From Bacillota bacterium (lineage in GTDB: Bacteria > Bacteroidota > Bacteroidia > Bacteroidales > Bacteroidaceae), in the NCBI GenBank assembly GCA_023664625.1, contig JAMPFD010000006.1, positions 90,877-154,876 of the forward strand: 64,000 nt of DNA. Direction: 5' to 3'. Below the pieces are notes generated by a model, which had not been told where the DNA came from, made no database searches, and was given only the letters and a program-made list of their open reading frames with translations. The position numbers and the translations under genes are program-made. The first letter of the stretch is position 1. Every line of letters begins with the position of its first letter. Positions 1 through 64,000 of the stretch are shown here, piece by piece.

Positions 1-58
1 CTCATAAATTCACAAAAAATGTGTCTTGTGAAGAATAATATAAAAATATTGAAATAAT

Positions 59-1112
59 ATGGATAATATGTCGTTAGATACATATCGCTTTTATGACGTA
101 GATTCAATAATCGAGGCTTTTGAAAAGTTATTGAGGTCACATTTGCAAACCATCGAGGGTGAGTTTTCAAAGGGAACCGGCGAAATGTTGTCTCTTTCTG
201 ATGTCAGGGGTGTTAAAAAAACAATGTTTGATTAATGCTGCAAGCTGTTTGCGTCTGGCCGTGAATGCTGAAAAGAATTTAAATTTAATATTTGTTCTTA
301 CCGCAGTTTCAACGATAGCATATATCCTAGGCGATAGAGAGGCTGGTGAGCGTGTTCTTGCGAGATTAAGAAAAATCGATTTGGTTTCTGATAAGATCTC
401 TTTTTGGGAAAAAATTATTAACCACATTGGAAATGACCCTTCTCTGGAATTTCATGAAATAAGAAGTACTTTAGTGTCTTTTGTTGAACAAGTGGATTCT
501 TTCTGTAGCAAGAATCCAATAAATTGGGCACAACAAATTCAATTAGGATATATTAAAACCACATCGCTACTTGTATTAATGATACATCTTATATATACTA
601 TTGTTAATGTATCACGTTTTGTTGATATTACTCAGATAAGGCAACTGCTTAATAAAATTCAAATTATATCTAACAGTCATGACTGGAAAGATGATATTAA
701 TTTCAGAGTAATAATATTTTCTGATTCGTGTATTGAGGTTGGGGTAGATGATTTGTCCAAGGATAATTTTAATTTAGTAAAAGGTTATTTCAATAACTTA
801 GGAAGAGCATTGAAAGCATTAGATATATCGATGGAGCAATATGAAGACTATGCGTATTCTTCCATTATCTTTGTTGGATTACCCACTCCTGATGATACGT
901 TTATATACAATCATTATAAGAATAAACTCTTCGCTAAGAGTTCGTTTATAAAGTCTGCTAGAATCGGAGTTGATATGCCCTATTCTGATTTGAATGTTCT
1001 AAATGAGTTAGCAAGTCATTCCGAAGCAATCATTCAGCCCGAAGACCTCGGTGTAATGTTTGACACACTTCTTAGACAGACTCCTATCGGTGTGAGGGCA
1101 GGAGAAGATTAA
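59..1112 (+). CDS. VWA-like (TerY-type) protein, frame broken at an A7 run
   Basis: From ATG 59 the frame reads MDNMSLDTYRFYDVDSII and continues to a stop at about 235. The remainder lies one frame over and is open from GTG 159 to 1112. The two frames join smoothly at a run of seven A (215-221): removing one A gives one continuous protein of about 350 residues. The C-terminal third looks like the later part of a von Willebrand A fold, with RVIIFSDSC, then YFNNLGRALKAL, then SSIIFVGLPTPDD, then ARIGVDMPYSDLNVLNELA, an order seen in TerY-type VWA proteins. The first strand, where a MIDAS DxSxS would be, reads VLMIHLIYTI, so the metal site appears lost. It heads the array and is followed by zinc-ribbon genes, which also fits TerY-like context. 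The family call is by eye. Either strain decay, slippage-dependent expression or a sequencing error could explain the frame break. Confidence 0.5.
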
Positions 1113-1139
1113 ACTATGTAAATATTTACAGGAACATCT

Positions 1140-1589
1140 ATGAAAAGGTGCATACACGACCATGACAATCCCGACAATGCTAATTTTTGTAGGGTTTGTG
1201 GCGAACAATTTGATAAGTCGTTAGACATAAGAATCATATTACAGAAAAAGAGTAATTCAATTGACACACGACCTTTTAACATTAAGTTCCCAGAATTTCA
1301 CTTGCGTCCATTATCTGAGTTCAGTGATCTTACATTTGTTTTCAACTCTCCTGATTATGTTGAAGATCCGTCCCAATCATCTAAAAGAGAATATCTTTGG
1401 ATTGTAAAGGACGAGAAATTTGGAATCTTGTTTTGGCATCATGAAGATCATTGGTATGGTGATACTAATGAATATAATAGGATCATTAAGTGTGTTTATG
1501 ACAAGATCATTAAACACGACAATATGTTTGAATGCCATTTGGGAAACAATATAACGTATATAGATTTGAAAGGTAATATACTAAAATGA
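1140..1589 (+). CDS. Small protein with N-terminal zinc ribbon
   Basis: A 149-residue soluble protein. The first 24 residues form a zinc-ribbon-like motif (C4, then FCRVCG with C17 and C20), but the second Cys of the first pair is replaced by Asp7, flanked by His6 and His8. The remainder is rich in aromatic and charged residues (LWIVKDEKFGILFWHHEDHWYGD) and I do not recognise it. The gene overlaps the next one by four bases (ATGA at 1586), which implies translational coupling. The motif is closely related to those opening the next two proteins, so these three genes likely share an ancestor or a common binding partner. No membrane segment or signal peptide is visible. Confidence 0.6.
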   Translation: MKRCIHDHDNPDNANFCRVCGEQFDKSLDIRIILQKKSNSIDTRPFNIKFPEFHLRPLSEFSDLTFVFNSPDYVEDPSQSSKREYLWIVKDEKFGILFWHHEDHWYGDTNEYNRIIKCVYDKIIKHDNMFECHLGNNITYIDLKGNILK

Positions 1590-2431
1590 AAAAATGCGTT
1601 AGATGTCATACAGAGAATCCTGAAGAAGCAGTATTCTGTAGGCATTGTGGGAGTATTTTTAAAGACGGAGACGTTCAGAAGTCTTTAGTTGCTTCTTGTA
1701 ATTTGACGATTTCTGAGTTGAAGTATGAAGTTTCGTCGCTTATAAAAGAAAAAACAAATCTAATCCATAAACTGGATAATGCCAACGAGGCTTATAGAAG
1801 ACTTTCTCGAAAACAGAACGTTAGATATATAACGCATATTATATACATCACTGTAATTACAATATGTTCGATTGCTGTTTTTATGCTTTTTAAAATCAAA
1901 AAGGAACAGGATTCACTTATTGCAGATTTGAGGAGTAAAAACGAATCACAAGTTGCAATGCTTGATAATAGTAGACAGCAAATACGACAATTAGAGTCTA
2001 ATTCGAAAGATCTTAACACTACCTTAAACCTAAGAAATGACGAGATTAAAAAATTATCATCTGCTTATCCTTTTATAATTACTTCTGTTGACATAAAAAA
2101 CCAAGGCGAAGAATACGGCAGTACTATATATGCTCAGAATACAACCTTTATATATGATAGAATAAATATCAAGTCACATTATACTGGTAGCGTAACCATC
2201 TATGTTAAATTTTATAGACCTAATGGTGAACTATCGGCAAATGACAATTCTCCTTCTGGATATTCCTATAGTCAGCAGATTGATTTGACAAAAGGAATGA
2301 GTTCTTATACCGAATCTACTGGATGGGGAAACAAAAACAAAGGTTTTTGGAAGTCAGGACAGTATTACATGGAGTTTTGGTATAATAACAAATGTTTCTA
2401 CAGAAAAGGCTTCTATATTAGGTCATTATGA
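1586..2431 (+). CDS. Zinc-ribbon, coiled-coil, single-pass membrane protein
   Basis: 281 residues. Residues 4-21 are a canonical zinc ribbon (C4, C7, C18, C21; CVRCHTENPEEAVFCRHCG). Residues about 45-75 are a predicted coiled coil, 81-103 one hydrophobic membrane helix, and 105-160 a second heptad-rich stretch. Residues 163-281 are a beta-rich domain containing aromatic repeats such as YMEFWYNNKCFYRKGFYI. The likely topology is zinc ribbon in the cytoplasm and the beta domain outside the inner membrane. Start and stop overlap both neighbours by four bases (ATGA at 1586 and 2428). The function is unknown. The layout suggests a sensor or adaptor that couples an extracytoplasmic domain to the zinc ribbon. 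Confidence 0.65.
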   Translation: MKKCVRCHTENPEEAVFCRHCGSIFKDGDVQKSLVASCNLTISELKYEVSSLIKEKTNLIHKLDNANEAYRRLSRKQNVRYITHIIYITVITICSIAVFMLFKIKKEQDSLIADLRSKNESQVAMLDNSRQQIRQLESNSKDLNTTLNLRNDEIKKLSSAYPFIITSVDIKNQGEEYGSTIYAQNTTFIYDRINIKSHYTGSVTIYVKFYRPNGELSANDNSPSGYSYSQQIDLTKGMSSYTESTGWGNKNKGFWKSGQYYMEFWYNNKCFYRKGFYIRSL

Positions 2432-3936
2432 TTAATAACACAAAACTGTGCCCAAAATGTCATACAGAGAATCCAGTAGAGGCAAATTTTTGTAGGCATT
2501 GCAGACATCAATTCTCCGATGCCTCAAAAAAAGGATTATCTGTTGCGCCTATCATCAAAAACATTCATATCAGGGAGACTGATTATTGTGAGGGAAGCAA
2601 AATACATATAGAATGGGATGTAGAAAATGCAACTTCCCTAAATTTAAGTGGAAAAGATGTTTCAAATACTGACTCATGCGAATATAAGGTTAACCGTGTA
2701 AAGAATCTCAAACTCACTGCCGAGAACGAATATACTGTTACCGTAAAGGAACTCCACCTCAATCCGAAAGAACCTGCTCGAATACGTTCTTTTAAGAGTG
2801 ACAAGTTGGTGTTAGATGTAGGAGATGCCATAACGCTTTCCTGGGAAACATTCAATGCCAAACGTGTCATAATCCTTTCTGAAGGCAACGAAATAGATGT
2901 AACAACCAAGACATCATTCTCGTTCAATCCTTCAAGATCAACAGTGCTTAGGCTTGTCGCATATTCTGTGGATGAAAAGATCTTTGCTGAAGAATCCTTA
3001 GCAATCTCATTAAAACCTCAGATAAACGAATTAAAAGTAGTTGATTCTGCCTATTGCGGAGGAAGTACTATTAGGATTGAATGGGATGTGGACGATGTAG
3101 AAACTCTATCTCTTAATGGAGTAGATGTGTCTGGTCGATCTTCCTATGACTATGAGATAAGGAACAACAATCATACGATAAAACTTGTAGCGAAAAGTGG
3201 AAACCTAACCGTATCAAAAGAACTATATCTAAAGCCGGGGGCTTGTGCAAAAGTCCTCAACTTTAGAAGTAGTAATGACACTATTACAAGTGGACAGTAT
3301 GTAAAACTCAAATGGTCGGTAAAGGATGCTCATCATGTTCTGCTAAAAAGCGGTGGCGTTGATTTAAATGTAACCAATCAGGAAGAAATCACTTTGAACC
3401 CCACTAAAACCACAGAATATTCTTTGGTCGCTTACTCCATCGATGAAAATGTACGTGATGAAAAGTTTATCAAAGTAACGGTCGTAAGTAAAGTTAAGAT
3501 AGAGTCTTTTACTATTGACAAGAGTAGTATAGCCGAGACGATGCCTATTGTCCTCTCATGGAATGTTCAAAATGCCGACCGAATAGAACTCTTACCCTTA
3601 TATCAGGATGTAACAGGACGAAACTCTATAACACTCTATCCCAAGAGTAATACCGAATATAGGTTGATAGCCTCTAATAGAATATCTCAAAAAGAAGCTT
3701 ATGTAAGTGTTGGGGTTCATACGCTACCGAAGATTGATGTTAAGATTGCCGATAGCCTAAGTACCATCAATTTGCCAGACTTGGCGATAGATCTAACGTC
3801 ATCATTGGGATCTATGAAAGAAACTGGCATAGACCGTTGGATGTCATCGCATGAGACGAGTGATGTAAGCAGTAGCATCTGGGAAAATAGGGCGTTCAAA
3901 AAACTGAGGAAATTATTGTCAAAACGATTAGGATGA
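2428..3936 (+). CDS. Zinc-ribbon protein with five Ig-like domains
   Basis: 502 residues. The zinc ribbon is at C8, C11, C22 and C25, almost identical to the preceding protein and also similar in DNA sequence. It is followed by about five bacterial Ig-like beta-sandwich domains, near residues 44-112, 117-197, 199-270, 275-353 and 356-430. They carry the repeated signature of a G...I.I.W.V strand, then a strand ending in Y.L.A. Domains 1 and 3 resemble each other (DYC.G..I.IEWDV) and domains 2 and 4 resemble each other (NP...T..LVAYS.DE), so a two-domain unit was duplicated. The last 70 residues have no clear fold. There is no signal peptide or membrane helix, so the Ig domains appear to be cytoplasmic, which is unusual. 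It overlaps both neighbours by four bases. Confidence 0.65.
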   Translation: MINNTKLCPKCHTENPVEANFCRHCRHQFSDASKKGLSVAPIIKNIHIRETDYCEGSKIHIEWDVENATSLNLSGKDVSNTDSCEYKVNRVKNLKLTAENEYTVTVKELHLNPKEPARIRSFKSDKLVLDVGDAITLSWETFNAKRVIILSEGNEIDVTTKTSFSFNPSRSTVLRLVAYSVDEKIFAEESLAISLKPQINELKVVDSAYCGGSTIRIEWDVDDVETLSLNGVDVSGRSSYDYEIRNNNHTIKLVAKSGNLTVSKELYLKPGACAKVLNFRSSNDTITSGQYVKLKWSVKDAHHVLLKSGGVDLNVTNQEEITLNPTKTTEYSLVAYSIDENVRDEKFIKVTVVSKVKIESFTIDKSSIAETMPIVLSWNVQNADRIELLPLYQDVTGRNSITLYPKSNTEYRLIASNRISQKEAYVSVGVHTLPKIDVKIADSLSTINLPDLAIDLTSSLGSMKETGIDRWMSSHETSDVSSSIWENRAFKKLRKLLSKRLG

Positions 3937-4436
3937 AAATTGAAACGGATAAGATTTTTGTATTTGAAGAGTTCTTCAGGCTGAAGAGCTCTGTCAAGTG
4001 TACACTTATTTTATTTGTATGTTTGTTGATGTTGTGCAACATTTCTATCATGGCATCCATGTGTTTGGAATGGCAACTATTTATCCCATTTGGAGGAATG
4101 CTTTCCTGTTTGTTTTTCATATGCACCTTAAACCTGTTCATAAAAAGGTTAGTTAAAGAGCAAGATGACATCTTATTTGTCGAATTGATATGCTCATTTC
4201 TTTTATTGCTCCTTGCGAGCTCACCAACTATACTCTATATATTTCTCAATGGCAATTGGGATGCCATGACATCATGGGATTACTTCACATTATATTTCAC
4301 TGTTCATAATTTAGTTTTACCCCTGATGGTCATGGTGTTTACTATTTATTTATACTGGATGCTTATTGTGCATCTATGTGATGGATCGGAAATCTATTAT
4401 AATTGCATAAAATATAAACAAGATAATGAACGTTAG
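3933..4436 (+). CDS. Four-helix membrane protein of unknown family
   Basis: 167 residues with four hydrophobic segments near 22-44, 50-71, 80-105 and 125-148, separated by short loops, and a charged C-terminus. It starts inside the stop of the Ig-like gene (ATGA at 3933) and its last bases overlap the start of the DUF4407 gene (4426), so the three are translationally coupled. I do not recognise a family. The arrangement suggests a membrane partner of the DUF4407 protein or of the zinc-ribbon proteins. Confidence 0.55.
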   Translation: MKIETDKIFVFEEFFRLKSSVKCTLILFVCLLMLCNISIMASMCLEWQLFIPFGGMLSCLFFICTLNLFIKRLVKEQDDILFVELICSFLLLLLASSPTILYIFLNGNWDAMTSWDYFTLYFTVHNLVLPLMVMVFTIYLYWMLIVHLCDGSEIYYNCIKYKQDNER

Positions 4437-5889
4437 TTTACAACATTTCCTTTGGAATATGGCAGGTGCCGAAAGAAGCATCCTAGAAAAATGTCCAACA
4501 GACCATAAGAAATTTGCTGCCATCGGTGCAACAATTCTTATGACAGCTATTATTGCATTTTTTGCAGGAACCTCTGCTGCATGGTATTTTACACAAAGCG
4601 GAACAGAAACATCTGGAAATTTCTTAGGCTCCTGCGCCTTTGGTTTGCTTTGGGCAACCTTGATCTTTACCATTGACCGTAGTTTGGTTATAACACTAAA
4701 AAAGAACCCCGAACTCACCAAACAGAAGTGGGCTGTGCCTTTTTTCTCGCGTGCAGCACTTGCCGTTTTGATTGCATTTATGGTATCAATACCATTGGAA
4801 TTGCTCGTTTTTGAGAGTTTCATAAATGAGAAAAAAGAAGATTATAACCTCGCAGAAGTAGGAAATTACACAAGCAAAAGTAAAGAAAAGTCTGGTGAAG
4901 CCAAACTAGATGTCGAGGTAGAACGTGCTTCTAAAGATATTGAGCGTTTGGGTGGAGATGAAACTACAGCCAAGGGTAAAGTTGAATCGTTGGAAACTCA
5001 AATTCGTCAGTGGTACTCTAAGAAAGCGAATCCGTCCAATAGTCAGTCTTACGTTAATGCTCAGCGTGAGTATAACAAACAAAAGTCTGATTACAATGCT
5101 GCGATGAGAGCATATAATGAAAACAGAAGGCAATATAAACCCTCTTATAATGGTGTTTCTAATGCTGCCTACAAAATGACCCAGGCAAAGCAAGCGTGGG
5201 AAAAAAGTTGTCAGGAAAAGATAACTCCTCTTGAACAGCAATTGAAAGAAGCGAAGGAAGAACTTGCCGGTGTGCAAACTCAGTTACAACAGTCGCGTAA
5301 TAATCTAAATAATGCAAGTGCAAGAAGAGACACATTAGCAAATCGACGTTATGAAAGACAGAATGAAAAAGAAACTCAAATGATAAATGGAAACCATTTC
5401 ATTAGAAACTTTGAGATTCTTGATTGGGCTGTCCTTCCATCAAATAACGATGGGAAATGGATGGACTTTATCTTCCTATGGATGATCCGTCTATTGTTTT
5501 TCATCGTTGAGATTCTTCCTACAGTAGTGAAGATCGTGACTCCTGTTGGTTCTTACGACTGGATGGTTCATCGTGAGGAAGAAGATATGAAGGAATATCT
5601 AAAATCATCAGAATATGGAGATTCAATAAAGCGAATGCACGAAATTGAATTACAAGCAAAGGAAGATTTGTTGCAACAGCAACATGAAGCAGAACAAGAA
5701 TTGAAAAAACAGATACTTGATAGGATGCGTGATGCTCAGATGAAAGTTGCAAATGCGGCTATTGCAAAGTGGGAGTCCGATCAATTGGCAAGACTGTCTG
5801 TTGACCCGAAATTACCTGATGCAACAATTCCTGGCACATCTGATTCTGAGGATTCAGAAGAAGACTTTGTACCTACAGTAACGATTTAA
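4426..5889 (+). CDS. DUF4407 domain membrane protein
   Basis: 487 residues. Three hydrophobic segments near residues 30-52, 66-86 and 108-127 are followed by a long coiled-coil region (about 135-330), then a fourth membrane segment (about 344-368), then a charged helical tail ending in an acidic stretch. The opening (QHFLWNMAGAERSILEKCP) and the TIDRSLVITLKK segment match what I recall of DUF4407, a family common in Bacteroidetes and some phages and of unknown role. Topology predicts the coiled coil on the outer face of the inner membrane. It shares its start region with the upstream membrane gene and is spaced 11 bases from the next reading frame. Confidence 0.75.
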   Translation: MNVSLQHFLWNMAGAERSILEKCPTDHKKFAAIGATILMTAIIAFFAGTSAAWYFTQSGTETSGNFLGSCAFGLLWATLIFTIDRSLVITLKKNPELTKQKWAVPFFSRAALAVLIAFMVSIPLELLVFESFINEKKEDYNLAEVGNYTSKSKEKSGEAKLDVEVERASKDIERLGGDETTAKGKVESLETQIRQWYSKKANPSNSQSYVNAQREYNKQKSDYNAAMRAYNENRRQYKPSYNGVSNAAYKMTQAKQAWEKSCQEKITPLEQQLKEAKEELAGVQTQLQQSRNNLNNASARRDTLANRRYERQNEKETQMINGNHFIRNFEILDWAVLPSNNDGKWMDFIFLWMIRLLFFIVEILPTVVKIVTPVGSYDWMVHREEEDMKEYLKSSEYGDSIKRMHEIELQAKEDLLQQQHEAEQELKKQILDRMRDAQMKVANAAIAKWESDQLARLSVDPKLPDATIPGTSDSEDSEEDFVPTVTI

Positions 5890-5900
5890 TAAGTATATAT

Positions 5901-6086
5901 ATGTTAACAAAAGGGAAAACAACAAGGAAGGCTCTTCGACGAATAGACATAGAGGAAATCCTTCACGATGATGACAAATCTGTTATCAGCAAGCTAAATC
6001 TTATTCCTGGCTTTAAAACATTCCTAAATAATACAGTCGGCGCAGTTCGAGAGGCATATTTATTTAGCTCTGAAGTATATTCATGA
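5901..6086 (+). pseudogene. N-terminal gene fragment, possibly M48-type metalloprotease
   Basis: A 61-residue reading frame (MLTKGKTTRKALRRIDIEE...) ending at a TGA. The middle (ILHDDDKSVISKL, then IPGFKTFLNNTVG) resembles the first 60 or so residues of Bacteroidetes M48-like zinc metalloproteases, ahead of their membrane and HExxH parts, which are absent. At the DNA level the frame runs into a second open frame (+1) that continues the next gene. The change occurs at a tandem TTTA-TTTA at about 6059-6067. Two explanations fit: a four-base duplication that split one gene, or a deletion that fused the start of one gene to the tail of another. The family call is weak. Confidence 0.35.
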
Positions 6087-6102
6087 TACATATCCTGAAT
6101 AT

Positions 6103-6738
6103 TTGAAGGAAAATGTATTAAAGTTGATGACTATCGACTCGTTGGCAGATATAAGAAAAGCTGCGGAAGAATGGTCTGAAGATGGACTATTATCAGAAAT
6201 CGAGCCATCCAAAATATCATCTTTATCCCCTAACTTCTCTAAAGAGGTTACTTTCTTGGAATACGATGTGCTTGTAGGAAAGTATATTGACTTGCTGAAC
6301 GAATATGAGTTTCACAGAAATTGGAAAGTTCTAAAGGTCTTTTTGGATCAATGTATTGCCTATTGGCTTCATCGCCCGGTATTGGAAGTTGATGCAAGTG
6401 TACCTATGGCAACTTGCTTGCCAATGAACAACAAATTATATGTTGATGCCAAGAAACGCATCAATGTATGTGAGAAGTTCTGTGACTCTTATCATATCGG
6501 GAATATAGCAGAAGGAATAGACTGGGATGCTGCGAACTCTCTTGTCCAGGACTATTATAATAAACGATTTGACCGTTGTAGATATTGTCCTGCTGTTAGA
6601 ATGTGTAACCTTTGTCTCACCGCTGTAGAGCATAATGAATCTGAGTGGGATGTCCTTTGTAATAACGAAAGAGTAATTACAAAGGTAAACTTTAGGATAT
6701 TCTGCGAAATGGCAGAAAGAGGCTTGTTGGAATTATGA
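6103..6738 (+). CDS. SPASM-domain protein, truncated radical-SAM-type peptide maturase
   Basis: About 211 residues from TTG 6103; the frame is open back to 6028 without an ATG or GTG. The C-terminal half carries a SPASM-like auxiliary cluster pattern: ATCLPM, then NKLYVDAKKRINVCEKF with a YHIGNIAEGID stretch, then CRYCPAVRMCNLC, then a final WDVLC. These domains sit at the end of radical SAM enzymes that modify ribosomal peptides. The radical SAM half with CxxxCxxC is missing. The first residues (TYPEYLKENVLKL) resemble the linker after that half, so this is probably a 5'-truncated maturase, or a SPASM-only partner. It overlaps the GNAT gene by four bases (ATGA at 6735). No precursor peptide gene was identified. 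Confidence 0.55.
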   Translation: MKENVLKLMTIDSLADIRKAAEEWSEDGLLSEIEPSKISSLSPNFSKEVTFLEYDVLVGKYIDLLNEYEFHRNWKVLKVFLDQCIAYWLHRPVLEVDASVPMATCLPMNNKLYVDAKKRINVCEKFCDSYHIGNIAEGIDWDAANSLVQDYYNKRFDRCRYCPAVRMCNLCLTAVEHNESEWDVLCNNERVITKVNFRIFCEMAERGLLEL

Positions 6739-7193
6739 TCTGCCCTATATTGCGCTCGAATAGTTGTGTTCTCTCTCAAATGACGGATGATGACGCATCT
6801 GTTCTTTGGGAGATATTCCAAGACCCTCTATTTCTTAGATTCCTGTCAGAACTTGCGGAAGTATTTAAATCTCCTGATAGTATAAGAACGTTTGTCGAGT
6901 CTTTCAATATATATCAAGCTGAAGATACAGGATTCCTTTTTGGGGTGCGTCTGCGGTATAAACTTGTAGGTTTTATTGGCATTATGGACATTCCAGAATC
7001 TGCGACATTATTCTATGCCATGCATCCCGATTATCGTAATATGAGGATTATGAGTGATGCCATAGATACGGTTCTCAGCTATTGGTCACTAAATTTCGCC
7101 AATATTCAATTGCATACTGAGGTATATAGAGAAAATCAAGCCTCTTTGAATATTCTTCAGCACTACAAAAACATTAAAGTAATCTTGAAATGA
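6735..7193 (+). CDS. GNAT family N-acetyltransferase
   Basis: 152 residues with the GNAT layout: an N-terminal helical part, a central strand pair (FLFGVRLRYKLVGFIGIMDIP), the acetyl-CoA region near HPDYRNMRIMSDAIDTVLSYW, and a final strand (IQLHTEVYRENQASLNILQHY) typical of RimJ/RimL-like members. It is translationally coupled to the SPASM protein upstream. Acetyltransferases of this kind accompany some peptide-maturation clusters, so it may modify the same substrate. That link is an inference. The C-terminus is short (ends NIKVILK). Confidence 0.6.
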   Translation: MICPILRSNSCVLSQMTDDDASVLWEIFQDPLFLRFLSELAEVFKSPDSIRTFVESFNIYQAEDTGFLFGVRLRYKLVGFIGIMDIPESATLFYAMHPDYRNMRIMSDAIDTVLSYWSLNFANIQLHTEVYRENQASLNILQHYKNIKVILK

Positions 7194-7194
7194 T

Positions 7195-7461
7195 ATGGAT
7201 ACAACATCTATAGAAGCCCTGATTAAGTTAATACTGATCATTGCTGCCATCGTGTTGTTTTTACGCTGGGTTTGGAATAAGAGGAATAAAAAAATCAGCA
7301 AGCGTTGTCCAAGATGTGGTCGCTCATGCCATCCCCACCCTACAAACTTGGTAATAAAGGGAACAGGATGTTATCCATACTTTACATACAAATGTAAGAG
7401 CTGTGGGACGGAGTTCTCAAATACAGATAAAGAAACCGAACTGAAATTTTATGTAGTATAA
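7195..7461 (+). CDS. Membrane-anchored zinc-ribbon protein
   Basis: 88 residues. One N-terminal membrane helix (about 8-27), a basic stop-transfer stretch, then a zinc-binding domain with six cysteines (38, 41, 45, 59, 67, 70) in the pattern RCPRCG...YKCKSCGTEF. The cysteine domain should face the cytoplasm given the positive residues after the helix. It starts one base after the GNAT stop, so it is part of the same transcript. The function is unknown. The zinc ribbon repeats the theme of this array. Confidence 0.55.
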   Translation: MDTTSIEALIKLILIIAAIVLFLRWVWNKRNKKISKRCPRCGRSCHPHPTNLVIKGTGCYPYFTYKCKSCGTEFSNTDKETELKFYVV

Positions 7462-7462
7462 T

Positions 7463-7636
7463 ATGGCTCGAAAAACAAATACAGGCATTCCTGGTGTCTC
7501 CTTCTCATGGAAACGAGCATTAGGTATAACCCGGGTAAAAAGGAAAATAGCCAAAGAGACGGGCATTCCTACAAGTAAAGCTGGCATTGAATGCAAGATA
7601 GGTCAGTCAATACTTAAAGCCATATTTGGCAAATAA
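7463..7636 (+). CDS. Small basic protein, 57 residues
   Basis: An ATG one base after the upstream stop opens a 57-residue frame (MARKTNTGIPGVSFSWKRAL...) ending at TAA 7634-7636. It is strongly basic and contains GITRVKRKIAKETGIPTSK, followed by a short hydrophobic tail (IGQSILKAIFGK). Tight spacing and normal codon use support translation. The family is unknown to me; the sequence suggests a nucleic-acid-binding or phage-related small protein. It is short enough for routine gene callers to miss. Confidence 0.55.
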   Translation: MARKTNTGIPGVSFSWKRALGITRVKRKIAKETGIPTSKAGIECKIGQSILKAIFGK

Positions 7637-7700
7637 GACAATATTGCTGATAGTTTTGGTTGATCAGCCCCATCTTCTATAAACAAAACAATATATTGAT

Positions 7701-8129
7701 ATGGGACTTTTTAAATCGATCAAGCTTTACAATAATGTTTCAACACATGTTGATACAGTTGCAAATGGCTTCATCAATTCGATGGAGTATGACGGTTACG
7801 ACGTTGAAGGTGTTAAAATGCCCTCTGGTGAATGGGATATTTTAATAAAGAAAGGGGATTTGCTCCGTGCTGTTGTCGGATTGCAGACGGCAATGAAAGT
7901 TGTAATCACTCCAAACACTCCACATGCCTATGTTAAAACAGGAGTGGGAATCTTCGGGCAGCAAGCTATTCCTTCATTATTAACTGCCTTTGTATTCCAT
8001 CCACTTTTGATTCTTCAGGCTTGGGGTTTGATAAAGCAGTATAAACTTGACGAAATCGTTTCTCGAAGAATCAATCAAGGCTTCAGCAAGGCAACTGGTA
8101 GAATTGTTACACCAAAAATTATAGAATAA
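7701..8129 (+). CDS. Hypothetical protein with one membrane segment
   Basis: 142 residues starting at ATG 7701, preceded by a 64-base spacer. The N-terminal 75 residues look like a small alpha/beta domain (SGEWDILIKKGDLLRAVVGLQTAMKVVI). Residues about 85-113 are hydrophobic with a Pro in the middle (AIPSLLTAFVFHPLLIL), which could be one membrane helix or a hairpin. The C-terminus is basic. I do not recognise the family. The next gene begins two bases after its stop. Confidence 0.5.
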   Translation: MGLFKSIKLYNNVSTHVDTVANGFINSMEYDGYDVEGVKMPSGEWDILIKKGDLLRAVVGLQTAMKVVITPNTPHAYVKTGVGIFGQQAIPSLLTAFVFHPLLILQAWGLIKQYKLDEIVSRRINQGFSKATGRIVTPKIIE

Positions 8130-8131
8130 AT

Positions 8132-8290
8132 ATGGGATTTCTCAATTTTCTCTTTAAGAGCAAGAAAGAACGTGAACAAGATAAGCGTGTAAAGGATGTT
8201 CTTAAACGAACAGATGACTTCATTGATCGTACTGAGCGTATGCTTGATGAGATGAAGCGTGATGATGAGCGTTGGAGAAAGAATCTATAA
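8132..8290 (+). CDS. Small charged helical protein, 52 residues
   Basis: MGFLNFLFKSKKEREQDKR followed by an almost uninterrupted charged helix, ending RWRKNL at TAA 8288-8290. The first eight residues (GFLNFLF) are hydrophobic and similar in style to the start of the previous protein (MGLFKSI), which suggests a membrane-surface anchor. It begins two bases after the preceding stop. There is no known family. It is easily overlooked because of its size. Confidence 0.5.
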   Translation: MGFLNFLFKSKKEREQDKRVKDVLKRTDDFIDRTERMLDEMKRDDERWRKNL

Positions 8291-8331
8291 AAGAACGACA
8301 TAGTATGTAAAACAATTAAAAGGCAAGACTT

Positions 8332-9198
8332 ATGATTAATGAATGTATAGAAAAAGTACTGAAAGAACATTTTTCATATATCAAGAATAACGGCATTTTT
8401 TTCTGTGCTGAAGACAATCGAGAGAGGTTAGAAGAATCTAGATTTTTTCTAACGGTTGATACACAATCATCGCCTGAAGCTGTCTTTGTTTATGGACGCT
8501 TGGCACAATCCTTGGCCGAGCCTCGTTTGGAATACATCCGTAAACGATGCGATGATGATAGTATTGATACTGATTTAGGATTTATCCAGATTTTGGATGA
8601 TAGTTTGTTTTGGGGAGTGTCTTTGAGTAGGACAGCTATACTTTCGCATGATACCCCTTGTGCTCTTCTTACTGAAGTGTTCGACAGTCTTTTGCAGGGA
8701 TTGGATGAGAAATACCAATGGGCAAAAGAGAATCTTCTTCAGGAGGATTATGAGTACCTTATGCTTGAATACAACGATAAGGGGTATAACGACCGTTTTT
8801 CATTCTTCAATCAGGGGGAAGGAATGCTGTTTTGTACTAAGTACAACACTGATGCCGTATATCTGATCAATACTAAAGAAGAAAAGGTAATACCACTTGT
8901 TGATGAATTAGGCAATATGGTTGCATTTACCAAGGACGATGTTGACGAAAGCGTTATAAGGTTGGACGTGGATTCTGACAATGCAGAGAACCTTATTGCT
9001 CACTATCGATTCTTTGTCTATGACTTTAAGAATGGTCAAGCAGAAGTAGAATGGACTGTTATGCCTGATGGAAGATATTTTGAGGATGAAGACGGCTTTG
9101 GAGCGGAACATTGCAGTGAGTTGATTGCCGGGTCGATCATCAACAAAGACGGAAAGCTTCTTAAACCATTTAACCCTCTCCCTCGTTTCTTGAAGTGA
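8332..9198 (+). CDS. Hypothetical cytoplasmic protein, 288 residues
   Basis: An acidic soluble protein with no signal peptide or membrane helix. It has many Asp/Glu-rich loops and predicted alternating helix and strand (YLMLEYNDKGYNDRFSFFNQ; HYRFFVYDFKNGQAEVEW). I see no catalytic motif and do not recognise a family. It is separated from upstream by 41 bases and from the final zinc-ribbon gene by 63 bases, and shares their strand and AT-rich composition. Confidence 0.5.
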   Translation: MINECIEKVLKEHFSYIKNNGIFFCAEDNRERLEESRFFLTVDTQSSPEAVFVYGRLAQSLAEPRLEYIRKRCDDDSIDTDLGFIQILDDSLFWGVSLSRTAILSHDTPCALLTEVFDSLLQGLDEKYQWAKENLLQEDYEYLMLEYNDKGYNDRFSFFNQGEGMLFCTKYNTDAVYLINTKEEKVIPLVDELGNMVAFTKDDVDESVIRLDVDSDNAENLIAHYRFFVYDFKNGQAEVEWTVMPDGRYFEDEDGFGAEHCSELIAGSIINKDGKLLKPFNPLPRFLK

Positions 9199-9261
9199 TG
9201 ATAGGTATTTCCATTATGAGCCTCTATTGATATAATTTGAACCCAATAACACATAAAGAAT

Positions 9262-9600
9262 ATGAAATGTGATAAATGTGGCTACCACGATGTTGTGGCA
9301 TGGAGCAAGCAACAGGACATGAACATGAAAGAAGGTCTTGCTTACGCTATTGTAGGCACTGTATTCAATGGCTTAGGACATTTCGTTTTAGGAAATTCCA
9401 GATACAATAGGTCTGCTGATCTTTGGAACCAGGAGGTGCTTTATTGTCGCCATTGTGGTGCTTATTTCATGAGGTGTCCAGAGTGTAAGACACTCATTTC
9501 TGTTAAGGATATGCCTGAGAACGGCAAGACCATTGCACGATGTGGCTCTTGTAGAAAGACGGTTTTGTACGCATCCGACTACGATATGAGTGGAGGATAA
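9262..9600 (+). CDS. Zinc-ribbon protein with four CxxC knuckles
   Basis: 112 residues with eight cysteines in four CxxC pairs at 3/6, 62/65, 72/75 and 94/97 (MKCDKCG; YCRHCGAYFMRCPECKTLI; RCGSCRKTV). Two or more zinc sites are likely. The central pair resembles the TerY-C type zinc ribbon that accompanies VWA proteins of tellurite-resistance-like systems, which would fit the VWA-like gene at the head of the array, but the match is only by eye. A short glycine-rich hydrophobic stretch (about 26-44) lies between the first and second pairs. It is the last gene before the terminator at 9661. Confidence 0.5.
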   Translation: MKCDKCGYHDVVAWSKQQDMNMKEGLAYAIVGTVFNGLGHFVLGNSRYNRSADLWNQEVLYCRHCGAYFMRCPECKTLISVKDMPENGKTIARCGSCRKTVLYASDYDMSGG

Positions 9601-9611
9601 ATAAAGAAAAA

Positions 9612-9638
9612 ATGAGCAATTGAAAATTTCTTGCTCAT
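9612..9638 (+). terminator. Short hairpin after the accessory array
   Basis: ATGAGCAA and TTGCTCAT form an eight-base stem around an 11-base AT-rich loop, 12 bases after the last stop codon. It has no T run directly after it and may only assist the stronger hairpin 22 bases downstream. Confidence 0.4.
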
Positions 9639-9660
9639 CGTGATAGTTCAAAAAATCAGT

Positions 9661-9705
9661 TTGGCTCTATAGAATTGTTAACAGTTCTACAGAGCCAATT
9701 TTTAT
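9661..9705 (+). terminator. Strong intrinsic terminator of the accessory array
   Basis: A long inverted repeat (TTGGCTCTATAGAA... and ...TTCTACAGAGCCAA) around GTTAAC, followed by TTTTTATT. It closes the + strand array that begins before position 59. Confidence 0.8.
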
Positions 9706-9721
9706 TAACTATATACCAACA

Positions 9722-10061
9722 ATGATTATGGCATCAAAATCAATTATCAATTACGACATTCTCTGGAATGAGATTGGAACATGAGGCCAAGAAAGGTAGG
9801 ACGGTGCAAGTGCAAGACCAGTGTTGCTTTTTTACTACGTGATGATAAGCAAGGGCACCCCTCGTTCTGAGAAGCTGCTGTTGGCTTCCTCTATTGCTTA
9901 TGTGGTACGTCCGTTTGCCAATTATTGACTGGATTGGCGAAATCGTCTCTCTGACAGTGGCATATCAGAAGTTTTGCAAGTACCTCACTCAGGAAATGAA
10001 GCAGAAGACTGACGATATGCTTGACAAGTGGTTTCCAAACCAAATAATTCCCCATACGTAG
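9722..10061 (+). pseudogene. Decayed DUF1232 (YkvA-like) gene
   Basis: No intact frame exists here, but successive + frames read like one DUF1232 protein: ILWNEIGT with a stop, then from about 9821 VLLFYYVMISKGTPRSEKLL and ASSIAYVVRPF with a stop at 9926, then EIVSLTVAYQKFCKYLTQEM and DDMLDKWFPN to a stop at 10059. DUF1232 proteins show this order: a YY segment, a K-LL..A..Y...P core, and a final Y....T.E...........WF. At least two frameshifts and several stops separate the parts. The usual DLIPD motif has been lost. It lies directly after the terminator. Confidence 0.6.
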
Positions 10062-10165
10062 AGGTCTAATTGAACATCTCATTCGTAAAGAACTTACACT
10101 AAGACAACATTGATATGAAAACTTCAATATCATCTGAAAAGAAATGGCTACAGCATTGAGATTCT

Positions 10166-11005
10166 CGTAGTTGTCGGGGTCTTTGAAAGACTTGGCAACT
10201 GCGCAGCTCTGAGCCTTCCTCATTGCCTTGGCCTGTGCAGCCTCCAATGTACCGTCGTTGCAGCAGAAGCCTTCGCCGTCGGCATAGTTGTTATTGTCCG
10301 TGCCGTTGTATGGTACGTCAAAGAACCGGTAGTGGTCCTTGATAACCTGTTGCTGTGCGGTGTACTTGGATTTGTAGTCAACCGAGAGTCCGTCAGTCTC
10401 GCTACCTGCATACTCTATGCGGCGCGGGTCTGAACCGTAGGAGGCAAAATCACCAACCTTCGATACGATTCGCTGAGAACCAGCATATATATGCTTGGTA
10501 TAGCGGCCACCCTGATTGGAGACAAGGTAAGGACTCACATAAAGCGAGAACTTAGCGATGTTGGTAGAACCTCCGGAGAATACACCGTTGACATAGACCT
10601 GATCGCTCTCTCCTGATGTCTTAACTGTGCGCTCACCATCGGCGTCATACCAGTAGTTGGACACGAAGCCGTTGTCGTCCACTGAAAGCAGACGGTTCTC
10701 CTCGTCCCAAATGAGTTTGCGCTCACCAATGCTGTTTTCACGGTGCTCGTCACTCATTACACGATTCGTGTTAACGTAAATGAGATTGCCGTTCTTGTCG
10801 TACTGATAAGCATGACCGTTCTCAATTTGCTGACCTTCCGGAGTCTCCTCTGTGCGGTAATTAACATCCTTTACACTTTCAAGCTGGAATTTCTTGCCTT
10901 CTCCTAAACTGTATGTATATGAGAGGTCATAGCCTACATTGAGAGTACCGTTGATATGGTTATATTTAACTATCTCATGAATTGACAGGGGTAATTTAAT
11001 TACGT
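10166..11005 (-). pseudogene. RHS/YD-repeat protein fragment
   Basis: The minus strand is open from a TAG near 11006 and reads HAYQYDKNGNLIYVNTN, then WDEENRLLSVDDNGFVSNYW and YDADGERTVK, typical of RHS core repeats just ahead of the conserved DPLG hyper-region. After DPDNYENL (about 10166) the expected HPDHLGS segment is missing and the frame continues as unrelated sequence to 9891. There is no start codon beyond Met 10757 and no upstream YD repeats, so both ends are lost. It is a relic of a polymorphic-toxin or cell-surface RHS gene with no toxin domain left. Confidence 0.7.
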
Positions 11006-11108
11006 AAACCTAAACTCAAATTGTTTTTTATAATCTGCAATGATGAAGTTATTCCAAATGGAGGGTATTTGTAAAATCGAAAATCTTTAATTATCTTAGG
11101 TTTAAATA

Positions 11109-11573
11109 TTATTTCTTGCTGATATATTCAAGTATTTGTTCAGCATGAATTTTGGTCTTAATCTCTTTCGGAGTGAATATTTTTTCAATAATGCCTTCCT
11201 CGTTTACAAGATATGTTGTACGCAGAGTGCCAATAGTACGTCTGCCGCATGCCACCTTTTCACCCCAACAACCGAGAGATTGCAACAGGGATGTCTCTGT
11301 GTCTGCTATCAAAGGGAAGTCAAGTCCTTGAGCTTCTGCGAATTTCTTTTGCAATGCTTCCTTGTCCTTGCTTACGCCGATAATGGCATATCCCGCAGCT
11401 TCCAATTCTGCTTTGTGAGCTTGCAGGGAGCACGCTTCTGCTGTACATCCGCTCGTATTGGCTTTTGGATAGCTGTAGAGGACTATCTTACGTCCGCGAT
11501 AATCACTGCTCTTAATTTCGTTCCCGTTCTGATCTTTTCCGAGTACTTCTGGAATTTTGTCACCTACATTCAT
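11109..11573 (-). CDS. bcp: Thioredoxin-dependent peroxiredoxin (BCP/PrxQ type)
   Basis: 154 residues, the usual length. It reduces hydroperoxides using thioredoxin. The peroxidatic motif is YPKANTSGCTAEAC, with C43 peroxidatic and C48 the probable resolving cysteine in the same helix, as in alpha2-type PrxQ proteins. Arg in the GRRTIG segment and the final IHAEQILEYI helix also fit. It is cytoplasmic with no signal peptide. A possible minus-strand promoter (TACATTTG) lies at 11618-11625, and a four-unit 22-bp repeat sits about 100 bases upstream of the start. Confidence 0.93.
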   Translation of the reverse strand: MNVGDKIPEVLGKDQNGNEIKSSDYRGRKIVLYSYPKANTSGCTAEACSLQAHKAELEAAGYAIIGVSKDKEALQKKFAEAQGLDFPLIADTETSLLQSLGCWGEKVACGRRTIGTLRTTYLVNEEGIIEKIFTPKEIKTKIHAEQILEYISKK

Positions 11574-11675
11574 AGTATTCTGAATTTAATTATGTATGTT
11601 GTTCTTTATATAATAAGCAAATGTACAAGCTTTTATTTATCAGGCAGTTGCCTGTTTCCCTTTTCCGCCGTTCAC

Positions 11676-11763
11676 AAAAGGTAACCTTTGATGTTGTAAA
11701 AGGTAACCTTTTGTATGGCAAAACGTTACGATTTATATGGCGAATCGTTACGGTTTGTTTTGT
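11676..11763. repeat. Four tandem 22-bp imperfect repeats, copy 1
   Basis: Four units of exactly 22 bases (11676, 11698, 11720, 11742). Each has GTTAC or GTAAC at bases 6-10, A/C/G-rich bases before it and TTTnTATGGC-like bases after. Units 1 and 2 carry mirror arms (AAAGGT and ACCTTT), and units 3 and 4 can pair with each other (11 of 13 positions) around a short loop. It lies between bcp and the OmpA-like gene. The same arrangement recurs at 37761. Confidence 0.7.
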
Positions 11764-11835
11764 GGGTAAATAATCATCTCCGCTACAGATAGTGCCAGTG
11801 TTGCGGATATGTGTACAACTATTGTGGAATGTACC

Positions 11836-12210
11836 TTATTTGTAGAAAGATACATACTCATTAAACTCCGGCTCGTCGTATCTTGTACTTACCCCTACCC
11901 CAATGGCAACAAGTCGTTTTGCCGGAATATTGTGCTTTTCTTCAAGATATTTCTTGACATTTGCTGCTCTTTCCTCACATATTGCATTGACACGGGCAGC
12001 AGGTGTTTCCATACTGGTATATCCTCCAATGATAAGGCTCTTATCAGGATTGTTAATCATGTACTCTGCAATGTTGGCGATGATAAGTTCCTGGGATTCA
12101 CTGATATTTACAGAATCTTTCTGAAAACGTACTGTTTTGTTCAGTGGAGTCTGTGCACCAGCCGTAAATATCATCATCGCGGCTATAAATGTCATTACTG
12201 TCTTCTTCAT
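11836..12210 (-). CDS. Small secreted OmpA-like domain protein
   Basis: 124 residues. Residues 1-19 are a signal peptide (MKKTVMTFIAAMMIFTAGA, cleavage before QTPL). The rest is an OmpA C-terminal-like fold: a first strand (VRFQKDSVNIS), a helix (ELIIANIAEYMINNPDKS), LIIGGYTS, where the motif normally has GHTD, then the EERAANVKKYLEEKHNIPAKRL helix and a last strand (VAIGVGVSTRYD). Such domains bind peptidoglycan in the periplasm, but the Asp and Arg residues used for diaminopimelate binding are only partly kept, so binding is uncertain. A -7 element reading TATCTTTG on the minus strand is at 12246-12253. Confidence 0.75.
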   Translation of the reverse strand: MKKTVMTFIAAMMIFTAGAQTPLNKTVRFQKDSVNISESQELIIANIAEYMINNPDKSLIIGGYTSMETPAARVNAICEERAANVKKYLEEKHNIPAKRLVAIGVGVSTRYDEPEFNEYVSFYK

Positions 12211-12245
12211 TTTCCTTTATTGTTTTATATTTTCATTTCCTGCTG

Positions 12246-12253
12246 CAAAGATA
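12246..12253 (-). promoter_or_regulatory. Probable -7 promoter element, OmpA-like gene
   Basis: On the minus strand this reads TATCTTTG, followed by C, the Bacteroidetes TAnnTTTG form, 36 bases ahead of the start codon. No clear -33 TTTG at the usual spacing. Confidence 0.45.
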
Positions 12254-12403
12254 CTGATTTTTGGGGTTTTTGAAAATTTTTCATCCATAATACACAATAT
12301 TTACAGAACATTAAAGAAAATTGGAACCATTTGTCCCCGTTTTGTTACTGGTGCCATAGGAGTATTTTCTTTGAGAATTACGGTGCATGGATTACAGTAG
12401 AGC

Positions 12404-13234
12404 TCATCTTACGGTGATATGGAAACATCCCTGTTTTACTTCGTATTTTATATAGCATCTCCCGGACTCCCGGAAATCCCGCAACACTTCTGACAGAACC
12501 CATTTCAATGTGTCGTTCTGAACTTCGCGCCGAGTACCCTGCCGAGGATCGTATACTGTCTTGTAACGGTTCTGGGCTATATCGAAAGTCGTACCGTAAA
12601 GATGGCAGGAATTATCTGTCGCGTTGCCGTTTCGCTTCTGTAGCTTTAACACGTCTTCGTGAGTACGCAGCACACTGGTGACAAGTATCTTGTGGAATGG
12701 TATTCCTTTGATGTATAATGAATCGAAATATGCTCTGCCTATATCATTCAGGAGAACAGAAGCACGCGGTACAAGATACGGAATACTGTTCTTCAGGTTT
12801 TCGACATAGAAAAAGGGGTTGGCACCTATATATACAAGTTCGGACATTCTTTTTTCAGCATCACGGCGGTTGGCGACGGGTTTTACTCCCCAAGTTTTTG
12901 CTGCTGACAAATGGACAGCCTGACTGTCAGGAAAGCATTCCTTGAATCTCGGAACAGAATATATGCGGTGAGGAATGAAATCTTCATCCTTTGTGGGAAC
13001 CTTGGGCGAAACCTCATAATTATGCGGCAAAGGCATCGTATTGCCAACGATGTCACGAGTCGTTATTGTATCTGTCGTTATTGTAGAAATTTCGCTCTCG
13101 GCTGCGGGCAATGAGTTACGATTGGCGCGCTCGCTCTTTGTCATAGCCAACTCAGGACAGGCACACCTCAGTAATGCAAGTGCAACAACCACAATTCCAA
13201 AGATCTGCAAATATATGGATTTTGATACTTTCAT
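12404..13234 (-). CDS. DUF5715 family secreted protein, M15/LAS peptidase-like
   Basis: 276 residues with an N-terminal membrane anchor or signal peptide (SIYLQIFGIVVVALALLRC), a low-complexity Thr-rich linker (about 30-70), and a C-terminal domain. The domain contains SCHLYGTTFDI and a final CFHITVR. These are the H..(6)..D and H residues of the LAS zinc-peptidase fold that cuts peptidoglycan cross-links. A conserved TSVLRT strand precedes them. It probably acts in the periplasm on the cell wall. It is transcribed away from phoH, with a -7 box (TAACTTTG) at 13260-13267. Confidence 0.75.
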   Translation of the reverse strand: MKVSKSIYLQIFGIVVVALALLRCACPELAMTKSERANRNSLPAAESEISTITTDTITTRDIVGNTMPLPHNYEVSPKVPTKDEDFIPHRIYSVPRFKECFPDSQAVHLSAAKTWGVKPVANRRDAEKRMSELVYIGANPFFYVENLKNSIPYLVPRASVLLNDIGRAYFDSLYIKGIPFHKILVTSVLRTHEDVLKLQKRNGNATDNSCHLYGTTFDIAQNRYKTVYDPRQGTRREVQNDTLKWVLSEVLRDFRESGRCYIKYEVKQGCFHITVR

Positions 13235-13259
13235 TCTTAAAGTTTATTTATTCGGTGCA

Positions 13260-13267
13260 CAAAGTTA
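13260..13267 (-). promoter_or_regulatory. Probable -7 element for the DUF5715 gene
   Basis: The minus strand reads TAACTTTG followed by TGC, about 25 bases before the start. It abuts the divergent phoH promoter, so the two share a short intergenic control region. Confidence 0.4.
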
Positions 13268-13276
13268 AGGAAAAAG

Positions 13277-13307
13277 ATTGAAAATTGTAAACTTTTTTGT
13301 ACCTTTG
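13277..13307 (+). promoter_or_regulatory. phoH promoter
   Basis: ATTG at 13277-13280, 19 bases, then TACCTTTG at 13300-13307 followed by C. This is a good match to the Bacteroidetes sigma consensus, 27 bases upstream of the TTG start. Confidence 0.65.
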
Positions 13308-13334
13308 CAGAGGATTTTTAAGATTTAATAAAGG

Positions 13335-14282
13335 TTGATAGAGAAACATATCATAATAGAGGATGTTGATCCTGTTATGTTTTACGGGGTAGGCAATGTC
13401 CATTTGCAGATGCTGAAGTCCCTGTTTCCCAAGTTGCGCATCAATGCGCGCGGGGATGTCATCCGTGTGCTTGGTGACGAGGAGGAGATCTGTCAGTTTG
13501 AGGAGAATATGGAGACAATGCGTAAGCATCTTATAAAATTCAATTCTATCAACGATGAGGATATTTTAGATATTGTCAAAGGGAAGCAGACGAAAGCTGA
13601 TTCTGTGAAAGGTGTAGTCTGTTACAGCATATCCGGGCGTCCGATAAAAAGCCGTTCTTCGAATCAGCAGAAACTTATCGATGCTTTTGACAAAGACGAT
13701 ATGACTTTTGCCGTTGGTCCGGCAGGAACAGGCAAGACATATCTGTCAATAGCCCTCGCCGTCAAGGCTTTGAAGGAGAAGCAGGTGAAACGCTTGATTC
13801 TCTCACGTCCTGCAGTGGAGGCCGGCGAGAAGCTGGGATTCCTGCCTGGGGATATGAAAGATAAGATAGATCCATATTTGCAGCCGCTGTATGACGCTCT
13901 TGAGGATATGATACCTGCCGTAAAATTACAGGATATGATGGAGAAGCATATCATACAGATCGCTCCGCTTGCTTTTATGAGAGGCAGAACGCTTAACGAT
14001 GCGGTTGTGATTCTTGACGAGGCTCAGAACACAACAACTGCACAGATGAAAATGTTCCTTACCCGTATGGGATGGAATACAAAGATGATTATTACAGGAG
14101 ACCTGACACAGATAGATTTGCCGAGAAACACACGCTCCGGTCTCGGGGAATCTCTGAAAATTCTTCAAGGGGTTGAGGGTATTTCAATAATAAATCTTGA
14201 CCAGGGTGATATAGTGCGCCATAAACTCGTTACAAGAATAGTAAACGCATTTAATAAATATGACAATGAAAGCATTGACTAA
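13335..14282 (+). CDS. PhoH family ATPase
   Basis: 315 residues from TTG 13335. This start is chosen because the first residues ([19 protein letters not shown]) match the family's opening; the first ATG is 42 bases later. A KH-like N-terminal region is followed by the ATPase domain: Walker A GPAGTGKT at 128-135, Walker [10 protein letters not shown], and [13 protein letters not shown]. Cytoplasmic PhoH proteins are RNA-related ATPases, often acting with YbeY. The gene overlaps purC by 17 bases. The promoter is at 13277. Confidence 0.9.
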
Positions 14283-15219
14283 GACAGATTTCCAGTTTGC
14301 TGGACAGAAAAGTGTGTATCACGGAAAAGTGCGCGATGTGTACAACATCGACGATGATCTGATGGTAATGGTTGCTACAGACCGTATTTCGGCCTTTGAT
14401 GTCATACTGCCGAAGGGGATTCCTTTCAAAGGACAGGTGCTGAACCAAATTGCTGCGAAATTCCTTGATGCAACGAGTGACATCTGCCCTAACTGGAAAC
14501 TTGCCACACCTGATCCACAGGTCACTGTGGGGTTGAAATGTGAAGGTTTCCGTGTGGAGATGATTATCCGTGGAATACTTACCGGTTCCGCATGGCGTGA
14601 CTATCAGAAAGGATGCCGTGAGATTTGTGGTGTCAGACTTCCTGAGGGAATGCGTGAGAATGAGCGTTTCCCGGAACCTATCATAACTCCTACGACTAAG
14701 GCAGATGAAGGACATGACCTGAATATATCAAAGGAAGAAATAATCGCTCAGGGAATTGTTTCTGCAGAGGATTATTCCATAATGGAGGATTATACACGCA
14801 AGCTGTTTGCACGCGGTCAGGAAATTGCAGCAAGACAGGGCCTGATACTTGTTGATACTAAATATGAGTTCGGAAAGCGTGACGGCAAGGTTTATCTTAT
14901 TGATGAAATTCACACCCCGGACTCATCGCGATATTTCTATGCAGAAGGCTATGAGGAGAAGTTTGAAAAAGGTGAGCCGCAGAAGCAGCTGTCAAAGGAG
15001 TTTGTGCGTCAGTGGCTCATTGAACATGATTTTATGAACGAACCGGGACAGACCATGCCGGAAATCACTGATGATTATGCGGAAAGCGTATCCGAACGCT
15101 ATATTGAACTATATGAGGGTATTACAGGAGAGAGGTTCGACAAGGCGCAGGATATCTGTGATATCAATGCGCGTATAGAAAAGAATGTCTCTGAATATCT
15201 TGCGTCACGTAAGGCTTAG
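14266..15219 (+). CDS. purC: Phosphoribosylaminoimidazole-succinocarboxamide synthase
   Basis: 317 residues from ATG 14266 (a second in-frame ATG is at 14260). It joins aspartate to CAIR using ATP in purine synthesis, giving SAICAR. Family hallmarks: YHGKVRDVY near the start, ATDRISAFD, the [14 protein letters not shown] loop and LVDTKYEFG. The length is that of the Bacteroidetes form, longer than the enterobacterial one. Its first bases overlap the phoH end, and aroE follows after 76 bases. In many Bacteroidales ubiE sits between purC and aroE. It is not present here. Confidence 0.95.
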
Positions 15220-15295
15220 AAGACCGTGATAAATACATATAAGATGCACCAATGAAACGTGTGCTTTAGGAATATTTTTAATCCCTCCCCCTCCG

Positions 15296-16036
15296 ATGGA
15301 TAAATATGGAATTATAGGTCATCCTCTCGGTCATTCTTTTTCTCCGGGATTCTTTAATGAAAAGTTCCGTAATGAGAATATAGATGCGTCGTATGAGATG
15401 TTTGATCTTCCGCAGATAGACGCAATTTTGGAAGTGCTGGCATCAAATCCGGAGCTTCGCGGACTGAATGTCACAATACCGTACAAGCAACAGATAATGC
15501 ACTATCTTGACGAACTGAGTGACGAAGCCAGGGAGATTGGTGCCGTCAATGTCGTGCGTGTTTCGCATGATGACGGGAATGTGCATCTGAAAGGATATAA
15601 TAGTGATGTCATTGGGTTTACACGTTCAATAGAACCACTTTTGGAAAAATACCATAAAAAGGCACTTGTCCTGGGTACGGGCGGCGCGTCAAAGGCAGTG
15701 GAGTACGGATTGAGGAAACTTGGACTTGAGACGGTGAGAGTAAGTCGCTATGAGCGTCCGGAGACTATTCAGTATGAAAAAATCACGGCGGAGGTTGTCA
15801 GGGAATATAATGTGATTGTCAACTGTACTCCCTCCGGCATGTACCCTCATACAGAGGAATGTCCCCGACTGCCTTATGAGGCCATGGGCTGCCACAATCT
15901 GCTTTATGATCTTATATATAATCCGGATGAGACTCTTTTTATGAAAAAAGGACGAGAGCATGGTGCAATAACGAAAAACGGTCTTGAGATGCTTTTGCTT
16001 CAGGCGTATGCTTCTTGGGAATTCTGGAATGAATAA
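15296..16036 (+). CDS. aroE: Shikimate dehydrogenase
   Basis: 246 residues, a compact AroE. It reduces 3-dehydroshikimate with NADPH in aromatic amino acid synthesis. Visible motifs are HPLGHSFSPGFFN (shikimate binding), NVTIPYKQ with the catalytic Lys, NSDVIGF with the catalytic Asp, the Rossmann loop LGTGGASKA and NCTPSGMYP. It runs in the same direction between purC and purM. Confidence 0.95.
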   Translation: MDKYGIIGHPLGHSFSPGFFNEKFRNENIDASYEMFDLPQIDAILEVLASNPELRGLNVTIPYKQQIMHYLDELSDEAREIGAVNVVRVSHDDGNVHLKGYNSDVIGFTRSIEPLLEKYHKKALVLGTGGASKAVEYGLRKLGLETVRVSRYERPETIQYEKITAEVVREYNVIVNCTPSGMYPHTEECPRLPYEAMGCHNLLYDLIYNPDETLFMKKGREHGAITKNGLEMLLLQAYASWEFWNE

Positions 16037-16163
16037 TAGGAATAAGGAAGGATAAGGCTTGAGTTTATGCAGGCCGGGTCCTTCCATTTTCTGTATTTTC
16101 GAGCGACAGTCTAAAAAAAAATAAAGAAACGTATTAAAAACAAATACTATATTAGAAGGAATA

Positions 16164-17330
16164 ATGAGTGACAATCGTTATATGATGCGCGGAGTAAGTG
16201 CCGCAAAGGAAGATGTTCATAATGCCATAAAGAATATCGACAAGGGAATTTTCCCGCAGGCTTTTTGTAAAATAATACCAGATATTCTTGGAGGAGATCC
16301 GGAATATTGCAACATAATGCATGCTGATGGTGCCGGCACAAAGTCGTCACTGGCATATATGTATTGGAAAGAGACCGGCGATATAAACGTTTGGAAAGGT
16401 ATTGCACAGGATGCCATTGTGATGAATACTGATGACCTTCTTTGTGTAGGTGCTGTCGACAATATTCTTGTATCGTCAACTATAGGAAGAAATAAGATGC
16501 TCATCCCGGGAGAAGTTATATCCGCAGTTATAAATGGCACTGACGAACTTCTTTCTGAAATGCGCGAAATGGGTGTTGGAATATATCCTACAGGTGGTGA
16601 AACTGCTGATGTAGGAGACCTTGTACGTACGATTATTGTTGATTCGACAGTAACGTGCCGAATGAAGCGCAGTGATGTCATTGACAATAAAAATATCCGG
16701 CCGGGTGATGTGATTGTCGGTTTTTCATCCAGTGGACAGGCAACGTATGAGAAGCAATATAATGGCGGTATGGGGTCTAATGGTCTGACTTCTGCACGTC
16801 ATGATGTCTTTTCAAAGTATCTGGCAGAGAGATATCCGGAATCCTATGACCGAAAGGTGCCTGATGAATTGGTATATTCAGGGACAAAGAAACTTACTGA
16901 TATTATTAATGAGCTTGGCGTGGATGCCGGGCGGCTTGTCCTTTCTCCTACACGTACCTATGCTCCGGTTATAAAGAAAATCCTTGACGAAATGCGCTCG
17001 GATATTCATGGTATGGTTCATTGCACAGGCGGTGCTCAGACGAAAGTCCTTCATTTTGTAAATGATAATTGTCGTGTCGTGAAGGACAATATGTTCCCTG
17101 TACCTCCGCTCTTCAAGATGATTCATGACGAAAGTGGTACTGATTGGAAAGAGATGTACCAAGTTTTCAATATGGGACATCGTATGGAAATCTATGTCAG
17201 CCCGGAGATGGCAGAAAAAGTCATTGCCATCAGTAAATCATTCAATATTGACGCACAGGTTATTGGCCATATTGAAGAGGGGCAGAAATCATTGACCATA
17301 AAATCTGAGTTTGGGGAATTCAACTATTAA
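16164..17330 (+). CDS. purM: Phosphoribosylformylglycinamidine cyclo-ligase (AIR synthase)
   Basis: 388 residues, the longer Bacteroidetes form. It closes the imidazole ring of AIR using ATP. Motifs: MHADGAGTKSSLAYMYW near residue 52, MNTDDLLCVGA and PTGGETADVGDLV, plus the C-terminal NMGHRMEIY segment. It is separated from prfA by a 188-base spacer that begins with a seven-base-pair hairpin (17331-17349) and may hold the prfA promoter. Confidence 0.93.
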   Translation: MSDNRYMMRGVSAAKEDVHNAIKNIDKGIFPQAFCKIIPDILGGDPEYCNIMHADGAGTKSSLAYMYWKETGDINVWKGIAQDAIVMNTDDLLCVGAVDNILVSSTIGRNKMLIPGEVISAVINGTDELLSEMREMGVGIYPTGGETADVGDLVRTIIVDSTVTCRMKRSDVIDNKNIRPGDVIVGFSSSGQATYEKQYNGGMGSNGLTSARHDVFSKYLAERYPESYDRKVPDELVYSGTKKLTDIINELGVDAGRLVLSPTRTYAPVIKKILDEMRSDIHGMVHCTGGAQTKVLHFVNDNCRVVKDNMFPVPPLFKMIHDESGTDWKEMYQVFNMGHRMEIYVSPEMAEKVIAISKSFNIDAQVIGHIEEGQKSLTIKSEFGEFNY

Positions 17331-17518
17331 GATTCCTTGTATAGGAATCATACTTGTTCTTGGATATAGTATGCCTTATATTGCAAAGGAATAGCTAAAA
17401 AGGGATGTCGGATTAAATAAGTGATTGTTTCATTCACAGTTGCCGGTTTTGGCTATCAGCAACTTAGGTCGGATGAAAGGACACTATTGCTTGAATACCA
17501 ATAATTGTAACTTAGAAT

Positions 17519-18631
17519 ATGACAGAAAATAACAGTATACTACAGAAGCTTGACGGTCTTGAGGCACGCTATGAGGAAGTTTCCACTCTCATAACAGACC
17601 CAAATGTCATTGCAGATCAGCAACGCTATGTTAAGTTGACACGCGAATATAAAGACCTCGAGGATATTATGAAACTCCGCAAGCAATATATAGAGTGTTT
17701 GGAGGGTATTGCAGAGGCAAAAGATATTATGATGAATGAGTCGGATGCTGATATGAAAGAAATGGCTCGTGAACAGCTTGCAGAGAATGAGACCTTGATG
17801 CCAAAATTGGAGGAGGATATAAAAATGGCCCTTGTACCGAAAGATCCTGAGGATGCAAAGAATGTTGAAATGGAAATTCGTGCGGGAACTGGTGGTGATG
17901 AGGCATGTCTTTTTGCAGGTGACTTATTTAAAATGTATAAGGCTTATTGTGAATCCAAGGGATGGAGTCTTTCTGTTACAGATGTATCAGAAGGTGCTGT
18001 CGGAGGATTCAAGGAAATTGATTTTGCCGTTTCTGGAGAGAACGTCTATGGCATTTTGAAATATGAATCAGGGGTTCATCGTGTACAACGTGTGCCTGTT
18101 ACGGAATCTAACGGACGTATGCAGACAAGTGCTGCAACCGTTGCGGTTCTTCCTGAAGCTGAAGCCTTTGATGTCCAGATAAATGAAGGAGAAATCAAAT
18201 GGGATACCTTCCGTTCTTCAGGTGCGGGCGGACAGAATGTCAACAAGGTAGAGTCTGGTGTCCGCGCAAGATATATGTGGAAAAATCCTAACACAGGAGA
18301 GACAGAGGAAATTCTTATAGAGTGTACAGAAACACGCGATCAGCCAAAGAACAAGGAAAGGGCACTTGCCCGTTTACGTACATATATTTATGATAAGGAG
18401 CACCAGAAGTATTTGGACGACATCGCATCGCGCCGAAAGTCTCTTGTGTCTACCGGTGACCGTTCTGCAAAAATACGTACATACAACTTTCCACAGGGGC
18501 GTGTGACAGACCATCGTATTGGGTTTACCACCCATGACCTTCAGGGCTTTCTTGGAGGCAATATCCAAGATATGATTGATGCTCTGACTGTTGCAGAGAA
18601 TGCAGAACGCATGAAAGAAGCTGAATTATAA
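17519..18631 (+). CDS. prfA: Peptide chain release factor 1
   Basis: 370 residues. It recognises UAA and UAG stop codons and releases the peptide at the ribosome. The codon-recognition motif PVT is in RVPVTESNGRM, and the catalytic GGQ in SSGAGGQNVNK. The N-terminal helical domain (1-100) and DHRIGFTTHDLQGFLGG near the end are standard. The glutamine of GGQ would be methylated by PrmC. It is followed by two small genes and pyrF. Confidence 0.96.
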   Translation: MTENNSILQKLDGLEARYEEVSTLITDPNVIADQQRYVKLTREYKDLEDIMKLRKQYIECLEGIAEAKDIMMNESDADMKEMAREQLAENETLMPKLEEDIKMALVPKDPEDAKNVEMEIRAGTGGDEACLFAGDLFKMYKAYCESKGWSLSVTDVSEGAVGGFKEIDFAVSGENVYGILKYESGVHRVQRVPVTESNGRMQTSAATVAVLPEAEAFDVQINEGEIKWDTFRSSGAGGQNVNKVESGVRARYMWKNPNTGETEEILIECTETRDQPKNKERALARLRTYIYDKEHQKYLDDIASRRKSLVSTGDRSAKIRTYNFPQGRVTDHRIGFTTHDLQGFLGGNIQDMIDALTVAENAERMKEAEL

Positions 18632-18668
18632 CGACATTATTTCTAATAATAAGACACACAAATCTCTC

Positions 18669-18809
18669 ATGGCAATACATTACACAAGGAAGAACGATTC
18701 TGTAGACGAGCAAACTATGAACGTAACAGAGTTTATTCAACGTATGGTTGACAGTCGCCGCCAGCCTGAGCGTCATCGTAAAGAAAACAATGTTGAGTCA
18801 ACGAAATAG
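18669..18809 (+). CDS. Small protein, 46 residues
   Basis: MAIHYTRKNDSVDEQTMNVT followed by EFIQRMVDSRRQPERHRKEN and a TAG at 18807. It lies in the prfA-pyrF interval, 37 bases after prfA and nine before the next ATG. It is highly charged and contains no recognised motif. The compact spacing supports a real small gene. Confidence 0.4.
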   Translation: MAIHYTRKNDSVDEQTMNVTEFIQRMVDSRRQPERHRKENNVESTK

Positions 18810-18818
18810 TTATATAGC

Positions 18819-19043
18819 ATGAATAGGTTTTTGAATGACATGCGTTCGAACTCTCACGGTTGGTCACTTCGTGAGAATATTCGTACTTTAATCTGTATTT
18901 GTATAGCAGTAGCTGTTGTTAAAGCGTTTGAGATTAAGGTATGGTATTTGTGGTTTGGACTCTATGTAGTAATATATGTAGCCGCAGAAATATTGTGTAT
19001 TGTAATAGAAAGAGGTTTTAAAATGTTAAAACATAAGAAATGA
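18819..19043 (+). CDS. Small two-helix membrane protein
   Basis: 74 residues with two adjacent hydrophobic segments (about 22-38 and 42-62: [17 protein letters not shown] and [20 protein letters not shown]) and a basic tail ending MLKHKK. It overlaps pyrF by four bases (ATGA at 19040). Unknown function; coupling to pyrF is seen directly. Confidence 0.5.
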
Positions 19044-19855
19044 ACAGACAAGAACTCGTATCACAGATACGCGGGAAAAAGAGTTTCCTGTGTGTAGGTT
19101 TGGATGTTGATTTGAAAAAAATCCCGCAGCACTTATTGGCTGAGGATGATCCAATCTTCGCTTTCAATAAAGCAATAATTGATGCCACAGCACCATACTG
19201 TGTTGCATATAAGCCAAATCTTGCATTCTATGAGGCATTTGGCGTGAAAGGCATGATGGCATTTGAGAAGACGGTAAAATATCTGAGTGACACATATCCT
19301 GAGCAATTTATTATTGCGGATGCTAAGCGTGGAGATATTGGTAATACGTCAAAAATGTATGCGCAGACTTTCTTCGAAGAGTATGATGTAGATGCACTCA
19401 CCGTTGCTCCGTATATGGGAGAGGACTCTGTAATACCATTTCTTGACGGATATGTCGGGAAATGGGTTGTCCTGCTTGCATTGACTTCAAATAAAGGATC
19501 TTTTGATTTCCAGCTTATGGAAGATGTTACAGGAGAACGTCTGTTCGAGAAAGTTATTAAGAAGTCTCAGCAATGGGGTAATGATGAGAACATGATGTAT
19601 GTTGTAGGTGCGACACGTGGTGAAATGTTCAAAGATATACGTAAGGTTGCACCGAATTCATTCTTGCTCGTGCCTGGCGTAGGAGCACAGGGCGGTTCTT
19701 TGGAAGAAGTATGCAAATATGGTATGATTGACGATTGCGGTCTTCTTGTTAACTCCTCACGCGGAATAATCTATGCCTCAAATGGTAAGGATTTTGCTGA
19801 TGTAGCAGGAGAAAAAGCTAAAGAATTACAAGAGCAGATGGCAGTTTTATTATAA
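19040..19855 (+). CDS. pyrF: Orotidine 5'-phosphate decarboxylase (type 2)
   Basis: 271 residues. It makes UMP from OMP in pyrimidine synthesis. The catalytic motif is [17 protein letters not shown], and [11 protein letters not shown] near the start and PGVGAQGGS near the phosphate site fit the longer type 2 family found in Bacteroidetes and actinobacteria. It sits downstream of prfA, a common order in this phylum. Confidence 0.95.
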
Positions 19856-19881
19856 GAATATTGTCACATTTGCAATAATAG

Positions 19882-21102
19882 ATGAAGATAATTAACGACC
19901 CTGTACATGGGTTCATAAAGATACCGAAAGGATTACTCCTGCAAATAATACAGCATCCTCTGATGCAGCGACTTACTCGCATCAGGCAGTTAGGAATGTC
20001 AAGTTTTGTATATCCAGGTGCCCAACATACAAGATTTCAGCATTCTATAGGAGCATATTATCTTACTACGGAGGCAGTTTTAACTCTTGCACAGAAAGGA
20101 ATCTTCATCTTTGATTCTGAGGCAGAGGCCGTTGAGGCGGCTATCCTCATGCATGATATTGGTCACGGTCCGTTCTCACATGTATTGGAGAACACTTTGA
20201 TTTCTGGAATTAGTCATGAAGAAATCTCTTTGAAAATGATGGAGCAAATTAACGATGACCTGGGAGGTCAGTTAAATCTTGCTCTGTCTATTTTCAAGGA
20301 TAAGCATCATAAACGTTTTCTACACCAACTGATATCTTCCCAGTTGGATATGGATCGTCTTGATTACCTTAGCCGTGATTCTTTTTTCACAGGGGTACAG
20401 GAAGGCGTTGTAGGAGGAGCCAGAATACTGAAAATGCTCAATGTTGTAGATGATCAACTTGTCATTGACGAAAAAGGTATATATTCCATAGAAAACTATC
20501 TGACTTCACGTCGGTCTATGTATTGGCAAGTTTATTTGCATAAAACAGTGGTAGCATGTGAGAAAGTTCTTGTCAACCTGCTGATGCGTGCAAAATATTT
20601 GGCCAGTCATGGAATGGAACTTTTCTGTTCACCATATTTGAAATATTTTATTTATAATGATATAGATAAGAACATATTTGAAACCACTCATCAAGCATTA
20701 TATAATTATGCGATGCTTGATGATAATGATATTTGGTCTGCAATTAAGGTATGGGCAAATCATGATGACAAAATACTGCGGATGCTGTCAAAGGCTCTTG
20801 TCACACGTAGACAATTCAAAGTCGAAGTGTTTGACGAGCCTGTTACGGAGCACTATATAGCAGAGGTGAGGCATAAGCTCGCCGAATTGTATGAAATTTC
20901 TTGGGAAGATACTAAATATCTATATAGTGTAGATGCTATTAAAAAGAATATGTATGACATAGATGGGGACAGTATCAAGATACTCTTGAAGACAGGTGTC
21001 ACACAAGATATATGTGAGGTCTCAGACCTCCTTAATGCCGCATTATTATGTCATCAAAAACCGAAATATTACCTCTCCTTTTATAGATTAGAAACTAATT
21101 AA
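19882..21102 (+). CDS. HD-domain phosphohydrolase
   Basis: 406 residues of the dGTPase-like HD superfamily. Metal residues are visible in RFQHSIGAYYL, ILMHDIGHGPFSH and LDMDRLDYLSRD. Members hydrolyse nucleotides or related phosphates, but the substrate of this subgroup is unknown. It lies between pyrF and lpxD, and the lpx genes start from their own promoter 33 bases beyond its stop. Confidence 0.85.
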   Translation: MKIINDPVHGFIKIPKGLLLQIIQHPLMQRLTRIRQLGMSSFVYPGAQHTRFQHSIGAYYLTTEAVLTLAQKGIFIFDSEAEAVEAAILMHDIGHGPFSHVLENTLISGISHEEISLKMMEQINDDLGGQLNLALSIFKDKHHKRFLHQLISSQLDMDRLDYLSRDSFFTGVQEGVVGGARILKMLNVVDDQLVIDEKGIYSIENYLTSRRSMYWQVYLHKTVVACEKVLVNLLMRAKYLASHGMELFCSPYLKYFIYNDIDKNIFETTHQALYNYAMLDDNDIWSAIKVWANHDDKILRMLSKALVTRRQFKVEVFDEPVTEHYIAEVRHKLAELYEISWEDTKYLYSVDAIKKNMYDIDGDSIKILLKTGVTQDICEVSDLLNAALLCHQKPKYYLSFYRLETN

Positions 21103-21134
21103 CACCGTAAAACACTGAAAACCTTATTAATTTC

Positions 21135-21165
21135 TTTGTAGATATAAAAAGTTTTTGTATTTTTG
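21135..21165 (+). promoter_or_regulatory. lpxD operon promoter
   Basis: TTTG at 21135-21138, exactly 19 bases, then TATTTTTG at 21158-21165 followed by CAG. This is a textbook Bacteroidetes promoter, 21 bases ahead of the lpxD ATG, implying a short leader. Confidence 0.8.
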
Positions 21166-21185
21166 CAGAAATAATAAAATTAAAT

Positions 21186-22220
21186 ATGGAATTCACCGCA
21201 AAACAAATAGCAGAGTTTATTCAGGGACGTGTTGAGGGTGACGAGAATACCACAGTCAACACATTTGCAAAAATAGACGAAGGAAAACCTGGAGCAATCT
21301 CATTTTTATCTAATACAAAATACACACATTACATCTATGAGACAAAGTCCTCAATTGTACTTGTTGATGAGGGACTGAAACTTGATAAAGAAGTAAGAAG
21401 TACGCTTATACGTGTGAAGAATGCCTATGAGGCAGTGGCAAGGCTTCTTCAGTTATATGAGTCAATGAAGCCTAAGAAGAAAGGTATTGACCCGCTTGCT
21501 TTCATTGATTCTACAGCAAAAATCGGTAAAAATTGTTATATCGGACCTTTTGTCGCAATTGGTCCGAATGTAGTTGTCGGAGATGGTTGCGCGATTCATC
21601 CACATGTAACGGTTAGCGAAGATGCTGTAATTGGTGAGGATACAGAAATATATAGCAATGTTGTGATATATCATGGATGCAAAATCGGTAACCGTTGTGT
21701 TTTACATGCCGGATGTGTAATCGGTGCAGACGGTTTTGGCTTTGCTCCGTCAGAAAACGGATACAATAAAATTCCACAAATAGGCATTGTTACCATAGAA
21801 GATGATGTGGAAATCGGGGCGAATACATGTATTGACCGCTCCACTATGGGTTCTACATTTGTACGCAAAGGTGTGAAACTTGATAATCTTGTACAAATTG
21901 CTCATAACACTGATATTGGAGCAAATACAGTCATGTCAAGTCAGGTCGGTGTCGCCGGTTCTACAAAAGTTGGTGAATGGTGCATGTTCGGCGGACAAGT
22001 AGGCATCTCTGGCCATATTACTATAGGCGACAAAGTCATGCTTGGTGCCCAGTCTGGTGTCCCAGGCTCGATAAAAGACAATCAGCAACTTATAGGTACC
22101 CCTCCAATGGAGATGAAACCTTATTTCCGTTCACAGGCAATTTTCAGACGACTTCCTGATATGTATAAGGAATTGAATGAGTTGAGAAAAGAAGTTGAGA
22201 AACTTAAATCTAATAAGTAA
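21186..22220 (+). CDS. lpxD: UDP-3-O-acyl-glucosamine N-acyltransferase
   Basis: 344 residues. It adds the second acyl chain in lipid A synthesis. A small N-terminal uridine-binding domain (1-100) is followed by a left-handed beta-helix of hexapeptide repeats ([20 protein letters not shown] and onward). The catalytic His is expected in [13 protein letters not shown]. It ends with the usual helix ([14 protein letters not shown]). The stop overlaps the lpxC start by one base. Confidence 0.95.
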
Positions 22221-23605
22221 TGTCTAAGCAGAAAACATTAAAAGGAAGCTTTTCTCTATGCGGAAAAGGACTTCATACAGGATTAAGCCTAACAGTAACT
22301 TTCAATCCGGCACCAGAGAATACTGGCTACAAGATTCAGCGTATAGACCTTGATGATGAGCCTGTAATAGAGGCTGTGGCTGAGCGTGTTATCGATACAC
22401 AACGTGGTACGGTAGTAGGAAAAGGTGAGGTATATGTTTCTACAGTTGAGCATGGCCTTTCTGCATTGTATGCACTTGGCATAGACAACTGTCTTATTCA
22501 AGTCAATGGTCCGGAATTTCCTATTCTTGATGGTTCTGCCGCTCCTTATGTGGAAAAGATCAATGCGGTTGGAATTGAAGAGCAGAATGCTCCAAAAGAT
22601 TATTATATAATCCGCAAGAAAATAGAAGTTAAGGATGAAGAAACAGGTTCCTGCATAACTATTTTCCCTGACGAGGAGTTCTCCATTACAGCGATGTGCT
22701 CTTTTGATTCCAAATTTATAAGCAGCCAGTTTGCAACCCTTGACCATATGAATAAATACTCAGAGGAAATATCAAAGGCCCGCACATTTGTCTTTGTGCG
22801 TGACATATTCCCTCTGTTGCAAGCCGGACTAATAAAGGGCGGTGATATGGACAACGCCATTATTATCTATGAACGTGAGCAGCCACAAGAGCAGGTTGAT
22901 AATTTATGTAATATGCTTGGAGTACCGCGTATTGATGCAACAAAGCTCGGTTACATTCAGCATCGTCCTCTCGTATGGGATAACGAATGCACACGTCATA
23001 AATTACTTGACATCATAGGTGATATGGCACTTATCGGAAAGCACATCAAAGGACGTATTGTTGCAACCCGCCCCGGACATACAATCAACAATAAGTTTGC
23101 CCGCCTGATTCGCAAGGAAATAAAGAAACACGAGATTCAGGCACCGATATATGATCCAACTGTAGAACCTGTAATGGATGTCAACCGTATCCGCGAGTTG
23201 CTACCCCATCGCTATCCTATGCAGTTGGTTGATAAAGTCATAGAACTCGGCTCCAATTCCATAGTTGGCCTCAAGAATATAACGACTGATGAACCATTTT
23301 TTACAGGACATTTTCCCAGTGAGCCTGTAATGCCAGGAGTTCTGCAGATAGAGGCTATGGCACAATGCGGAGGATTGCTCATTCTCAATACACTTGAAAA
23401 TCCGGAAAGCTGGTCAACATATTTTTTGGCAATCAATGATGTTAAGTTCAAGAAGAAAGTGGTTCCGGGTGATACATTACTTTTCAGAGTAGAATTGACA
23501 GAACCAGTCCGTCATGGTATCGCAACAATGAAAGGTTACATGCTCGTTGGCGATAAGGTTGTAAGCGAGGCAACATTCACAGCACAGATAATAAAGAATA
23601 AATAG
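22220..23605 (+). CDS. lpxC: Fused LpxC deacetylase and FabZ dehydratase
   Basis: 461 residues carrying two enzymes, a fusion typical of Bacteroidetes. LpxC (about 1-300) removes acetate from UDP-3-acyl-GlcNAc, the committed lipid A step; zinc ligands are in STVEHGLSAL (H78) and RHKLLDIIGD. FabZ (about 312-461) dehydrates 3-hydroxyacyl-ACP; it starts RELLPHRYPMQLVDKV and has the catalytic FTGHFPSEPVMPG and QIEAMAQ. Fusing them ties competing users of hydroxyacyl-ACP together. lpxA starts three bases after its stop. Confidence 0.97.
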   Translation: MSKQKTLKGSFSLCGKGLHTGLSLTVTFNPAPENTGYKIQRIDLDDEPVIEAVAERVIDTQRGTVVGKGEVYVSTVEHGLSALYALGIDNCLIQVNGPEFPILDGSAAPYVEKINAVGIEEQNAPKDYYIIRKKIEVKDEETGSCITIFPDEEFSITAMCSFDSKFISSQFATLDHMNKYSEEISKARTFVFVRDIFPLLQAGLIKGGDMDNAIIIYEREQPQEQVDNLCNMLGVPRIDATKLGYIQHRPLVWDNECTRHKLLDIIGDMALIGKHIKGRIVATRPGHTINNKFARLIRKEIKKHEIQAPIYDPTVEPVMDVNRIRELLPHRYPMQLVDKVIELGSNSIVGLKNITTDEPFFTGHFPSEPVMPGVLQIEAMAQCGGLLILNTLENPESWSTYFLAINDVKFKKKVVPGDTLLFRVELTEPVRHGIATMKGYMLVGDKVVSEATFTAQIIKNK

Positions 23606-23608
23606 TGT

Positions 23609-24382
23609 ATGGCAAATCAAATTAGCCCTATGGCATATGTTCACCCGGATGCTAAGTTGGGTGACAACAACATTATCGGTCCTTTCTGTTATATTGATGC
23701 CGATGTAGTCATTGGTGACAATAATAAAATGCAGAATTCTGTTACACTCAGCCAAGGCACAAGGATGGGCTCCAACAACGAAATCTTTCCTGGTGCAAGT
23801 ATTTCCACAAAGCCTCAGGACTTGAAGTATAAAGGTGAGGCAACAACTTGTGAGATTGGAGACAATAATTCTATCCGTGAATACGTCACAATATCACGTG
23901 GTACAGCAAGTAAAGGCACAACAAAGGTCGGTTCGAATAACCTCCTTATGGAGAATATGCATATTGCTCATGATTGTGTAATCGGAAATCATTGTATTAT
24001 CGGCAACTCAACCAAGTTCGCCGGTGAGGTCGTGGTGGACGACTGTGCCATAATTTCCTCAGAATGCCTGTTTCACCAATTCACCCATGTTGGCGGGTAT
24101 GTCATGATTCAAGGTGGAAGCCGTACCAGTCAGGATATTCCTCCTTATATCATTGCAGGCAAGGAACCAATTCGATTTGCCGGTCTAAACCTTGTCGGCT
24201 TACGTCGACGCGGCTTTTCCAATGAGACGATAACCTCCATCCGTGATGCGTATAACAAAATATACTCAAGGGGTATTATTAAAGAAGGCATCCAAGAGGT
24301 TAAGGATACAATGGTGATTACTAAGGAAATACAATATATTATTGATTTTATAGAGAATGCCCAGCGTGGCATACTACGCTGA
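23609..24382 (+). CDS. lpxA: UDP-N-acetylglucosamine acyltransferase
   Basis: 257 residues, first step of lipid A synthesis, using 3-hydroxyacyl-ACP. It is a hexapeptide beta-helix (PMAYVHPDAKLGDNNIIGPF onward) with the catalytic His in NMHIAHDCVIGN and a C-terminal helical domain (NLVGLRRRGFSNETI). The stop overlaps the miaA start (TGATG). Confidence 0.96.
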   Translation: MANQISPMAYVHPDAKLGDNNIIGPFCYIDADVVIGDNNKMQNSVTLSQGTRMGSNNEIFPGASISTKPQDLKYKGEATTCEIGDNNSIREYVTISRGTASKGTTKVGSNNLLMENMHIAHDCVIGNHCIIGNSTKFAGEVVVDDCAIISSECLFHQFTHVGGYVMIQGGSRTSQDIPPYIIAGKEPIRFAGLNLVGLRRRGFSNETITSIRDAYNKIYSRGIIKEGIQEVKDTMVITKEIQYIIDFIENAQRGILR

Positions 24383-25278
24383 TGCAGACACTTGTTGTCA
24401 TACTTGGACCGACGGGTGTAGGCAAAACAGATTTGTGCATTGATATTGCCAATCACCTGGGCTGTGAGATAATTAATTGTGATTCACGGCAGTTCTTCCG
24501 TGAAATCCCAATAGGCACTGCCGCACCTACTGCTGAACAACAGCAGCAGGTGCGGCATTATTTTGTTGGAAACCTTTCTGTGGATGATTATTATTCCGCA
24601 TCAGAATATGAGCAAGATGTTTTGAAGTTTCTGCAGACCCAAGACAAAAATGCAAACTTTGTCCTTACAGGAGGCTCGATGATGTATCTTGATGCCGTAT
24701 GCAACGGTATAGACTGTATGCCGGCTGTTGAAGAACCTATCCGCAATAAATTGAAGATTCGTTTGGAGGAAGAAGGACTTGATGCTCTTTTAGCGGAATT
24801 GCATGAATTAGACCCAATCCATTGGAATATAGTTGACAAAAGAAATCCACGTCGCATATTGCATGCTTTGGAAATATGTTATCAGACAGGAAAGCCCTAC
24901 TCTTCTTTTATGAGACAGGAAAAGCCAAAACGGCCTTTCAGAGTCATAAAAATAGGTCTGACACGGCCACGTGCAGAACTATTTGAGCGTATAAATCAAC
25001 GAGTGCTTAAAATGATGGATAGCGGACTTGAAGAAGAAGCCCGCAAAGTCTGGTATAAAAAAGGGCTCAATTCCCTGAATACGGTAGGTTACAAAGAACT
25101 GTTCGCCTATTTTGATGGTGAAATCACGAAAGATGAGGCCATACGTCAGATACAGTCTAACTCACGGCATTATATGAAGAAGCAGGAAACATGGTTTAAG
25201 AGGGACAAGGATATAAAATGGTTTCACCCAAAGGAATATAAAGAAATCATAAATTATATAGACATATCTCTTTATTGA
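24382..25278 (+). CDS. miaA: tRNA dimethylallyltransferase
   Basis: 298 residues. It adds a dimethylallyl group to A37 of tRNAs reading UNN codons. P-loop GPTGVGKT at the start, substrate-binding INCDSRQFF (usually DSMQ or DSRQ), GGSMMYLDAVCNGID, and NTVGYKELFAYFDG near the end are visible. It is the last gene of the lpx operon. A new promoter follows in the 54-base gap. Confidence 0.95.
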   Translation: MQTLVVILGPTGVGKTDLCIDIANHLGCEIINCDSRQFFREIPIGTAAPTAEQQQQVRHYFVGNLSVDDYYSASEYEQDVLKFLQTQDKNANFVLTGGSMMYLDAVCNGIDCMPAVEEPIRNKLKIRLEEEGLDALLAELHELDPIHWNIVDKRNPRRILHALEICYQTGKPYSSFMRQEKPKRPFRVIKIGLTRPRAELFERINQRVLKMMDSGLEEEARKVWYKKGLNSLNTVGYKELFAYFDGEITKDEAIRQIQSNSRHYMKKQETWFKRDKDIKWFHPKEYKEIINYIDISLY

Positions 25279-25291
25279 AAATAAAAATGCG

Positions 25292-25299
25292 TAACTTTG
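25292..25299 (+). promoter_or_regulatory. -7 element for the penicillin-binding protein gene
   Basis: TAACTTTG followed by CA. A possible TTG start codon for the next gene lies within it, which argues for the downstream ATG 25333 as the true start. The -33 element is not clear. Confidence 0.55.
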
Positions 25300-25332
25300 C
25301 ACTCTAACGTCAAACATATAGCTATTAAGAAA

Positions 25333-27816
25333 ATGAATGAAATCAAACGCTGTATAGGAAAAATCAACAAGTGGGCAAAGCAGTTTTGGGTATGGTACAA
25401 GAAGCTTTATAAAGGAAAGCCGTGGTACACCAAGACCTGTGTCGGCATAGTCTCCATGCTCTGCCTCCTGATTGTATATCTTGCAGCTGTCGACCTGAAT
25501 CTTTTCTGGCTTTTCGGCAAGTCTCCCGGCTTCTTTGATATTATGAATCCGAAGACAAATGAAGCCTCTGTCATATATTCTGCCGACGGTGTGCAGATAG
25601 GAAAATATTTCAATGAAAATAGGACTCCTGTTGAATACAAGGATGTCACACCTCAATTCTGGCGTGCCCTCATAGATACTGAGGATGAGCGTTTTTATAA
25701 ACATGCCGGCATTGATCCTATCGGACTGTTCGGAGCTGCAAAAGATGCGGTAACCGGACGTGGAGGCCGCGGTGCATCAACAATCACACAGCAGCTTGCG
25801 AAGAATCTCTTCCGAATGCGCACAAACTATTCGACAGGTCTCCTTGGTCACATACCGGGAGTAAAGATGCTCATAATGAAATCCAAAGAGTGGATTCTTG
25901 CCGTTAAACTTGAAATATGCTATTCAAAAGAAGAAATTATTACCATGTATGCCAACACTGTTGATTTTGGCAGCAACTCCTTTGGCATAAAGACAGCTTC
26001 AAAGACCTATTTCAATACAACCCCTGAAAAACTAAAGACAGAGGAGGCTGCCGTGCTTGTCGGCATGCTGAAGGCTACTACATACTATAATCCACTTGTA
26101 AATCCTGAGAACTCACGGAACAGACGTAATCAGGTATTGGAAAATATGGTTGCTCACAACGATCTCTCACGTAGCGAATGTGATATTCTGAAGACAAAGG
26201 ACATAGAACTGAACTATAATGTCGAGAGCAATTATGACGGGCAGGCACAATATTTCCGCAATGCTGTTGCCGACTATCTCAAAGACTGGTGTGCAGAAGA
26301 GGGCTATGACCTTTACAGCGATGGTCTTAAAATCTATACAACCATTGATACACGCATGCAGAAATATGCTGAGCAGGCTGCCATGAAGCAAATGAAGCAA
26401 GTTCAGCAGAACTTCAATAACCATTGGGGACTCCGCCGCACACAGGATAACTTTATGCCTGGAGAAAAACCATGGCAAGACGAGAAGCATAAGGAGATAG
26501 AGGGATTTATCGAGGGCATTGCACAGAAGCAGCCTTATTATAAGGCCTTGGTTGCCAAATTTGGCGAGAACTCGGACTCTGTCTCTTATTATCTCAATAA
26601 GCCACATAAGGTGAAAGTCTTCGATTATGAAAAAGGGGAAGTTGAGAAAACGATGTCCACAATGGATTCCATCCGCTACATGGTCAGCTATATGCACTGT
26701 GCATTTATAGCCATGGAGCCAAATACGGGTCATGTCAAGGCATGGGTCGGCGACATTGATTTCGACCACTGGAAGTACGACAAAGTAACAGCAATGCGCC
26801 AACCTGGTTCAACATTCAAACTTTTCGTATATACAGAGGCCATGAACCAGGGCCTGACACCGTGTGACAAGCGGCGTGATGAATATTTCTCCATGCAGGT
26901 TTATGATGAACATCAGAAAAAAGAAGTCACTTGGGCTCCTACGAATGCCAATGGATATTTTACAAATGATTCCATGGCACTAAAGTCTGCATTTGCAAGA
27001 AGTATCAATTCCGTTGCCGTAAGGCTTGGACAGGAGGTGGGGATAAAGAATATCGCACGCACTGCTCATGACATGGGTATCAAATCCCCTCTTGACGAGA
27101 CCCCTTCTCTTCCACTCGGTTCCAGCGATGTCAACCTTCTTGAACTTGCTGATGCCTATTGTACAGTTGCCAATAACGGAATGCAGCGTGAGCCGGTTCT
27201 TGTAACACGAATTTTGGATCATAACGGAAATGAAATTTACGTAGGTCCTACGGAGGAAACGCAAGTCATACCATACAAGTCTGCATTCCTCATGCAACAA
27301 CTCCTGCAAGGAGGTATGCGTGAGCCCGGAGGCACAAGTCAGGCTCTGTGGGGATATGTAGGTGAGTTCCGTGATACAGAGTTTGGCGGAAAGACCGGAA
27401 CTTCCAATAACCATTCTGACGCATGGTTCATGGGAATCTCTCCAAAGCTTGTTGTAGGAGCATGGGTCGGAGGCGAATACCGGTGCATACATTTCCGGAC
27501 AGGAGCCCTCGGACAAGGTTCACGCACAGCCCTTCCTATCTGTGGATATTTCTTACAGTCTGTACTCAAAGACCCGAGTTTTAAGCAGTATCATGCTAAG
27601 TTCGAATTGCCTAACGACCCGGATATAGAGCGTGGAATGTATATCTGTGACAGCTATTATGAACGTAAGAAAGATACTCTTGATATTGACAGTCTGAACT
27701 TCGAAGATTACATGGTGGAAATAGATGATAATGGCAATCCCGTAAATCAGTCTGTGCCGGTGAGCGCGGAGCCTGTACAGAATAAGGAGCAACAAATCAT
27801 GCTTGAGGATCTTTAA
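25333..27816 (+). CDS. Class A penicillin-binding protein (PBP1a-type)
   Basis: 827 residues from ATG 25333. It polymerises and cross-links peptidoglycan. A cytoplasmic tail and membrane helix (about 35-55) precede the GT51 transglycosylase with TEDERFYKHAGID (catalytic Glu near 117) and GGRGASTITQQLAKNLF. The transpeptidase domain has MRQPGSTFKLF (SxxK serine), SINSVA (SxN) and GGKTGTSNNHSD (KTG). The tail is acidic. It is likely an mrcA/ponA equivalent. The frame extends to a TTG at 25297, but that overlaps the promoter. Confidence 0.93.
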   Translation: MNEIKRCIGKINKWAKQFWVWYKKLYKGKPWYTKTCVGIVSMLCLLIVYLAAVDLNLFWLFGKSPGFFDIMNPKTNEASVIYSADGVQIGKYFNENRTPVEYKDVTPQFWRALIDTEDERFYKHAGIDPIGLFGAAKDAVTGRGGRGASTITQQLAKNLFRMRTNYSTGLLGHIPGVKMLIMKSKEWILAVKLEICYSKEEIITMYANTVDFGSNSFGIKTASKTYFNTTPEKLKTEEAAVLVGMLKATTYYNPLVNPENSRNRRNQVLENMVAHNDLSRSECDILKTKDIELNYNVESNYDGQAQYFRNAVADYLKDWCAEEGYDLYSDGLKIYTTIDTRMQKYAEQAAMKQMKQVQQNFNNHWGLRRTQDNFMPGEKPWQDEKHKEIEGFIEGIAQKQPYYKALVAKFGENSDSVSYYLNKPHKVKVFDYEKGEVEKTMSTMDSIRYMVSYMHCAFIAMEPNTGHVKAWVGDIDFDHWKYDKVTAMRQPGSTFKLFVYTEAMNQGLTPCDKRRDEYFSMQVYDEHQKKEVTWAPTNANGYFTNDSMALKSAFARSINSVAVRLGQEVGIKNIARTAHDMGIKSPLDETPSLPLGSSDVNLLELADAYCTVANNGMQREPVLVTRILDHNGNEIYVGPTEETQVIPYKSAFLMQQLLQGGMREPGGTSQALWGYVGEFRDTEFGGKTGTSNNHSDAWFMGISPKLVVGAWVGGEYRCIHFRTGALGQGSRTALPICGYFLQSVLKDPSFKQYHAKFELPNDPDIERGMYICDSYYERKKDTLDIDSLNFEDYMVEIDDNGNPVNQSVPVSAEPVQNKEQQIMLEDL

Positions 27817-27887
27817 GGCTATATTGGTAAGACGATACATGAGTCATCTGTCTTGTTCATCATATATTGAAAAGCCATGTAGCTGAT

Positions 27888-28052
27888 ATGGTGTCAAAGA
27901 TAGTATTAACTGATTTATATCCGGTCATATCACAAAGCAGTCAGACGGGAATTCAGATTATATCAAAAGGTAACCATTCGTTCAGGGAGATCATACCATA
28001 TATAAAGTTTACAGACTCACCTATTATGGTATATAACATAAAATCAGAATAA
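27888..28052 (+). CDS. Possible small protein, 54 residues
   Basis: An ATG at 27888 (TTG 27867 in frame further up) opens MVSKIVLTDLYPVISQSSQT and continues to a TAA one base before the helicase ATG. Tight spacing to the helicase and unbiased amino acids suggest coding, but there is no motif. It could equally be a leader of the helicase gene. Confidence 0.3.
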   Translation: MVSKIVLTDLYPVISQSSQTGIQIISKGNHSFREIIPYIKFTDSPIMVYNIKSE

Positions 28053-28053
28053 T

Positions 28054-29823
28054 ATGCCGGAAGGGTTGGATTTTTCAAATAAGCAGTTCAAGGATGCGCT
28101 TAATATAGTTGAGCGGACCCGGAACTCCCTTTTCTTCACAGGAAAGGCCGGTACCGGCAAGTCCACGTTCCTCAGGTATATTGATAAGACAACAAAAAAG
28201 AAACATATCATCCTCGCCCCTACAGGCATTGCTGCCATCAATGTCGGCGGACAGACGCTCCATTCGTTCTTCAAGATACCTTTTCATCCGCTGCTGCCGA
28301 ATGATGTTCAGTACAATGCCCGGAATATCCGTGGCACTCTTAAATATAGTTCGGAGAAGATAAAACTCATAAGAGAACTTGAACTGATTATCATTGACGA
28401 GATTTCGATGGTACGCGCTGACATTATTGATTTTATCGATAAGGTTCTCAGAGTCTACTCTCTGAATATGCGCCAGCCTTTTGGCGGGAAGCAATTGTTG
28501 CTTGTCGGAGATGTATATCAGTTGGAGCCGGTTCTGAAAGATGATGACCGAAAACTTCTTCAGCCATTCTACACTTCGGGATATTTCTTTGCAGCACACG
28601 TATGGCGACAAATGCAGCTTATAAGCATCGAACTGAAAAAAGTGTACAGGCAGACAGACACGGAATTTATCAGTATTCTTGACAGGATAAGGGAGTCAAA
28701 AGTTCTGGAAGCTGACATCAGGGCTATAAACGACAGGGTATGTGCCGCTCCGGAGAAGCAGGAGGGAAGTGAGTCTATGTCTATAACCCTCTCCACGCGG
28801 CGTGACACCGTAGATTATATCAATCAGCAGAAACTTGCCGGGCTTGCCGGAGATATTTCTGTCTATAACGGTCGGATTACCGGAGACTTTCCCGAATCGA
28901 TGCTGCCAACGCTTATGGAATTGGAGCTAAAGCCCGGGGCACAGATTATCTTCATAAAGAATGACCAGAATAAACGCTGGGTAAACGGAACGTTAGGTAT
29001 AATCACAGGAATGGATGACGAGGAAGGAAAACTTTATGTCCATACGGAAGCCGGGGAAGACCTTGATGTGGAGCAGGCTCAATGGTCCAATGTCCGTTAC
29101 ACATTCAACGAGAAGGAAAAGAAAGTTGAGGAGGAAGAATTGGGAACTTTTACCCAATATCCAATCCGTTTGGCATGGGCAATTACTGTTCATAAATCTC
29201 AGGGACTGACATTCAACAATGTAAATATAGACCTGACAGGAGGTGCATTCGCCGGAGGGCAGACTTACGTCGCATTGTCGCGTTGTCGCTCACTTGAAGG
29301 TATAACTCTGAAAGAACCTCTTCGGCAAAGAGATATTTTTGTGCGTGACGATGTGAAGCTGTTTGCAAGACAGTATAATGACCAGAAAGCAATAGATACA
29401 GCATTAAGGCAGTCTCAAGCTGATATTGAATATGCCGAAGCCATAGGCTGTTTTGATTGTGGAGACTATCAGGGTGCCCTTGACCATTTCTTCGTTGCCA
29501 TACATCAGAGATATGATATCGAGAAACCTGCACCGCGGCGTCTGATAAGGAAGAAACTGTCAAAGATCACCTTGCTTGAACAGGAAATCTGCCGGCTCCA
29601 CAATGAAATGGAGATGCAGATGAAAAAATATGAGGAAAAGAATGAATTCCTCAAGGAACTTGCTGTTGAATATGTCATTATGGGTAGGGAATGTGAAAAA
29701 GAGCATCTTCCGTCTGCTGCAATCTCCAACTATGAAAAGGCTCTCCGTCTTTGTCCTGAATATCCTGATGCAGTCAAACGGTTGGAAAAACTGAAATCAA
29801 GAATGAAGCAGTCAAAGAAATAA
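28054..29823 (+). CDS. Pif1/RecD-like SF1 helicase with C-terminal TPR
   Basis: 589 residues. Helicase motifs in order: Walker A FFTGKAGTGKST (near 30), LAPTGIAAINVGGQTLHSFF (Ia), ELIIIDEISMVRAD (II), LLVGDVYQLEPV (III), and VHKSQGLTFNNV with TYVALSRCRSLEG (V/VI). This matches the Pif1/RecD2/Dda group that unwinds DNA 5' to 3'. Residues after about 450 (IGCFDCGDYQGALDHFFVAI; AISNYEKALRLCPEYPDAV) look like tetratricopeptide repeats around a coiled coil, a protein-binding tail seen in Bacteroidetes versions. It is 30 bases ahead of the ExbB gene. Confidence 0.85.
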   Translation: MPEGLDFSNKQFKDALNIVERTRNSLFFTGKAGTGKSTFLRYIDKTTKKKHIILAPTGIAAINVGGQTLHSFFKIPFHPLLPNDVQYNARNIRGTLKYSSEKIKLIRELELIIIDEISMVRADIIDFIDKVLRVYSLNMRQPFGGKQLLLVGDVYQLEPVLKDDDRKLLQPFYTSGYFFAAHVWRQMQLISIELKKVYRQTDTEFISILDRIRESKVLEADIRAINDRVCAAPEKQEGSESMSITLSTRRDTVDYINQQKLAGLAGDISVYNGRITGDFPESMLPTLMELELKPGAQIIFIKNDQNKRWVNGTLGIITGMDDEEGKLYVHTEAGEDLDVEQAQWSNVRYTFNEKEKKVEEEELGTFTQYPIRLAWAITVHKSQGLTFNNVNIDLTGGAFAGGQTYVALSRCRSLEGITLKEPLRQRDIFVRDDVKLFARQYNDQKAIDTALRQSQADIEYAEAIGCFDCGDYQGALDHFFVAIHQRYDIEKPAPRRLIRKKLSKITLLEQEICRLHNEMEMQMKKYEEKNEFLKELAVEYVIMGRECEKEHLPSAAISNYEKALRLCPEYPDAVKRLEKLKSRMKQSKK

Positions 29824-29853
29824 TAATAATGTCAACAAATATAACAACAAAAT

Positions 29854-30507
29854 ATGGAAGCACTTTTTATATCAATCTTGGCAGATGAATCCATGCATGA
29901 AGCACTGAAAGCTAAATTTATTGAAGGAAATCCTCTGTTCATGTCGTTTGTGGCGATCGTCCTAATAATAGGTTTGACATTCTGCATTGAGCGCATTGTG
30001 TACCTTGCACTTGCGGATATAAATACAAAGATGTTTCTGTCCAAACTCGAAAAACTTTATAAGGAGGGAGGTAAAAATACAGCCTTGGAGCATTGCCGTA
30101 ACACTCGTGGCCCTGTGGCAAGTATATGTTTCCAAGGGCTGTTGCATTCAGAAGAGACATCGGAAGACATAGAGCGCACCGTAGCTTCTTATGCCGATGT
30201 AGAAGTTGCAAAGCTTGAAAAAGGATGTTCTTGGATTACACTGTTCATCGCCATAGCACCATCTCTTGGTTTTTTGGGTACAGTCATTGGTATGGTCATG
30301 GCATTTGACGACATTGAAACTGCCGGAGACATCTCTCCGACCATTGTCGCCGGAGGTATGAAAGTAGCCCTTATAACGACAATATTCGGAATTATTTCTG
30401 CTGTCATACTACAGGTATTCTACAACTATATCCTCTCACGCATAGAGCATCTGACATCCCAAATGGAACAGGCTGCCATTGAACTTGTCGAAATTCTTAG
30501 AAAATAG
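29854..30507 (+). CDS. MotA/TolQ/ExbB proton-channel protein
   Basis: 217 residues with three membrane helices (about 30-50, 127-150, 165-190) and the signature region GLLHSEETSEDIERTVAS, followed by ITLFIAIAPSLGFLGTVIGM and GMKVALITTIFG. It forms the pentameric channel of a TonB-type energy transducer. Two ExbD genes follow and no TonB is in the window, so it may power an outer-membrane process through a TonB elsewhere. Confidence 0.9.
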   Translation: MEALFISILADESMHEALKAKFIEGNPLFMSFVAIVLIIGLTFCIERIVYLALADINTKMFLSKLEKLYKEGGKNTALEHCRNTRGPVASICFQGLLHSEETSEDIERTVASYADVEVAKLEKGCSWITLFIAIAPSLGFLGTVIGMVMAFDDIETAGDISPTIVAGGMKVALITTIFGIISAVILQVFYNYILSRIEHLTSQMEQAAIELVEILRK

Positions 30508-30541
30508 TCGGGCCTGCAATACATCAACTCATTTGAATAAT

Positions 30542-30904
30542 ATGATAGGAATACTTATTATACTGATGTATCTTGCCATTGTCACAGTATTATGTGTGAC
30601 AGTGTGGTCAGCATATCGGGCAATAAAAATTGTCGGCAAGACCTCTGGCACATCCAATGGTATCAATGTGCGCAGAATCTGTATAGCCGTGAGATGCTGT
30701 ATCTTAACAATACTTGTACTCTCGTTTGCGCTGGCAAGTACAGAACCCATACAAACAAATACCAGACCGTATGCAGACACATTTTGGTTACGTATGGCTA
30801 ATATGTTGGTGTACACAGGATGTATGGCAATCTTACTTGCGGTATGTGCCACGGCATATTGCTTCTACCTAAACATAAATTCTCATGGTAAGATTATCAA
30901 ATAG
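30542..30904 (+). CDS. Membrane protein between ExbB and ExbD
   Basis: 120 residues from ATG 30542; an upstream in-frame extension to 30479 would overlap ExbB and lacks support. Three hydrophobic segments: LIILMYLAIVTVLCVTVW, CILTILVLSFALAS and MLVYTGCMAILLAVCATAYC. Its end overlaps the ExbD start by 20 bases. It is placed like an accessory subunit of the Exb motor. The family is unknown. Confidence 0.55.
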   Translation: MIGILIILMYLAIVTVLCVTVWSAYRAIKIVGKTSGTSNGINVRRICIAVRCCILTILVLSFALASTEPIQTNTRPYADTFWLRMANMLVYTGCMAILLAVCATAYCFYLNINSHGKIIK

Positions 30905-31361
30905 GATAAGGAAACATCAAAAACGTCGTTTGCCCCAGTTAAATACAACGTCTACGGCAGACATTTCTTTTATGCTTCTGATATTCTTCCTTGTAACAAC
31001 ATCAATGGATTCGGATAAAGGTCTGCATCGTCAGCTTCCTCCGAAGAATGTGGAGAAGGAAGTAGTTGCTACCGATGTTGACCGTAACACAGTAATGACT
31101 ATCGGTATAACTGCGGACAACAGATATACATACAGTCTGCCCGGCCAACTGGAACCGGCTCCATGTACTGATGCAGAACTTCGAAAACAGTTAAATGTTT
31201 TTATCCCGCGGTTGGGAGATAAGCATATAATAGAAATACAGGCAAGCCGGAACGCATGTTATGACAGGTACTTTCATTTGCAGAATATATTGGTACATGT
31301 CTACCGTGATGACCTGAAGAGAAAGTACAAACAAAGAATCAGTGAGAACTATGTTCCGTAA
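30885..31361 (+). CDS. ExbD/TolR family protein 1
   Basis: 158 residues: basic N-terminus, one membrane helix with the proton-carrying Asp in STADISFMLLIFFLVTTSM, then a periplasmic domain (RNTVMTIGITADNRYTYSL...). It couples the ExbB channel to a TonB-like protein. The last bases overlap the second ExbD gene. Confidence 0.88.
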   Translation: MVRLSNRIRKHQKRRLPQLNTTSTADISFMLLIFFLVTTSMDSDKGLHRQLPPKNVEKEVVATDVDRNTVMTIGITADNRYTYSLPGQLEPAPCTDAELRKQLNVFIPRLGDKHIIEIQASRNACYDRYFHLQNILVHVYRDDLKRKYKQRISENYVP

Positions 31362-31806
31362 GAAAGATAGAAAAGTCCCGATATTAAACACTTCTGCCCT
31401 GCCCGATCTTGTATTTACGGTGCTGTTCTTCTTTATGATAGTTACACACATGCGGCAGACAGACGTTAAGGTCAAGGTTGAGTCGCCACAAGGCACTCAG
31501 CTGCAGAAACTGCAAAAGAAATATGCCACTGCGTATATTTATGTAGGCAAAGATAAGACTGGTGATATAAAGATACAGTTCAATAACGATATTGTCGACA
31601 TCGGCAAACTTGCAGACCGTACTATCAGGCAACGTGAAACATTGCCGATAGAGGAACAGCAGAATTTTACTGTGTCAATAAAGGCCGACAAAGATATTCC
31701 TCTTGAGATTATTGCTCAAGTTAAAGAAGCTTTACGTGAGGCTCACGCACTTAAGATTAATTATTCTGCAACAGAAGCATTAGAAAGTAACAACAAAATA
31801 AATTAA
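31351..31806 (+). CDS. ExbD/TolR family protein 2
   Basis: 151 residues from ATG 31351 (an upstream GTG at 31342 is in frame). Membrane helix with the key Asp in NTSALPDLVFTVLFFFMIVT, followed by a periplasmic domain. Paired, divergent ExbD genes are common in Bacteroidetes and may form a heterodimer. It overlaps the first ExbD by 11 bases. Confidence 0.88.
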   Translation: MFRKKDRKVPILNTSALPDLVFTVLFFFMIVTHMRQTDVKVKVESPQGTQLQKLQKKYATAYIYVGKDKTGDIKIQFNNDIVDIGKLADRTIRQRETLPIEEQQNFTVSIKADKDIPLEIIAQVKEALREAHALKINYSATEALESNNKIN

Positions 31807-31816
31807 AGTAACAACT

Positions 31817-32293
31817 ATGCCAAAATATCATCTTGACACCTTGGATAAGAAAATCATCCGAATGATAAGTAATGATGCACGCATACCGTTTCTTGAAGTG
31901 GCACGTGCATGTAATGTCAGTGGCGCTGCCATACACCAGCGCATACAGAAATTGCAGAGTCTTGGAATTGTAAAAGGGTCTCAATTCGTCATCGACCCTG
32001 AAAAGATTGGATATGAGACATGTGCCTATGTAGGACTTTATCTGAAGTATCCGGAACGCTTTGATAATGTTGTTGAGGAACTGAAAAAAATGCCGGAAGT
32101 CGTGGAGTGCCATTATACGACAGGTGGCATGGATATGTTCATAAAACTCTATGCAAAGAATAACCACCATCTTTTAAGCATAATCCATGACAAGCTACAG
32201 CCTCTTGGTCTGTCACGTTCAGAGACAATAATCTCTTTTAATGCTGCAATCTCACGGCCGCTTAATGTTGCAGAAATTCATGATGAGGATTGA
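31817..32293 (+). CDS. Lrp/AsnC family transcriptional regulator
   Basis: 158 residues. The N-terminal winged helix has LDKKIIRMISNDARIPFLEV, then ARACNVSGAAIHQRIQKLQ and GIVKGSQFVID. The C-terminal ligand-binding RAM domain (YVGLYLKYPERF... CHYTTGGMDMFIKLY) follows. Such regulators respond to amino acids or small ligands. The gene is 10 bases after the second ExbD gene and may be cotranscribed. Confidence 0.92.
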   Translation: MPKYHLDTLDKKIIRMISNDARIPFLEVARACNVSGAAIHQRIQKLQSLGIVKGSQFVIDPEKIGYETCAYVGLYLKYPERFDNVVEELKKMPEVVECHYTTGGMDMFIKLYAKNNHHLLSIIHDKLQPLGLSRSETIISFNAAISRPLNVAEIHDED

Positions 32294-32416
32294 AAAATGA
32301 CCATTCATTGAAGCATATTCTCATAAGGGCAAATCTGTTAAAAGGAATGGGTGTTGCACATAAAAAGTGTGAAACTCGGAGCAATGTACCGAATTATTGT
32401 TAATGTAGATGGTGGT

Positions 32417-32451
32417 TTTGCACGATTACATGGAAAATATTCGTAATTTTG
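32417..32451 (+). promoter_or_regulatory. Possible promoter of the PepSY-like gene
   Basis: TTTG at 32417 and TAATTTTG at 32444-32451 followed by CAGG. The spacing is 23, slightly longer than consensus. The leader to the ATG at 32542 would be about 85 bases. Confidence 0.45.
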
Positions 32452-32541
32452 CAGGCACAGAGTCGCTGGTAGAAATCTTTATGTCAAGCAAAGACGGCTT
32501 TGTAAGAAAAATAGTATTAACCATCAAAAAACAAATTGCGT

Positions 32542-32979
32542 ATGAAAAAGTTTGCATTTATTCTCGCTTGTTTGCTCACAATGTGCATAACATTCGCTTT
32601 TGCCGATAATGACAGAGTTATAACTGTACAGCAGTTGCCACAGACTGCACAGCTTTTCCTAAAGTCTCACTTTAGTAAAAATAAAGTCGCACTTGTAAAG
32701 ATGGACAATGGTGTTTTTGCTAAAGACTATGAAGTGACATTTACCAATGGCAATAAAATTGACTTTGACAGCAAAGGTAATTGGGAGGAGATTGATTGTA
32801 AAGCATCTTTTGTACCGGTAAAAGTTGTTCCCGGGCAAATCATAAGATATGTGAAGTCCAATTATCCGACAACGAAGATTGTAAAGATAGAGCGCAGCCG
32901 TAAGGAATATGAGATAAAGCTCTCTAACCGTATGGAACTGACTTTTGACAAGAGTTTCCGACTTATAGAGATTGATTGA
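32542..32979 (+). CDS. Secreted PepSY-like (BLIP-fold) protein
   Basis: 145 residues from ATG 32542. Signal peptide MKKFAFILACLLTMCITFAFA. The mature part has two PepSY-like repeats (QLPQTAQLFLKSHFSKNKVA... and PGQIIRYVKSNYPTTKIVKIERS...) each ending in a K...F/LTFD strand, as in DUF2874 proteins abundant in Bacteroidetes. It is periplasmic or surface-associated. The role is unknown. Confidence 0.8.
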   Translation: MKKFAFILACLLTMCITFAFADNDRVITVQQLPQTAQLFLKSHFSKNKVALVKMDNGVFAKDYEVTFTNGNKIDFDSKGNWEEIDCKASFVPVKVVPGQIIRYVKSNYPTTKIVKIERSRKEYEIKLSNRMELTFDKSFRLIEID

Positions 32980-33006
32980 GACTTTTAGCTTAAATGTATA
33001 TATTTA

Positions 33007-33050
33007 AAAAGGCTATATGGAACAGAAATACGTTCCATATAGCCTTTTAA
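33007..33050 (+). terminator. Intrinsic terminator after the PepSY-like gene
   Basis: A perfect 17-base stem (AAAAGGCTATATGGAAC with its complement) around an eight-base loop, ending in TTTT. It lies 28 bases after the stop, and A runs on the other side allow bidirectional use. Confidence 0.85.
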
Positions 33051-33167
33051 ATTTAATCGAGTTCCTGAAGCTTGTGATATGAATGTAGCAAGACTGACAT
33101 CTTATGCCTGATTCATATTACGGTATATCCAAAGACATAGCCTTTCAGACACTTATAAAATATTACA

Positions 33168-33624
33168 ATGAGTCTTACTCTTTTTGTATTGTTATGTCTT
33201 ACCTGTTATATATTGGTAGAAGCATATTAAGAACCACAATGCCAGTGTATTCTCATCAGTAGTGATATTGGAGGTACAGTCCCTGATAATAATCCGTCAA
33301 TGATACATTTGCTGATATATGCAAATGTATTTGATATCATTGGGCTTGTCTCATCACCATCATTTGGAGACGGGTCAAAAGAGGAAATTTTGCGTATGAT
33401 TACTAAGAGCAGAATTTTCCAAAGTTGGAACGTGGGTAAAAAATAGATATTGTGAAACTCGTGGAACATATCCACTTCCAAAGTATTTACGTGCGATAAC
33501 AAAGTCGGGCCATAAAGGTCTCGCACCACTCTATGGCTACGTAAAATCTGCAGAAGGTTCTGAATAGATAATAAAGTGTGCAAGAGGAACGTTGAGAGTC
33601 GTATTTAAGTGGGGTTACAAATAA
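33168..33624 (+). pseudogene. Decayed 5' part of a DUF1593 (nucleoside-hydrolase-like) gene
   Basis: ATG 33168 starts a signal-peptide-like stretch (MSLTLFVLLCLTCYILVEAY) closed by TAA 33228. In the same frame follow ILISSDIGGTVPDNNPSMIH, LLIYANVFDIIGLVSSP and SFGDGSKEEILRMI up to TAG 33444. One frame over, CETRGTYPLPKYLRAITKSG, HKGLAPLYGYVKSAEGSE and, after TAG 33565, IIKCARG continue the same protein. The order of DIGG, S-M-HLL, GL-SSP and K-G---L-GY-K---GS matches DUF1593 proteins, secreted relatives of nucleoside hydrolases. The last two-thirds of the gene are gone. Confidence 0.7.
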
Positions 33625-33720
33625 CCAATATAGATGTAATTATAAAAAATCTTTCATTAGAATAAAAATAAGGCAATAGAAACTCTTTTGAGAAATATTA
33701 TTATCCTGAACTTGATTATT

Positions 33721-33767
33721 ATAGTGCACGCGCCTTACATAATATTTATGTGAGGCGCGTGCACTAT
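33721..33767. terminator. Long inverted repeat after tRNA-Ser
   Basis: Two 15-base arms pair perfectly (ATAGTGCACGCGCCT and its complement), extended by four of five more pairs around AATATTT. It lies eight bases beyond the 3' end of the tRNA gene and is probably its terminator or processing signal, although no long T run follows on the minus strand. Confidence 0.55.
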
Positions 33768-33774
33768 TTCTTTG

Positions 33775-33861
33775 CGGAGAGACAGGGATTCGAACCCTGG
33801 GTACCCGTAAGAGTACAACGGTTTTCGAGACCGTCCCGATCGACCACTCCGGCATCTCTCC
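33775..33861 (-). tRNA. tRNA-Ser (anticodon CGA)
   Basis: 87 bases. Acceptor arms GGAGAGA and TCTCTCC, anticodon stem ACGGT/ACCGT around the loop CTCGAAA giving anticodon CGA, a long variable arm (TGTACTCTTACGGGTACC) as in serine tRNAs, and GGTTCGAATCC in the T arm. The discriminator base is G and CCA is not encoded. Confidence 0.95.
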
Positions 33862-34009
33862 TGAAACCAAAATGCTATGGTAGCTGAATAGTTCTAAAAT
33901 ACGACTGCAAAATTACTATTTAAATATGAGATATGCAATAGTTTTAAGTAGTTTTTAATGCTGGTTATACATTTGCAGAGTTTTTAATAAGATGCCATTC
34001 TCTCCAAAA

Positions 34010-37000
34010 TCATCTTTTTCCCATTATTGCCGAAAGAATTTTCAGTGCATCACCAACAGTCGGGATATTAGAAATTACGATACGCGGAGAGCCATTGACA
34101 GACTTGAACTGACAACGACGCGGATTGGAAGTAGCATATCCGATAAGGCATCCGAATGCTGTTGTCTTATAATAAGGACTGCTTTGGTCGCGAAGCAAGT
34201 GCAGCTGCATAAGCTTTTGTTTAAGTACAATTTTTTCGCATCCGAGTCGCTTACCAAGACGGCGTAGCATAACTACAGACATCAGTTCCTCACCTTCATG
34301 GGGAACCGGTCCGAACCGATCCTCCAATCTCTTGCGGTAGTCTTCCAAATCCCTGTCGGTTTCAATCTTATCCAACTCACGATACAAAAGCATACGTTCT
34401 GCACTGCCCGGCACATATTGGTCCGGGAAAAACATTTCAAGGTCACTTTCCACACCGCAGTCATCGACAAAGTCCAAAGCCTCCATGTCATGTCCTTCAT
34501 TTTGAGCCTCCAGCAGCTGTTCCTCCTGCAAATCTTGGAATTCCTCATTCTTAAGTTCTTGTACAGCCTGCTTCAATATCTTTTGGTAGGTCTCATATCC
34601 AAGGTCTTCCATGAACCCACTCTGCTCAGCTCCAAGCAGGTTGCCTGCTCCGCGAAGATCAAGGTCCTGCATGGCCAGTGAGAAGCCGCTGCCTAAATCA
34701 GAGAATGTCTCAAGAGCCTCCAAACGCGTCTTGGCGTCATGTGAAAGATATGATAAAGGTGGCGATAACAGATAGCAAAAAGCTTTTTTATTGCCTCTTC
34801 CGACACGGCCGCGCATCTGGTGGAGGTCACTTAATCCGAATTTATGCGCATCATTGATTATTATAGTGTTTGCATTGGGTATGTCAATACCGTTCTCCAC
34901 AATTGTCGTAGATAGCAGGACATCATAGTCGTGATTCATAAATCCGATAATAATTTTCTCCAATTCATCAGGATTCATCTGGCCATGACCTATTGCAATA
35001 CGACAATCCGGCACATGCTTCTCTATCAGACGAGCTATTTCTGTTAGGTTCGAAATGCGCGGGTTTACAAAGAATACCTGTCCGTTGCGTGACATCTCGA
35101 ACTCTATGGCATCGGCTATCACCTCATGTCCATATGTTCCCAGTTCCGTATGTATAGGATGGCGGTTTGGAGGAGGAGTACGCATGATACTCATATCTCT
35201 CGCCCCCATTAGTGAAAACTGTAAGGTTCGTGGAATAGGCGTTGCAGACATTGTCAATGTATCAATGTTTGTTTTTACCTGACGCAACTTTTCTTTTGTG
35301 GATACACCGAACTTCTGCTCCTCATCTATAATGAGCAAGCCGAGATCTTTCCATTTTACAGACTTCCCGATAAGTTTATGAGTGCCCACAAGAATGTCAA
35401 TTTTCCCCTCAGAAAGTTCCTTCAAGACTGTTGATGTCTGCTTGACAGTACGTGCCCGGGAAAGATAATCAACCCTTACAGGCAGTCCGTCAAGCCGTTT
35501 CTTGAAGGTCTTGTAATGCTGGAATGCAAGCACTGTTGTCGGCACTAATACAGCCACTTGCTTGCTGTCACACGCTGCTTTGAAAGCAGCACGTATGGCA
35601 ACTTCCGTCTTTCCAAAGCCAACATCACCGCATACGAGCCTGTCCATCGGGCGTGCAGACTCCATATCATGCTTCACCTCCTGTGTAGCCTTCAGCTGGT
35701 CAGGGGTGTCCTCGTATAAGAAAGACGCTTCAAGTTCATTCTGCAAATAACTGTCGGGCGAGAATTTAAAGCCTTTCTCATGACGGCGTTTAGCATACAG
35801 ACGAATGAGGTCTCTTGCAATATCCTTAATCTTTTTCTTCGCACGTTCTTTCAGGCGTTCCCATGCACCTGTGCCGAGGTGGGATAAACGTGGAGGTTCT
35901 CCTGTGGTACTGCTGCGATATTTGCTTATTTTATAGAGAGAATGTATCGAAACGTCAACCTTGTCATTATTCTGATAGACTATGCGAATGACTTCCTGAT
36001 ATGAATTCCCGACAGGTACACGCACCAATCCCGCAAATTTTCCGATGCCGAAATCAACATGAACAATGAAATCCCCCGGTTCCATCTCCTGTAACTCTTT
36101 CATCGTAAGAGCCATCTTGCCATGACGCGCATTATCAGACTTAAGACTATATTTATGGAACCTGTCAAAAATCTGATGGTCGGTAAACAGACAACGTTTA
36201 TTATCATTGTCAATAAATCCCTCATGTAAAGTGAAGCCGAAGCTCTTGATGTCTATTCTGCTGAGTTCTTTATTGTTATCGGAGTCAGATGAAAGTATTT
36301 CACTAAGTCTTTCAACTTGCTTTTTACTATCAGCAAGAACGCCTATGATATATCCGGCATCAACATATTGCCTAAGAGTGTCCCTAAGAAGTTCAAAGTT
36401 TTTGTGGAAGAGGGGTTGTGGCACAATATGGAACTGCAATCTTGCATCATACTGTCGGTCCCCCTGTATCTGTGTCCCATACTCCATAATCTTCATTCTC
36501 GAAAACTCCGCTTGCATGACTGTCTGCGTACACAGCTGTGACTCACGCCTCATTTCTCCCATTATATGAGCCTGTTCCATCTCTGTTGCGTTGGAAAGCC
36601 GTTCCGTAAGAGCTTGTTTGGAGAAACCTTCTTCGAAGACACGCCCGACCCGCTCTGTGACAAAGGCCACATCTTTGGCTATTACAGGAGTTCCGTCAGG
36701 AAAAAAAGATGTCAATGGACGCTTGTCTGTCTCTGCCATTGACAGTTGCGGTACGATAACGACCTGCTCCTTTCTTTCCTTTGACAGCTGGTTCTCAACT
36801 TCAAATGTGCGTATTGTGTCTATCTCGTCATCAAAGAAATCTATTCGTATAGGAAACTCTGAGGAGAAAGAGTAAACATCAACAATTGAACCTCTGACGG
36901 CGAATTGTCCCGGTTCATAGACATAGTCCACCTGCATAAAGCCCAGGTCACGAAGCTGATGCTCCACGCAGACAATATCAACATGTTGTCCGCGCGTTAA

Positions 37001-37498
37001 TGAAATCTTACGTTTCTCTACATCATGCCTGGAAACGACAAGTTCAGCCAAAGCCTCCGGATACGTTACTATAAGCATAAAGGATTTGCCAGCTCCTTCC
37101 CCATGCTTCTGTCTTTCAGATAATTTTGCCAACACTTCTGTCCGTGATATCTCATTGGCTGGATCATGCTGCCCATATTTAACGGCACGCTTATATGATG
37201 ACGGGAAAAACAACGTCCTGTCCTCGCCAACCAGTCTGCACAGATCCGAATACATATACCCGGCTTCGTCAGCATCATTAAGCACAAAAATCATTATCCC
37301 CTCCCAAACTCCACTGTTGCCCATATCAACATGCGCCAGGGTGAGTCTGTCGCAGACAGAGGCCATGATCAGCGGAACAGCAGAACACGACAGTCCTTCC
37401 AAGAATATGGATTTGACCGAATCCTTGGACAAAGTCTTTACCAAAGCACCTACTTGTGCCGATTTTGTATAATGTGAGAGGAGTTCGTTTTTCTTCAT
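34010..37498 (-). CDS. mfd: Transcription-repair coupling factor
   Basis: 1162 residues from ATG 37498 (MKKNELLSHYTKS; another ATG 24 bases upstream is less likely). Mfd removes RNA polymerase stalled at DNA damage and recruits UvrA. Order: UvrB-like N-terminal part, RNA-polymerase-interaction domain (MEPGDFIVHVDFGIGKFAG), then the RecG-like motor with GDVGFGKTEVAIRAAF, IIDEEQKFGV, TMSATPIPRTL and MRGRVGRGNKKAFCYL, and a C-terminal TRCF domain. The promoter is on the minus strand at 37588-37618. Confidence 0.96.
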   Translation of the reverse strand: MKKNELLSHYTKSAQVGALVKTLSKDSVKSIFLEGLSCSAVPLIMASVCDRLTLAHVDMGNSGVWEGIMIFVLNDADEAGYMYSDLCRLVGEDRTLFFPSSYKRAVKYGQHDPANEISRTEVLAKLSERQKHGEGAGKSFMLIVTYPEALAELVVSRHDVEKRKISLTRGQHVDIVCVEHQLRDLGFMQVDYVYEPGQFAVRGSIVDVYSFSSEFPIRIDFFDDEIDTIRTFEVENQLSKERKEQVVIVPQLSMAETDKRPLTSFFPDGTPVIAKDVAFVTERVGRVFEEGFSKQALTERLSNATEMEQAHIMGEMRRESQLCTQTVMQAEFSRMKIMEYGTQIQGDRQYDARLQFHIVPQPLFHKNFELLRDTLRQYVDAGYIIGVLADSKKQVERLSEILSSDSDNNKELSRIDIKSFGFTLHEGFIDNDNKRCLFTDHQIFDRFHKYSLKSDNARHGKMALTMKELQEMEPGDFIVHVDFGIGKFAGLVRVPVGNSYQEVIRIVYQNNDKVDVSIHSLYKISKYRSSTTGEPPRLSHLGTGAWERLKERAKKKIKDIARDLIRLYAKRRHEKGFKFSPDSYLQNELEASFLYEDTPDQLKATQEVKHDMESARPMDRLVCGDVGFGKTEVAIRAAFKAACDSKQVAVLVPTTVLAFQHYKTFKKRLDGLPVRVDYLSRARTVKQTSTVLKELSEGKIDILVGTHKLIGKSVKWKDLGLLIIDEEQKFGVSTKEKLRQVKTNIDTLTMSATPIPRTLQFSLMGARDMSIMRTPPPNRHPIHTELGTYGHEVIADAIEFEMSRNGQVFFVNPRISNLTEIARLIEKHVPDCRIAIGHGQMNPDELEKIIIGFMNHDYDVLLSTTIVENGIDIPNANTIIINDAHKFGLSDLHQMRGRVGRGNKKAFCYLLSPPLSYLSHDAKTRLEALETFSDLGSGFSLAMQDLDLRGAGNLLGAEQSGFMEDLGYETYQKILKQAVQELKNEEFQDLQEEQLLEAQNEGHDMEALDFVDDCGVESDLEMFFPDQYVPGSAERMLLYRELDKIETDRDLEDYRKRLEDRFGPVPHEGEELMSVVMLRRLGKRLGCEKIVLKQKLMQLHLLRDQSSPYYKTTAFGCLIGYATSNPRRCQFKSVNGSPRIVISNIPTVGDALKILSAIMGKR

Positions 37499-37587
37499 CT
37501 TTTTATGATATTTCAACAACAATCATTGCAAGACATCGCAAAAGTGATGCCTTGTTTCGAAAATACAGACCAAAAATATTTCAAATG

Positions 37588-37618
37588 CAAAGTTACAATA
37601 ATATTTTCTAATATGCAA
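37588..37618 (-). promoter_or_regulatory. mfd promoter
   Basis: On the minus strand TTG (37616-37618), 20 bases, then TAACTTTG (37588-37595) followed by CA. The leader to the mfd ATG is about 80 bases. Confidence 0.6.
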
Positions 37619-37760
37619 CAATTTACGCATGGAAGCTCCGTCAGGCTGTCTGAAATCAGAATGAAAAAGACAGCAAATATCCTTTGCTCGAAGCGTACTG
37701 CAGGTGTGGCTGTAAGTGCTTGATTTTAATAGCGTCTGTGTGCGTAAAATGGACAGCAAT

Positions 37761-37848
37761 GAAGTGTTACCGTTTGTGTGGCCAAAGGTTACCTTTCGTG
37801 TTGCAGACCGTAACCTTTGGCATGGCGAAAGGCTACGGTCTGCAACAG
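37761..37848. repeat. Four tandem 22-bp imperfect repeats, copy 2
   Basis: Units at 37761, 37783, 37805 and 37827, each 22 bases with GTTAC, GTAAC or GCTAC at bases 6-10 and TGGC or TTGC at the end of the first three. Units 3 and 4 form a hairpin with ten paired outer bases (GCAGACCGTA with TACGGTCTGC). It is homologous in layout to the element at 11676. The rest of the 37499-37989 spacer holds the mfd promoter and no gene that I can support. Confidence 0.7.
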
Positions 37849-37989
37849 CATCCGCCGCATTGTTCATGACAATATGTTAAGCACATGCATTTCTGTCCTG
37901 ACTTTTGTTGTGCTTTTAGCATATAAAACCACATTGTTTGTCAGTCGGAACGAATAATTGTCATACACACGCGAATTTATTTAATATAT

Positions 37990-38021
37990 TTTGCCAATAT
38001 CGTTTTTTTTCTGTACCTTTG
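37990..38021 (+). promoter_or_regulatory. Esterase gene promoter
   Basis: TTTG 37990-37993, 20 bases, TACCTTTG 38014-38021 followed by CAG. Full consensus, 22 bases ahead of the ATG. Confidence 0.75.
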
Positions 38022-38043
38022 CAGTCAAAAATACGAGGAATCC

Positions 38044-39054
38044 ATGGAAAAGTCGTGTCTTGTAATTCTCCTCATGCTTATAAGTTGTCATACCGGCATG
38101 TTCGCTCAGTCAGTGGAAGTGCCGAGGGATACGTCATACACTATTCATTCCACCTTTCTTCATCACAAAAAGCACCATCCGGAAATAGAGCTGGCACAGT
38201 TGGAGTTGCCGGAAAACGTTGATGCACATGAGGATGTTGTATATACAACACTGCATGACACGCCATACGGCGACCGCGAATTGCGTCTGAGCCTCTATCG
38301 CCCGAAAGACAGTCAAAGGTATCCTGCTCTGATTATGGTGCATGGAGGCGGCTGGAATTCAGGTGACAAATCCATGCAGGTCTCCATGGCCATGGCTATT
38401 GCCGCACAGGGATATGTGACAATTACCGTCGAGTATCGCCTCCGTCCTGAAGCTGTTTATCTGGCTGCCCTGCACGATCTGAAGACTGCCGTACGATGGG
38501 TACGTGCGAATGCGAGTCAATATGGTATTGACTCAGAACATATTGCAATGTCCGGTTGCTCTGCCGGAGGTCATCTTGCAACACTTGTCGGAATGACCAA
38601 CGGCTCGACACGACACGAAGGCAAAGGTGAATGGAAGGAATGCGGCAGCGACATTCAGGCTGTGGTCAATATGGACGGCTGTTCGACATTTATCTCGCAA
38701 AATAATATTGAGGACATTAACAAGAAAGCGCAACAACACAGGGAAATGCCACTCACGGCTCAGTGGCTCGGTGGACTGTATGAAGACGCAATGGAAAATT
38801 GGACAGAAGCATCACCCGTGGTGTGGGTGTCAAAACGCTCTGCTCCTATTTGTTTTATAAACAGCAGACTACCACGCTATTCCGACGGGAAGGATGAACT
38901 CATAAAAAGGCTGAATGACTATGGCATCTATCATGAGAGCCACCTGCATGACGCACCATTGCATACATTCTGGTTCTTTCATCCGTGGTTCACTCCAACT
39001 GTTGAATATACCGTGCAGTTCCTGAACAGGACATTGAAAGGAGACATGAAGTAA
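38044..39054 (+). CDS. Secreted alpha/beta-hydrolase, carbohydrate esterase-like
   Basis: 336 residues. Signal peptide MEKSCLVILLMLISCHTGMFA. Oxyanion motif VHGGGWNSGD, VEYRLRPEA, nucleophile elbow MSGCSAGGHLA, and a late His in DAPLHTFWF place it in the acetyl-xylan or hormone-sensitive-lipase-like esterases. It probably acts in the periplasm on acylated polysaccharides. The substrate cannot be told from sequence. pnuC follows after 67 bases. Confidence 0.82.
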   Translation: MEKSCLVILLMLISCHTGMFAQSVEVPRDTSYTIHSTFLHHKKHHPEIELAQLELPENVDAHEDVVYTTLHDTPYGDRELRLSLYRPKDSQRYPALIMVHGGGWNSGDKSMQVSMAMAIAAQGYVTITVEYRLRPEAVYLAALHDLKTAVRWVRANASQYGIDSEHIAMSGCSAGGHLATLVGMTNGSTRHEGKGEWKECGSDIQAVVNMDGCSTFISQNNIEDINKKAQQHREMPLTAQWLGGLYEDAMENWTEASPVVWVSKRSAPICFINSRLPRYSDGKDELIKRLNDYGIYHESHLHDAPLHTFWFFHPWFTPTVEYTVQFLNRTLKGDMK

Positions 39055-39121
39055 ATAACAATCATCATGCAAATCTCATAAACTGCCCGTGGGCATTAAG
39101 GCTAATAGAAAATATCAGACA

Positions 39122-39895
39122 ATGAACAAATATATTGACGTAGCAAAGAAATCAATTTCAGGGCTCAATAAGTTTGAGACAGCGCTCCTCGTCGCTATAC
39201 TTGCGCTCACAGGAATAGGCTTTTGGATAAAAGGGGAGGTTACACTGAACACCTCCATCGCTGCCATTGCAGCCATACTCGGAGTATTTTGTGTAGTGCT
39301 CGGCGCAAAAGGCTCTATTGCAAACTGGATATTCGGTACCGTAGAAGCTTTCCTCCATATTTATATATGCTTTTGTACGCACATCTACGGCGATATGCTT
39401 CAGAGAATTGTCTATAATCTTCCGATGCAGTTTGTCGGATGGAACAAATGGAAGAAACGTATTCGTGACGATGATTCCCAGACCATTCATACACGGTACA
39501 TGACTTGGCAACAGCGTGGTCTTACGCTCTTTGCAGTCGCATTGGGCACGCTTGCTCTCGGAGTGTTCCTCATATATTTCGGTCCATGGATGATAGATAT
39601 GATGCAAGGGGTGTTGCCGGACATGCAGTTCAAAACACTGAAAATGGACTACGACCATCCGATGCAGTTATGGCTTGACTCTTTCACGACAGTGATGTCC
39701 GTGATTACAATGTACGTCTCTGTCAAGGCGTTTGTAGAACAATGGTATATGTGGCTTGCCATCAATATCGCTTATATTACAATGTGGCTCATGTCTGCCT
39801 CGGACTTTTCGTTCATGACTGTTGCAAAATACAGTGTCTATCTCATCAATTCCTTTTATGGTATATATATGTGGAATAAACTGAGTAAAGACTGA
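39122..39895 (+). CDS. pnuC: PnuC-type vitamin or nicotinamide riboside transporter
   Basis: 257 residues from ATG 39122, with about seven membrane helices. Typical features are IANWIFGTVEAFLHIYICF, MLQRIVYNLPMQFVGWNKWKK and a late WLAINIAYITMWL. It imports nicotinamide riboside or a related vitamin by facilitated diffusion. Specificity in Bacteroidetes members can also be for thiamine. No riboswitch was recognised in the short leader, which favours neither option. Confidence 0.85.
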   Translation: MNKYIDVAKKSISGLNKFETALLVAILALTGIGFWIKGEVTLNTSIAAIAAILGVFCVVLGAKGSIANWIFGTVEAFLHIYICFCTHIYGDMLQRIVYNLPMQFVGWNKWKKRIRDDDSQTIHTRYMTWQQRGLTLFAVALGTLALGVFLIYFGPWMIDMMQGVLPDMQFKTLKMDYDHPMQLWLDSFTTVMSVITMYVSVKAFVEQWYMWLAINIAYITMWLMSASDFSFMTVAKYSVYLINSFYGIYMWNKLSKD

Positions 39896-39951
39896 GCCAT
39901 AACAAACATGTCATCACGGCATTAAAAACAGATACAAATACACGTGCAATT

Positions 39952-40698
39952 ATGAAGAGTGACAGTATTGTAATCATACCGACCTACAACGAGAAGGAGA
40001 ATATAGAAAAGATCATACGGGCTGTGCTCGGGCTTGAAAAGGCTTTCAACATACTCGTTATTGACGATGGATCTCCTGACGGGACGGCAGGCATCGTGAA
40101 GAGAATGATGAATGACGAGTTCAAGGAACGTCTGTTCATCATAGAGCGTTCTGGAAAACTCGGCCTCGGGACAGCATATATAACCGGTTTCAAATGGGCA
40201 CTTGACAAAGGGTATGAGTACATCTTTGAGATGGATGCAGATTTTTCCCATGACCCAGACGATCTTCCGCGTCTTTATTCGGCATGTGCAGATGAAGGGT
40301 ACGATGTCGCCATCGGTTCGCGTTATGTCAGCGGTGTCAATGTTGTCAACTGGCCTATCGGACGAGTGCTGATGTCATATTTCGCATCAAAGTATGTAAA
40401 GGCTGTCACTGGATTCAAAATTCATGACACTACCGCGGGATTCAAGTGCTATAAGCGTCGCGTACTGGACACCATGGAACTTGACAAGATAAAGTTTAAG
40501 GGATATGCGTTTCAAATAGAAATGAAGTTCACTGCGTATAAGATCGGTTTCAAAATCAAGGAAGTTCCTGTCATCTTTGTCAACCGGCGTGAAGGAACCA
40601 GCAAAATGTCGGGCGGAATTTTTGGAGAAGCATTCTTCGGAGTCCTGAGGCTCAGACTTGACGGCTGGTTTAGAAAATATCCAGCCATTAAGGGATAG
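39952..40698 (+). CDS. Polyprenol monophosphomannose synthase-like glycosyltransferase (GT2)
   Basis: 248 residues. GT-A fold: VIIPTYNEKENIEKII, VIDDGSPDGT, EMDADFSHDPDDLPRLY (metal-binding DAD) and a SKMSGGIFGEAFFG helix. It matches the DPM1 type that transfers a sugar from a nucleotide to undecaprenyl phosphate. It lacks the C-terminal membrane domain, like DPM1. It feeds surface glycan or protein glycosylation. Confidence 0.9.
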   Translation: MKSDSIVIIPTYNEKENIEKIIRAVLGLEKAFNILVIDDGSPDGTAGIVKRMMNDEFKERLFIIERSGKLGLGTAYITGFKWALDKGYEYIFEMDADFSHDPDDLPRLYSACADEGYDVAIGSRYVSGVNVVNWPIGRVLMSYFASKYVKAVTGFKIHDTTAGFKCYKRRVLDTMELDKIKFKGYAFQIEMKFTAYKIGFKIKEVPVIFVNRREGTSKMSGGIFGEAFFGVLRLRLDGWFRKYPAIKG

Positions 40699-40777
40699 CA
40701 TAATGATTCCTCCGTTTTCCAAGGAGGCAATATGCTAAATAGATTAAACATCAGCCACTGCAACCATTTACCACTGT

Positions 40778-41371
40778 ATGAATGTAACGATAGTAAAATA
40801 CAATGCCGGGAATATATGCTCTGTTGTCAATGCGCTTCGCCGTATAGGCGTTGAACCAATAATTACGGACAATGCAGAGGAAATACGCCGTGCCGACAAA
40901 GTCATATTTCCGGGGCAGGGAGAGGCAGGAACAGCGATGGAGTATCTTCGCGGACGCGGTCTTGATGATGTCATACGTTCCCTCACCCGCCCCGTTCTCG
41001 GTATCTGTGTTGGGCAGCAACTTCTCTGCCGCCATTCGGAAGAAGGCGACACCGACTGCATAGGGATATTCCCTATGGAAGTGAAACGCTTCCGGCCGGC
41101 CATTCGTGAGGATAAAGTCCCTCAGATGGGCTGGAACAGTCTGTATAATCTGAAGTCTCCCTTGTTCAAGAACATTAAAGAGAGTGACTATGTGTATTTC
41201 GTACATAGCTATTATGTTCCGTTTCACGAAGATTATACTATTGCGACAGCTGATTTTACATTGCCCTACTCGGCTGCAATCCATACCGGCAATTTCTATG
41301 CCACTCAGTTCCATCCTGAGAAAAGCGGCGATGTCGGTTCACAGATACTAAAGAATTTCATGGAACTGTGA
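40778..41371 (+). CDS. hisH: Imidazole glycerol phosphate synthase, glutaminase subunit
   Basis: 197 residues. It hydrolyses glutamine and passes ammonia to HisF. Nucleophile Cys in LGICVGQQLL, His and Glu in ATQFHPEKSGD. It starts a run hisH-hisA-hisF-hisI-hisE on one strand. hisG, D, C and B are not in the window. An imperfect hairpin (CCTCC with GGAGG) precedes it at about 40704. Confidence 0.95.
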   Translation: MNVTIVKYNAGNICSVVNALRRIGVEPIITDNAEEIRRADKVIFPGQGEAGTAMEYLRGRGLDDVIRSLTRPVLGICVGQQLLCRHSEEGDTDCIGIFPMEVKRFRPAIREDKVPQMGWNSLYNLKSPLFKNIKESDYVYFVHSYYVPFHEDYTIATADFTLPYSAAIHTGNFYATQFHPEKSGDVGSQILKNFMEL

Positions 41372-41402
41372 GGGAAGGTTTCGTGTTTGTCACAGAGAAA
41401 CG

Positions 41403-42119
41403 ATGATAGAGCTTATACCAGCCATAGATATTATTGACGGTAAGTGTGTCAGACTTACCAAGGGTGATTACGCCCAAAAGAAAGTATATAACGAGAATCC
41501 TGCCGCCGTTGCAGCTGAATTTGAGCGACTCGGCTTCAAGCGTCTGCATGTCGTAGACCTTGACGGGGCTAAGTCCAGGCATATTGTAAATGACTCAGTA
41601 CTGCGTGCCATAACTTCAGAAACGAATCTTATCGTAGATTTTGGGGGCGGAATAAAAACGTCAGAGGATATTGAGAAAGCTTTTGATGCCGGAGCGTCAA
41701 TGGTGACAATCGGCAGTATTGCCGTTACGGCTCCGGATCTATGTGAACAGTGGATAGAACAGTATGGTGCAGAGAAAATCATCCTCGGTGCCGATGTACG
41801 CAACGGCAAGATCAGCATAAACGGATGGAAGGATGACTCTCAGGAAGCTCTCATACCTTTCCTGCACAAGTATGTTGGCATGGGCATAAAGAACGTGCTC
41901 TGTACAGAGATAAGCAAAGACGGAACCTTACAGGGGCCTGCAATGCAGCTGTACAGACAAGTAATGCAGGAATTTCCGGACATGTATCTCATTGCTTCCG
42001 GCGGAGTATCTTCCAATGCAGACATTGAAGACCTCAGCAGCAACGGCATTCCGGCCGTTGTCTTCGGTAAGGCATTCTATGAAGGACGCATTGACATCAC
42101 AAAGTTGGCTATCAAATAA
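41403..42119 (+). CDS. hisA: Phosphoribosylformimino-AICAR ribotide isomerase
   Basis: 238 residues, a beta/alpha barrel. It opens the ribose of ProFAR in histidine synthesis. [20 protein letters not shown] carries the first catalytic Asp, and [12 protein letters not shown] and [15 protein letters not shown] are the phosphate-binding halves. It lies between hisH and hisF. Confidence 0.96.
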
Positions 42120-42135
42120 TTCAATCCCTAAGCAA

Positions 42136-42894
42136 ATGAGTCTGGCAAAAAGAATCATCCCTTGTCTCGATGTTAAGAATGGCGAGACTGTCAAAGGAAC
42201 AAACTTTGTGGAACTTCGTTCTGCCGGAGACCCGGTGGAACTTGGAAAATTCTATTCGGAGAACGGTGCCGATGAGCTTGTGTTCCTTGATATTACGGCA
42301 TCTTTTGAAGGAAGAAAGACTTTCACGGAAATGGTGAGCAGAGTTGCACGGGAGATAAGCATACCGTTTACTGTCGGAGGCGGTATCAACCAACTTGAAG
42401 ATGTAACAAAACTACTCCACGCCGGAGCTGATAAAATAAGCGTAAACAGTGCAGCACTGCGCCGGCCGGAACTCATCTCGGAAATCACATCACAATACGG
42501 CTCCCAAGTATGTGTGTGCGCCATTGACGCACGGATGGATGAAGACGGATGGTATTGCTACCTTAATGGCGGGCGTGTACGTACAGAACGTGGTCTTTTT
42601 GAATGGGCACGGGAAGCGCAGGAACGTGGTGCCGGTGAAATTCTCTTTACATCCATGGATAATGACGGTGTAAAGACAGGATATGCCAATGAAGCCCTGG
42701 CACGTCTGTCAGAAGAACTGTCAATTCCGGTAATAGCTTCCGGCGGTGCAGGAAAGATGGAACATTTCAGGGATGCCTTCATCTGTGGCAAGGTTGATGC
42801 CGCCCTTGCGGCATCGGTATTCCATTTCGGTGAGATCTCCATTCCTGAATTAAAAGAATATCTGGACAAAGAAGGTATAAATGTAAGATTATGA
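42136..42894 (+). CDS. hisF: Imidazole glycerol phosphate synthase, cyclase subunit
   Basis: 252 residues from ATG 42136 ([20 protein letters not shown]). The open frame reaches back into hisA, but the start is fixed by the family opening. Catalytic Asp in CLDVK and in [14 protein letters not shown]. Its stop overlaps the hisI start by four bases. Confidence 0.97.
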
Positions 42895-43202
42895 ATATAG
42901 ATTTCGAAAAAGGCGGAGGTCTCGTTCCTGCCATTATACAGGATGCGGAAACGAAAAATGTCCTTATGCTCGGATATATGAATGAGGAGGCTTTTCATAA
43001 AACCATAGCAACCAGAAAGGTCACTTTCTGGAGCCGCGGCAGGAAATGTCTGTGGACGAAGGGAGAGACAAGCGGAAACTTTCTTGACCTTGTGGACATC
43101 AAGGTTGACTGTGACCAAGACACACTTCTTGTAAAGGTCACTCCTCATGGCCCTACGTGCCATACCGGCACAGACACATGCTGGGGCGAGGAGAACAAAT
43201 AA
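42891..43202 (+). CDS. hisI: Phosphoribosyl-AMP cyclohydrolase
   Basis: 103 residues, a stand-alone HisI. Zinc ligands in [10 protein letters not shown] and [13 protein letters not shown]. It is coupled to hisF (ATGA). In many bacteria hisI is fused to hisE. Here they are separate, with a 106-base gap. Confidence 0.94.
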
Positions 43203-43308
43203 GAAAAAAGCACACTGTCGTCATATATATAATAATGTATAGGCGGCAAAGCCAATTGCAAAGGTCTTTAACTGACAATAAATAAGACACATTTTTAGAC
43301 ATACGACA

Positions 43309-43626
43309 ATGAAGAATGATAATAATCCACTCCTGTTCCTCTCTGAGTTACAGGATTTCATAGAGAAACGTCATGAAGAGATGCCTGAAGGTTCATACAC
43401 GACGTCGCTGTTCAAAGACGGTCTGAACCGTATGGCACAGAAAGTTGGTGAAGAAGCTCTCGAGCTTGTCATTGAAGCAACCAACGGCACAAATGAGCGT
43501 TTGATATACGAAGGCTCTGACATGCTGTACCATCTTATAGTACTCCTGACATCAAAGGGACTTCGCATAGAGGATCTTGCAAAGGAACTGCAGGTGCGCC
43601 ATGACCCAGACTGGCACAAACATTAA
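43309..43626 (+). CDS. hisE: Phosphoribosyl-ATP pyrophosphatase
   Basis: 105 residues, all-helical MazG-like fold: LQDFIEKRHEEMPEGSYTTS, then KVGEEALELVIEATNG and EGSDMLYHLIVLLTSKGL with the metal-binding acidic residues. It removes pyrophosphate from PR-ATP ahead of HisI. Confidence 0.94.
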   Translation: MKNDNNPLLFLSELQDFIEKRHEEMPEGSYTTSLFKDGLNRMAQKVGEEALELVIEATNGTNERLIYEGSDMLYHLIVLLTSKGLRIEDLAKELQVRHDPDWHKH

Positions 43627-43646
43627 CAAGAAACGGAATGTAAGCC

Positions 43647-44315
43647 ATGCTTATTGACTACAAAAATGCTACAATATATCAGGACGACCAATGTATCCTG
43701 AAAGACATAAATTTCCGCGCAGATGAGGGCGAGTTTATCTATCTTATCGGAAAGGTGGGCTCTGGAAAGAGTTCGCTCCTGAAGACATTCTATTGCGAAC
43801 TTGACCTTGACGAAGCAGAGAACGCTGTGGTTCTCGGCCGTGAGATAATGAAGATAAAGCGTAAGCATATCCCGGGCTTGCGGCGTGAGCTGGGAATCAT
43901 ATTCCAGGATTTCCAGCTTCTTCATGACCGCACGGTATACAATAACCTTTGCTTCGTGCTGAAAGCCACCGGATGGCAGAAGAAAACCGACATCAATGCG
44001 CGAATAGAAGAAGTACTTGAAGCCGTCGGCATGGCAGGAGCGAAAAACAGTCTGCCACATGAGCTGTCCGGCGGTGAGCAGCAGCGAATAGCCATTGCAC
44101 GGGCATTGCTTAACAAGCCAAAGATTATTATTGCCGATGAGCCTACAGGAAATCTTGACCCGGAGACAGCGGAGAATATAGTAGCACTGCTGCGGGGCAT
44201 CACACGCACAGGAACAACGGTGATAATGTCTACGCACAACATTCCCATGCTTGACAAATTCCCTGGCATCGTGTATCGCTGTGAGAACGGCACATTAACA
44301 GAAATAAAGCAATAA
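43647..44315 (+). CDS. ftsE: FtsE-like ABC transporter ATP-binding protein
   Basis: 222 residues. Walker A GKVGSGKSS, signature LSGGEQQRIAIARAL, Walker B IIIADEPTGNLD, His switch MSTHN. The Q loop FQDFQLLHDRTVYNNL is typical for FtsE, which with FtsX controls cell-wall hydrolases at the septum. FtsX is not next to it, but this placement between his and lys genes is seen in relatives. The specific role is inferred. Confidence 0.8.
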   Translation: MLIDYKNATIYQDDQCILKDINFRADEGEFIYLIGKVGSGKSSLLKTFYCELDLDEAENAVVLGREIMKIKRKHIPGLRRELGIIFQDFQLLHDRTVYNNLCFVLKATGWQKKTDINARIEEVLEAVGMAGAKNSLPHELSGGEQQRIAIARALLNKPKIIIADEPTGNLDPETAENIVALLRGITRTGTTVIMSTHNIPMLDKFPGIVYRCENGTLTEIKQ

Positions 44316-44333
44316 AAACAAACAGATAGGATT

Positions 44334-45656
44334 ATGAAAGTAATGAAATTTGGCGGCACATCTGTCGGCTCTCCTGAAAGAATGAAGGATGTATGCAAGC
44401 TCATCACCAAGAGTGGTGAACCTACATTTATCATTCTCTCTGCCATGTCCGGTACGACAAACTCTCTTCTGGAAATCTCCAACTATTTCTATAAGAAGAA
44501 TATCGACGGTGCACACGACATCATCAATCAGCTGAAAAAGAAATATATGAAGCATGTTGACGAACTGTACACCGATGCGGACATAAAAGCGGAGATTACA
44601 GAACTGCTCAATGAACGTTTCCAGTATCTTCATTCTTTCTCAAAAGATACATTCACAAGTTTTGAGGAGCGTGCCGTCGTTGCACAAGGTGAGATAATGT
44701 CCACCAATATGGTTGTTGCTTATCTGAGGCAGACAGGCATCAAGGCCATACTGCTCCCGGCATTGGACTTCATGAGAACAGATAAGAATCAGGAACCGGA
44801 CATGGCTTTCATCAAGGAGAATCTCAATAGAATGCTCGAAGAGAACGGCGGCTACCAGATTTATATCACACAGGGATTTATCTGCCGTAATGCCTATGGT
44901 GAGATTGACAACCTGCAGCGTGGCGGCTCTGATTATACAGCCTCAATTGTCGGTGCGGCTATAAAGGCGAAAGAAATTCAGATTTGGACAGACATCGACG
45001 GCATGCACAATAACGACCCGCGCATCGTCGACCATACAGAGCCGGTACACCAGCTGAACTTTGAGGAAGCGGCAGAACTGGCATATTTCGGAGCAAAGAT
45101 CCTCCACCCCACTTGCGTGCAGCCGGCCAAGAACGCCGGAATCCCTGTGGCACTGAAGAACACCATGGCTCCGGAAGCTGCCGGAACGATAATCAACAAC
45201 GAACTGCAACGCGGAACGATAAAGGCTGTTGCTGCAAAAGACAATATCACTGCCATAAAAATAAAATCGTCGCGCATGCTCCTCGCGTCAGGTTTCCTGA
45301 GCAAAGTGTTCAACACATTTGAGGAATTCAAGACTTCTATCGACATGGTCTGCACGTCAGAAGTCGGAGTGTCAATGTCAATAGACAACACCACCCACCT
45401 TGATGCAATCGTTGACAAGCTGAAACATTATGGCACGGTTACCGTGGATAAGGACATGTGCATAATCTGCGTTGCCGGTGACCTTGACTGGGAGAATGTA
45501 GGCTTTGAGGCAAAGGCCACAACTGCCATGAAGGATGTTCCTGTCCGCATGATTTCCTATGGCGGCTCCAACTATAACATATCATTTCTCATCCGCGAAT
45601 GTGACAAGAAGAGAGCGTTGCAGAACCTTTCCGAAGCACTTTTCAATAGTTTGTGA
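44334..45656 (+). CDS. lysC: Aspartate kinase
   Basis: 440 residues, monofunctional. It phosphorylates aspartate as the first step to lysine, threonine and methionine. MKVMKFGGTSVGS at the start, LQRGGSDYTASIVGAAI, WTDIDGMHNNDPRIV and a C-terminal pair of ACT domains (about 300-440) for feedback control. A ten-base-pair hairpin follows at 45668 before lysA. Confidence 0.95.
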   Translation: MKVMKFGGTSVGSPERMKDVCKLITKSGEPTFIILSAMSGTTNSLLEISNYFYKKNIDGAHDIINQLKKKYMKHVDELYTDADIKAEITELLNERFQYLHSFSKDTFTSFEERAVVAQGEIMSTNMVVAYLRQTGIKAILLPALDFMRTDKNQEPDMAFIKENLNRMLEENGGYQIYITQGFICRNAYGEIDNLQRGGSDYTASIVGAAIKAKEIQIWTDIDGMHNNDPRIVDHTEPVHQLNFEEAAELAYFGAKILHPTCVQPAKNAGIPVALKNTMAPEAAGTIINNELQRGTIKAVAAKDNITAIKIKSSRMLLASGFLSKVFNTFEEFKTSIDMVCTSEVGVSMSIDNTTHLDAIVDKLKHYGTVTVDKDMCIICVAGDLDWENVGFEAKATTAMKDVPVRMISYGGSNYNISFLIRECDKKRALQNLSEALFNSL

Positions 45657-45667
45657 AATAATGGAAG

Positions 45668-45693
45668 CCGCACAGTTACCGAGAACTGTGCGG
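45668..45693 (+). terminator. Hairpin between lysC and lysA
   Basis: CCGCACAGTT and AACTGTGCGG form a perfect ten-base stem around ACCGAG, 12 bases after lysC. There is no T run, so it may be a pause or RNA-stability element rather than a full terminator. Confidence 0.45.
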
Positions 45694-45748
45694 TACCATG
45701 GAAATGATTTTCATAACCCAGCCCCACACATAAAGACACCAACACTTC

Positions 45749-46909
45749 ATGACGATGTTTCCGACAGATAAATTCAAGGATATAGAGACTCCGTTCTATT
45801 ATTATGACACGGAGCTGTTGCGCACAACACTGAACACAATAAACAATGAAGCCGGTAAATATGAAAGCTATTTTGTCCATTATGCAATAAAGGCAAATGC
45901 CAATCCTAAGATTCTCAGAATCATAGCAGAAGCTGGATTGGGAGCTGACTGCGTCAGCGGAAATGAGATAAAGGCTGCGCTTGACGCCGGATTCCCCGCA
46001 GGAAAAATCGTTTACGCCGGTGTGGCAAAGACGGACAGGGAAATCCTTTTCGGAATAGACAATGACATCTTCTGCTTCAACTGTGAAAGCATTGAGGAAC
46101 TGGAAGTCATACAGCAGCTCGCTGCGTCACGCGGCAAGAAAGCCCGGGTTGCATTCCGCATAAATCCTGATGTAGGTGCACATACACATGCAAACATAAC
46201 CACAGGATTGGCGGAAAACAAGTTCGGCATCCCCATGACCGACATGGAGAAGGTAATCATGTCGGCAAACGCCATGCCTGCCATAGAGTTCATAGGACTG
46301 CATTTCCATATCGGAAGCCAGATACTTGAAATGGCAGACTTCACGGCTCTCTGCAACCGCGTCAATGAGTTGCAGGACCGGCTTGAAGAGCAGGGAATAA
46401 TAATCAGGAACATCAATGTCGGCGGAGGCCTGGGAATAGATTATGATAACCCGGACAAGACACCGGTGCCTGATTTCAAATCATTCTTCGAGACTTATTC
46501 CAGATACCTGAAAGTGCGTCCGGGACAGAAAGTGCATTTTGAGCCGGGACGCTCCGTTGTCGGACAAATGGGGTCACTGATTGCGCGCACTATATATATA
46601 AAGAAAGGAACCAGGAAGGAATTCTGCATACTTGACGCCGGAATGACCGACCTCATCCGTCCTGCACTGTATGGAGCGTTCCATTGCATAGAGAATATCT
46701 CCAATCCGGACGGAGTGAAAAAAGTCTATGACGTTGTCGGACCGATTTGTGAATCTTCCGATGTCTTCGTCAAAGACCACAGCATGGCAGAGACACGGCG
46801 CGGCGACCTTATTGCCATACGTTCTGCCGGAGCGTACGGAGAGATAATGGCATCACAGTATAACTGCCGCCCCCTGCCGCTTGGATATATTTCAGAGGAT
46901 TTCAAATAA
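45749..46909 (+). CDS. lysA: Diaminopimelate decarboxylase
   Basis: 386 residues. The last step of lysine synthesis, PLP-dependent. The PLP lysine is in VHYAIKANANPKIL, the phosphate-binding loop in NVGGGLGIDYDN, and the HFEPGRSVVGQMG and GAYGEIMASQYN segments fit. The start may be ATG 45749 or 45755. It pairs with lysC in a lysine unit. Confidence 0.95.
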   Translation: MTMFPTDKFKDIETPFYYYDTELLRTTLNTINNEAGKYESYFVHYAIKANANPKILRIIAEAGLGADCVSGNEIKAALDAGFPAGKIVYAGVAKTDREILFGIDNDIFCFNCESIEELEVIQQLAASRGKKARVAFRINPDVGAHTHANITTGLAENKFGIPMTDMEKVIMSANAMPAIEFIGLHFHIGSQILEMADFTALCNRVNELQDRLEEQGIIIRNINVGGGLGIDYDNPDKTPVPDFKSFFETYSRYLKVRPGQKVHFEPGRSVVGQMGSLIARTIYIKKGTRKEFCILDAGMTDLIRPALYGAFHCIENISNPDGVKKVYDVVGPICESSDVFVKDHSMAETRRGDLIAIRSAGAYGEIMASQYNCRPLPLGYISEDFK

Positions 46910-46949
46910 GTTCAGGCACTAAGAGCTCACATTTTGTCAAAAGAATCTC

Positions 46950-47552
46950 ATGAGCAAGAACATTTCTGTAGTAATAATAACCAATGACCACGACATTGTA
47001 TTGCGGGAGACATTGCCTGCCGTTCTGTCCCAGCAATATGATGCGGAGTTCGAGGTTATTGTCGTCCGTGAGACAAGGAAGGGCGGCATAAAGGACATTC
47101 TTGAACAGTTCTATCCGCAATACAGGAATCTCCATTCCACATATCTTCCGGACCAGCCGCAATATGTCACCAATGAGGAGATAGAAATATTGCTCGGAGT
47201 CAAGGCGGCAAGATATGAGAACGTCATTGTCATACCGCCGTCGTTCTCCCCTGGCTCAGGCGAATGGCTGCAGCAGACCGGAATACTTTTGGAGACAGAG
47301 CCGTTGACAAGCGGCCGACCTGTCCTGCTTGGCGACATACACACAAGAGGGCTTGGATTCCTCAAACGCTTCCAGCATCGAAGGAACGTGAAGAAGAGTC
47401 TGAAAAAATGGTGTAAGGCAAATGGAGCAAAACCTAAGACCTTATATCCTGACAAAGAAAGCGCGGGACTGTTTTCCATAGCCTTTTTGAATCACAGCTA
47501 CATAGAGGACATGCCGCTCCGCAATATCATATACAAGCAGCTTTATATATAA
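46950..47552 (+). CDS. GT2-like glycosyltransferase fragment or short homologue
   Basis: 200 residues. The first 60 look like a GT2 opening (ISVVIITNDHDIVLRETLPA, then FEVIVVRETRKGG), but the metal-binding DxD is not evident: the corresponding strand reads ENVIVIPPSFSPGSGEWL. Catalysis is doubtful, and it may be a regulatory or decayed relative. The next gene (a GT4-like protein) starts 21 bases later. Confidence 0.5.
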   Translation: MSKNISVVIITNDHDIVLRETLPAVLSQQYDAEFEVIVVRETRKGGIKDILEQFYPQYRNLHSTYLPDQPQYVTNEEIEILLGVKAARYENVIVIPPSFSPGSGEWLQQTGILLETEPLTSGRPVLLGDIHTRGLGFLKRFQHRRNVKKSLKKWCKANGAKPKTLYPDKESAGLFSIAFLNHSYIEDMPLRNIIYKQLYI

Positions 47553-47573
47553 GGATATACCAGACTCCACAAC

Positions 47574-48776
47574 GTGAAAGTCCTGCACTACATACCAAAC
47601 TTCAAGAAGAGTATGGGGCAAGCCGCAAGGTTTGTCCAGATGCTTCAAGTCGCTATGGGAAAAACCGTGGAAACGCATATCATCTCAGGAAACATCTCAA
47701 GAGCGGAATTCCACAGACGGACAGACGGACTGAAGCCGGATGTCATTCACATACACGGATGCTGGAGTCTCAAGGCGGCCATTGTGGAAATGTGGGCACT
47801 AAACCGCAATATTCCCGTTGTCCTCTCGCCGCATAACGGACTGTCCCCAAAAGAGATACAGAACGATTTCTGGAAAAAGAAGCTGCCGGGCATAATCGCC
47901 TACCAGTTCCTTGCCGTCAGGAAAGCAATGGTGCTGCACGTCACATCATCACAGGAACTTGACGATGTCAAGCAACTTGGCTGGAAGAAACGCATCGCAC
48001 TCATCTCCGAACCTGCCGTCAATGGCGACAGCGCAAATTTCATAGAAACATTCCGTGCCTTGTACCAGAAAGTCATTGATACCGCCCGGCGCAACAAACT
48101 CTCCGCACAAGAGGAACAGTGTATGTGGATGTTGCTCCATGCTTCCGTCATCGCCCGCCACACAGAACCCGGCAAAACAGCGGCAGATACAACGGATGCT
48201 GTTGCAAAAGCACTTGACCCTGAGGTTTTGGGAACGCTGCACAAACTTTCCGTCCACAACTGGAAGAACATCCAGGTCTACGCAATCGACCACGGAATAA
48301 GGACTCATGTGCTTTCCGGTGCCAAAGCCTTGCATATACAGCCGCCGGTCATAACGGAGAACCTGCCGGCACGCTTCAAAATAAAATCTGCCACTGCCGA
48401 CGGCTCCATTTCAGACAAAGAGAGGAAAATACTTGAGGCGGCAACAGACCCAGACACGCTCGGAATCACAACCGACATACTGTACCTGAGCAAGATGCTG
48501 AACAAGAACCTGTACAATAAAGAATGGCAGTCTCCTGCCGCCATCATGCTGTCCCTGTATGAACGCCTGATGTACACGGAATACGATGAAGACAACTTCC
48601 TCATCATGATCAAGAGACTAAAAGCCGGCTCTTTCTGCGCCGGTCTCATGCAGATTCTCTCGGAAAGACTGCACCTCTCCATAGGCTTCATGCCTCTCGA
48701 CCCCGCACGCAAGGATTCGGCCGCAAGCCTCCATAAGAAACTGAACGATTTCAACATACCTACAGAAACTACATAA
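47574..48776 (+). CDS. GT4-like N-terminal domain joined to an unknown helical domain
   Basis: 400 residues from GTG 47574. Residues 1-155 resemble the acceptor half of a GT-B glycosyltransferase (LHYIPNFKKSMGQAARFVQM; DVIHIHGCWSLKAAIV; NIPVVLSPHNGLSP; VLHVTSSQELDDV). The donor half with the EX7E motif is missing; residues about 156-400 are a different, helix-rich sequence that I do not recognise. It is probably not a conventional glycosyltransferase. It sits between the short GT2-like gene and fbp. Confidence 0.5.
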   Translation: MKVLHYIPNFKKSMGQAARFVQMLQVAMGKTVETHIISGNISRAEFHRRTDGLKPDVIHIHGCWSLKAAIVEMWALNRNIPVVLSPHNGLSPKEIQNDFWKKKLPGIIAYQFLAVRKAMVLHVTSSQELDDVKQLGWKKRIALISEPAVNGDSANFIETFRALYQKVIDTARRNKLSAQEEQCMWMLLHASVIARHTEPGKTAADTTDAVAKALDPEVLGTLHKLSVHNWKNIQVYAIDHGIRTHVLSGAKALHIQPPVITENLPARFKIKSATADGSISDKERKILEAATDPDTLGITTDILYLSKMLNKNLYNKEWQSPAAIMLSLYERLMYTEYDEDNFLIMIKRLKAGSFCAGLMQILSERLHLSIGFMPLDPARKDSAASLHKKLNDFNIPTETT

Positions 48777-48791
48777 CATACACGATACCTT

Positions 48792-50765
48792 ATGACAACC
48801 ATAGAGATAGAAAAGGACATGCGCTACCTGCAGCTGCTCGCGCGCAATTTCCCTACAATATCATCCGCAGCGACGGAGATCATCAATCTTTCTGCCATAC
48901 TGAACCTTCCGAAAAGCACGGAGCATTTCCTCGCTGACATCCACGGAGAACATGAAGCATTCCTCCATGTCCTCAAGAACGCATCAGGAAACATCAAGCG
49001 CAAGGTCAACGAAATCTTCGGCAACACGCTCCGCGAACAGGAAAAGAAAGAGCTGTGCACGCTCATCTATTACCCGGAACAGAAACTCGAGCTTGTAAAG
49101 GCCAACGAGGAAGACCTCGGCGACTGGTACCATATAACCCTTCACCAGCTTGTCGCCGTACTGCGTGACGTATGCTCAAAGTACACCCGCTCGAAAGTAA
49201 GGAAATCACTCCCCGACGAATTCTCCTACATCATTCAGGAACTCCTTCACGAACGTACGGAGGACCAGAACAAGGCGGCATACGTCAACGTCATCATCGA
49301 GACCATCATCTCCACACAGCGCGCCGACGATTTCATCATCGCCATCTGCAATGTTATCCAGAGACTGTCCATCGACCAGCTCCATATCCTCGGAGACATC
49401 TACGACCGCGGCCCCGGCGCACATATAATCATGGATACGCTGACGAACTACCATTCCTGGGACATCCAATGGGGCAACCACGACATCCTGTGGATGGGCG
49501 CAGGCGCAGGAAACGATGCCTGTATCTGCCACGTCATACGCATCTGCCTGAGATACGCCAATCTCACGACCATTGAGGAAGGCTACGGCATCAACCTCGT
49601 GCCTCTCGCGACATTCGCCATGGAACATTACAGCAATGATCCCTGCACGGGATTCGAGCCTATCGTGCTTGACGGGAACACGAACCTCGACGAGAAGCAG
49701 TGCCGCCTCACCGCCATGATGCACAAGGCAATCTCCATCATACAGTTCAAGCTCGAAGCGGAACTGTTCCACCGCCATCCGAACTGGCACATGGAAGACC
49801 GCGACATAATCTCCTCCGTCAACATTGAAAGCAACACATGCCGGGTCGACGGAAAGGAATACCGGATGCAATACGCCACTTTCCCCACAGGAACCACGCT
49901 TACCGACGAGGAACGCCTGCTGATGAAACGCCTCCACCACTCTTTCCGCGTCTCGGAGAAACTGCAGAAACATATCCGCCTGATGCTTTCCCACGGCTGC
50001 ATGTATTCCATCTGCAACGGCAACCTGCTCTTCCACGCCTCGATACCCCTGAACGAGGACGGCTCGCTTAAGGAAGTGGAGATGATGCCCGGACTGTTCC
50101 TCAAGGGCAAGGACCTCATGCACAACATCGGCATGCTCGTCCGCTCGGCGTTCCAGCAGGACTCATCGCCGGAGGACCGCCTGTACGCCCGCGACTATTT
50201 CCTCTACCTCTGGTGCGGCAAGGACTCACCGCTGTTCGACAAGTCCAAGATGTCCACCTTCGAACGCTATTTCATCGCCGACAAGGCAACGCATAAGGAG
50301 GAAAAGGGCTTCTATTTCAAGCTGCGCGACGACGAGAAGATCATCGACGGCATCATGGACGCCTTCGGACTGACAGGACCGAACCGCCATATCATCAACG
50401 GACACGTCCCCGTACATGTCGCCAGCGGCGAGAACCCCATAAAGGCCAACGGCAAGCTGATGGTCATCGACGGCGGATTCTCCGAAGCCTACCATAAGGA
50501 GACGGGAATAGCCGGCTACACTCTCGTCTACCATTCACGCGGTTTCCAGCTCGTCCAGCACGAACCGTTCACAAGTGCAGAGGATGCCGTTCTGCGCGGC
50601 ACGGACATCGTCTCCACCATACAGATCATCGAAATGGCAAACCGCCGCATGCATGTCGCCGACATCGACAAGGGCGAGGAACTGCGTGAGCAGATCAGCA
50701 ACCTTAACAAACTTCTCTACGCTTACCGCCACGGCTTCATAAAGGAACGGGAGAGAAAAAAATAG
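48792..50765 (+). CDS. fbp: Fructose-1,6-bisphosphatase class III
   Basis: 657 residues, a length specific to the class III enzyme of Firmicutes and Bacteroidetes. It is a calcineurin-like metallophosphatase of gluconeogenesis: FLADIHGEHEAFLHVLKNAS, LGDIYDRGPGAHIIM, WGNHDILWMGAGAGNDACI and INGHVPVH carry the metal ligands. GC content is clearly higher from here to about 57 kb than in the genes before 45 kb. Confidence 0.95.
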   Translation: MTTIEIEKDMRYLQLLARNFPTISSAATEIINLSAILNLPKSTEHFLADIHGEHEAFLHVLKNASGNIKRKVNEIFGNTLREQEKKELCTLIYYPEQKLELVKANEEDLGDWYHITLHQLVAVLRDVCSKYTRSKVRKSLPDEFSYIIQELLHERTEDQNKAAYVNVIIETIISTQRADDFIIAICNVIQRLSIDQLHILGDIYDRGPGAHIIMDTLTNYHSWDIQWGNHDILWMGAGAGNDACICHVIRICLRYANLTTIEEGYGINLVPLATFAMEHYSNDPCTGFEPIVLDGNTNLDEKQCRLTAMMHKAISIIQFKLEAELFHRHPNWHMEDRDIISSVNIESNTCRVDGKEYRMQYATFPTGTTLTDEERLLMKRLHHSFRVSEKLQKHIRLMLSHGCMYSICNGNLLFHASIPLNEDGSLKEVEMMPGLFLKGKDLMHNIGMLVRSAFQQDSSPEDRLYARDYFLYLWCGKDSPLFDKSKMSTFERYFIADKATHKEEKGFYFKLRDDEKIIDGIMDAFGLTGPNRHIINGHVPVHVASGENPIKANGKLMVIDGGFSEAYHKETGIAGYTLVYHSRGFQLVQHEPFTSAEDAVLRGTDIVSTIQIIEMANRRMHVADIDKGEELREQISNLNKLLYAYRHGFIKERERKK

Positions 50766-50829
50766 AACCTCCCGCCACCGCCGCATGAACGGCGGCTCCC
50801 ACACTTCTCCCATACAACAGAAAACAGGA

Positions 50830-51609
50830 ATGAACATAATGATCTTCGCCGCAGGACTCGGCACACGCCTGAAACCCCTGACGGACATCATCCCCAAAGC
50901 CCTCGTCCCCGTCGGCGGGAAACCTCTGCTGCAGCGGGTGCTCGAAAACGTTGACGGCAGGGAAAACACTGTCGTCATAAACATCCACCATCACGGAGAA
51001 CAGATACGCAACTTCGTCACAACGACACGCAGCCACTGGCAGTCGGAGATAAAACTCTCCGATGAGACCGCCATGCTCCTTGACACGGGCGGCGGACTGC
51101 GGAAAGCCGCGCCGCTCTTCCGCCATGAGGGACAGGAGAACGGACTGCCGGTCCTGATACACAACGTTGACATCCTCTCCGACGTCAATCTCGTGGAACT
51201 CTACGGCAAGAGCCTCCGCAACGATGCCACACTGCTCGTCTCCGGACGCAAGACATCGCGCTACCTGCTGTTCGACACTGACATGCGCCTTGCCGGATGG
51301 ACCAACGTCCTGACCGGAGAGATAAAGTCCCCGTACAAAGAACTGAGAGAACAGCAGGGCGACCCGCAGCCGCTCACGCTCGGCGGCAGACCGCTCCGGA
51401 TGCTCGCCTTCTCGGGAATACACGTCTTCTCGCAGAGCCTGTTCCCGCTGATGGACTCCATGCCGGAGAAATTCGGCATCATCGACTTCTATCTCGGCAT
51501 CTGCGCAGAGCGCAACATACGGGGAATCGTCAAAGAAGACCTCCGCCTGCTCGACGTAGGCAAGCTCGACACCCTCGAGACCGCAACAGAATTTCTCAAT
51601 CAATTATAA
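50830..51609 (+). CDS. MurU-like sugar nucleotidyltransferase
   Basis: 259 residues from ATG 50830. The frame is open to an ATG at 50785 within a palindromic stretch, which is unlikely as a start. NTP-transferase signature [28 protein letters not shown], and [12 protein letters not shown] with a metal-binding Asp. Short NTases of this type activate MurNAc-1-phosphate or mannose-1-phosphate. In Bacteroidetes the kinase partner is often adjacent, but it is not visible here. guaA begins five bases after its stop. Confidence 0.8.
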
Positions 51610-51614
51610 ACCGA

Positions 51615-53222
51615 ATGCAAAAGATTATTATTTTAGACTTTGGCAGCCAGACAACACAGTTGATCGGCCGCCGTGTCCGCGAACTTGACACATTCTGTGA
51701 GATCATGCCGTACAACAAATACCCGGAGGACGACTCCGACGTAATCGGCGTCATACTCTCAGGCTCCCCGTTCTCGGTGCACGACCCGGAAGGCTTCAAG
51801 CCTGACCTCTCACGCTTTGTCGGCAGACTGCCCGTCCTCGGTATCTGCTACGGCGCACAGTACTACTCCTACTCCAACGGCGGAAAGGTGGAGAAAACAA
51901 ACACCCGTGAGTACGGCCGCGCCAACCTTGCCTACACAGACAAGGAGAACCCGCTCTTCCAAGGCTTTGACGACAACTCGCAGGTATGGATGTCACACGG
52001 CGACTCCATCACCGCCATCCCGCAGGACTGCAAATGCATCGCCTCCACCGCCGATGTCAAGTACGCCGCCTACGCCTCGGCGGAAAAACCCGTCTGGGCT
52101 GTTCAGTTCCACCCCGAAGTGTTCCATTCCGTGCAGGGAACGCTGCTCCTGAAAAACTTCGTCGTCGGCATCTGCGGCTCAAGGCAGGACTGGAGCGCGG
52201 ATTCCTTCGTGGAGACAACGGTAAGGGAACTGAAAGAACAGATCGGGGACGACCGCGTAATCCTCGGACTCTCAGGAGGAGTGGACTCCTCCGTTGCCGC
52301 CGTGCTCCTCAACAAGGCAATCGGCGACCGCCTGACCTGCATCTTCGTCGACCACGGAATGCTGCGCAAGAATGAGTTCCGCGACGTCATGGAGGACTAC
52401 AAATGCCTCGGCCTCAACGTCATCGGCGTGGACGCAAGCGAAAAATTCTTCGCCGATCTCGCCGGAGTCACCGACCCTGAGCAGAAACGCAAAATCATCG
52501 GCCGTGACTTCGTGGAGGTCTTCAACGCCGAAGCCAAGAAGATAAAGGACGCGAAATGGCTCGCGCAGGGAACCATCTATCCTGACCGCATAGAATCGCT
52601 TAACATCACGGGAAAGGTCATAAAGTCACACCACAACGTCGGCGGTCTGCCGAAAGAGATGCATCTCTCGCTCTGTGAACCGCTGCAATGGCTCTTCAAG
52701 GACGAGGTGCGACGCGTGGGACGCTCAATGGGGATGCCGGAGCACCTCATCACGCGCCATCCGTTCCCGGGCCCGGGACTCGCCGTCCGCATCCTCGGCG
52801 ACATAACGCCGGAGAGGGTGCGAATATTGCAGGACGCTGACGACATATACATCCGCGGACTGCGCGAGTACAAGACGCGCCTCTCAGGAGAACAGGCGCG
52901 CGCCGTCCTCGCCGCCGGAGTTCCCGCCGACATGGAGAACGGCGAGATCGAAGTGCCGCTCTATGACCAGATATGGCAGGCGGGAGCCGTGCTGCTCTCA
53001 ACCGTCCGCTCCGTGGGAGTGATGGGCGACGAGCGCACCTACGAGCACCCTGTCGCACTGCGCGCCGTGACGTCAACGGACGCCATGACGGCCGACTGGG
53101 CTCACCTCCCCTACGACTTCATGGCGAAGTGCTCCAACGAAATCATCAACAAGGTGAAGGGAGTAAACCGCGTCTGCTACGACATCTCCTCAAAGCCGCC
53201 GTCAACAATCGAGTGGGAATAA
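51615..53222 (+). CDS. guaA: GMP synthase (glutamine-hydrolysing)
   Basis: 535 residues from ATG 51615 ([20 protein letters not shown]). A longer open frame exists upstream but lies inside the nucleotidyltransferase gene. The glutaminase domain has [11 protein letters not shown] (Cys) and [10 protein letters not shown]; the ATP pyrophosphatase domain has [13 protein letters not shown]; the C-terminal dimer domain ends KPPSTIEWE. It converts XMP to GMP. A GC-rich terminator follows at 53250. Confidence 0.97.
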
Positions 53223-53249
53223 TCTTTTCCGCACATAAAAAAAATGACT

Positions 53250-53326
53250 GCCGTGCCGGCAGGAAGCAAAGAAAGGCTGCGCAACCGCTGCGCGCCGGGA
53301 CAGCTTCCGCCCGGCACGGCTCTTTT
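53250..53326 (+). terminator. guaA terminator
   Basis: An 18-base stem with two mismatches (GCCGTGCCGG...GGAAGC against its complement at 53303-53320) followed by TCTTTT. The 53327-53600 stretch after it shows only short GGGAGAG-type palindromes and no gene that I can support. Confidence 0.75.
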
Positions 53327-53600
53327 CAAGGTCTCCACACAACGGAAGAGAGACTCTCCACCACCGGGAGAGAGAAGACGGGAAACTGCTCTTTAAGAAA
53401 ACTTGCGGCGGATTTTCAGAAAACTTATGGAAAGAGAACCTGCGGTGCCGGAAAATTTTGAAAATTCGCACTCATCCCGACAAGTACGCCGGAATTTTCA
53501 AAATATGCGAAAAAGAGCCAGAAACGGCGGCTTTTCATGAGAAAAACCTGCTTCTCCCGATTTTTCTGCACACTTTTTCAGGTTTCACGCCTTATTTTTA

Positions 53601-53858
53601 ATGTTTTTCACCATCCCTGAGACAGGCATGGCACGATTTCAGCAAAAATCATCGGCCTTCAGCGAACAAAATGAGCCATTCATGGAATTTTCCAAGGCAT
53701 TTTCAAAATTTTCCAAGGCATTTTCAAAATTTTCAAAGGCCTTTTCAGAATTTTCCAAGGCATTTTCAAAATTTTCAAAGGCTTTTTCGGAATTTTCAAA
53801 GGCCTTTTCAGAATTTTCAAAAGCATTTTCGGAAAAACATCACGATGATTCACCTTAA
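53601..53858 (+). CDS. Small protein of seven FSKAFS(K/E) heptads
   Basis: 85 residues from ATG 53601. After MFFTIPETGMARFQQKSSAF the protein is seven tandem copies of FSKAFSK or FSKAFSE, encoded by 21-base repeats (about 53688-53834). Between units the DNA differs almost only at third codon positions (TCC/TCA, GCA/GCC/GCT, TCA/TCG, AAG/AAA); the only amino acid change is K to E at position 7. That argues for translation on this strand; the reverse frame would change residues. The hydrophobic F, A, F at positions 1, 4 and 5 of a heptad suggest a helix that self-associates. No signal peptide. Function unknown. Confidence 0.5.
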   Translation: MFFTIPETGMARFQQKSSAFSEQNEPFMEFSKAFSKFSKAFSKFSKAFSEFSKAFSKFSKAFSEFSKAFSEFSKAFSEKHHDDSP

Positions 53859-54001
53859 AACGCGTGCTTCTGCAAATTTTTCATGCGGGAATAGAAAACC
53901 GGGACATGGAAATAAGAAAACCCGAACCCGTTTCCTGCTGCCGGAAGAGCGGCGCCTGACGGGGCAAATTGCCGTCTGCGGTGCAAATGACTGCGTTTTT
54001 C

Positions 54002-54033
54002 TTGAGACAAACGGATTTATTTTTGTATCTTTG
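54002..54033 (+). promoter_or_regulatory. Promoter of the DUF5103 gene
   Basis: TTG 54002-54004, 21 bases, TATCTTTG 54026-54033 followed by CAC, about 20-30 bases before the start codons. Confidence 0.6.
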
Positions 54034-54065
54034 CACAGAAAACATGAAAACGTATGATTTTCCAC

Positions 54066-55316
54066 ATGAAAAAGACTGACATAATCATAAAAGCCGCACT
54101 CGCGTGCCTGCTCTGCACCTCCGCACTGCCTGCCTGGGCGCAGCGCCACGAAATCCTGTCGCCCGAAATCCGCTCCCTGCAGGTCGTGGCGGACAGAAAC
54201 TGGCTGGGAATGCCCGTCATAACGCTCGGGAGGGACGAGACGGTGAACATCTCCTTTGACGACATGACCCACGACTATCACCGGTACACCTATGCCGTGG
54301 AGCACTGCGAGGCGGACTGGACCGTGAGCGGCGGACTCTTCGAGACCGACTACATCGACGGATTCTACAACGGGCTGACCATCGACGATTACGAGGAATC
54401 GCTGAACATGGCAACGCTCTACACGCACTACAGACTGCGGATTCCGAACGATCTCTGCCGCCTGAAACTCTCGGGAAACTACCGCCTGACGGTAATCGAC
54501 GATGACAGCCGGGAACCTGTGGCGAAATGCTGCTTCATGGTGCTCGACAGGAAGTTCGGAGTGGGCGTGGAGATGACAACGAACACGGACATCGACGTAA
54601 ACAAGTCCCACCAGCAGGTGAATGTCAGGCTGCAATACAACGGAGTCAGCGTCACGGACCCGGAAAGCCAGGTCAAGGGCTATGTCCTGCAGAACAACCG
54701 CTGGACAACCGCGCGCAAGCTTCCGCGGGCGCAGTTCCGGACCACGGAGGGCATGGCGTGGCAGCACTGCCGCGAGCTTATCTTCCCGGCAACGAACGAA
54801 TACCGGAAATTTGAGTATCTTGACCTTCACCGCAACTCCATGGGCGTGGACCATACCGGCTTTGACGGCAGCAACTATCATGTATGGCTACATACCGACG
54901 AGCCGCGGCCGAACTATGTCCATGACGAGGACGCCAACGGAGCATTCTACATCAGGAACACGGACAACGAGAACAATGACACCGAGTCTGAGTACTTCAT
55001 ATGCCATTTCACGTATAAGGCCCCCGCGCCGTTCAACGGCGAGGTGTACCTGAACGGCCAGTGGACCAACGACAGGACACTGCCGGTGTACAGAATGGAA
55101 TATGACGGCGGACAGGGACTGTACCATTGTGCCGTACGCCTGAAGATGGGATACTATTCTTATCAGTATCTCCTGCAGAATGCCGGCGGAACGACGGTGC
55201 TCCCGTCGGAAGGGAACTACTGGCAGACGGAAAACCGCTATGCCTGCCTCTTCTACTACCGGCCGCAGGGCGGAAGGACCGATCTTCTCTACGGATTCGG
55301 TGAACTCAGCCGCTGA
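54066..55316 (+). CDS. DUF5103 protein, type IX secretion plug protein
   Basis: 416 residues from ATG 54066, chosen because MKKTDIIIKAALACLLC with ALPAWA forms a clean signal peptide; ATG 54054 adds four residues. The mature protein has two beta-sandwich domains: an N-terminal one (RSLQVVADRNWLGMPVITLG; FDDMTHDYHRYTYAVEHCEA) and a C-terminal E-set-like part (YLNGQWTNDRTLPVYRMEYD; YYSYQYLL). This is the architecture of the plug that blocks the SprA outer-membrane channel of the type IX system. The other subunits lie outside the window. Confidence 0.85.
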   Translation: MKKTDIIIKAALACLLCTSALPAWAQRHEILSPEIRSLQVVADRNWLGMPVITLGRDETVNISFDDMTHDYHRYTYAVEHCEADWTVSGGLFETDYIDGFYNGLTIDDYEESLNMATLYTHYRLRIPNDLCRLKLSGNYRLTVIDDDSREPVAKCCFMVLDRKFGVGVEMTTNTDIDVNKSHQQVNVRLQYNGVSVTDPESQVKGYVLQNNRWTTARKLPRAQFRTTEGMAWQHCRELIFPATNEYRKFEYLDLHRNSMGVDHTGFDGSNYHVWLHTDEPRPNYVHDEDANGAFYIRNTDNENNDTESEYFICHFTYKAPAPFNGEVYLNGQWTNDRTLPVYRMEYDGGQGLYHCAVRLKMGYYSYQYLLQNAGGTTVLPSEGNYWQTENRYACLFYYRPQGGRTDLLYGFGELSR

Positions 55317-55322
55317 AAACAG

Positions 55323-55356
55323 TTTCTCCCCGCATGAACCTGCATGCGGGGAGAAA
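55323..55356 (+). terminator. Terminator after the DUF5103 gene
   Basis: A perfect 14-base stem (TTTCTCCCCGCATG with its complement) around AACCTG, starting seven bases after the stop. The A and T ends allow use from both strands. Confidence 0.85.
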
Positions 55357-55495
55357 CATTATCATATATGACAGCAGGGCGGGTGGCCTTTCGTGCGGCA
55401 GGAATGCGGCGGAGTACGCCACACCTTATTATATATGGCGCATTGCATATTGCACGCCATGCCGCTCCGGCCTGATGCCTGCAGGGCGTGACGCC

Positions 55496-57004
55496 TTATC
55501 CCATTGTATGGCTTGAGCTGCCGTCAAAGCAGTGGGTGCAGACCTGGCATTTCGGCAGCCCGATTGCGTCGATGATGTTCTCGATCGTAGTGTACTTCAG
55601 CGAGTCAAGGTTCAGGCGCCGCGCAATCTCCGCAACCATTGCTCTGTACTCCGGAGAGCCTGTCTTCGCATACTGCTGCAGCCGCTCCTCGGAGATGTGC
55701 ATCTCCTCCACGTTGTCGCCCTTTGTACCGCCCGAGACGTCACTCAGCTTCGTGGCCTCGGTGCGTCCCGCCTCGAAATCCTCGATGACGCGGCGCGTGA
55801 TAAGCTCCAGGGCATTCTTTGAGGCGGAGAAATTGATGAACGGACAGCCCCAGATAAGCGGAGGACAGGCTATGCGCATGTGTATCTCCTTTGCTCCGAG
55901 GTCCTTGAGCACCTTCGTGTTCTCGCGGAGCTGGGTGCCGCGGACGATGGAATCGTCGCAGAACAGGCAGCGCTTGCCTTTCAGCATGGATTCGTTGGGA
56001 ATGAGCTTCATCTTGGCCACAAGATTGCGCGTTTCCTGGTTCGTCGGCATGAAGGAACGCGGCCATGTCGGTGTATATTTCGAAATCGCGCGCTGGAACG
56101 GCACATGATGACCGGCGGCGTAGCCCACCGCCATGCCGATGCCGGAATCCGGGATGCCGCCGACGCAGTCCACCTCCGTATCGTCCTCCTCGCCCATGGC
56201 AACGCCGGTACGGTAGCGCATCTCCTCCACGTTCTTCCCCTCGTAGATGGATGTCGGGAAACCGTAGTATATCCATAGGAACGAGCAGACCTGCATCTTC
56301 TTCTCAGGCTTGCGGAGCTGCTCCATGCCGTCGGCCGTCAGCCTCACAATCTCGCCCGGACCGACAAAATGGGATATCTCGAAGCCGAGATTGGGGAACG
56401 CCGTGGTCTCAGACGTGGCCGCCATCGCCTCCACATTGCCCGCGGCGTCCTTGCGCTGGCCGATTACAACCGGAGTCCTGCCCCAGAAATCGCGCGCGGC
56501 GATTATTCCGTCGTCAGTAAGTATGAGCATTGAGCAGGAACCGTGGACATTGCGGTAGACATTCTCGATGCCGCTGACGAAATCCTTGCCCTTGATTATG
56601 AGAAGGCCGATGAGCTCTGTGGGATTGATTCTTCCTGAGGAAAATTCCGAGAGAACCATGTTCTCGGCAAGCAGTTTCTGAGCTATTTCCTCAGCATTGT
56701 TGATTTTTGCAACGGTGACAATGGCAAATCTGCCGAGATGTGAGTTCATAAGTAACGGCTGCGCATCCGTATCGGAAATGATTCCGATTCCCTGCTCACC
56801 AAAAAACTTTGGCAACTCGTCTTCAAACTTCGTACGGAAATATGTGCTCTCCAGATTGTGGATAGAACGCTTGAAACCGCCCGTCTCCTTGCTGTAGGTT
56901 GCCATACCTCCACGTTTTGTACCAAGATGTGACTGATAGTCTATGCCGTAAAACAGTTCCTCAACACATCTTTTCTTTTGAATCGTCCCGAAAAAACCAC
57001 CCAT
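55496..57004 (-). CDS. Amidophosphoribosyltransferase-like protein without N-terminal Cys
   Basis: 502 residues. It resembles PurF: an N-terminal Ntn-hydrolase half (NSHLGRFAIVTVAKINN; ARDFWGRTPVVIG) and a C-terminal phosphoribosyltransferase half with the PRPP loop LFCDDSIVRGTQLREN. The N-terminus is MGGFFGTIQ: the catalytic Cys1 of glutamine-using PurF is replaced by Gly. It could use free ammonia or have a different role. A canonical PurF is not in the window. It ends with four Cys/His residues (CQVCTHCFDG). The likely -7 element is at 57043. Confidence 0.8.
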   Translation of the reverse strand: MGGFFGTIQKKRCVEELFYGIDYQSHLGTKRGGMATYSKETGGFKRSIHNLESTYFRTKFEDELPKFFGEQGIGIISDTDAQPLLMNSHLGRFAIVTVAKINNAEEIAQKLLAENMVLSEFSSGRINPTELIGLLIIKGKDFVSGIENVYRNVHGSCSMLILTDDGIIAARDFWGRTPVVIGQRKDAAGNVEAMAATSETTAFPNLGFEISHFVGPGEIVRLTADGMEQLRKPEKKMQVCSFLWIYYGFPTSIYEGKNVEEMRYRTGVAMGEEDDTEVDCVGGIPDSGIGMAVGYAAGHHVPFQRAISKYTPTWPRSFMPTNQETRNLVAKMKLIPNESMLKGKRCLFCDDSIVRGTQLRENTKVLKDLGAKEIHMRIACPPLIWGCPFINFSASKNALELITRRVIEDFEAGRTEATKLSDVSGGTKGDNVEEMHISEERLQQYAKTGSPEYRAMVAEIARRLNLDSLKYTTIENIIDAIGLPKCQVCTHCFDGSSSHTMG

Positions 57005-57042
57005 TGTTTAGAAAAAATAATTATGATTATCCTTAATTACTG

Positions 57043-57050
57043 CAAAGGTA
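57043..57050 (-). promoter_or_regulatory. Promoter element of the PurF-like gene
   Basis: The minus strand reads TACCTTTG followed by CAG, 38 bases before the ATG. The -33 element is not obvious. Confidence 0.5.
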
Positions 57051-57119
57051 CTAAAAAATAGTGAAATATTCGGCCTCACTCTTTAGTTTTTTAAAACAAT
57101 AACATTTTTATTGTGCAAG

Positions 57120-57182
57120 GACAATAAAAGGCATGCGGCCTGCCGGCTGATGCTCTGTGCACCGTGGCCGGCAGGCCGCATG
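57120..57182 (-). terminator. Terminator of the HU gene pair
   Basis: Arms 57132-57147 and 57167-57182 pair over 16 bases (CATGCGGCCTGCCGGC) around a 19-base loop. On the minus strand the stem is followed by CTTTTATTGT. It is 155 bases beyond the HU-LysM stop. The rest of 57005-57337 holds the PurF-like promoter and no supported gene. Confidence 0.7.
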
Positions 57183-57337
57183 TCATAGGAAAGAGGTATC
57201 TCCGGCACCGTTGACTTTATGCCCGTGCCGTGGCAAGAACGTCATGGTCGTGTGCCGGGAACATTGCCGTTTCCGTGAGATGACTGCACCATGAGCGACA
57301 GCCTGTGCATTTGCAGCACCTGGGAGCGCAGGCACGG

Positions 57338-58570
57338 TTACTGCACCTTCTTCTTCTTCACTTTCAAAGCAGGAATCTTGACTTTCACGCCTTCGCGGAT
57401 CTCCTTGACACCGCCGTTGACGGCTTCGACATAGCATTCCATGCCCGGACCAAGGTATGTTCTTGAAATACTTTCAAGCGTCTGTCCCTTTGCGGCCGTC
57501 ACCGTCTTGTCGATGCCGGTGATTATGTACGCACCTGTACGTATTCTCGGATCAGAGTCGTAGGATGCCGCCGGAAGAGTCTCCTTTTCCTTCACCGGCC
57601 CGGCTACAGTCTGCTCAGGAAGCTCCTTTTCAGGATTAACGGCCTCGGCCGTGTCTGCATTCTCGGCAGGGACCGCTTTCGGAGCCGCCTTCACCACTTT
57701 CCTGACGACGGTCTTTTTCACAGGAACGGCCGGCTTCGGTGTGACAGCCGTGTCCATGTTCGCCGTCATGCGGCCGACAAAGAAACCTGCTACAAAGAAC
57801 AGGGCGAGGAACACGCCGGACAGTAAATATATTGTCTTGTCGTTCTTTCCGTGTATATCCGCGGCAGCCTTATCCGGTGTCTCCGCTTCCTCATCGTCAT
57901 CGGAGTCGTTATCCTGCATGGCGGCAGCCGCGGGCGGAGCTTTCATGACAGTATCATCGGCGACAGGCTCCGGTTCTGCGGCAACTGTCTCCTGCACAGG
58001 CATCACGGTCTTCTTTTCCTGCTTAATCTCCGGGACGGTGGCTGTCCCACGGCCAACATTCTCCGCTTCCTCTTGCATTGGAGCCGGCTTTTGCTGTCCC
58101 GAACCGGTTCCCACGTCGGCTGTTCCCGTTGAAACCGGTTCGGAAGCCTCCGGCTCTTCTTGTATATTCACCTCTTCCCGCATCTCCTGCTGAGGATTTA
58201 CGGCAACGGTCTCATCAGCTTTCTCTGTCGTATCCTCCATATCGTCGAACACGACGCCGTCGTTGAGGACCACAGTCTCAAAATGCCCGAAAGGCTTGTT
58301 GACAGACTCCGCCATGGCTTTGTCGGGAGTGAAGGAAATCTTTTCATGGGAATCTATCATCACCCTCTCTCCTGTGTTCACGTTGATGCTGCTGCGCGGC
58401 TTCACTGTCTGGACCTTGAATGTTCCAAGGCCTTTAACCTTCACCTGGTCATCCGCCTGAAGCGTCGATTTCAGGAGTTCAAACATAGCGGAGAGAAACT
58501 GCTCGGACTCGGAGCGCGTAAGGCCATGCTTATCGGCAACGGTACGCGCGATGTCTTTCATCGTACTCAT
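57338..58570 (-). CDS. Membrane-anchored HU domain with LysM
   Basis: 410 residues. Residues 1-95 are an HU/IHF-like DNA-binding domain (MKDIARTVADKHGLTRSESE; VKVKGLGTFKVQTVKPRSSI). Residues about 110-244 are an acidic, Pro/Glu-rich linker, 246-268 a membrane helix (TIYLLSGVFLALFFVAGFF), 280-340 a Lys/Pro/Ala-rich segment, and 353-402 a LysM-like domain (KGQTLESISRTYLGPGMECY). The topology predicts DNA binding inside and peptidoglycan binding in the periplasm. It overlaps the upstream HU gene by four bases. The HU part is certain; a tether role is inference. Confidence 0.8.
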   Translation of the reverse strand: MSTMKDIARTVADKHGLTRSESEQFLSAMFELLKSTLQADDQVKVKGLGTFKVQTVKPRSSINVNTGERVMIDSHEKISFTPDKAMAESVNKPFGHFETVVLNDGVVFDDMEDTTEKADETVAVNPQQEMREEVNIQEEPEASEPVSTGTADVGTGSGQQKPAPMQEEAENVGRGTATVPEIKQEKKTVMPVQETVAAEPEPVADDTVMKAPPAAAAMQDNDSDDDEEAETPDKAAADIHGKNDKTIYLLSGVFLALFFVAGFFVGRMTANMDTAVTPKPAVPVKKTVVRKVVKAAPKAVPAENADTAEAVNPEKELPEQTVAGPVKEKETLPAASYDSDPRIRTGAYIITGIDKTVTAAKGQTLESISRTYLGPGMECYVEAVNGGVKEIREGVKVKIPALKVKKKKVQ

Positions 58571-58854
58571 TCCGCCCCTCCTTTCTTGATGTTTCCCTTG
58601 ACATTTGCGGCAGGTTTGAAGTTCAGTACAATCTTCGGCGGAACGAGCATGCGCTGTCCTGAAGACGGATTGACAATGATACGCTCCGTGCGCTTCTTCG
58701 GCTCGAATGTACCGAAGTTTGCGACAGTGACATTGTCCCCCTCGTCAAAAGTTGATGACATGGCAGCTATTACAGCATTGACCAAAGTCTGTGCCCTTTC
58801 TTTTCCAATGCCGGTATTCTTTGCTAATGTAGCTATAAATTCCTTATTATTCAC
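58567..58854 (-). CDS. HU family DNA-binding protein
   Basis: 95 residues, full-length HU/IHF fold: NNKEFIATLAKNTGIGKERA, ATVANFGTF-type strand and the arm IIVNPSSGQRMLVPPKIVLN, which grips the DNA minor groove. It is a nucleoid protein. It is coupled to the HU-LysM gene downstream and lies 18 bases after rimO. Confidence 0.92.
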   Translation of the reverse strand: MNNKEFIATLAKNTGIGKERAQTLVNAVIAAMSSTFDEGDNVTVANFGTFEPKKRTERIIVNPSSGQRMLVPPKIVLNFKPAANVKGNIKKGGAE

Positions 58855-58872
58855 TGTCTGTATCTTTATAAA

Positions 58873-60177
58873 CTATTTCACCACGGTTGCATATAGGTCA
58901 AACTCTTCAGCGGCTGTAACCCTGACGTTGTAGAAGCAGCCCTTACGCAGTGTTTTCTCACGGACAGGGATGAGAACTTCCGGATCCACTTCCGGCGAAC
59001 TGAATTCTGAGCGGCATACGTAATAGTCGCCTTCTTTCCTGTCAACGACAATCTCCATTGTCCTGCCGATCATTTCTGCCTGAAGTTCTGCTGAAATATT
59101 CTGCTGCACGCGCATGATTTTGTCAAGCCGCGCCTGCTTCGTCTCTTCCGGCACATCGTCCTTATAGTTCTTGGCACTGTACGTTCCTTCTTCTTCCGAA
59201 TAGGCGAAAGCTCCCATACATTCAAAGCGTGCCCATTTTACGAACTCCACAAGTTCATGGAAATCCTCGTCCGTCTCTCCGGGGAAACCTACCATGAGTG
59301 TCGTACGCAGATGTATCCCCGGCACAGCTTCCCTCAGACTGGTGATGAGCTGCATGGTCTCCTCCTTTGTCGTATGACGGTGCATGCGTTGCAGCATATT
59401 GTCAGAGATATGCTGTAATGCAATGTCAAGATACTTGCACACGTTGGCGTTGTTGCGCATCACATCAAGCAGTTCGGTCGGAAACCGGTTCGGATAGGCA
59501 TAATGGAGGCGTATCCATTTCACACCTTTCACATGGGCAATGTCATCCACCAACCGGGCAATACGGCGTTCACCATATAAATCAATGCCATAATATGTCA
59601 GTTCCTGCGCTATGACGTTGAACTCGCGGACACCATTGGCGACAAGGAGACGGACTTCCTCCATGATTTCCTCCATCGGACGGCTCTTGTGCTTGCCTGT
59701 TATAAGAGGTATGGCACAATAAGCGCAACGGCGGTCACATCCTTCGCTGATTTTCAGATAGGCATAATGCTTCGGAGTTGTGGTAAGGCGCATATCTTTG
59801 CCACTGCCTGTACTTCCCAAATCAGGGAGAGACTCGGCAAAATCCTTGAAGTCAAACTTACCGTAATACTTGTCAACTTCAGGAATTGACTCTTCTAAAT
59901 CAGCAAGATAACGTTCCGACAGGCATCCCATGACGACAAGCTTGCCTATCTGTCCTTCCGCTTTTGCTTCAGTAAGTTCGAGAATAGCATTGACGCTCTC
60001 TTCTTTGGCATCCCCGATGAAGCCGCAAGTATTTACAACAACATATTCACCCGCCGGGCTGTCCGGATCATGATGCACATCATACCCTTTCTTTCCCAAA
60101 AGGCGCATCAAAGACTCACTGTCAACAAGATTCTTTGAGCAGCCCATTGTGATGATGTCAATTCTTCCTTTTATCAT
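58873..60177 (-). CDS. rimO: Ribosomal protein S12 methylthiotransferase
   Basis: 434 residues. A radical SAM enzyme that adds a methylthio group to Asp of ribosomal protein S12. N-terminal UPF0004 domain with MGCSKNLVDSE and NTCGFIGDAKEES, radical SAM motif EGCDRRCAYCAIP (CxxxCxxC), and a C-terminal TRAM domain. It follows ftsY on the minus strand, the usual Bacteroidales order. Confidence 0.96.
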   Translation of the reverse strand: MIKGRIDIITMGCSKNLVDSESLMRLLGKKGYDVHHDPDSPAGEYVVVNTCGFIGDAKEESVNAILELTEAKAEGQIGKLVVMGCLSERYLADLEESIPEVDKYYGKFDFKDFAESLPDLGSTGSGKDMRLTTTPKHYAYLKISEGCDRRCAYCAIPLITGKHKSRPMEEIMEEVRLLVANGVREFNVIAQELTYYGIDLYGERRIARLVDDIAHVKGVKWIRLHYAYPNRFPTELLDVMRNNANVCKYLDIALQHISDNMLQRMHRHTTKEETMQLITSLREAVPGIHLRTTLMVGFPGETDEDFHELVEFVKWARFECMGAFAYSEEEGTYSAKNYKDDVPEETKQARLDKIMRVQQNISAELQAEMIGRTMEIVVDRKEGDYYVCRSEFSSPEVDPEVLIPVREKTLRKGCFYNVRVTAAEEFDLYATVVK

Positions 60178-60239
60178 ATCTGTATAAAGAAGTTCAAAAA
60201 AAGTCCTTCCTCCTAAATCCTGAACATTATCAGGATTCT

Positions 60240-61190
60240 CTATTTCTTACCGAAAAGGGAGTCAACAAAACTTCTGCGGTTGAACAGCTGGAGGTCTTCC
60301 ATATTCTCACCAAGCCCGATATATTTCACAGGAACTTTCAGCTGATCGGATATCCCGATGACAACGCCGCCCTTTGCCGTTCCGTCAAGTTTCGTTATGG
60401 CAAGCGACGAGACTTCCGTCACGGCAGCAAACTGCTTTGCCTGCTCAAAGGCATTCTGCCCGGTGGAGCCGTCAAGGACAAGCATCACTTCATCCGGTGC
60501 ATCAGGAACAACTTTCTTCATGACATCCTTAATCTTCTTAAGCTCATTCATCAATCCGACCTTATTATGGAGACGGCCGGCCGTATCGATGATGACGACA
60601 TCTGCCCCGTTGGCTTTAGCGGATGAAAGGGTGTCGAAAGCCACACTCGCCGGGTCTGCTCCCATCTGTTGCTTGACAACCGGAACCCCTACTCGCTCGC
60701 CCCAGATAACAATCTGCTCCACGGCGGCTGCACGGAATGTATCCGCAGCACCGAGATAAACGTTCTTGCCGGCCTGCTTGAACTGATAAGCCAGTTTACC
60801 TATTGTAGTCGTCTTGCCGACGCCGTTAACTCCCACGACAAGAATAACATACGGCTTGCGGTCAGACGGAAGATCCCACTCGTCAAGATCGCCAGTATTA
60901 TTCTCTTCAAGCAAAGAGGCTATTTCTTCACGCAGGATGTTGTTCAGCTCAGATGTAGACACATACTTGTCACGTGCGACACGTACCTGTATGCGGTCAA
61001 TAATCTTAAGTGTAGTGTCAACTCCGACATCAGATGTGATGAGAACCTCTTCAAGCTCGTCAAGGACATCATCATCAACTGTAGTCTTGCCGGCTATCGC
61101 ACGGCCGATTTTCTCGAAGACACTGCTCTTTGTTTTTTCAAGTCCCTTGTCAAGTGTCTCTTTTTTCTTGAAAATACTGAATATTCCCAT
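60240..61190 (-). CDS. ftsY: Signal recognition particle receptor FtsY
   Basis: 316 residues, a short FtsY without the long acidic A domain. NG GTPase: VVGVNGVGKTTTIGKLAYQF, AADTFRAAAVEQ, VIIDTAGRLHNK, AITKLDGTAKGG. It docks ribosome-SRP complexes at the inner membrane. The EamA gene upstream ends 14 bases away. Confidence 0.96.
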   Translation of the reverse strand: MGIFSIFKKKETLDKGLEKTKSSVFEKIGRAIAGKTTVDDDVLDELEEVLITSDVGVDTTLKIIDRIQVRVARDKYVSTSELNNILREEIASLLEENNTGDLDEWDLPSDRKPYVILVVGVNGVGKTTTIGKLAYQFKQAGKNVYLGAADTFRAAAVEQIVIWGERVGVPVVKQQMGADPASVAFDTLSSAKANGADVVIIDTAGRLHNKVGLMNELKKIKDVMKKVVPDAPDEVMLVLDGSTGQNAFEQAKQFAAVTEVSSLAITKLDGTAKGGVVIGISDQLKVPVKYIGLGENMEDLQLFNRRSFVDSLFGKK

Positions 61191-61204
61191 GAGTGGTGTT
61201 TTTT

Positions 61205-62119
61205 TTATTTATTGTCTCTATTTACTATCCATACACCGATAAATATCAATGCCGTGGCAATTATTGTCTGCATGCTCAGAAGAGCCAATCCGAATATTAC
61301 TGCGTATGCTGCTGTCACGACAGGCTGCAGGTAGTTATACATTGCCACGGTAGTCGGCGATACATGCTTTTGCCCGATTGGAAGGAGGAGAAACGCAAGA
61401 AATGTGGCGAATATAATAATATAACAGAGTTCCATCCACATTTCCGTTGTCAACAATGAGAAATCTATCGCCGGCACTTCCGGAACATATAGCGGTATCA
61501 TCAGGACTGCAGAAATCAGGAACATCCATTTCATCAGTGTGAAAGGTGAATATTTACCTAAAATACCCCCGGACAGAACCAAATAAATTGCTCCGCATAC
61601 CTGACTCAGGACAAACAATGTATCTCCCAATACCGGATTGCTGACATTCATTTCCATATTGACATTACTGCCGAAAACGAAAAGCAACATGCCGGCAAAG
61701 CCGAGTATGACACCGATACCTTTTATCCATCCGACATTCTGTTTCATTAAAACAGCACCAAGCAACAAAGTGAAAAATGGAGTTATCCCACATAGTACCG
61801 TGCCGTCTACCGGACTTGCATATTTCAATCCTAAAGTGATGAATATCTGATTTGCAGCGATAATCATCAATGAGGCTGTCAAGACTTTCAGGTAATCTTT
61901 TCGCTCTATACGCTCCGTAGATATGGGATGAGAGGGAAATAAGAATTTGCAAACAGCCCAAAGTATCCAAAACAGCAGAGCAGCTCCGGCAGTTTTTATT
62001 CCTGCAAGAATAAGCGGCGGAATAATCTGCGAATTCAGCAAGTCCTTACCTAAAGGTGCATATAAGCCCCAGATGATATTTGCTCCAAGAAGTGCAATAT
62101 GTCCTTTTACCTTCTTCAA
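61205..62119 (-). CDS. EamA/DMT family transporter
   Basis: 304 residues with ten hydrophobic segments in two EamA repeats (LLGANIIWGLYAPLGKDLL... and LGDTLFVLSQVCGAIYLVL...). It probably exports a small metabolite; the substrate is unknown. It sits between DUF4295 and ftsY, which are neighbours in many Bacteroidetes, and begins 24 bases after the terminator of the ribosomal-protein unit, so it must be driven by read-through or its own promoter. Confidence 0.88.
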   Translation of the reverse strand: MKKVKGHIALLGANIIWGLYAPLGKDLLNSQIIPPLILAGIKTAGAALLFWILWAVCKFLFPSHPISTERIERKDYLKVLTASLMIIAANQIFITLGLKYASPVDGTVLCGITPFFTLLLGAVLMKQNVGWIKGIGVILGFAGMLLFVFGSNVNMEMNVSNPVLGDTLFVLSQVCGAIYLVLSGGILGKYSPFTLMKWMFLISAVLMIPLYVPEVPAIDFSLLTTEMWMELCYIIIFATFLAFLLLPIGQKHVSPTTVAMYNYLQPVVTAAYAVIFGLALLSMQTIIATALIFIGVWIVNRDNK

Positions 62120-62142
62120 TTCCGTTTACGTTTGTCGCATTA

Positions 62143-62187
62143 AAAAAAATCCGCACAACGCTCTGCGTTGCAGAACTTTGTGCGGAC
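62143..62187 (-). terminator. Terminator of the rpmB-rpmG-DUF4295 unit
   Basis: On the minus strand TCCGCACAA... pairs with ...TTGTGCGGA around an imperfect inner stem, followed by eight T. It lies 40 bases after the DUF4295 stop. Confidence 0.85.
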
Positions 62188-62227
62188 AAAAGTATCTTTT
62201 CGAATATTACGGTGAAAGAAATCTTGT

Positions 62228-62383
62228 TTATTTAAAGAAATCCTTTACGTCCTCGTTCTTGACCATCTGCTCATCAAACATGTAAGCTCCGGTCTTCGGA
62301 CTCTTCACCATTTTAATAACCTTAGTATAAGCGCGACCATCCTGCTTTCCTTCATGGAGGGTTGCGACCGCTTTCTTTGCCAT
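62228..62383 (-). CDS. DUF4295 small basic protein
   Basis: 51 residues (MAKKAVATLHEGKQDGRAYT... ending EDVKDFFK). It is a small basic protein found next to rpmG in Bacteroidetes and thought to be ribosome-associated. It is 20 bases downstream of rpmG and before the terminator. It is short and easily missed. Confidence 0.88.
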   Translation of the reverse strand: MAKKAVATLHEGKQDGRAYTKVIKMVKSPKTGAYMFDEQMVKNEDVKDFFK

Positions 62384-62403
62384 TGTCTAATCAGTTTAAT
62401 GGA

Positions 62404-62592
62404 TTATTTAATTTCCTTATGCACAGTCATGCGCTTAAGGATCGGATTGTACTTCTTGAGCTCCATACGCTCAGGAGTGTTCTTTCTGTTCTTTACTGTT
62501 ACATAACGGCTTGTTCCAGGAAGACCACTCTCCTTCATCTCAGTGCACTCGAGGATAACCTGCACTCTGTTGCCTTTAGCTTTCTTTGCCAT
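62404..62592 (-). CDS. rpmG: 50S ribosomal protein L33
   Basis: 62 residues. [18 protein letters not shown], then [20 protein letters not shown] and [15 protein letters not shown]. It lacks the CxxC pairs, the zinc-independent form. Six bases after rpmB. Confidence 0.95.
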
Positions 62593-62597
62593 ATTGA

Positions 62598-62861
62598 TTA
62601 TTCTCCTATAACTTTAATGTCCTTCCAATCAACATAACCATTTGCGACAGCCTTCTTGAGAGCCGCATCAAGGCCGATTTTGTTAATCAGACGCAGACCT
62701 GCTGCACTAATTTTAAGGGAAATCCAGCACTGCTCTTCTACGTAGTAGAACTTCTTGCTGAAGAGATTTACATCAAAGCTGCGCTTTGTGCGGTGCTTTG
62801 AGTGGGAAACGTTGTTGCCAATCATGGCTTTCTTTCCCGTAATCATACAAATTTTAGACAT
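62598..62861 (-). CDS. rpmB: 50S ribosomal protein L28
   Basis: 87 residues. [20 protein letters not shown] with SKHRTKRSF, then [18 protein letters not shown]. Only one Cys, so the zinc-free form. It is the first gene of the unit, with its promoter at 62912-62942. Confidence 0.96.
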
Positions 62862-62911
62862 TTCTATCTTAATTTTTGCGTTTCTAATTGATACTTATTC
62901 CAAACAGAGTG

Positions 62912-62942
62912 CAAAATTACATATTTTTTGTGAAAATACCAA
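62912..62942 (-). promoter_or_regulatory. rpmB promoter
   Basis: Minus strand: TTGG at 62939-62942, 19 bases, TAATTTTG at 62912-62919 followed by CAC, about 50 bases before the ATG. Confidence 0.65.
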
Positions 62943-63016
62943 GTCCACATCATGCGCAAAAGTTTTATTTATTTTTTTTTAACACAAAGATGCTTGGCAG
63001 AAGATATCAGGCATCT

Positions 63017-63754
63017 CTATTCTTCTTTCACTTCATAAGCTTTTATGATTCGCACATCCTTCAGCGGACGGTCATTATTGTCAGTATCAACCCATTGGAT
63101 GTCCCGCACAACATCCATACCCTCTACAACCTCTCCGAAAACAGTATATTGGCCGTCAAGATGCGGAGTGCCTCCTATGCGCCTGTACACATCCCTCACG
63201 TCAGGAACCAGCACGACATTGTCATTGCCGGACACTTTAAGACGCGCCTGCACCCTATCAAGCATGTCATCATCGAAACGAGTTACATAAACAATATAGA
63301 ACTGATACGCCGATGACGCCCTCTGCGGATTGACACTGTCGCTTTCACGTGCCATGCATAACGCTCCGCGTTTATGCATGATTCCTGGATAACGTATTTC
63401 TGCAGGAATTGTGTAAGGTTCCGGCGTATCACCAAGCGATTCGCCGGGAATTGCCGTACGGCTTGCAGGGTCACCGGACTGAATCATAAACTTATTAATG
63501 ACTCTATGGAACAGCAATCCGTCGTAAAATCCCTGATTCACAAGTGACTTGAAATTTTCTTTATGCAATGGTGTCTCGTCATACAGCACAACCTTAATCC
63601 GTCCCAATGTAGTTTCAATTATGACCTTAGTTCTGCTGTCATTCTCTTTCTGAGCGGAAACCGGCAAAGACAATGCCGTAAACAAGAGACATATTATCAT
63701 ATAAATACATCCCCTGGACAATTTACAGGTTTTATTCTCGTTGGATATCCTCAT
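63017..63754 (-). CDS. Secreted cyclophilin-type peptidyl-prolyl isomerase
   Basis: 245 residues from ATG 63754 (MRISNENKTCKL...; a TTG further upstream is unlikely). A basic N-terminus and a hydrophobic helix (IYMIICLLFTALSLPVSA) form a signal peptide. The cyclophilin core follows: VIIETTLGRIKVVLYDETPL, FYDGLLFHRVINKFMIQSGD (catalytic Arg), ALCMAR and YQFYIVY. It has two insertions compared with small cyclophilins. It assists folding in the periplasm. The promoter is at 63870-63901. Confidence 0.92.
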   Translation of the reverse strand: MRISNENKTCKLSRGCIYMIICLLFTALSLPVSAQKENDSRTKVIIETTLGRIKVVLYDETPLHKENFKSLVNQGFYDGLLFHRVINKFMIQSGDPASRTAIPGESLGDTPEPYTIPAEIRYPGIMHKRGALCMARESDSVNPQRASSAYQFYIVYVTRFDDDMLDRVQARLKVSGNDNVVLVPDVRDVYRRIGGTPHLDGQYTVFGEVVEGMDVVRDIQWVDTDNNDRPLKDVRIIKAYEVKEE

Positions 63755-63869
63755 AACTAAATGTGCTTCCACTGTCAAATATCTGTTGGCAAGATGAAAT
63801 CACAGCCGACAACGTGATGCTTAGTCATCGGTTGCTCGCCAAAGCTTCCTTACGCAATAATTGCAAGTG

Positions 63870-63901
63870 CAAAAATACATATTTTCTTGAAACTATACAA
63901 A
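63870..63901 (-). promoter_or_regulatory. Promoter of the cyclophilin gene
   Basis: Minus strand: TTTG at 63898-63901, 20 bases, TATTTTTG at 63870-63877 followed by CACTTGC. Full consensus. The leader to the ATG would be about 110 bases and contains no obvious structure. A second similar box (TAATTTTG, 63967-63974) lies near the window end. Confidence 0.7.
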
Positions 63902-64000
63902 TTTGCACAAAAATAAATTATAAGAACCACCATGAGTTTTCTAATGCCTAGAGTCAACCGGCAAGTGCAAAATTAGTAAAAATGTTTAAAGAACTCACAT

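What the first reader, a model, noticed from the sequence alone, without database searches (positions are those of the whole stretch)
59..9600. Zinc-ribbon and VWA membrane array as a candidate undescribed system
About 14 tightly packed + strand genes share one theme: zinc ribbons (five proteins), membrane segments (DUF4407 and several others), a VWA-like protein and a final TerY-C-like zinc ribbon. Four-base overlaps couple the genes from 1140 to 4436. The gene set and AT-rich composition differ from the housekeeping genes after 11 kb, and it ends in a strong terminator. TerY-type VWA proteins with zinc ribbons occur in stress or phage-related signalling modules with kinases and phosphatases. 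If those lie upstream of position 1, this would be a membrane-coupled variant.
Basis: partly seen in the sequence, partly recalled or inferred. Interest (0 to 1): 0.75.

Follow-up and report, generated by a model that had tools for sequence, protein, structure and literature searches.

The report
Kinase-phosphatase signalling operon, partly decayed
The genes look like the second half of a long operon whose first half, just outside the window, encodes a protein kinase, a phosphatase and a partner protein; similar gene arrays recur in a few related bacteria with interchangeable signalling parts, and this copy looks partly broken.

Summary
The finding is real but is only the 3' part of a ~18.5 kb, one-strand run of 26 reading frames that begins ~8.9 kb upstream of the window. 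Before them stand an UpxY antiterminator, sigma-factor pieces, an anti-sigma-like protein and two M48 peptidases. A collinear relative in another genus (G621, L261) and a rearranged one in another family (G170, L200/L234) keep much of the set, including DUF4407, a third M48, a Cys-rich peptide gene, a radical-SAM enzyme and a GNAT. G170 shares 11 families with the window array; the largest share in any control locus is 2 to 4. Relatives of the M48 genes recur with other modules: GTPase arrays, tubulin-like, TIR. The window copy looks decayed: sigma gene split, most of the M48c-peptide-radical-SAM cassette missing. Best reading: a phospho-signalling stress or phage-conflict array with peptidase and peptide outputs. 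New variant of the TerY-P kind; function is inferred, not shown.

The parts
1..38 (+). 3' end of the transglutaminase-like gene; that gene and ten frames before it (UpxY, sigma region 2 and region 4 pieces, anti-sigma-like, M48a, M48b, kinase-zinc ribbon, TerY VWA, PP2C, Ig-like/zinc ribbon) lie at L003:10955-19915, i.e. window -8922 to 38
59..1112 (+). possible degenerate VWA gene, apparently frameshifted near 210-235 (frame 59-235, then 159-1112); MIDAS absent
   Evidence: frames; VWA profile probability 47, E 2e-4, probability 1.3 with a smaller set; no relative found to prove the frameshift
1140..1589 (+). zinc-ribbon-like protein, 149 aa
   Evidence: Zn_Ribbon_1 E 0.002, below cut-off
1586..2431 (+). 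zinc ribbon, hydrophobic segment, then a C-terminal domain that has relatives in two TerY-P loci (L031, L032)
2428..3936 (+). zinc ribbon plus Ig-like repeats (repeats judged by eye), 502 aa
   Evidence: ribbon below cut-off; homolog in L261, 35% identity, E 1e-59
3933..4436 (+). protein with four hydrophobic segments
   Evidence: weak homolog in L261, E 0.001
4426..5889 (+). DUF4407 membrane protein
   Evidence: PF14362 E 9e-45; 45% identical over residues 3-480 in L261
5901..6086 (+). N-terminal remnant of a third M48 peptidase (M48c)
   Evidence: 52% identical to residues 6-47 of the 279-aa M48c of L261
6103..6738 (+). C-terminal remnant of a radical-SAM/SPASM peptide maturase
   Evidence: 54% identical to residues 219-427 of the 428-aa enzyme of L261; NCBIfam maturase models up to E 2e-14, below their cut-offs
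6735..7193 (+). GNAT acetyltransferase
   Evidence: PF13302 E 1.7e-13; next to the radical-SAM gene also in L200 and L261
7195..7461 (+). zinc-ribbon-like protein with one hydrophobic segment, 88 aa
7463..7636 (+). 57-aa protein; homolog in G170 and in 10 of 80 TerY-P loci (7 of 80 by the other count)
7701..8129 (+). 142-aa protein, 59% identical in L261; next to an M48b relative in 5 of 6 further loci
   Evidence: model pLDDT 74.6
8132..8290 (+). 52-aa protein with relatives in L261 (E 6e-5) and G170 (E 3e-9)
8332..9198 (+). 288-aa protein, no family hit
9262..9600 (+). zinc-ribbon protein related to the TerY-C-type ribbons of TerY-P loci
   Evidence: hhalign probability 94, E 1.2e-7 to the ribbon family of 25 of 80 TerY-P loci
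9661..9706 (+). hairpin and T run, likely terminator
   Evidence: (folded stretch 9600-9700), sequence
9801..10061 (+). frameshifted remnant of a gene that lies at the 3' end of relatives' arrays; start approximate
   Evidence: matches in two + frames, E 1.6e-6 and 1.8e-6 to L260, weaker to L261 and L234

Best explanation
A TerY-P-type phospho-signalling array of Bacteroidales. Shown from sequence: one continuous run of genes headed by an UpxY antiterminator; sigma and anti-sigma-like genes; M48 peptidases with HExxH; a kinase-zinc ribbon, a MIDAS VWA and a PP2C side by side; zinc-ribbon/Ig and membrane proteins with DUF4407; and, in relatives, an M48-peptide-radical-SAM-GNAT cassette. Inferred: the run is one operon and UpxY lets polymerase cross it; the sigma/anti-sigma pair sets its expression; kinase and phosphatase form a switch gathered by the VWA protein and coupled by the ribbon/Ig proteins to the DUF4407 membrane protein; on stress or phage attack the switch releases the M48 peptidases, which act on cell targets or on the modified Cys-rich peptide. 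The window copy has lost the peptide cassette and has a split sigma gene, so it is probably impaired.
For: Triad, order and motifs. Collinear set in G621: UpxY 53%, sigma pieces 66 and 78%, anti-sigma-like 52%, M48a 54%, M48b 76%, kinase 44%, VWA 43%, PP2C 32%, DUF4407 45%, radical-SAM 54%, GNAT 38%, 142-aa protein 59% identity. G170, another family, shares 11 families by best-hit count (10 of them within the 19 kb of L200), against at most 2 in 35 DUF4407 loci, 4 in 80 TerY-P loci, 3 in 6 M48b-like loci, 1 in 4 UpxY loci and 0 in 6 flank loci. Patchy presence: PP2C in 0 of 35 other same-genus genomes and in 9 of 393 of the order at E 0.001, own included, 6 of them below 1e-30; M48b at E <= 1e-60 in 7 of 281 family genomes, own included. 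Exchange of modules beside M48b (10 loci): kinase, VWA and PP2C in 4, GTPases of the L228 type in 4, L228 itself counted; TIR domains in G657. Published: a TerY-P triad acts against T7-like phages (passage of the commentary PMC7699616; the primary study was not read).
Against: No functional or transcript data. PADLOC holds a TerY model (seen), which the window's VWA did not hit at E 0.01; the kinase hit only generic kinase models and the PP2C only weak coiled-coil matches. No nuclease or other classical effector was recognised in the 26 frames. Kinase motifs are atypical, as in its relatives (YQD for HRD, DND for DFG). The window copy is damaged. Seven genes (transglutaminase-like, 59-1112, 149-aa, 88-aa, 57-aa, 288-aa, last ribbon) have no match in L261, so they may be accessory. 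In 80 TerY-P loci (of 383 relatives) no sigma, anti-sigma-like or DUF4407 relative was found.
Confidence: 0.5

Rival explanations
1. A regulated RiPP (modified peptide) locus for competition between bacteria: the signalling genes only control when the peptide is made and processed by M48.
For: M48c, a Cys-rich peptide gene and a radical-SAM enzyme lie together in G170, G554 and G621; a different Cys-rich peptide and radical-SAM pair follows an M48 gene in G328 and G626. Radical-SAM matches in 6 of 10 M48b loci, the window remnant and L228 itself counted.
Against: 4 of 10 M48b loci have no radical-SAM match, among them G657 with its kinase, VWA and PP2C. No exporter was recognised among the 26 frames. 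The window keeps the signalling genes but not the cassette.
Confidence: 0.2
2. An envelope or secretion regulator, like the kinase/phosphatase control of type VI secretion (recalled), with DUF4407 and TM proteins as the target.
For: DUF4407 and TM genes are in the run. A related UpxY gene heads a run that looks like type VI secretion in G423 (the ClpV-like gene fits ClpB and ClpV1 models below cut-off; Hcp and VgrG are by eye, and the Hcp-like protein had no NCBIfam hit).
Against: No FHA or secretion gene among the 26 frames.
Confidence: 0.15
3. A decaying remnant with no present function, its genes kept together by descent only.
For: Split sigma gene, cassette deletion and 3' remnant.
Against: Most frames are open, motifs of the kinase, VWA, M48s and transglutaminase-like protein remain, and less damaged relatives exist.
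Confidence: 0.15

Closest known systems
TerY-P triad (TerY-phosphorylation triad: VWA, PP2C, kinase with C-terminal zinc ribbon)
   Same: All three proteins, adjacent, with a kinase-zinc ribbon and a TerY-C-related ribbon protein; patchy; degraded copies are also reported (H. pylori, PMC4978471 passages).
   Different: No DNA-processing or restriction genes among the 26 frames; instead UpxY, sigma/anti-sigma-like, M48, Ig/zinc-ribbon and DUF4407 proteins and the remnant of a radical-SAM cassette. Its kinase and that of G621 fall together, apart from the 80 relatives placed with them (midpoint root, long branches).
[quoted passage not shown]
   Same: Many carry TerY-P; extended III-A systems have a second VWA with an incomplete MIDAS.
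   Different: No McrB-like GTPase, helicase or HEPN nuclease was recognised among the 26 frames.
GAP1-N2 GTPase-centred conflict systems (PMC7159879 passages)
   Same: One theme there joins a kinase-zinc ribbon, a PP2C and a VWA; M48b relatives here also sit in GTPase arrays.
   Different: That theme is said to be restricted to actinobacteria. Pfam gave no hit for the three L228 GTPase or partner proteins scanned, so no GAP1 was shown there; that Pfam holds GAP1 models is recalled.
UpxY-headed capsule operons (PMC12632263 passages)
   Same: First gene is an UpxY antiterminator over the NCBIfam cut-off.
   Different: Content is signalling, not polysaccharide; inverted repeats in L003:9000-11000 have arms of 13 bases at most.

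Membership tests
TerY-P triad | Ser/Thr kinase fused at its C-terminus to a zinc ribbon | tested here: met
   PF00069 E 1.3e-16 at 21-221; CPVC and CKEC after residue 300, with the first and second pairs' cysteines kept in alignment A1
TerY-P triad | TerY-like VWA with MIDAS | tested here: met
   PF00092 E 1.4e-9; DTSGS and SDG motifs; 44-53% identity to the VWA of five other triads
TerY-P triad | PP2C phosphatase next to them | tested here: met
   PF13672 E 6.4e-31, 55 bases after the VWA gene
TerY-P triad | link with Ter (TerC/TerD) or DNA-processing genes (associated, not defining) | tested here: not met
   no such Pfam family among the 26 frames
TerY-P triad | anti-phage activity | not testable with these tools
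   needs an experiment
GAP1-N2 GTPase conflict system | GAP1 GTPase in the locus | tested here: not met
   no GTPase hit in the 26 frames
UpxY-headed operon | UpxY-family first gene followed by a long co-directional run | tested here: met
   NF033644 132 bits, cut-off 100; gaps of at most 64 bases over 26 frames; co-transcription not tested
RiPP locus | intact precursor and radical-SAM gene | tested here: not met
   only a C-terminal radical-SAM fragment in the window; both genes present in G170, G554 and G621
Type VI secretion phospho-regulation | FHA protein and secretion genes | tested here: not met
   none by Pfam in the 26 frames

The most novel reading that the evidence does not exclude
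A modular Bacteroidales immune-like array: a recurring chassis (UpxY, sigma/anti-sigma, paired M48 peptidases) into which different sensor-switches are slotted (TerY-P triad with DUF4407, kinase-VWA fusion, GTPase arrays with a dynamin-like protein, TIR proteins), with M48 paralogs gating a radical-SAM-modified Cys-rich peptide as effector.
Probability: 0.25. Interest if true: 0.88.

Novelty: new variant of a known kind. Interest (0 to 1): 0.68.

Why it matters
TerY-P triads are tied to stress and phage defence, but the passages I read name no phosphorylation target. Here the triad lies in one run with a sigma/anti-sigma-like pair, peptidases, a DUF4407 membrane protein and, in relatives, a modified-peptide cassette, and relatives of the same peptidases occur with other signalling modules. 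That gives concrete candidate targets and outputs, and a context for DUF4407, which three papers of the library name (listing only).
Full report
What is there. The window is C29:90877-154876 of its genome. The frames at 59-9600 are as described. Upstream (L003) the same strand continues without a break: from L003:10955 (window -8922) to 9600 there are 26 frames with gaps of at most 64 bases and many overlaps. The head is an UpxY-family antiterminator (NCBIfam NF033644, 132 bits, cut-off 100). Then follow sigma region 2 and region 4 frames (E 0.003 and 0.001, below cut-off; the intact homolog of L200 passes the region 2 cut-off), an anti-sigma-like protein (zf-HC2 at E 0.039 only), two M48 peptidases (E 4e-11 and 1e-23), a kinase (E 1e-16) with C-terminal CxxC pairs, a VWA protein (E 1e-9), a PP2C with a coiled-coil-like tail (E 6e-31), an Ig-like/zinc-ribbon protein (ribbon E 0.004; Ig-like by eye) and a transglutaminase-like protein (E 2e-11). 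A -7-like TAACTTTG lies near L003:10462, about 0.5 kb before UpxY (the consensus is recalled).

Is it one system? By PP2C the gene is in 1 of 60 relatives (own only; 0 of 35 other same-genus genomes, some of them incomplete) and in 9 of 393 of the order at E 0.001, own included, 6 of them below 1e-30. A scan with the kinase gave 383 relatives, of which the best 80 were kept. In these the VWA is found in 76 and PP2C in 74 of 80, but UpxY in 1, M48 in 1, the 1586-2431 protein in 2, the 57-aa protein in 10, and the sigma, anti-sigma-like and DUF4407 proteins in none (phmmer, E 0.001; several of these contigs are short). So the triad is common and the rest is not. From the other side, DUF4407 is over its cut-off in 44 of 393 genomes. 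Of 37 DUF4407 loci of other genomes that I fetched (36, not all hits, plus L023), only two carry both kinase and PP2C by my profiles: L023 (PP2C, two kinases with Ig-like repeats, DUF4407, DA1-like peptidase) and L200. One further locus has a kinase alone (L192).

L200/L234 (G170, another family) has UpxY, an intact sigma gene, the anti-sigma-like protein, M48a, M48b (69% identical), a dynamin-like GTPase, DUF4407, a DA1-like peptidase, VWA, PP2C, a kinase-VWA fusion, the 57-aa protein, M48c, a short Cys-rich protein, radical-SAM, GNAT and more. By best-hit count it shares 11 of my 26 query frames, 10 of them within L200 (19 kb), against at most 2 in 35 DUF4407 loci, 4 in 80 TerY-P loci, 3 in six M48b-like loci, 1 in four UpxY loci and 0 in six flank loci (the G170 unit, 34 kb, is longer than most controls, which average about 16 kb). 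The kinase, VWA and PP2C of G170 are only distant to the window's (phmmer E 4e-6, 0.003 or 5e-4, and 4e-8), so a different switch sits in a similar chassis.

L261 (G621, another genus of the same family) is collinear: UpxY, sigma, anti-sigma-like, M48a, M48b, kinase, VWA, PP2C, Ig/ribbon, [transposase-like gene, by eye], ribbon/Ig, a second ribbon protein, a 343-aa protein, the four-segment protein, DUF4407, M48, M48c, peptide, radical-SAM, GNAT, 142-aa and 52-aa-type proteins. Identities: M48b 76%, sigma pieces 66 and 78%, M48a 54%, UpxY 53%, DUF4407 45%, kinase 44%, VWA 43%, PP2C 32%. The switch proteins are thus more diverged than M48b and sigma. The two kinases fall together, apart from the 80 others, on a midpoint-rooted tree of 82 rows, with long branches.

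Results against one fixed set: the transglutaminase-like, 59-1112, 149-aa, 88-aa, 57-aa, 288-aa and 112-aa proteins have no match in L261. The last is tied by a profile match (probability 94, E 1.2e-7) to a ribbon family of 25 of 80 triad loci; NCBI names such a protein TerY-C next to a kinase on a Prevotella plasmid. The 142-aa protein is next to an M48b relative in 5 of the 6 loci, but among the ten stronger M48b loci only G000, G621 and G418 have it.

Module exchange. At E <= 1e-60 an M48b relative is found in ten genomes over three searches (4 of 393 in the order; 1 of 9 in the family of G170, G170 itself; 7 of 281 in the window's family; own genome in the first and last). Kinase, PP2C and VWA accompany it in 4 of 10 (G000, G621, G170, G657); GTPases of the L228 type in 4 of 10 (G503, G626, G493 and G328, the source of L228). 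G554 has UpxY, M48c, a peptide, a radical-SAM/GNAT fusion, a tubulin-like protein and a VWA; G418 has the 142-aa protein and, by eye, a TIR-like protein. G657 also has TIR-domain proteins. UpxY is found in 5 of 10; two of the other five loci begin at a contig end (G503, G626). These counts rest on loci chosen by M48b, of at most 40 kb each, and my gene finder misses small genes (in one search it missed the window's own 57- and 52-aa genes).

Decay of the window copy. Sigma frames match residues 1-130 and 129-224 of the intact 224-aa protein of L261. Frame 5901-6086 matches only residues 6-47 of M48c, and 6103-6738 only residues 219-427 of the radical-SAM enzyme, so the rest of M48c, the peptide gene and half of the enzyme are missing. 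Past the hairpin a remnant of a gene that lies at the 3' end of relatives' arrays is spread over two frames. The gene at 59-1112 looks frameshifted, but has no relative to prove it. L261 itself is not perfect: it carries the transposase-like gene and short fragments of a radical-SAM and a 142-aa-type gene. Assembly error in the window cannot be excluded.

Peptide. Between M48c and the radical-SAM gene, G170, G554 and G621 have 58-68 aa frames that align (an AILN part, then KREA-like, AMG, CQ and a Cys-rich end). The two that were scanned had no NCBIfam hit. The radical-SAM enzymes of G621 and G170 resemble Cys-rich-peptide maturases (TIGR04068 E 9e-55 and 2e-54, below its cut-off). That the peptide is modified, or is an effector, is inference.

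Mechanism. Shown: gene content, order, motifs, conservation. Inferred: co-transcription and antitermination, sigma control, kinase/phosphatase switching, membrane coupling, peptidase output, defence. For defence speak the published TerY-P activity against T7-like phages (passage of a commentary), patchiness, module exchange and TIR neighbours in relatives; against it speak the absence of any test and of a classical effector. I put 0.5 on the stress or phage-conflict switch reading.

Noticed in passing
window 9891-10757 (-): Rhs/YD-repeat-like frame, judged by eye, overlapping the 3' remnant of the array; no Pfam hit.
   Followed up: partly
L248 (G423:C19), 13464-19546: A related UpxY gene heads what looks like a type VI secretion run in the same genus (ClpV/ClpB-like by NCBIfam below cut-off; Hcp and VgrG by eye).
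   Followed up: partly
L246 (G423:C12), 529-19900: A related UpxY gene heads a long run of very large proteins, one with a subtilisin-like match below cut-off; function unclear.
   Followed up: partly
L031 and L032: TerY-P triads in Bacteroides MAGs beside DnaK-like, GrpE-like and DA1-like genes (by eye) and large repeat proteins.
   Followed up: partly
window 48000-57000: GC rises to 48-60% over housekeeping-type genes (FBPase, GMP synthase, T9SS plug).
   Followed up: partly
window 53685-53830: Tandem array of a 21-base AT-rich unit, about 7 copies.
   Followed up: no
L228 3814-4062 (-) and L267 5043-5288 (+): A second Cys-rich peptide family next to radical-SAM genes in GTPase-M48 arrays.
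   Followed up: partly
L269 (Prevotella plasmid pE2-28): TerY-P triad on a plasmid beside two ADP-ribosylglycohydrolase genes, a 3'-5' exonuclease and an FtsK-like gene.
   Followed up: no
L231 9728-10390 (+): The anti-sigma-like protein next to an M48b relative has an added C-terminal domain that looks peptidase-like by eye.
   Followed up: no
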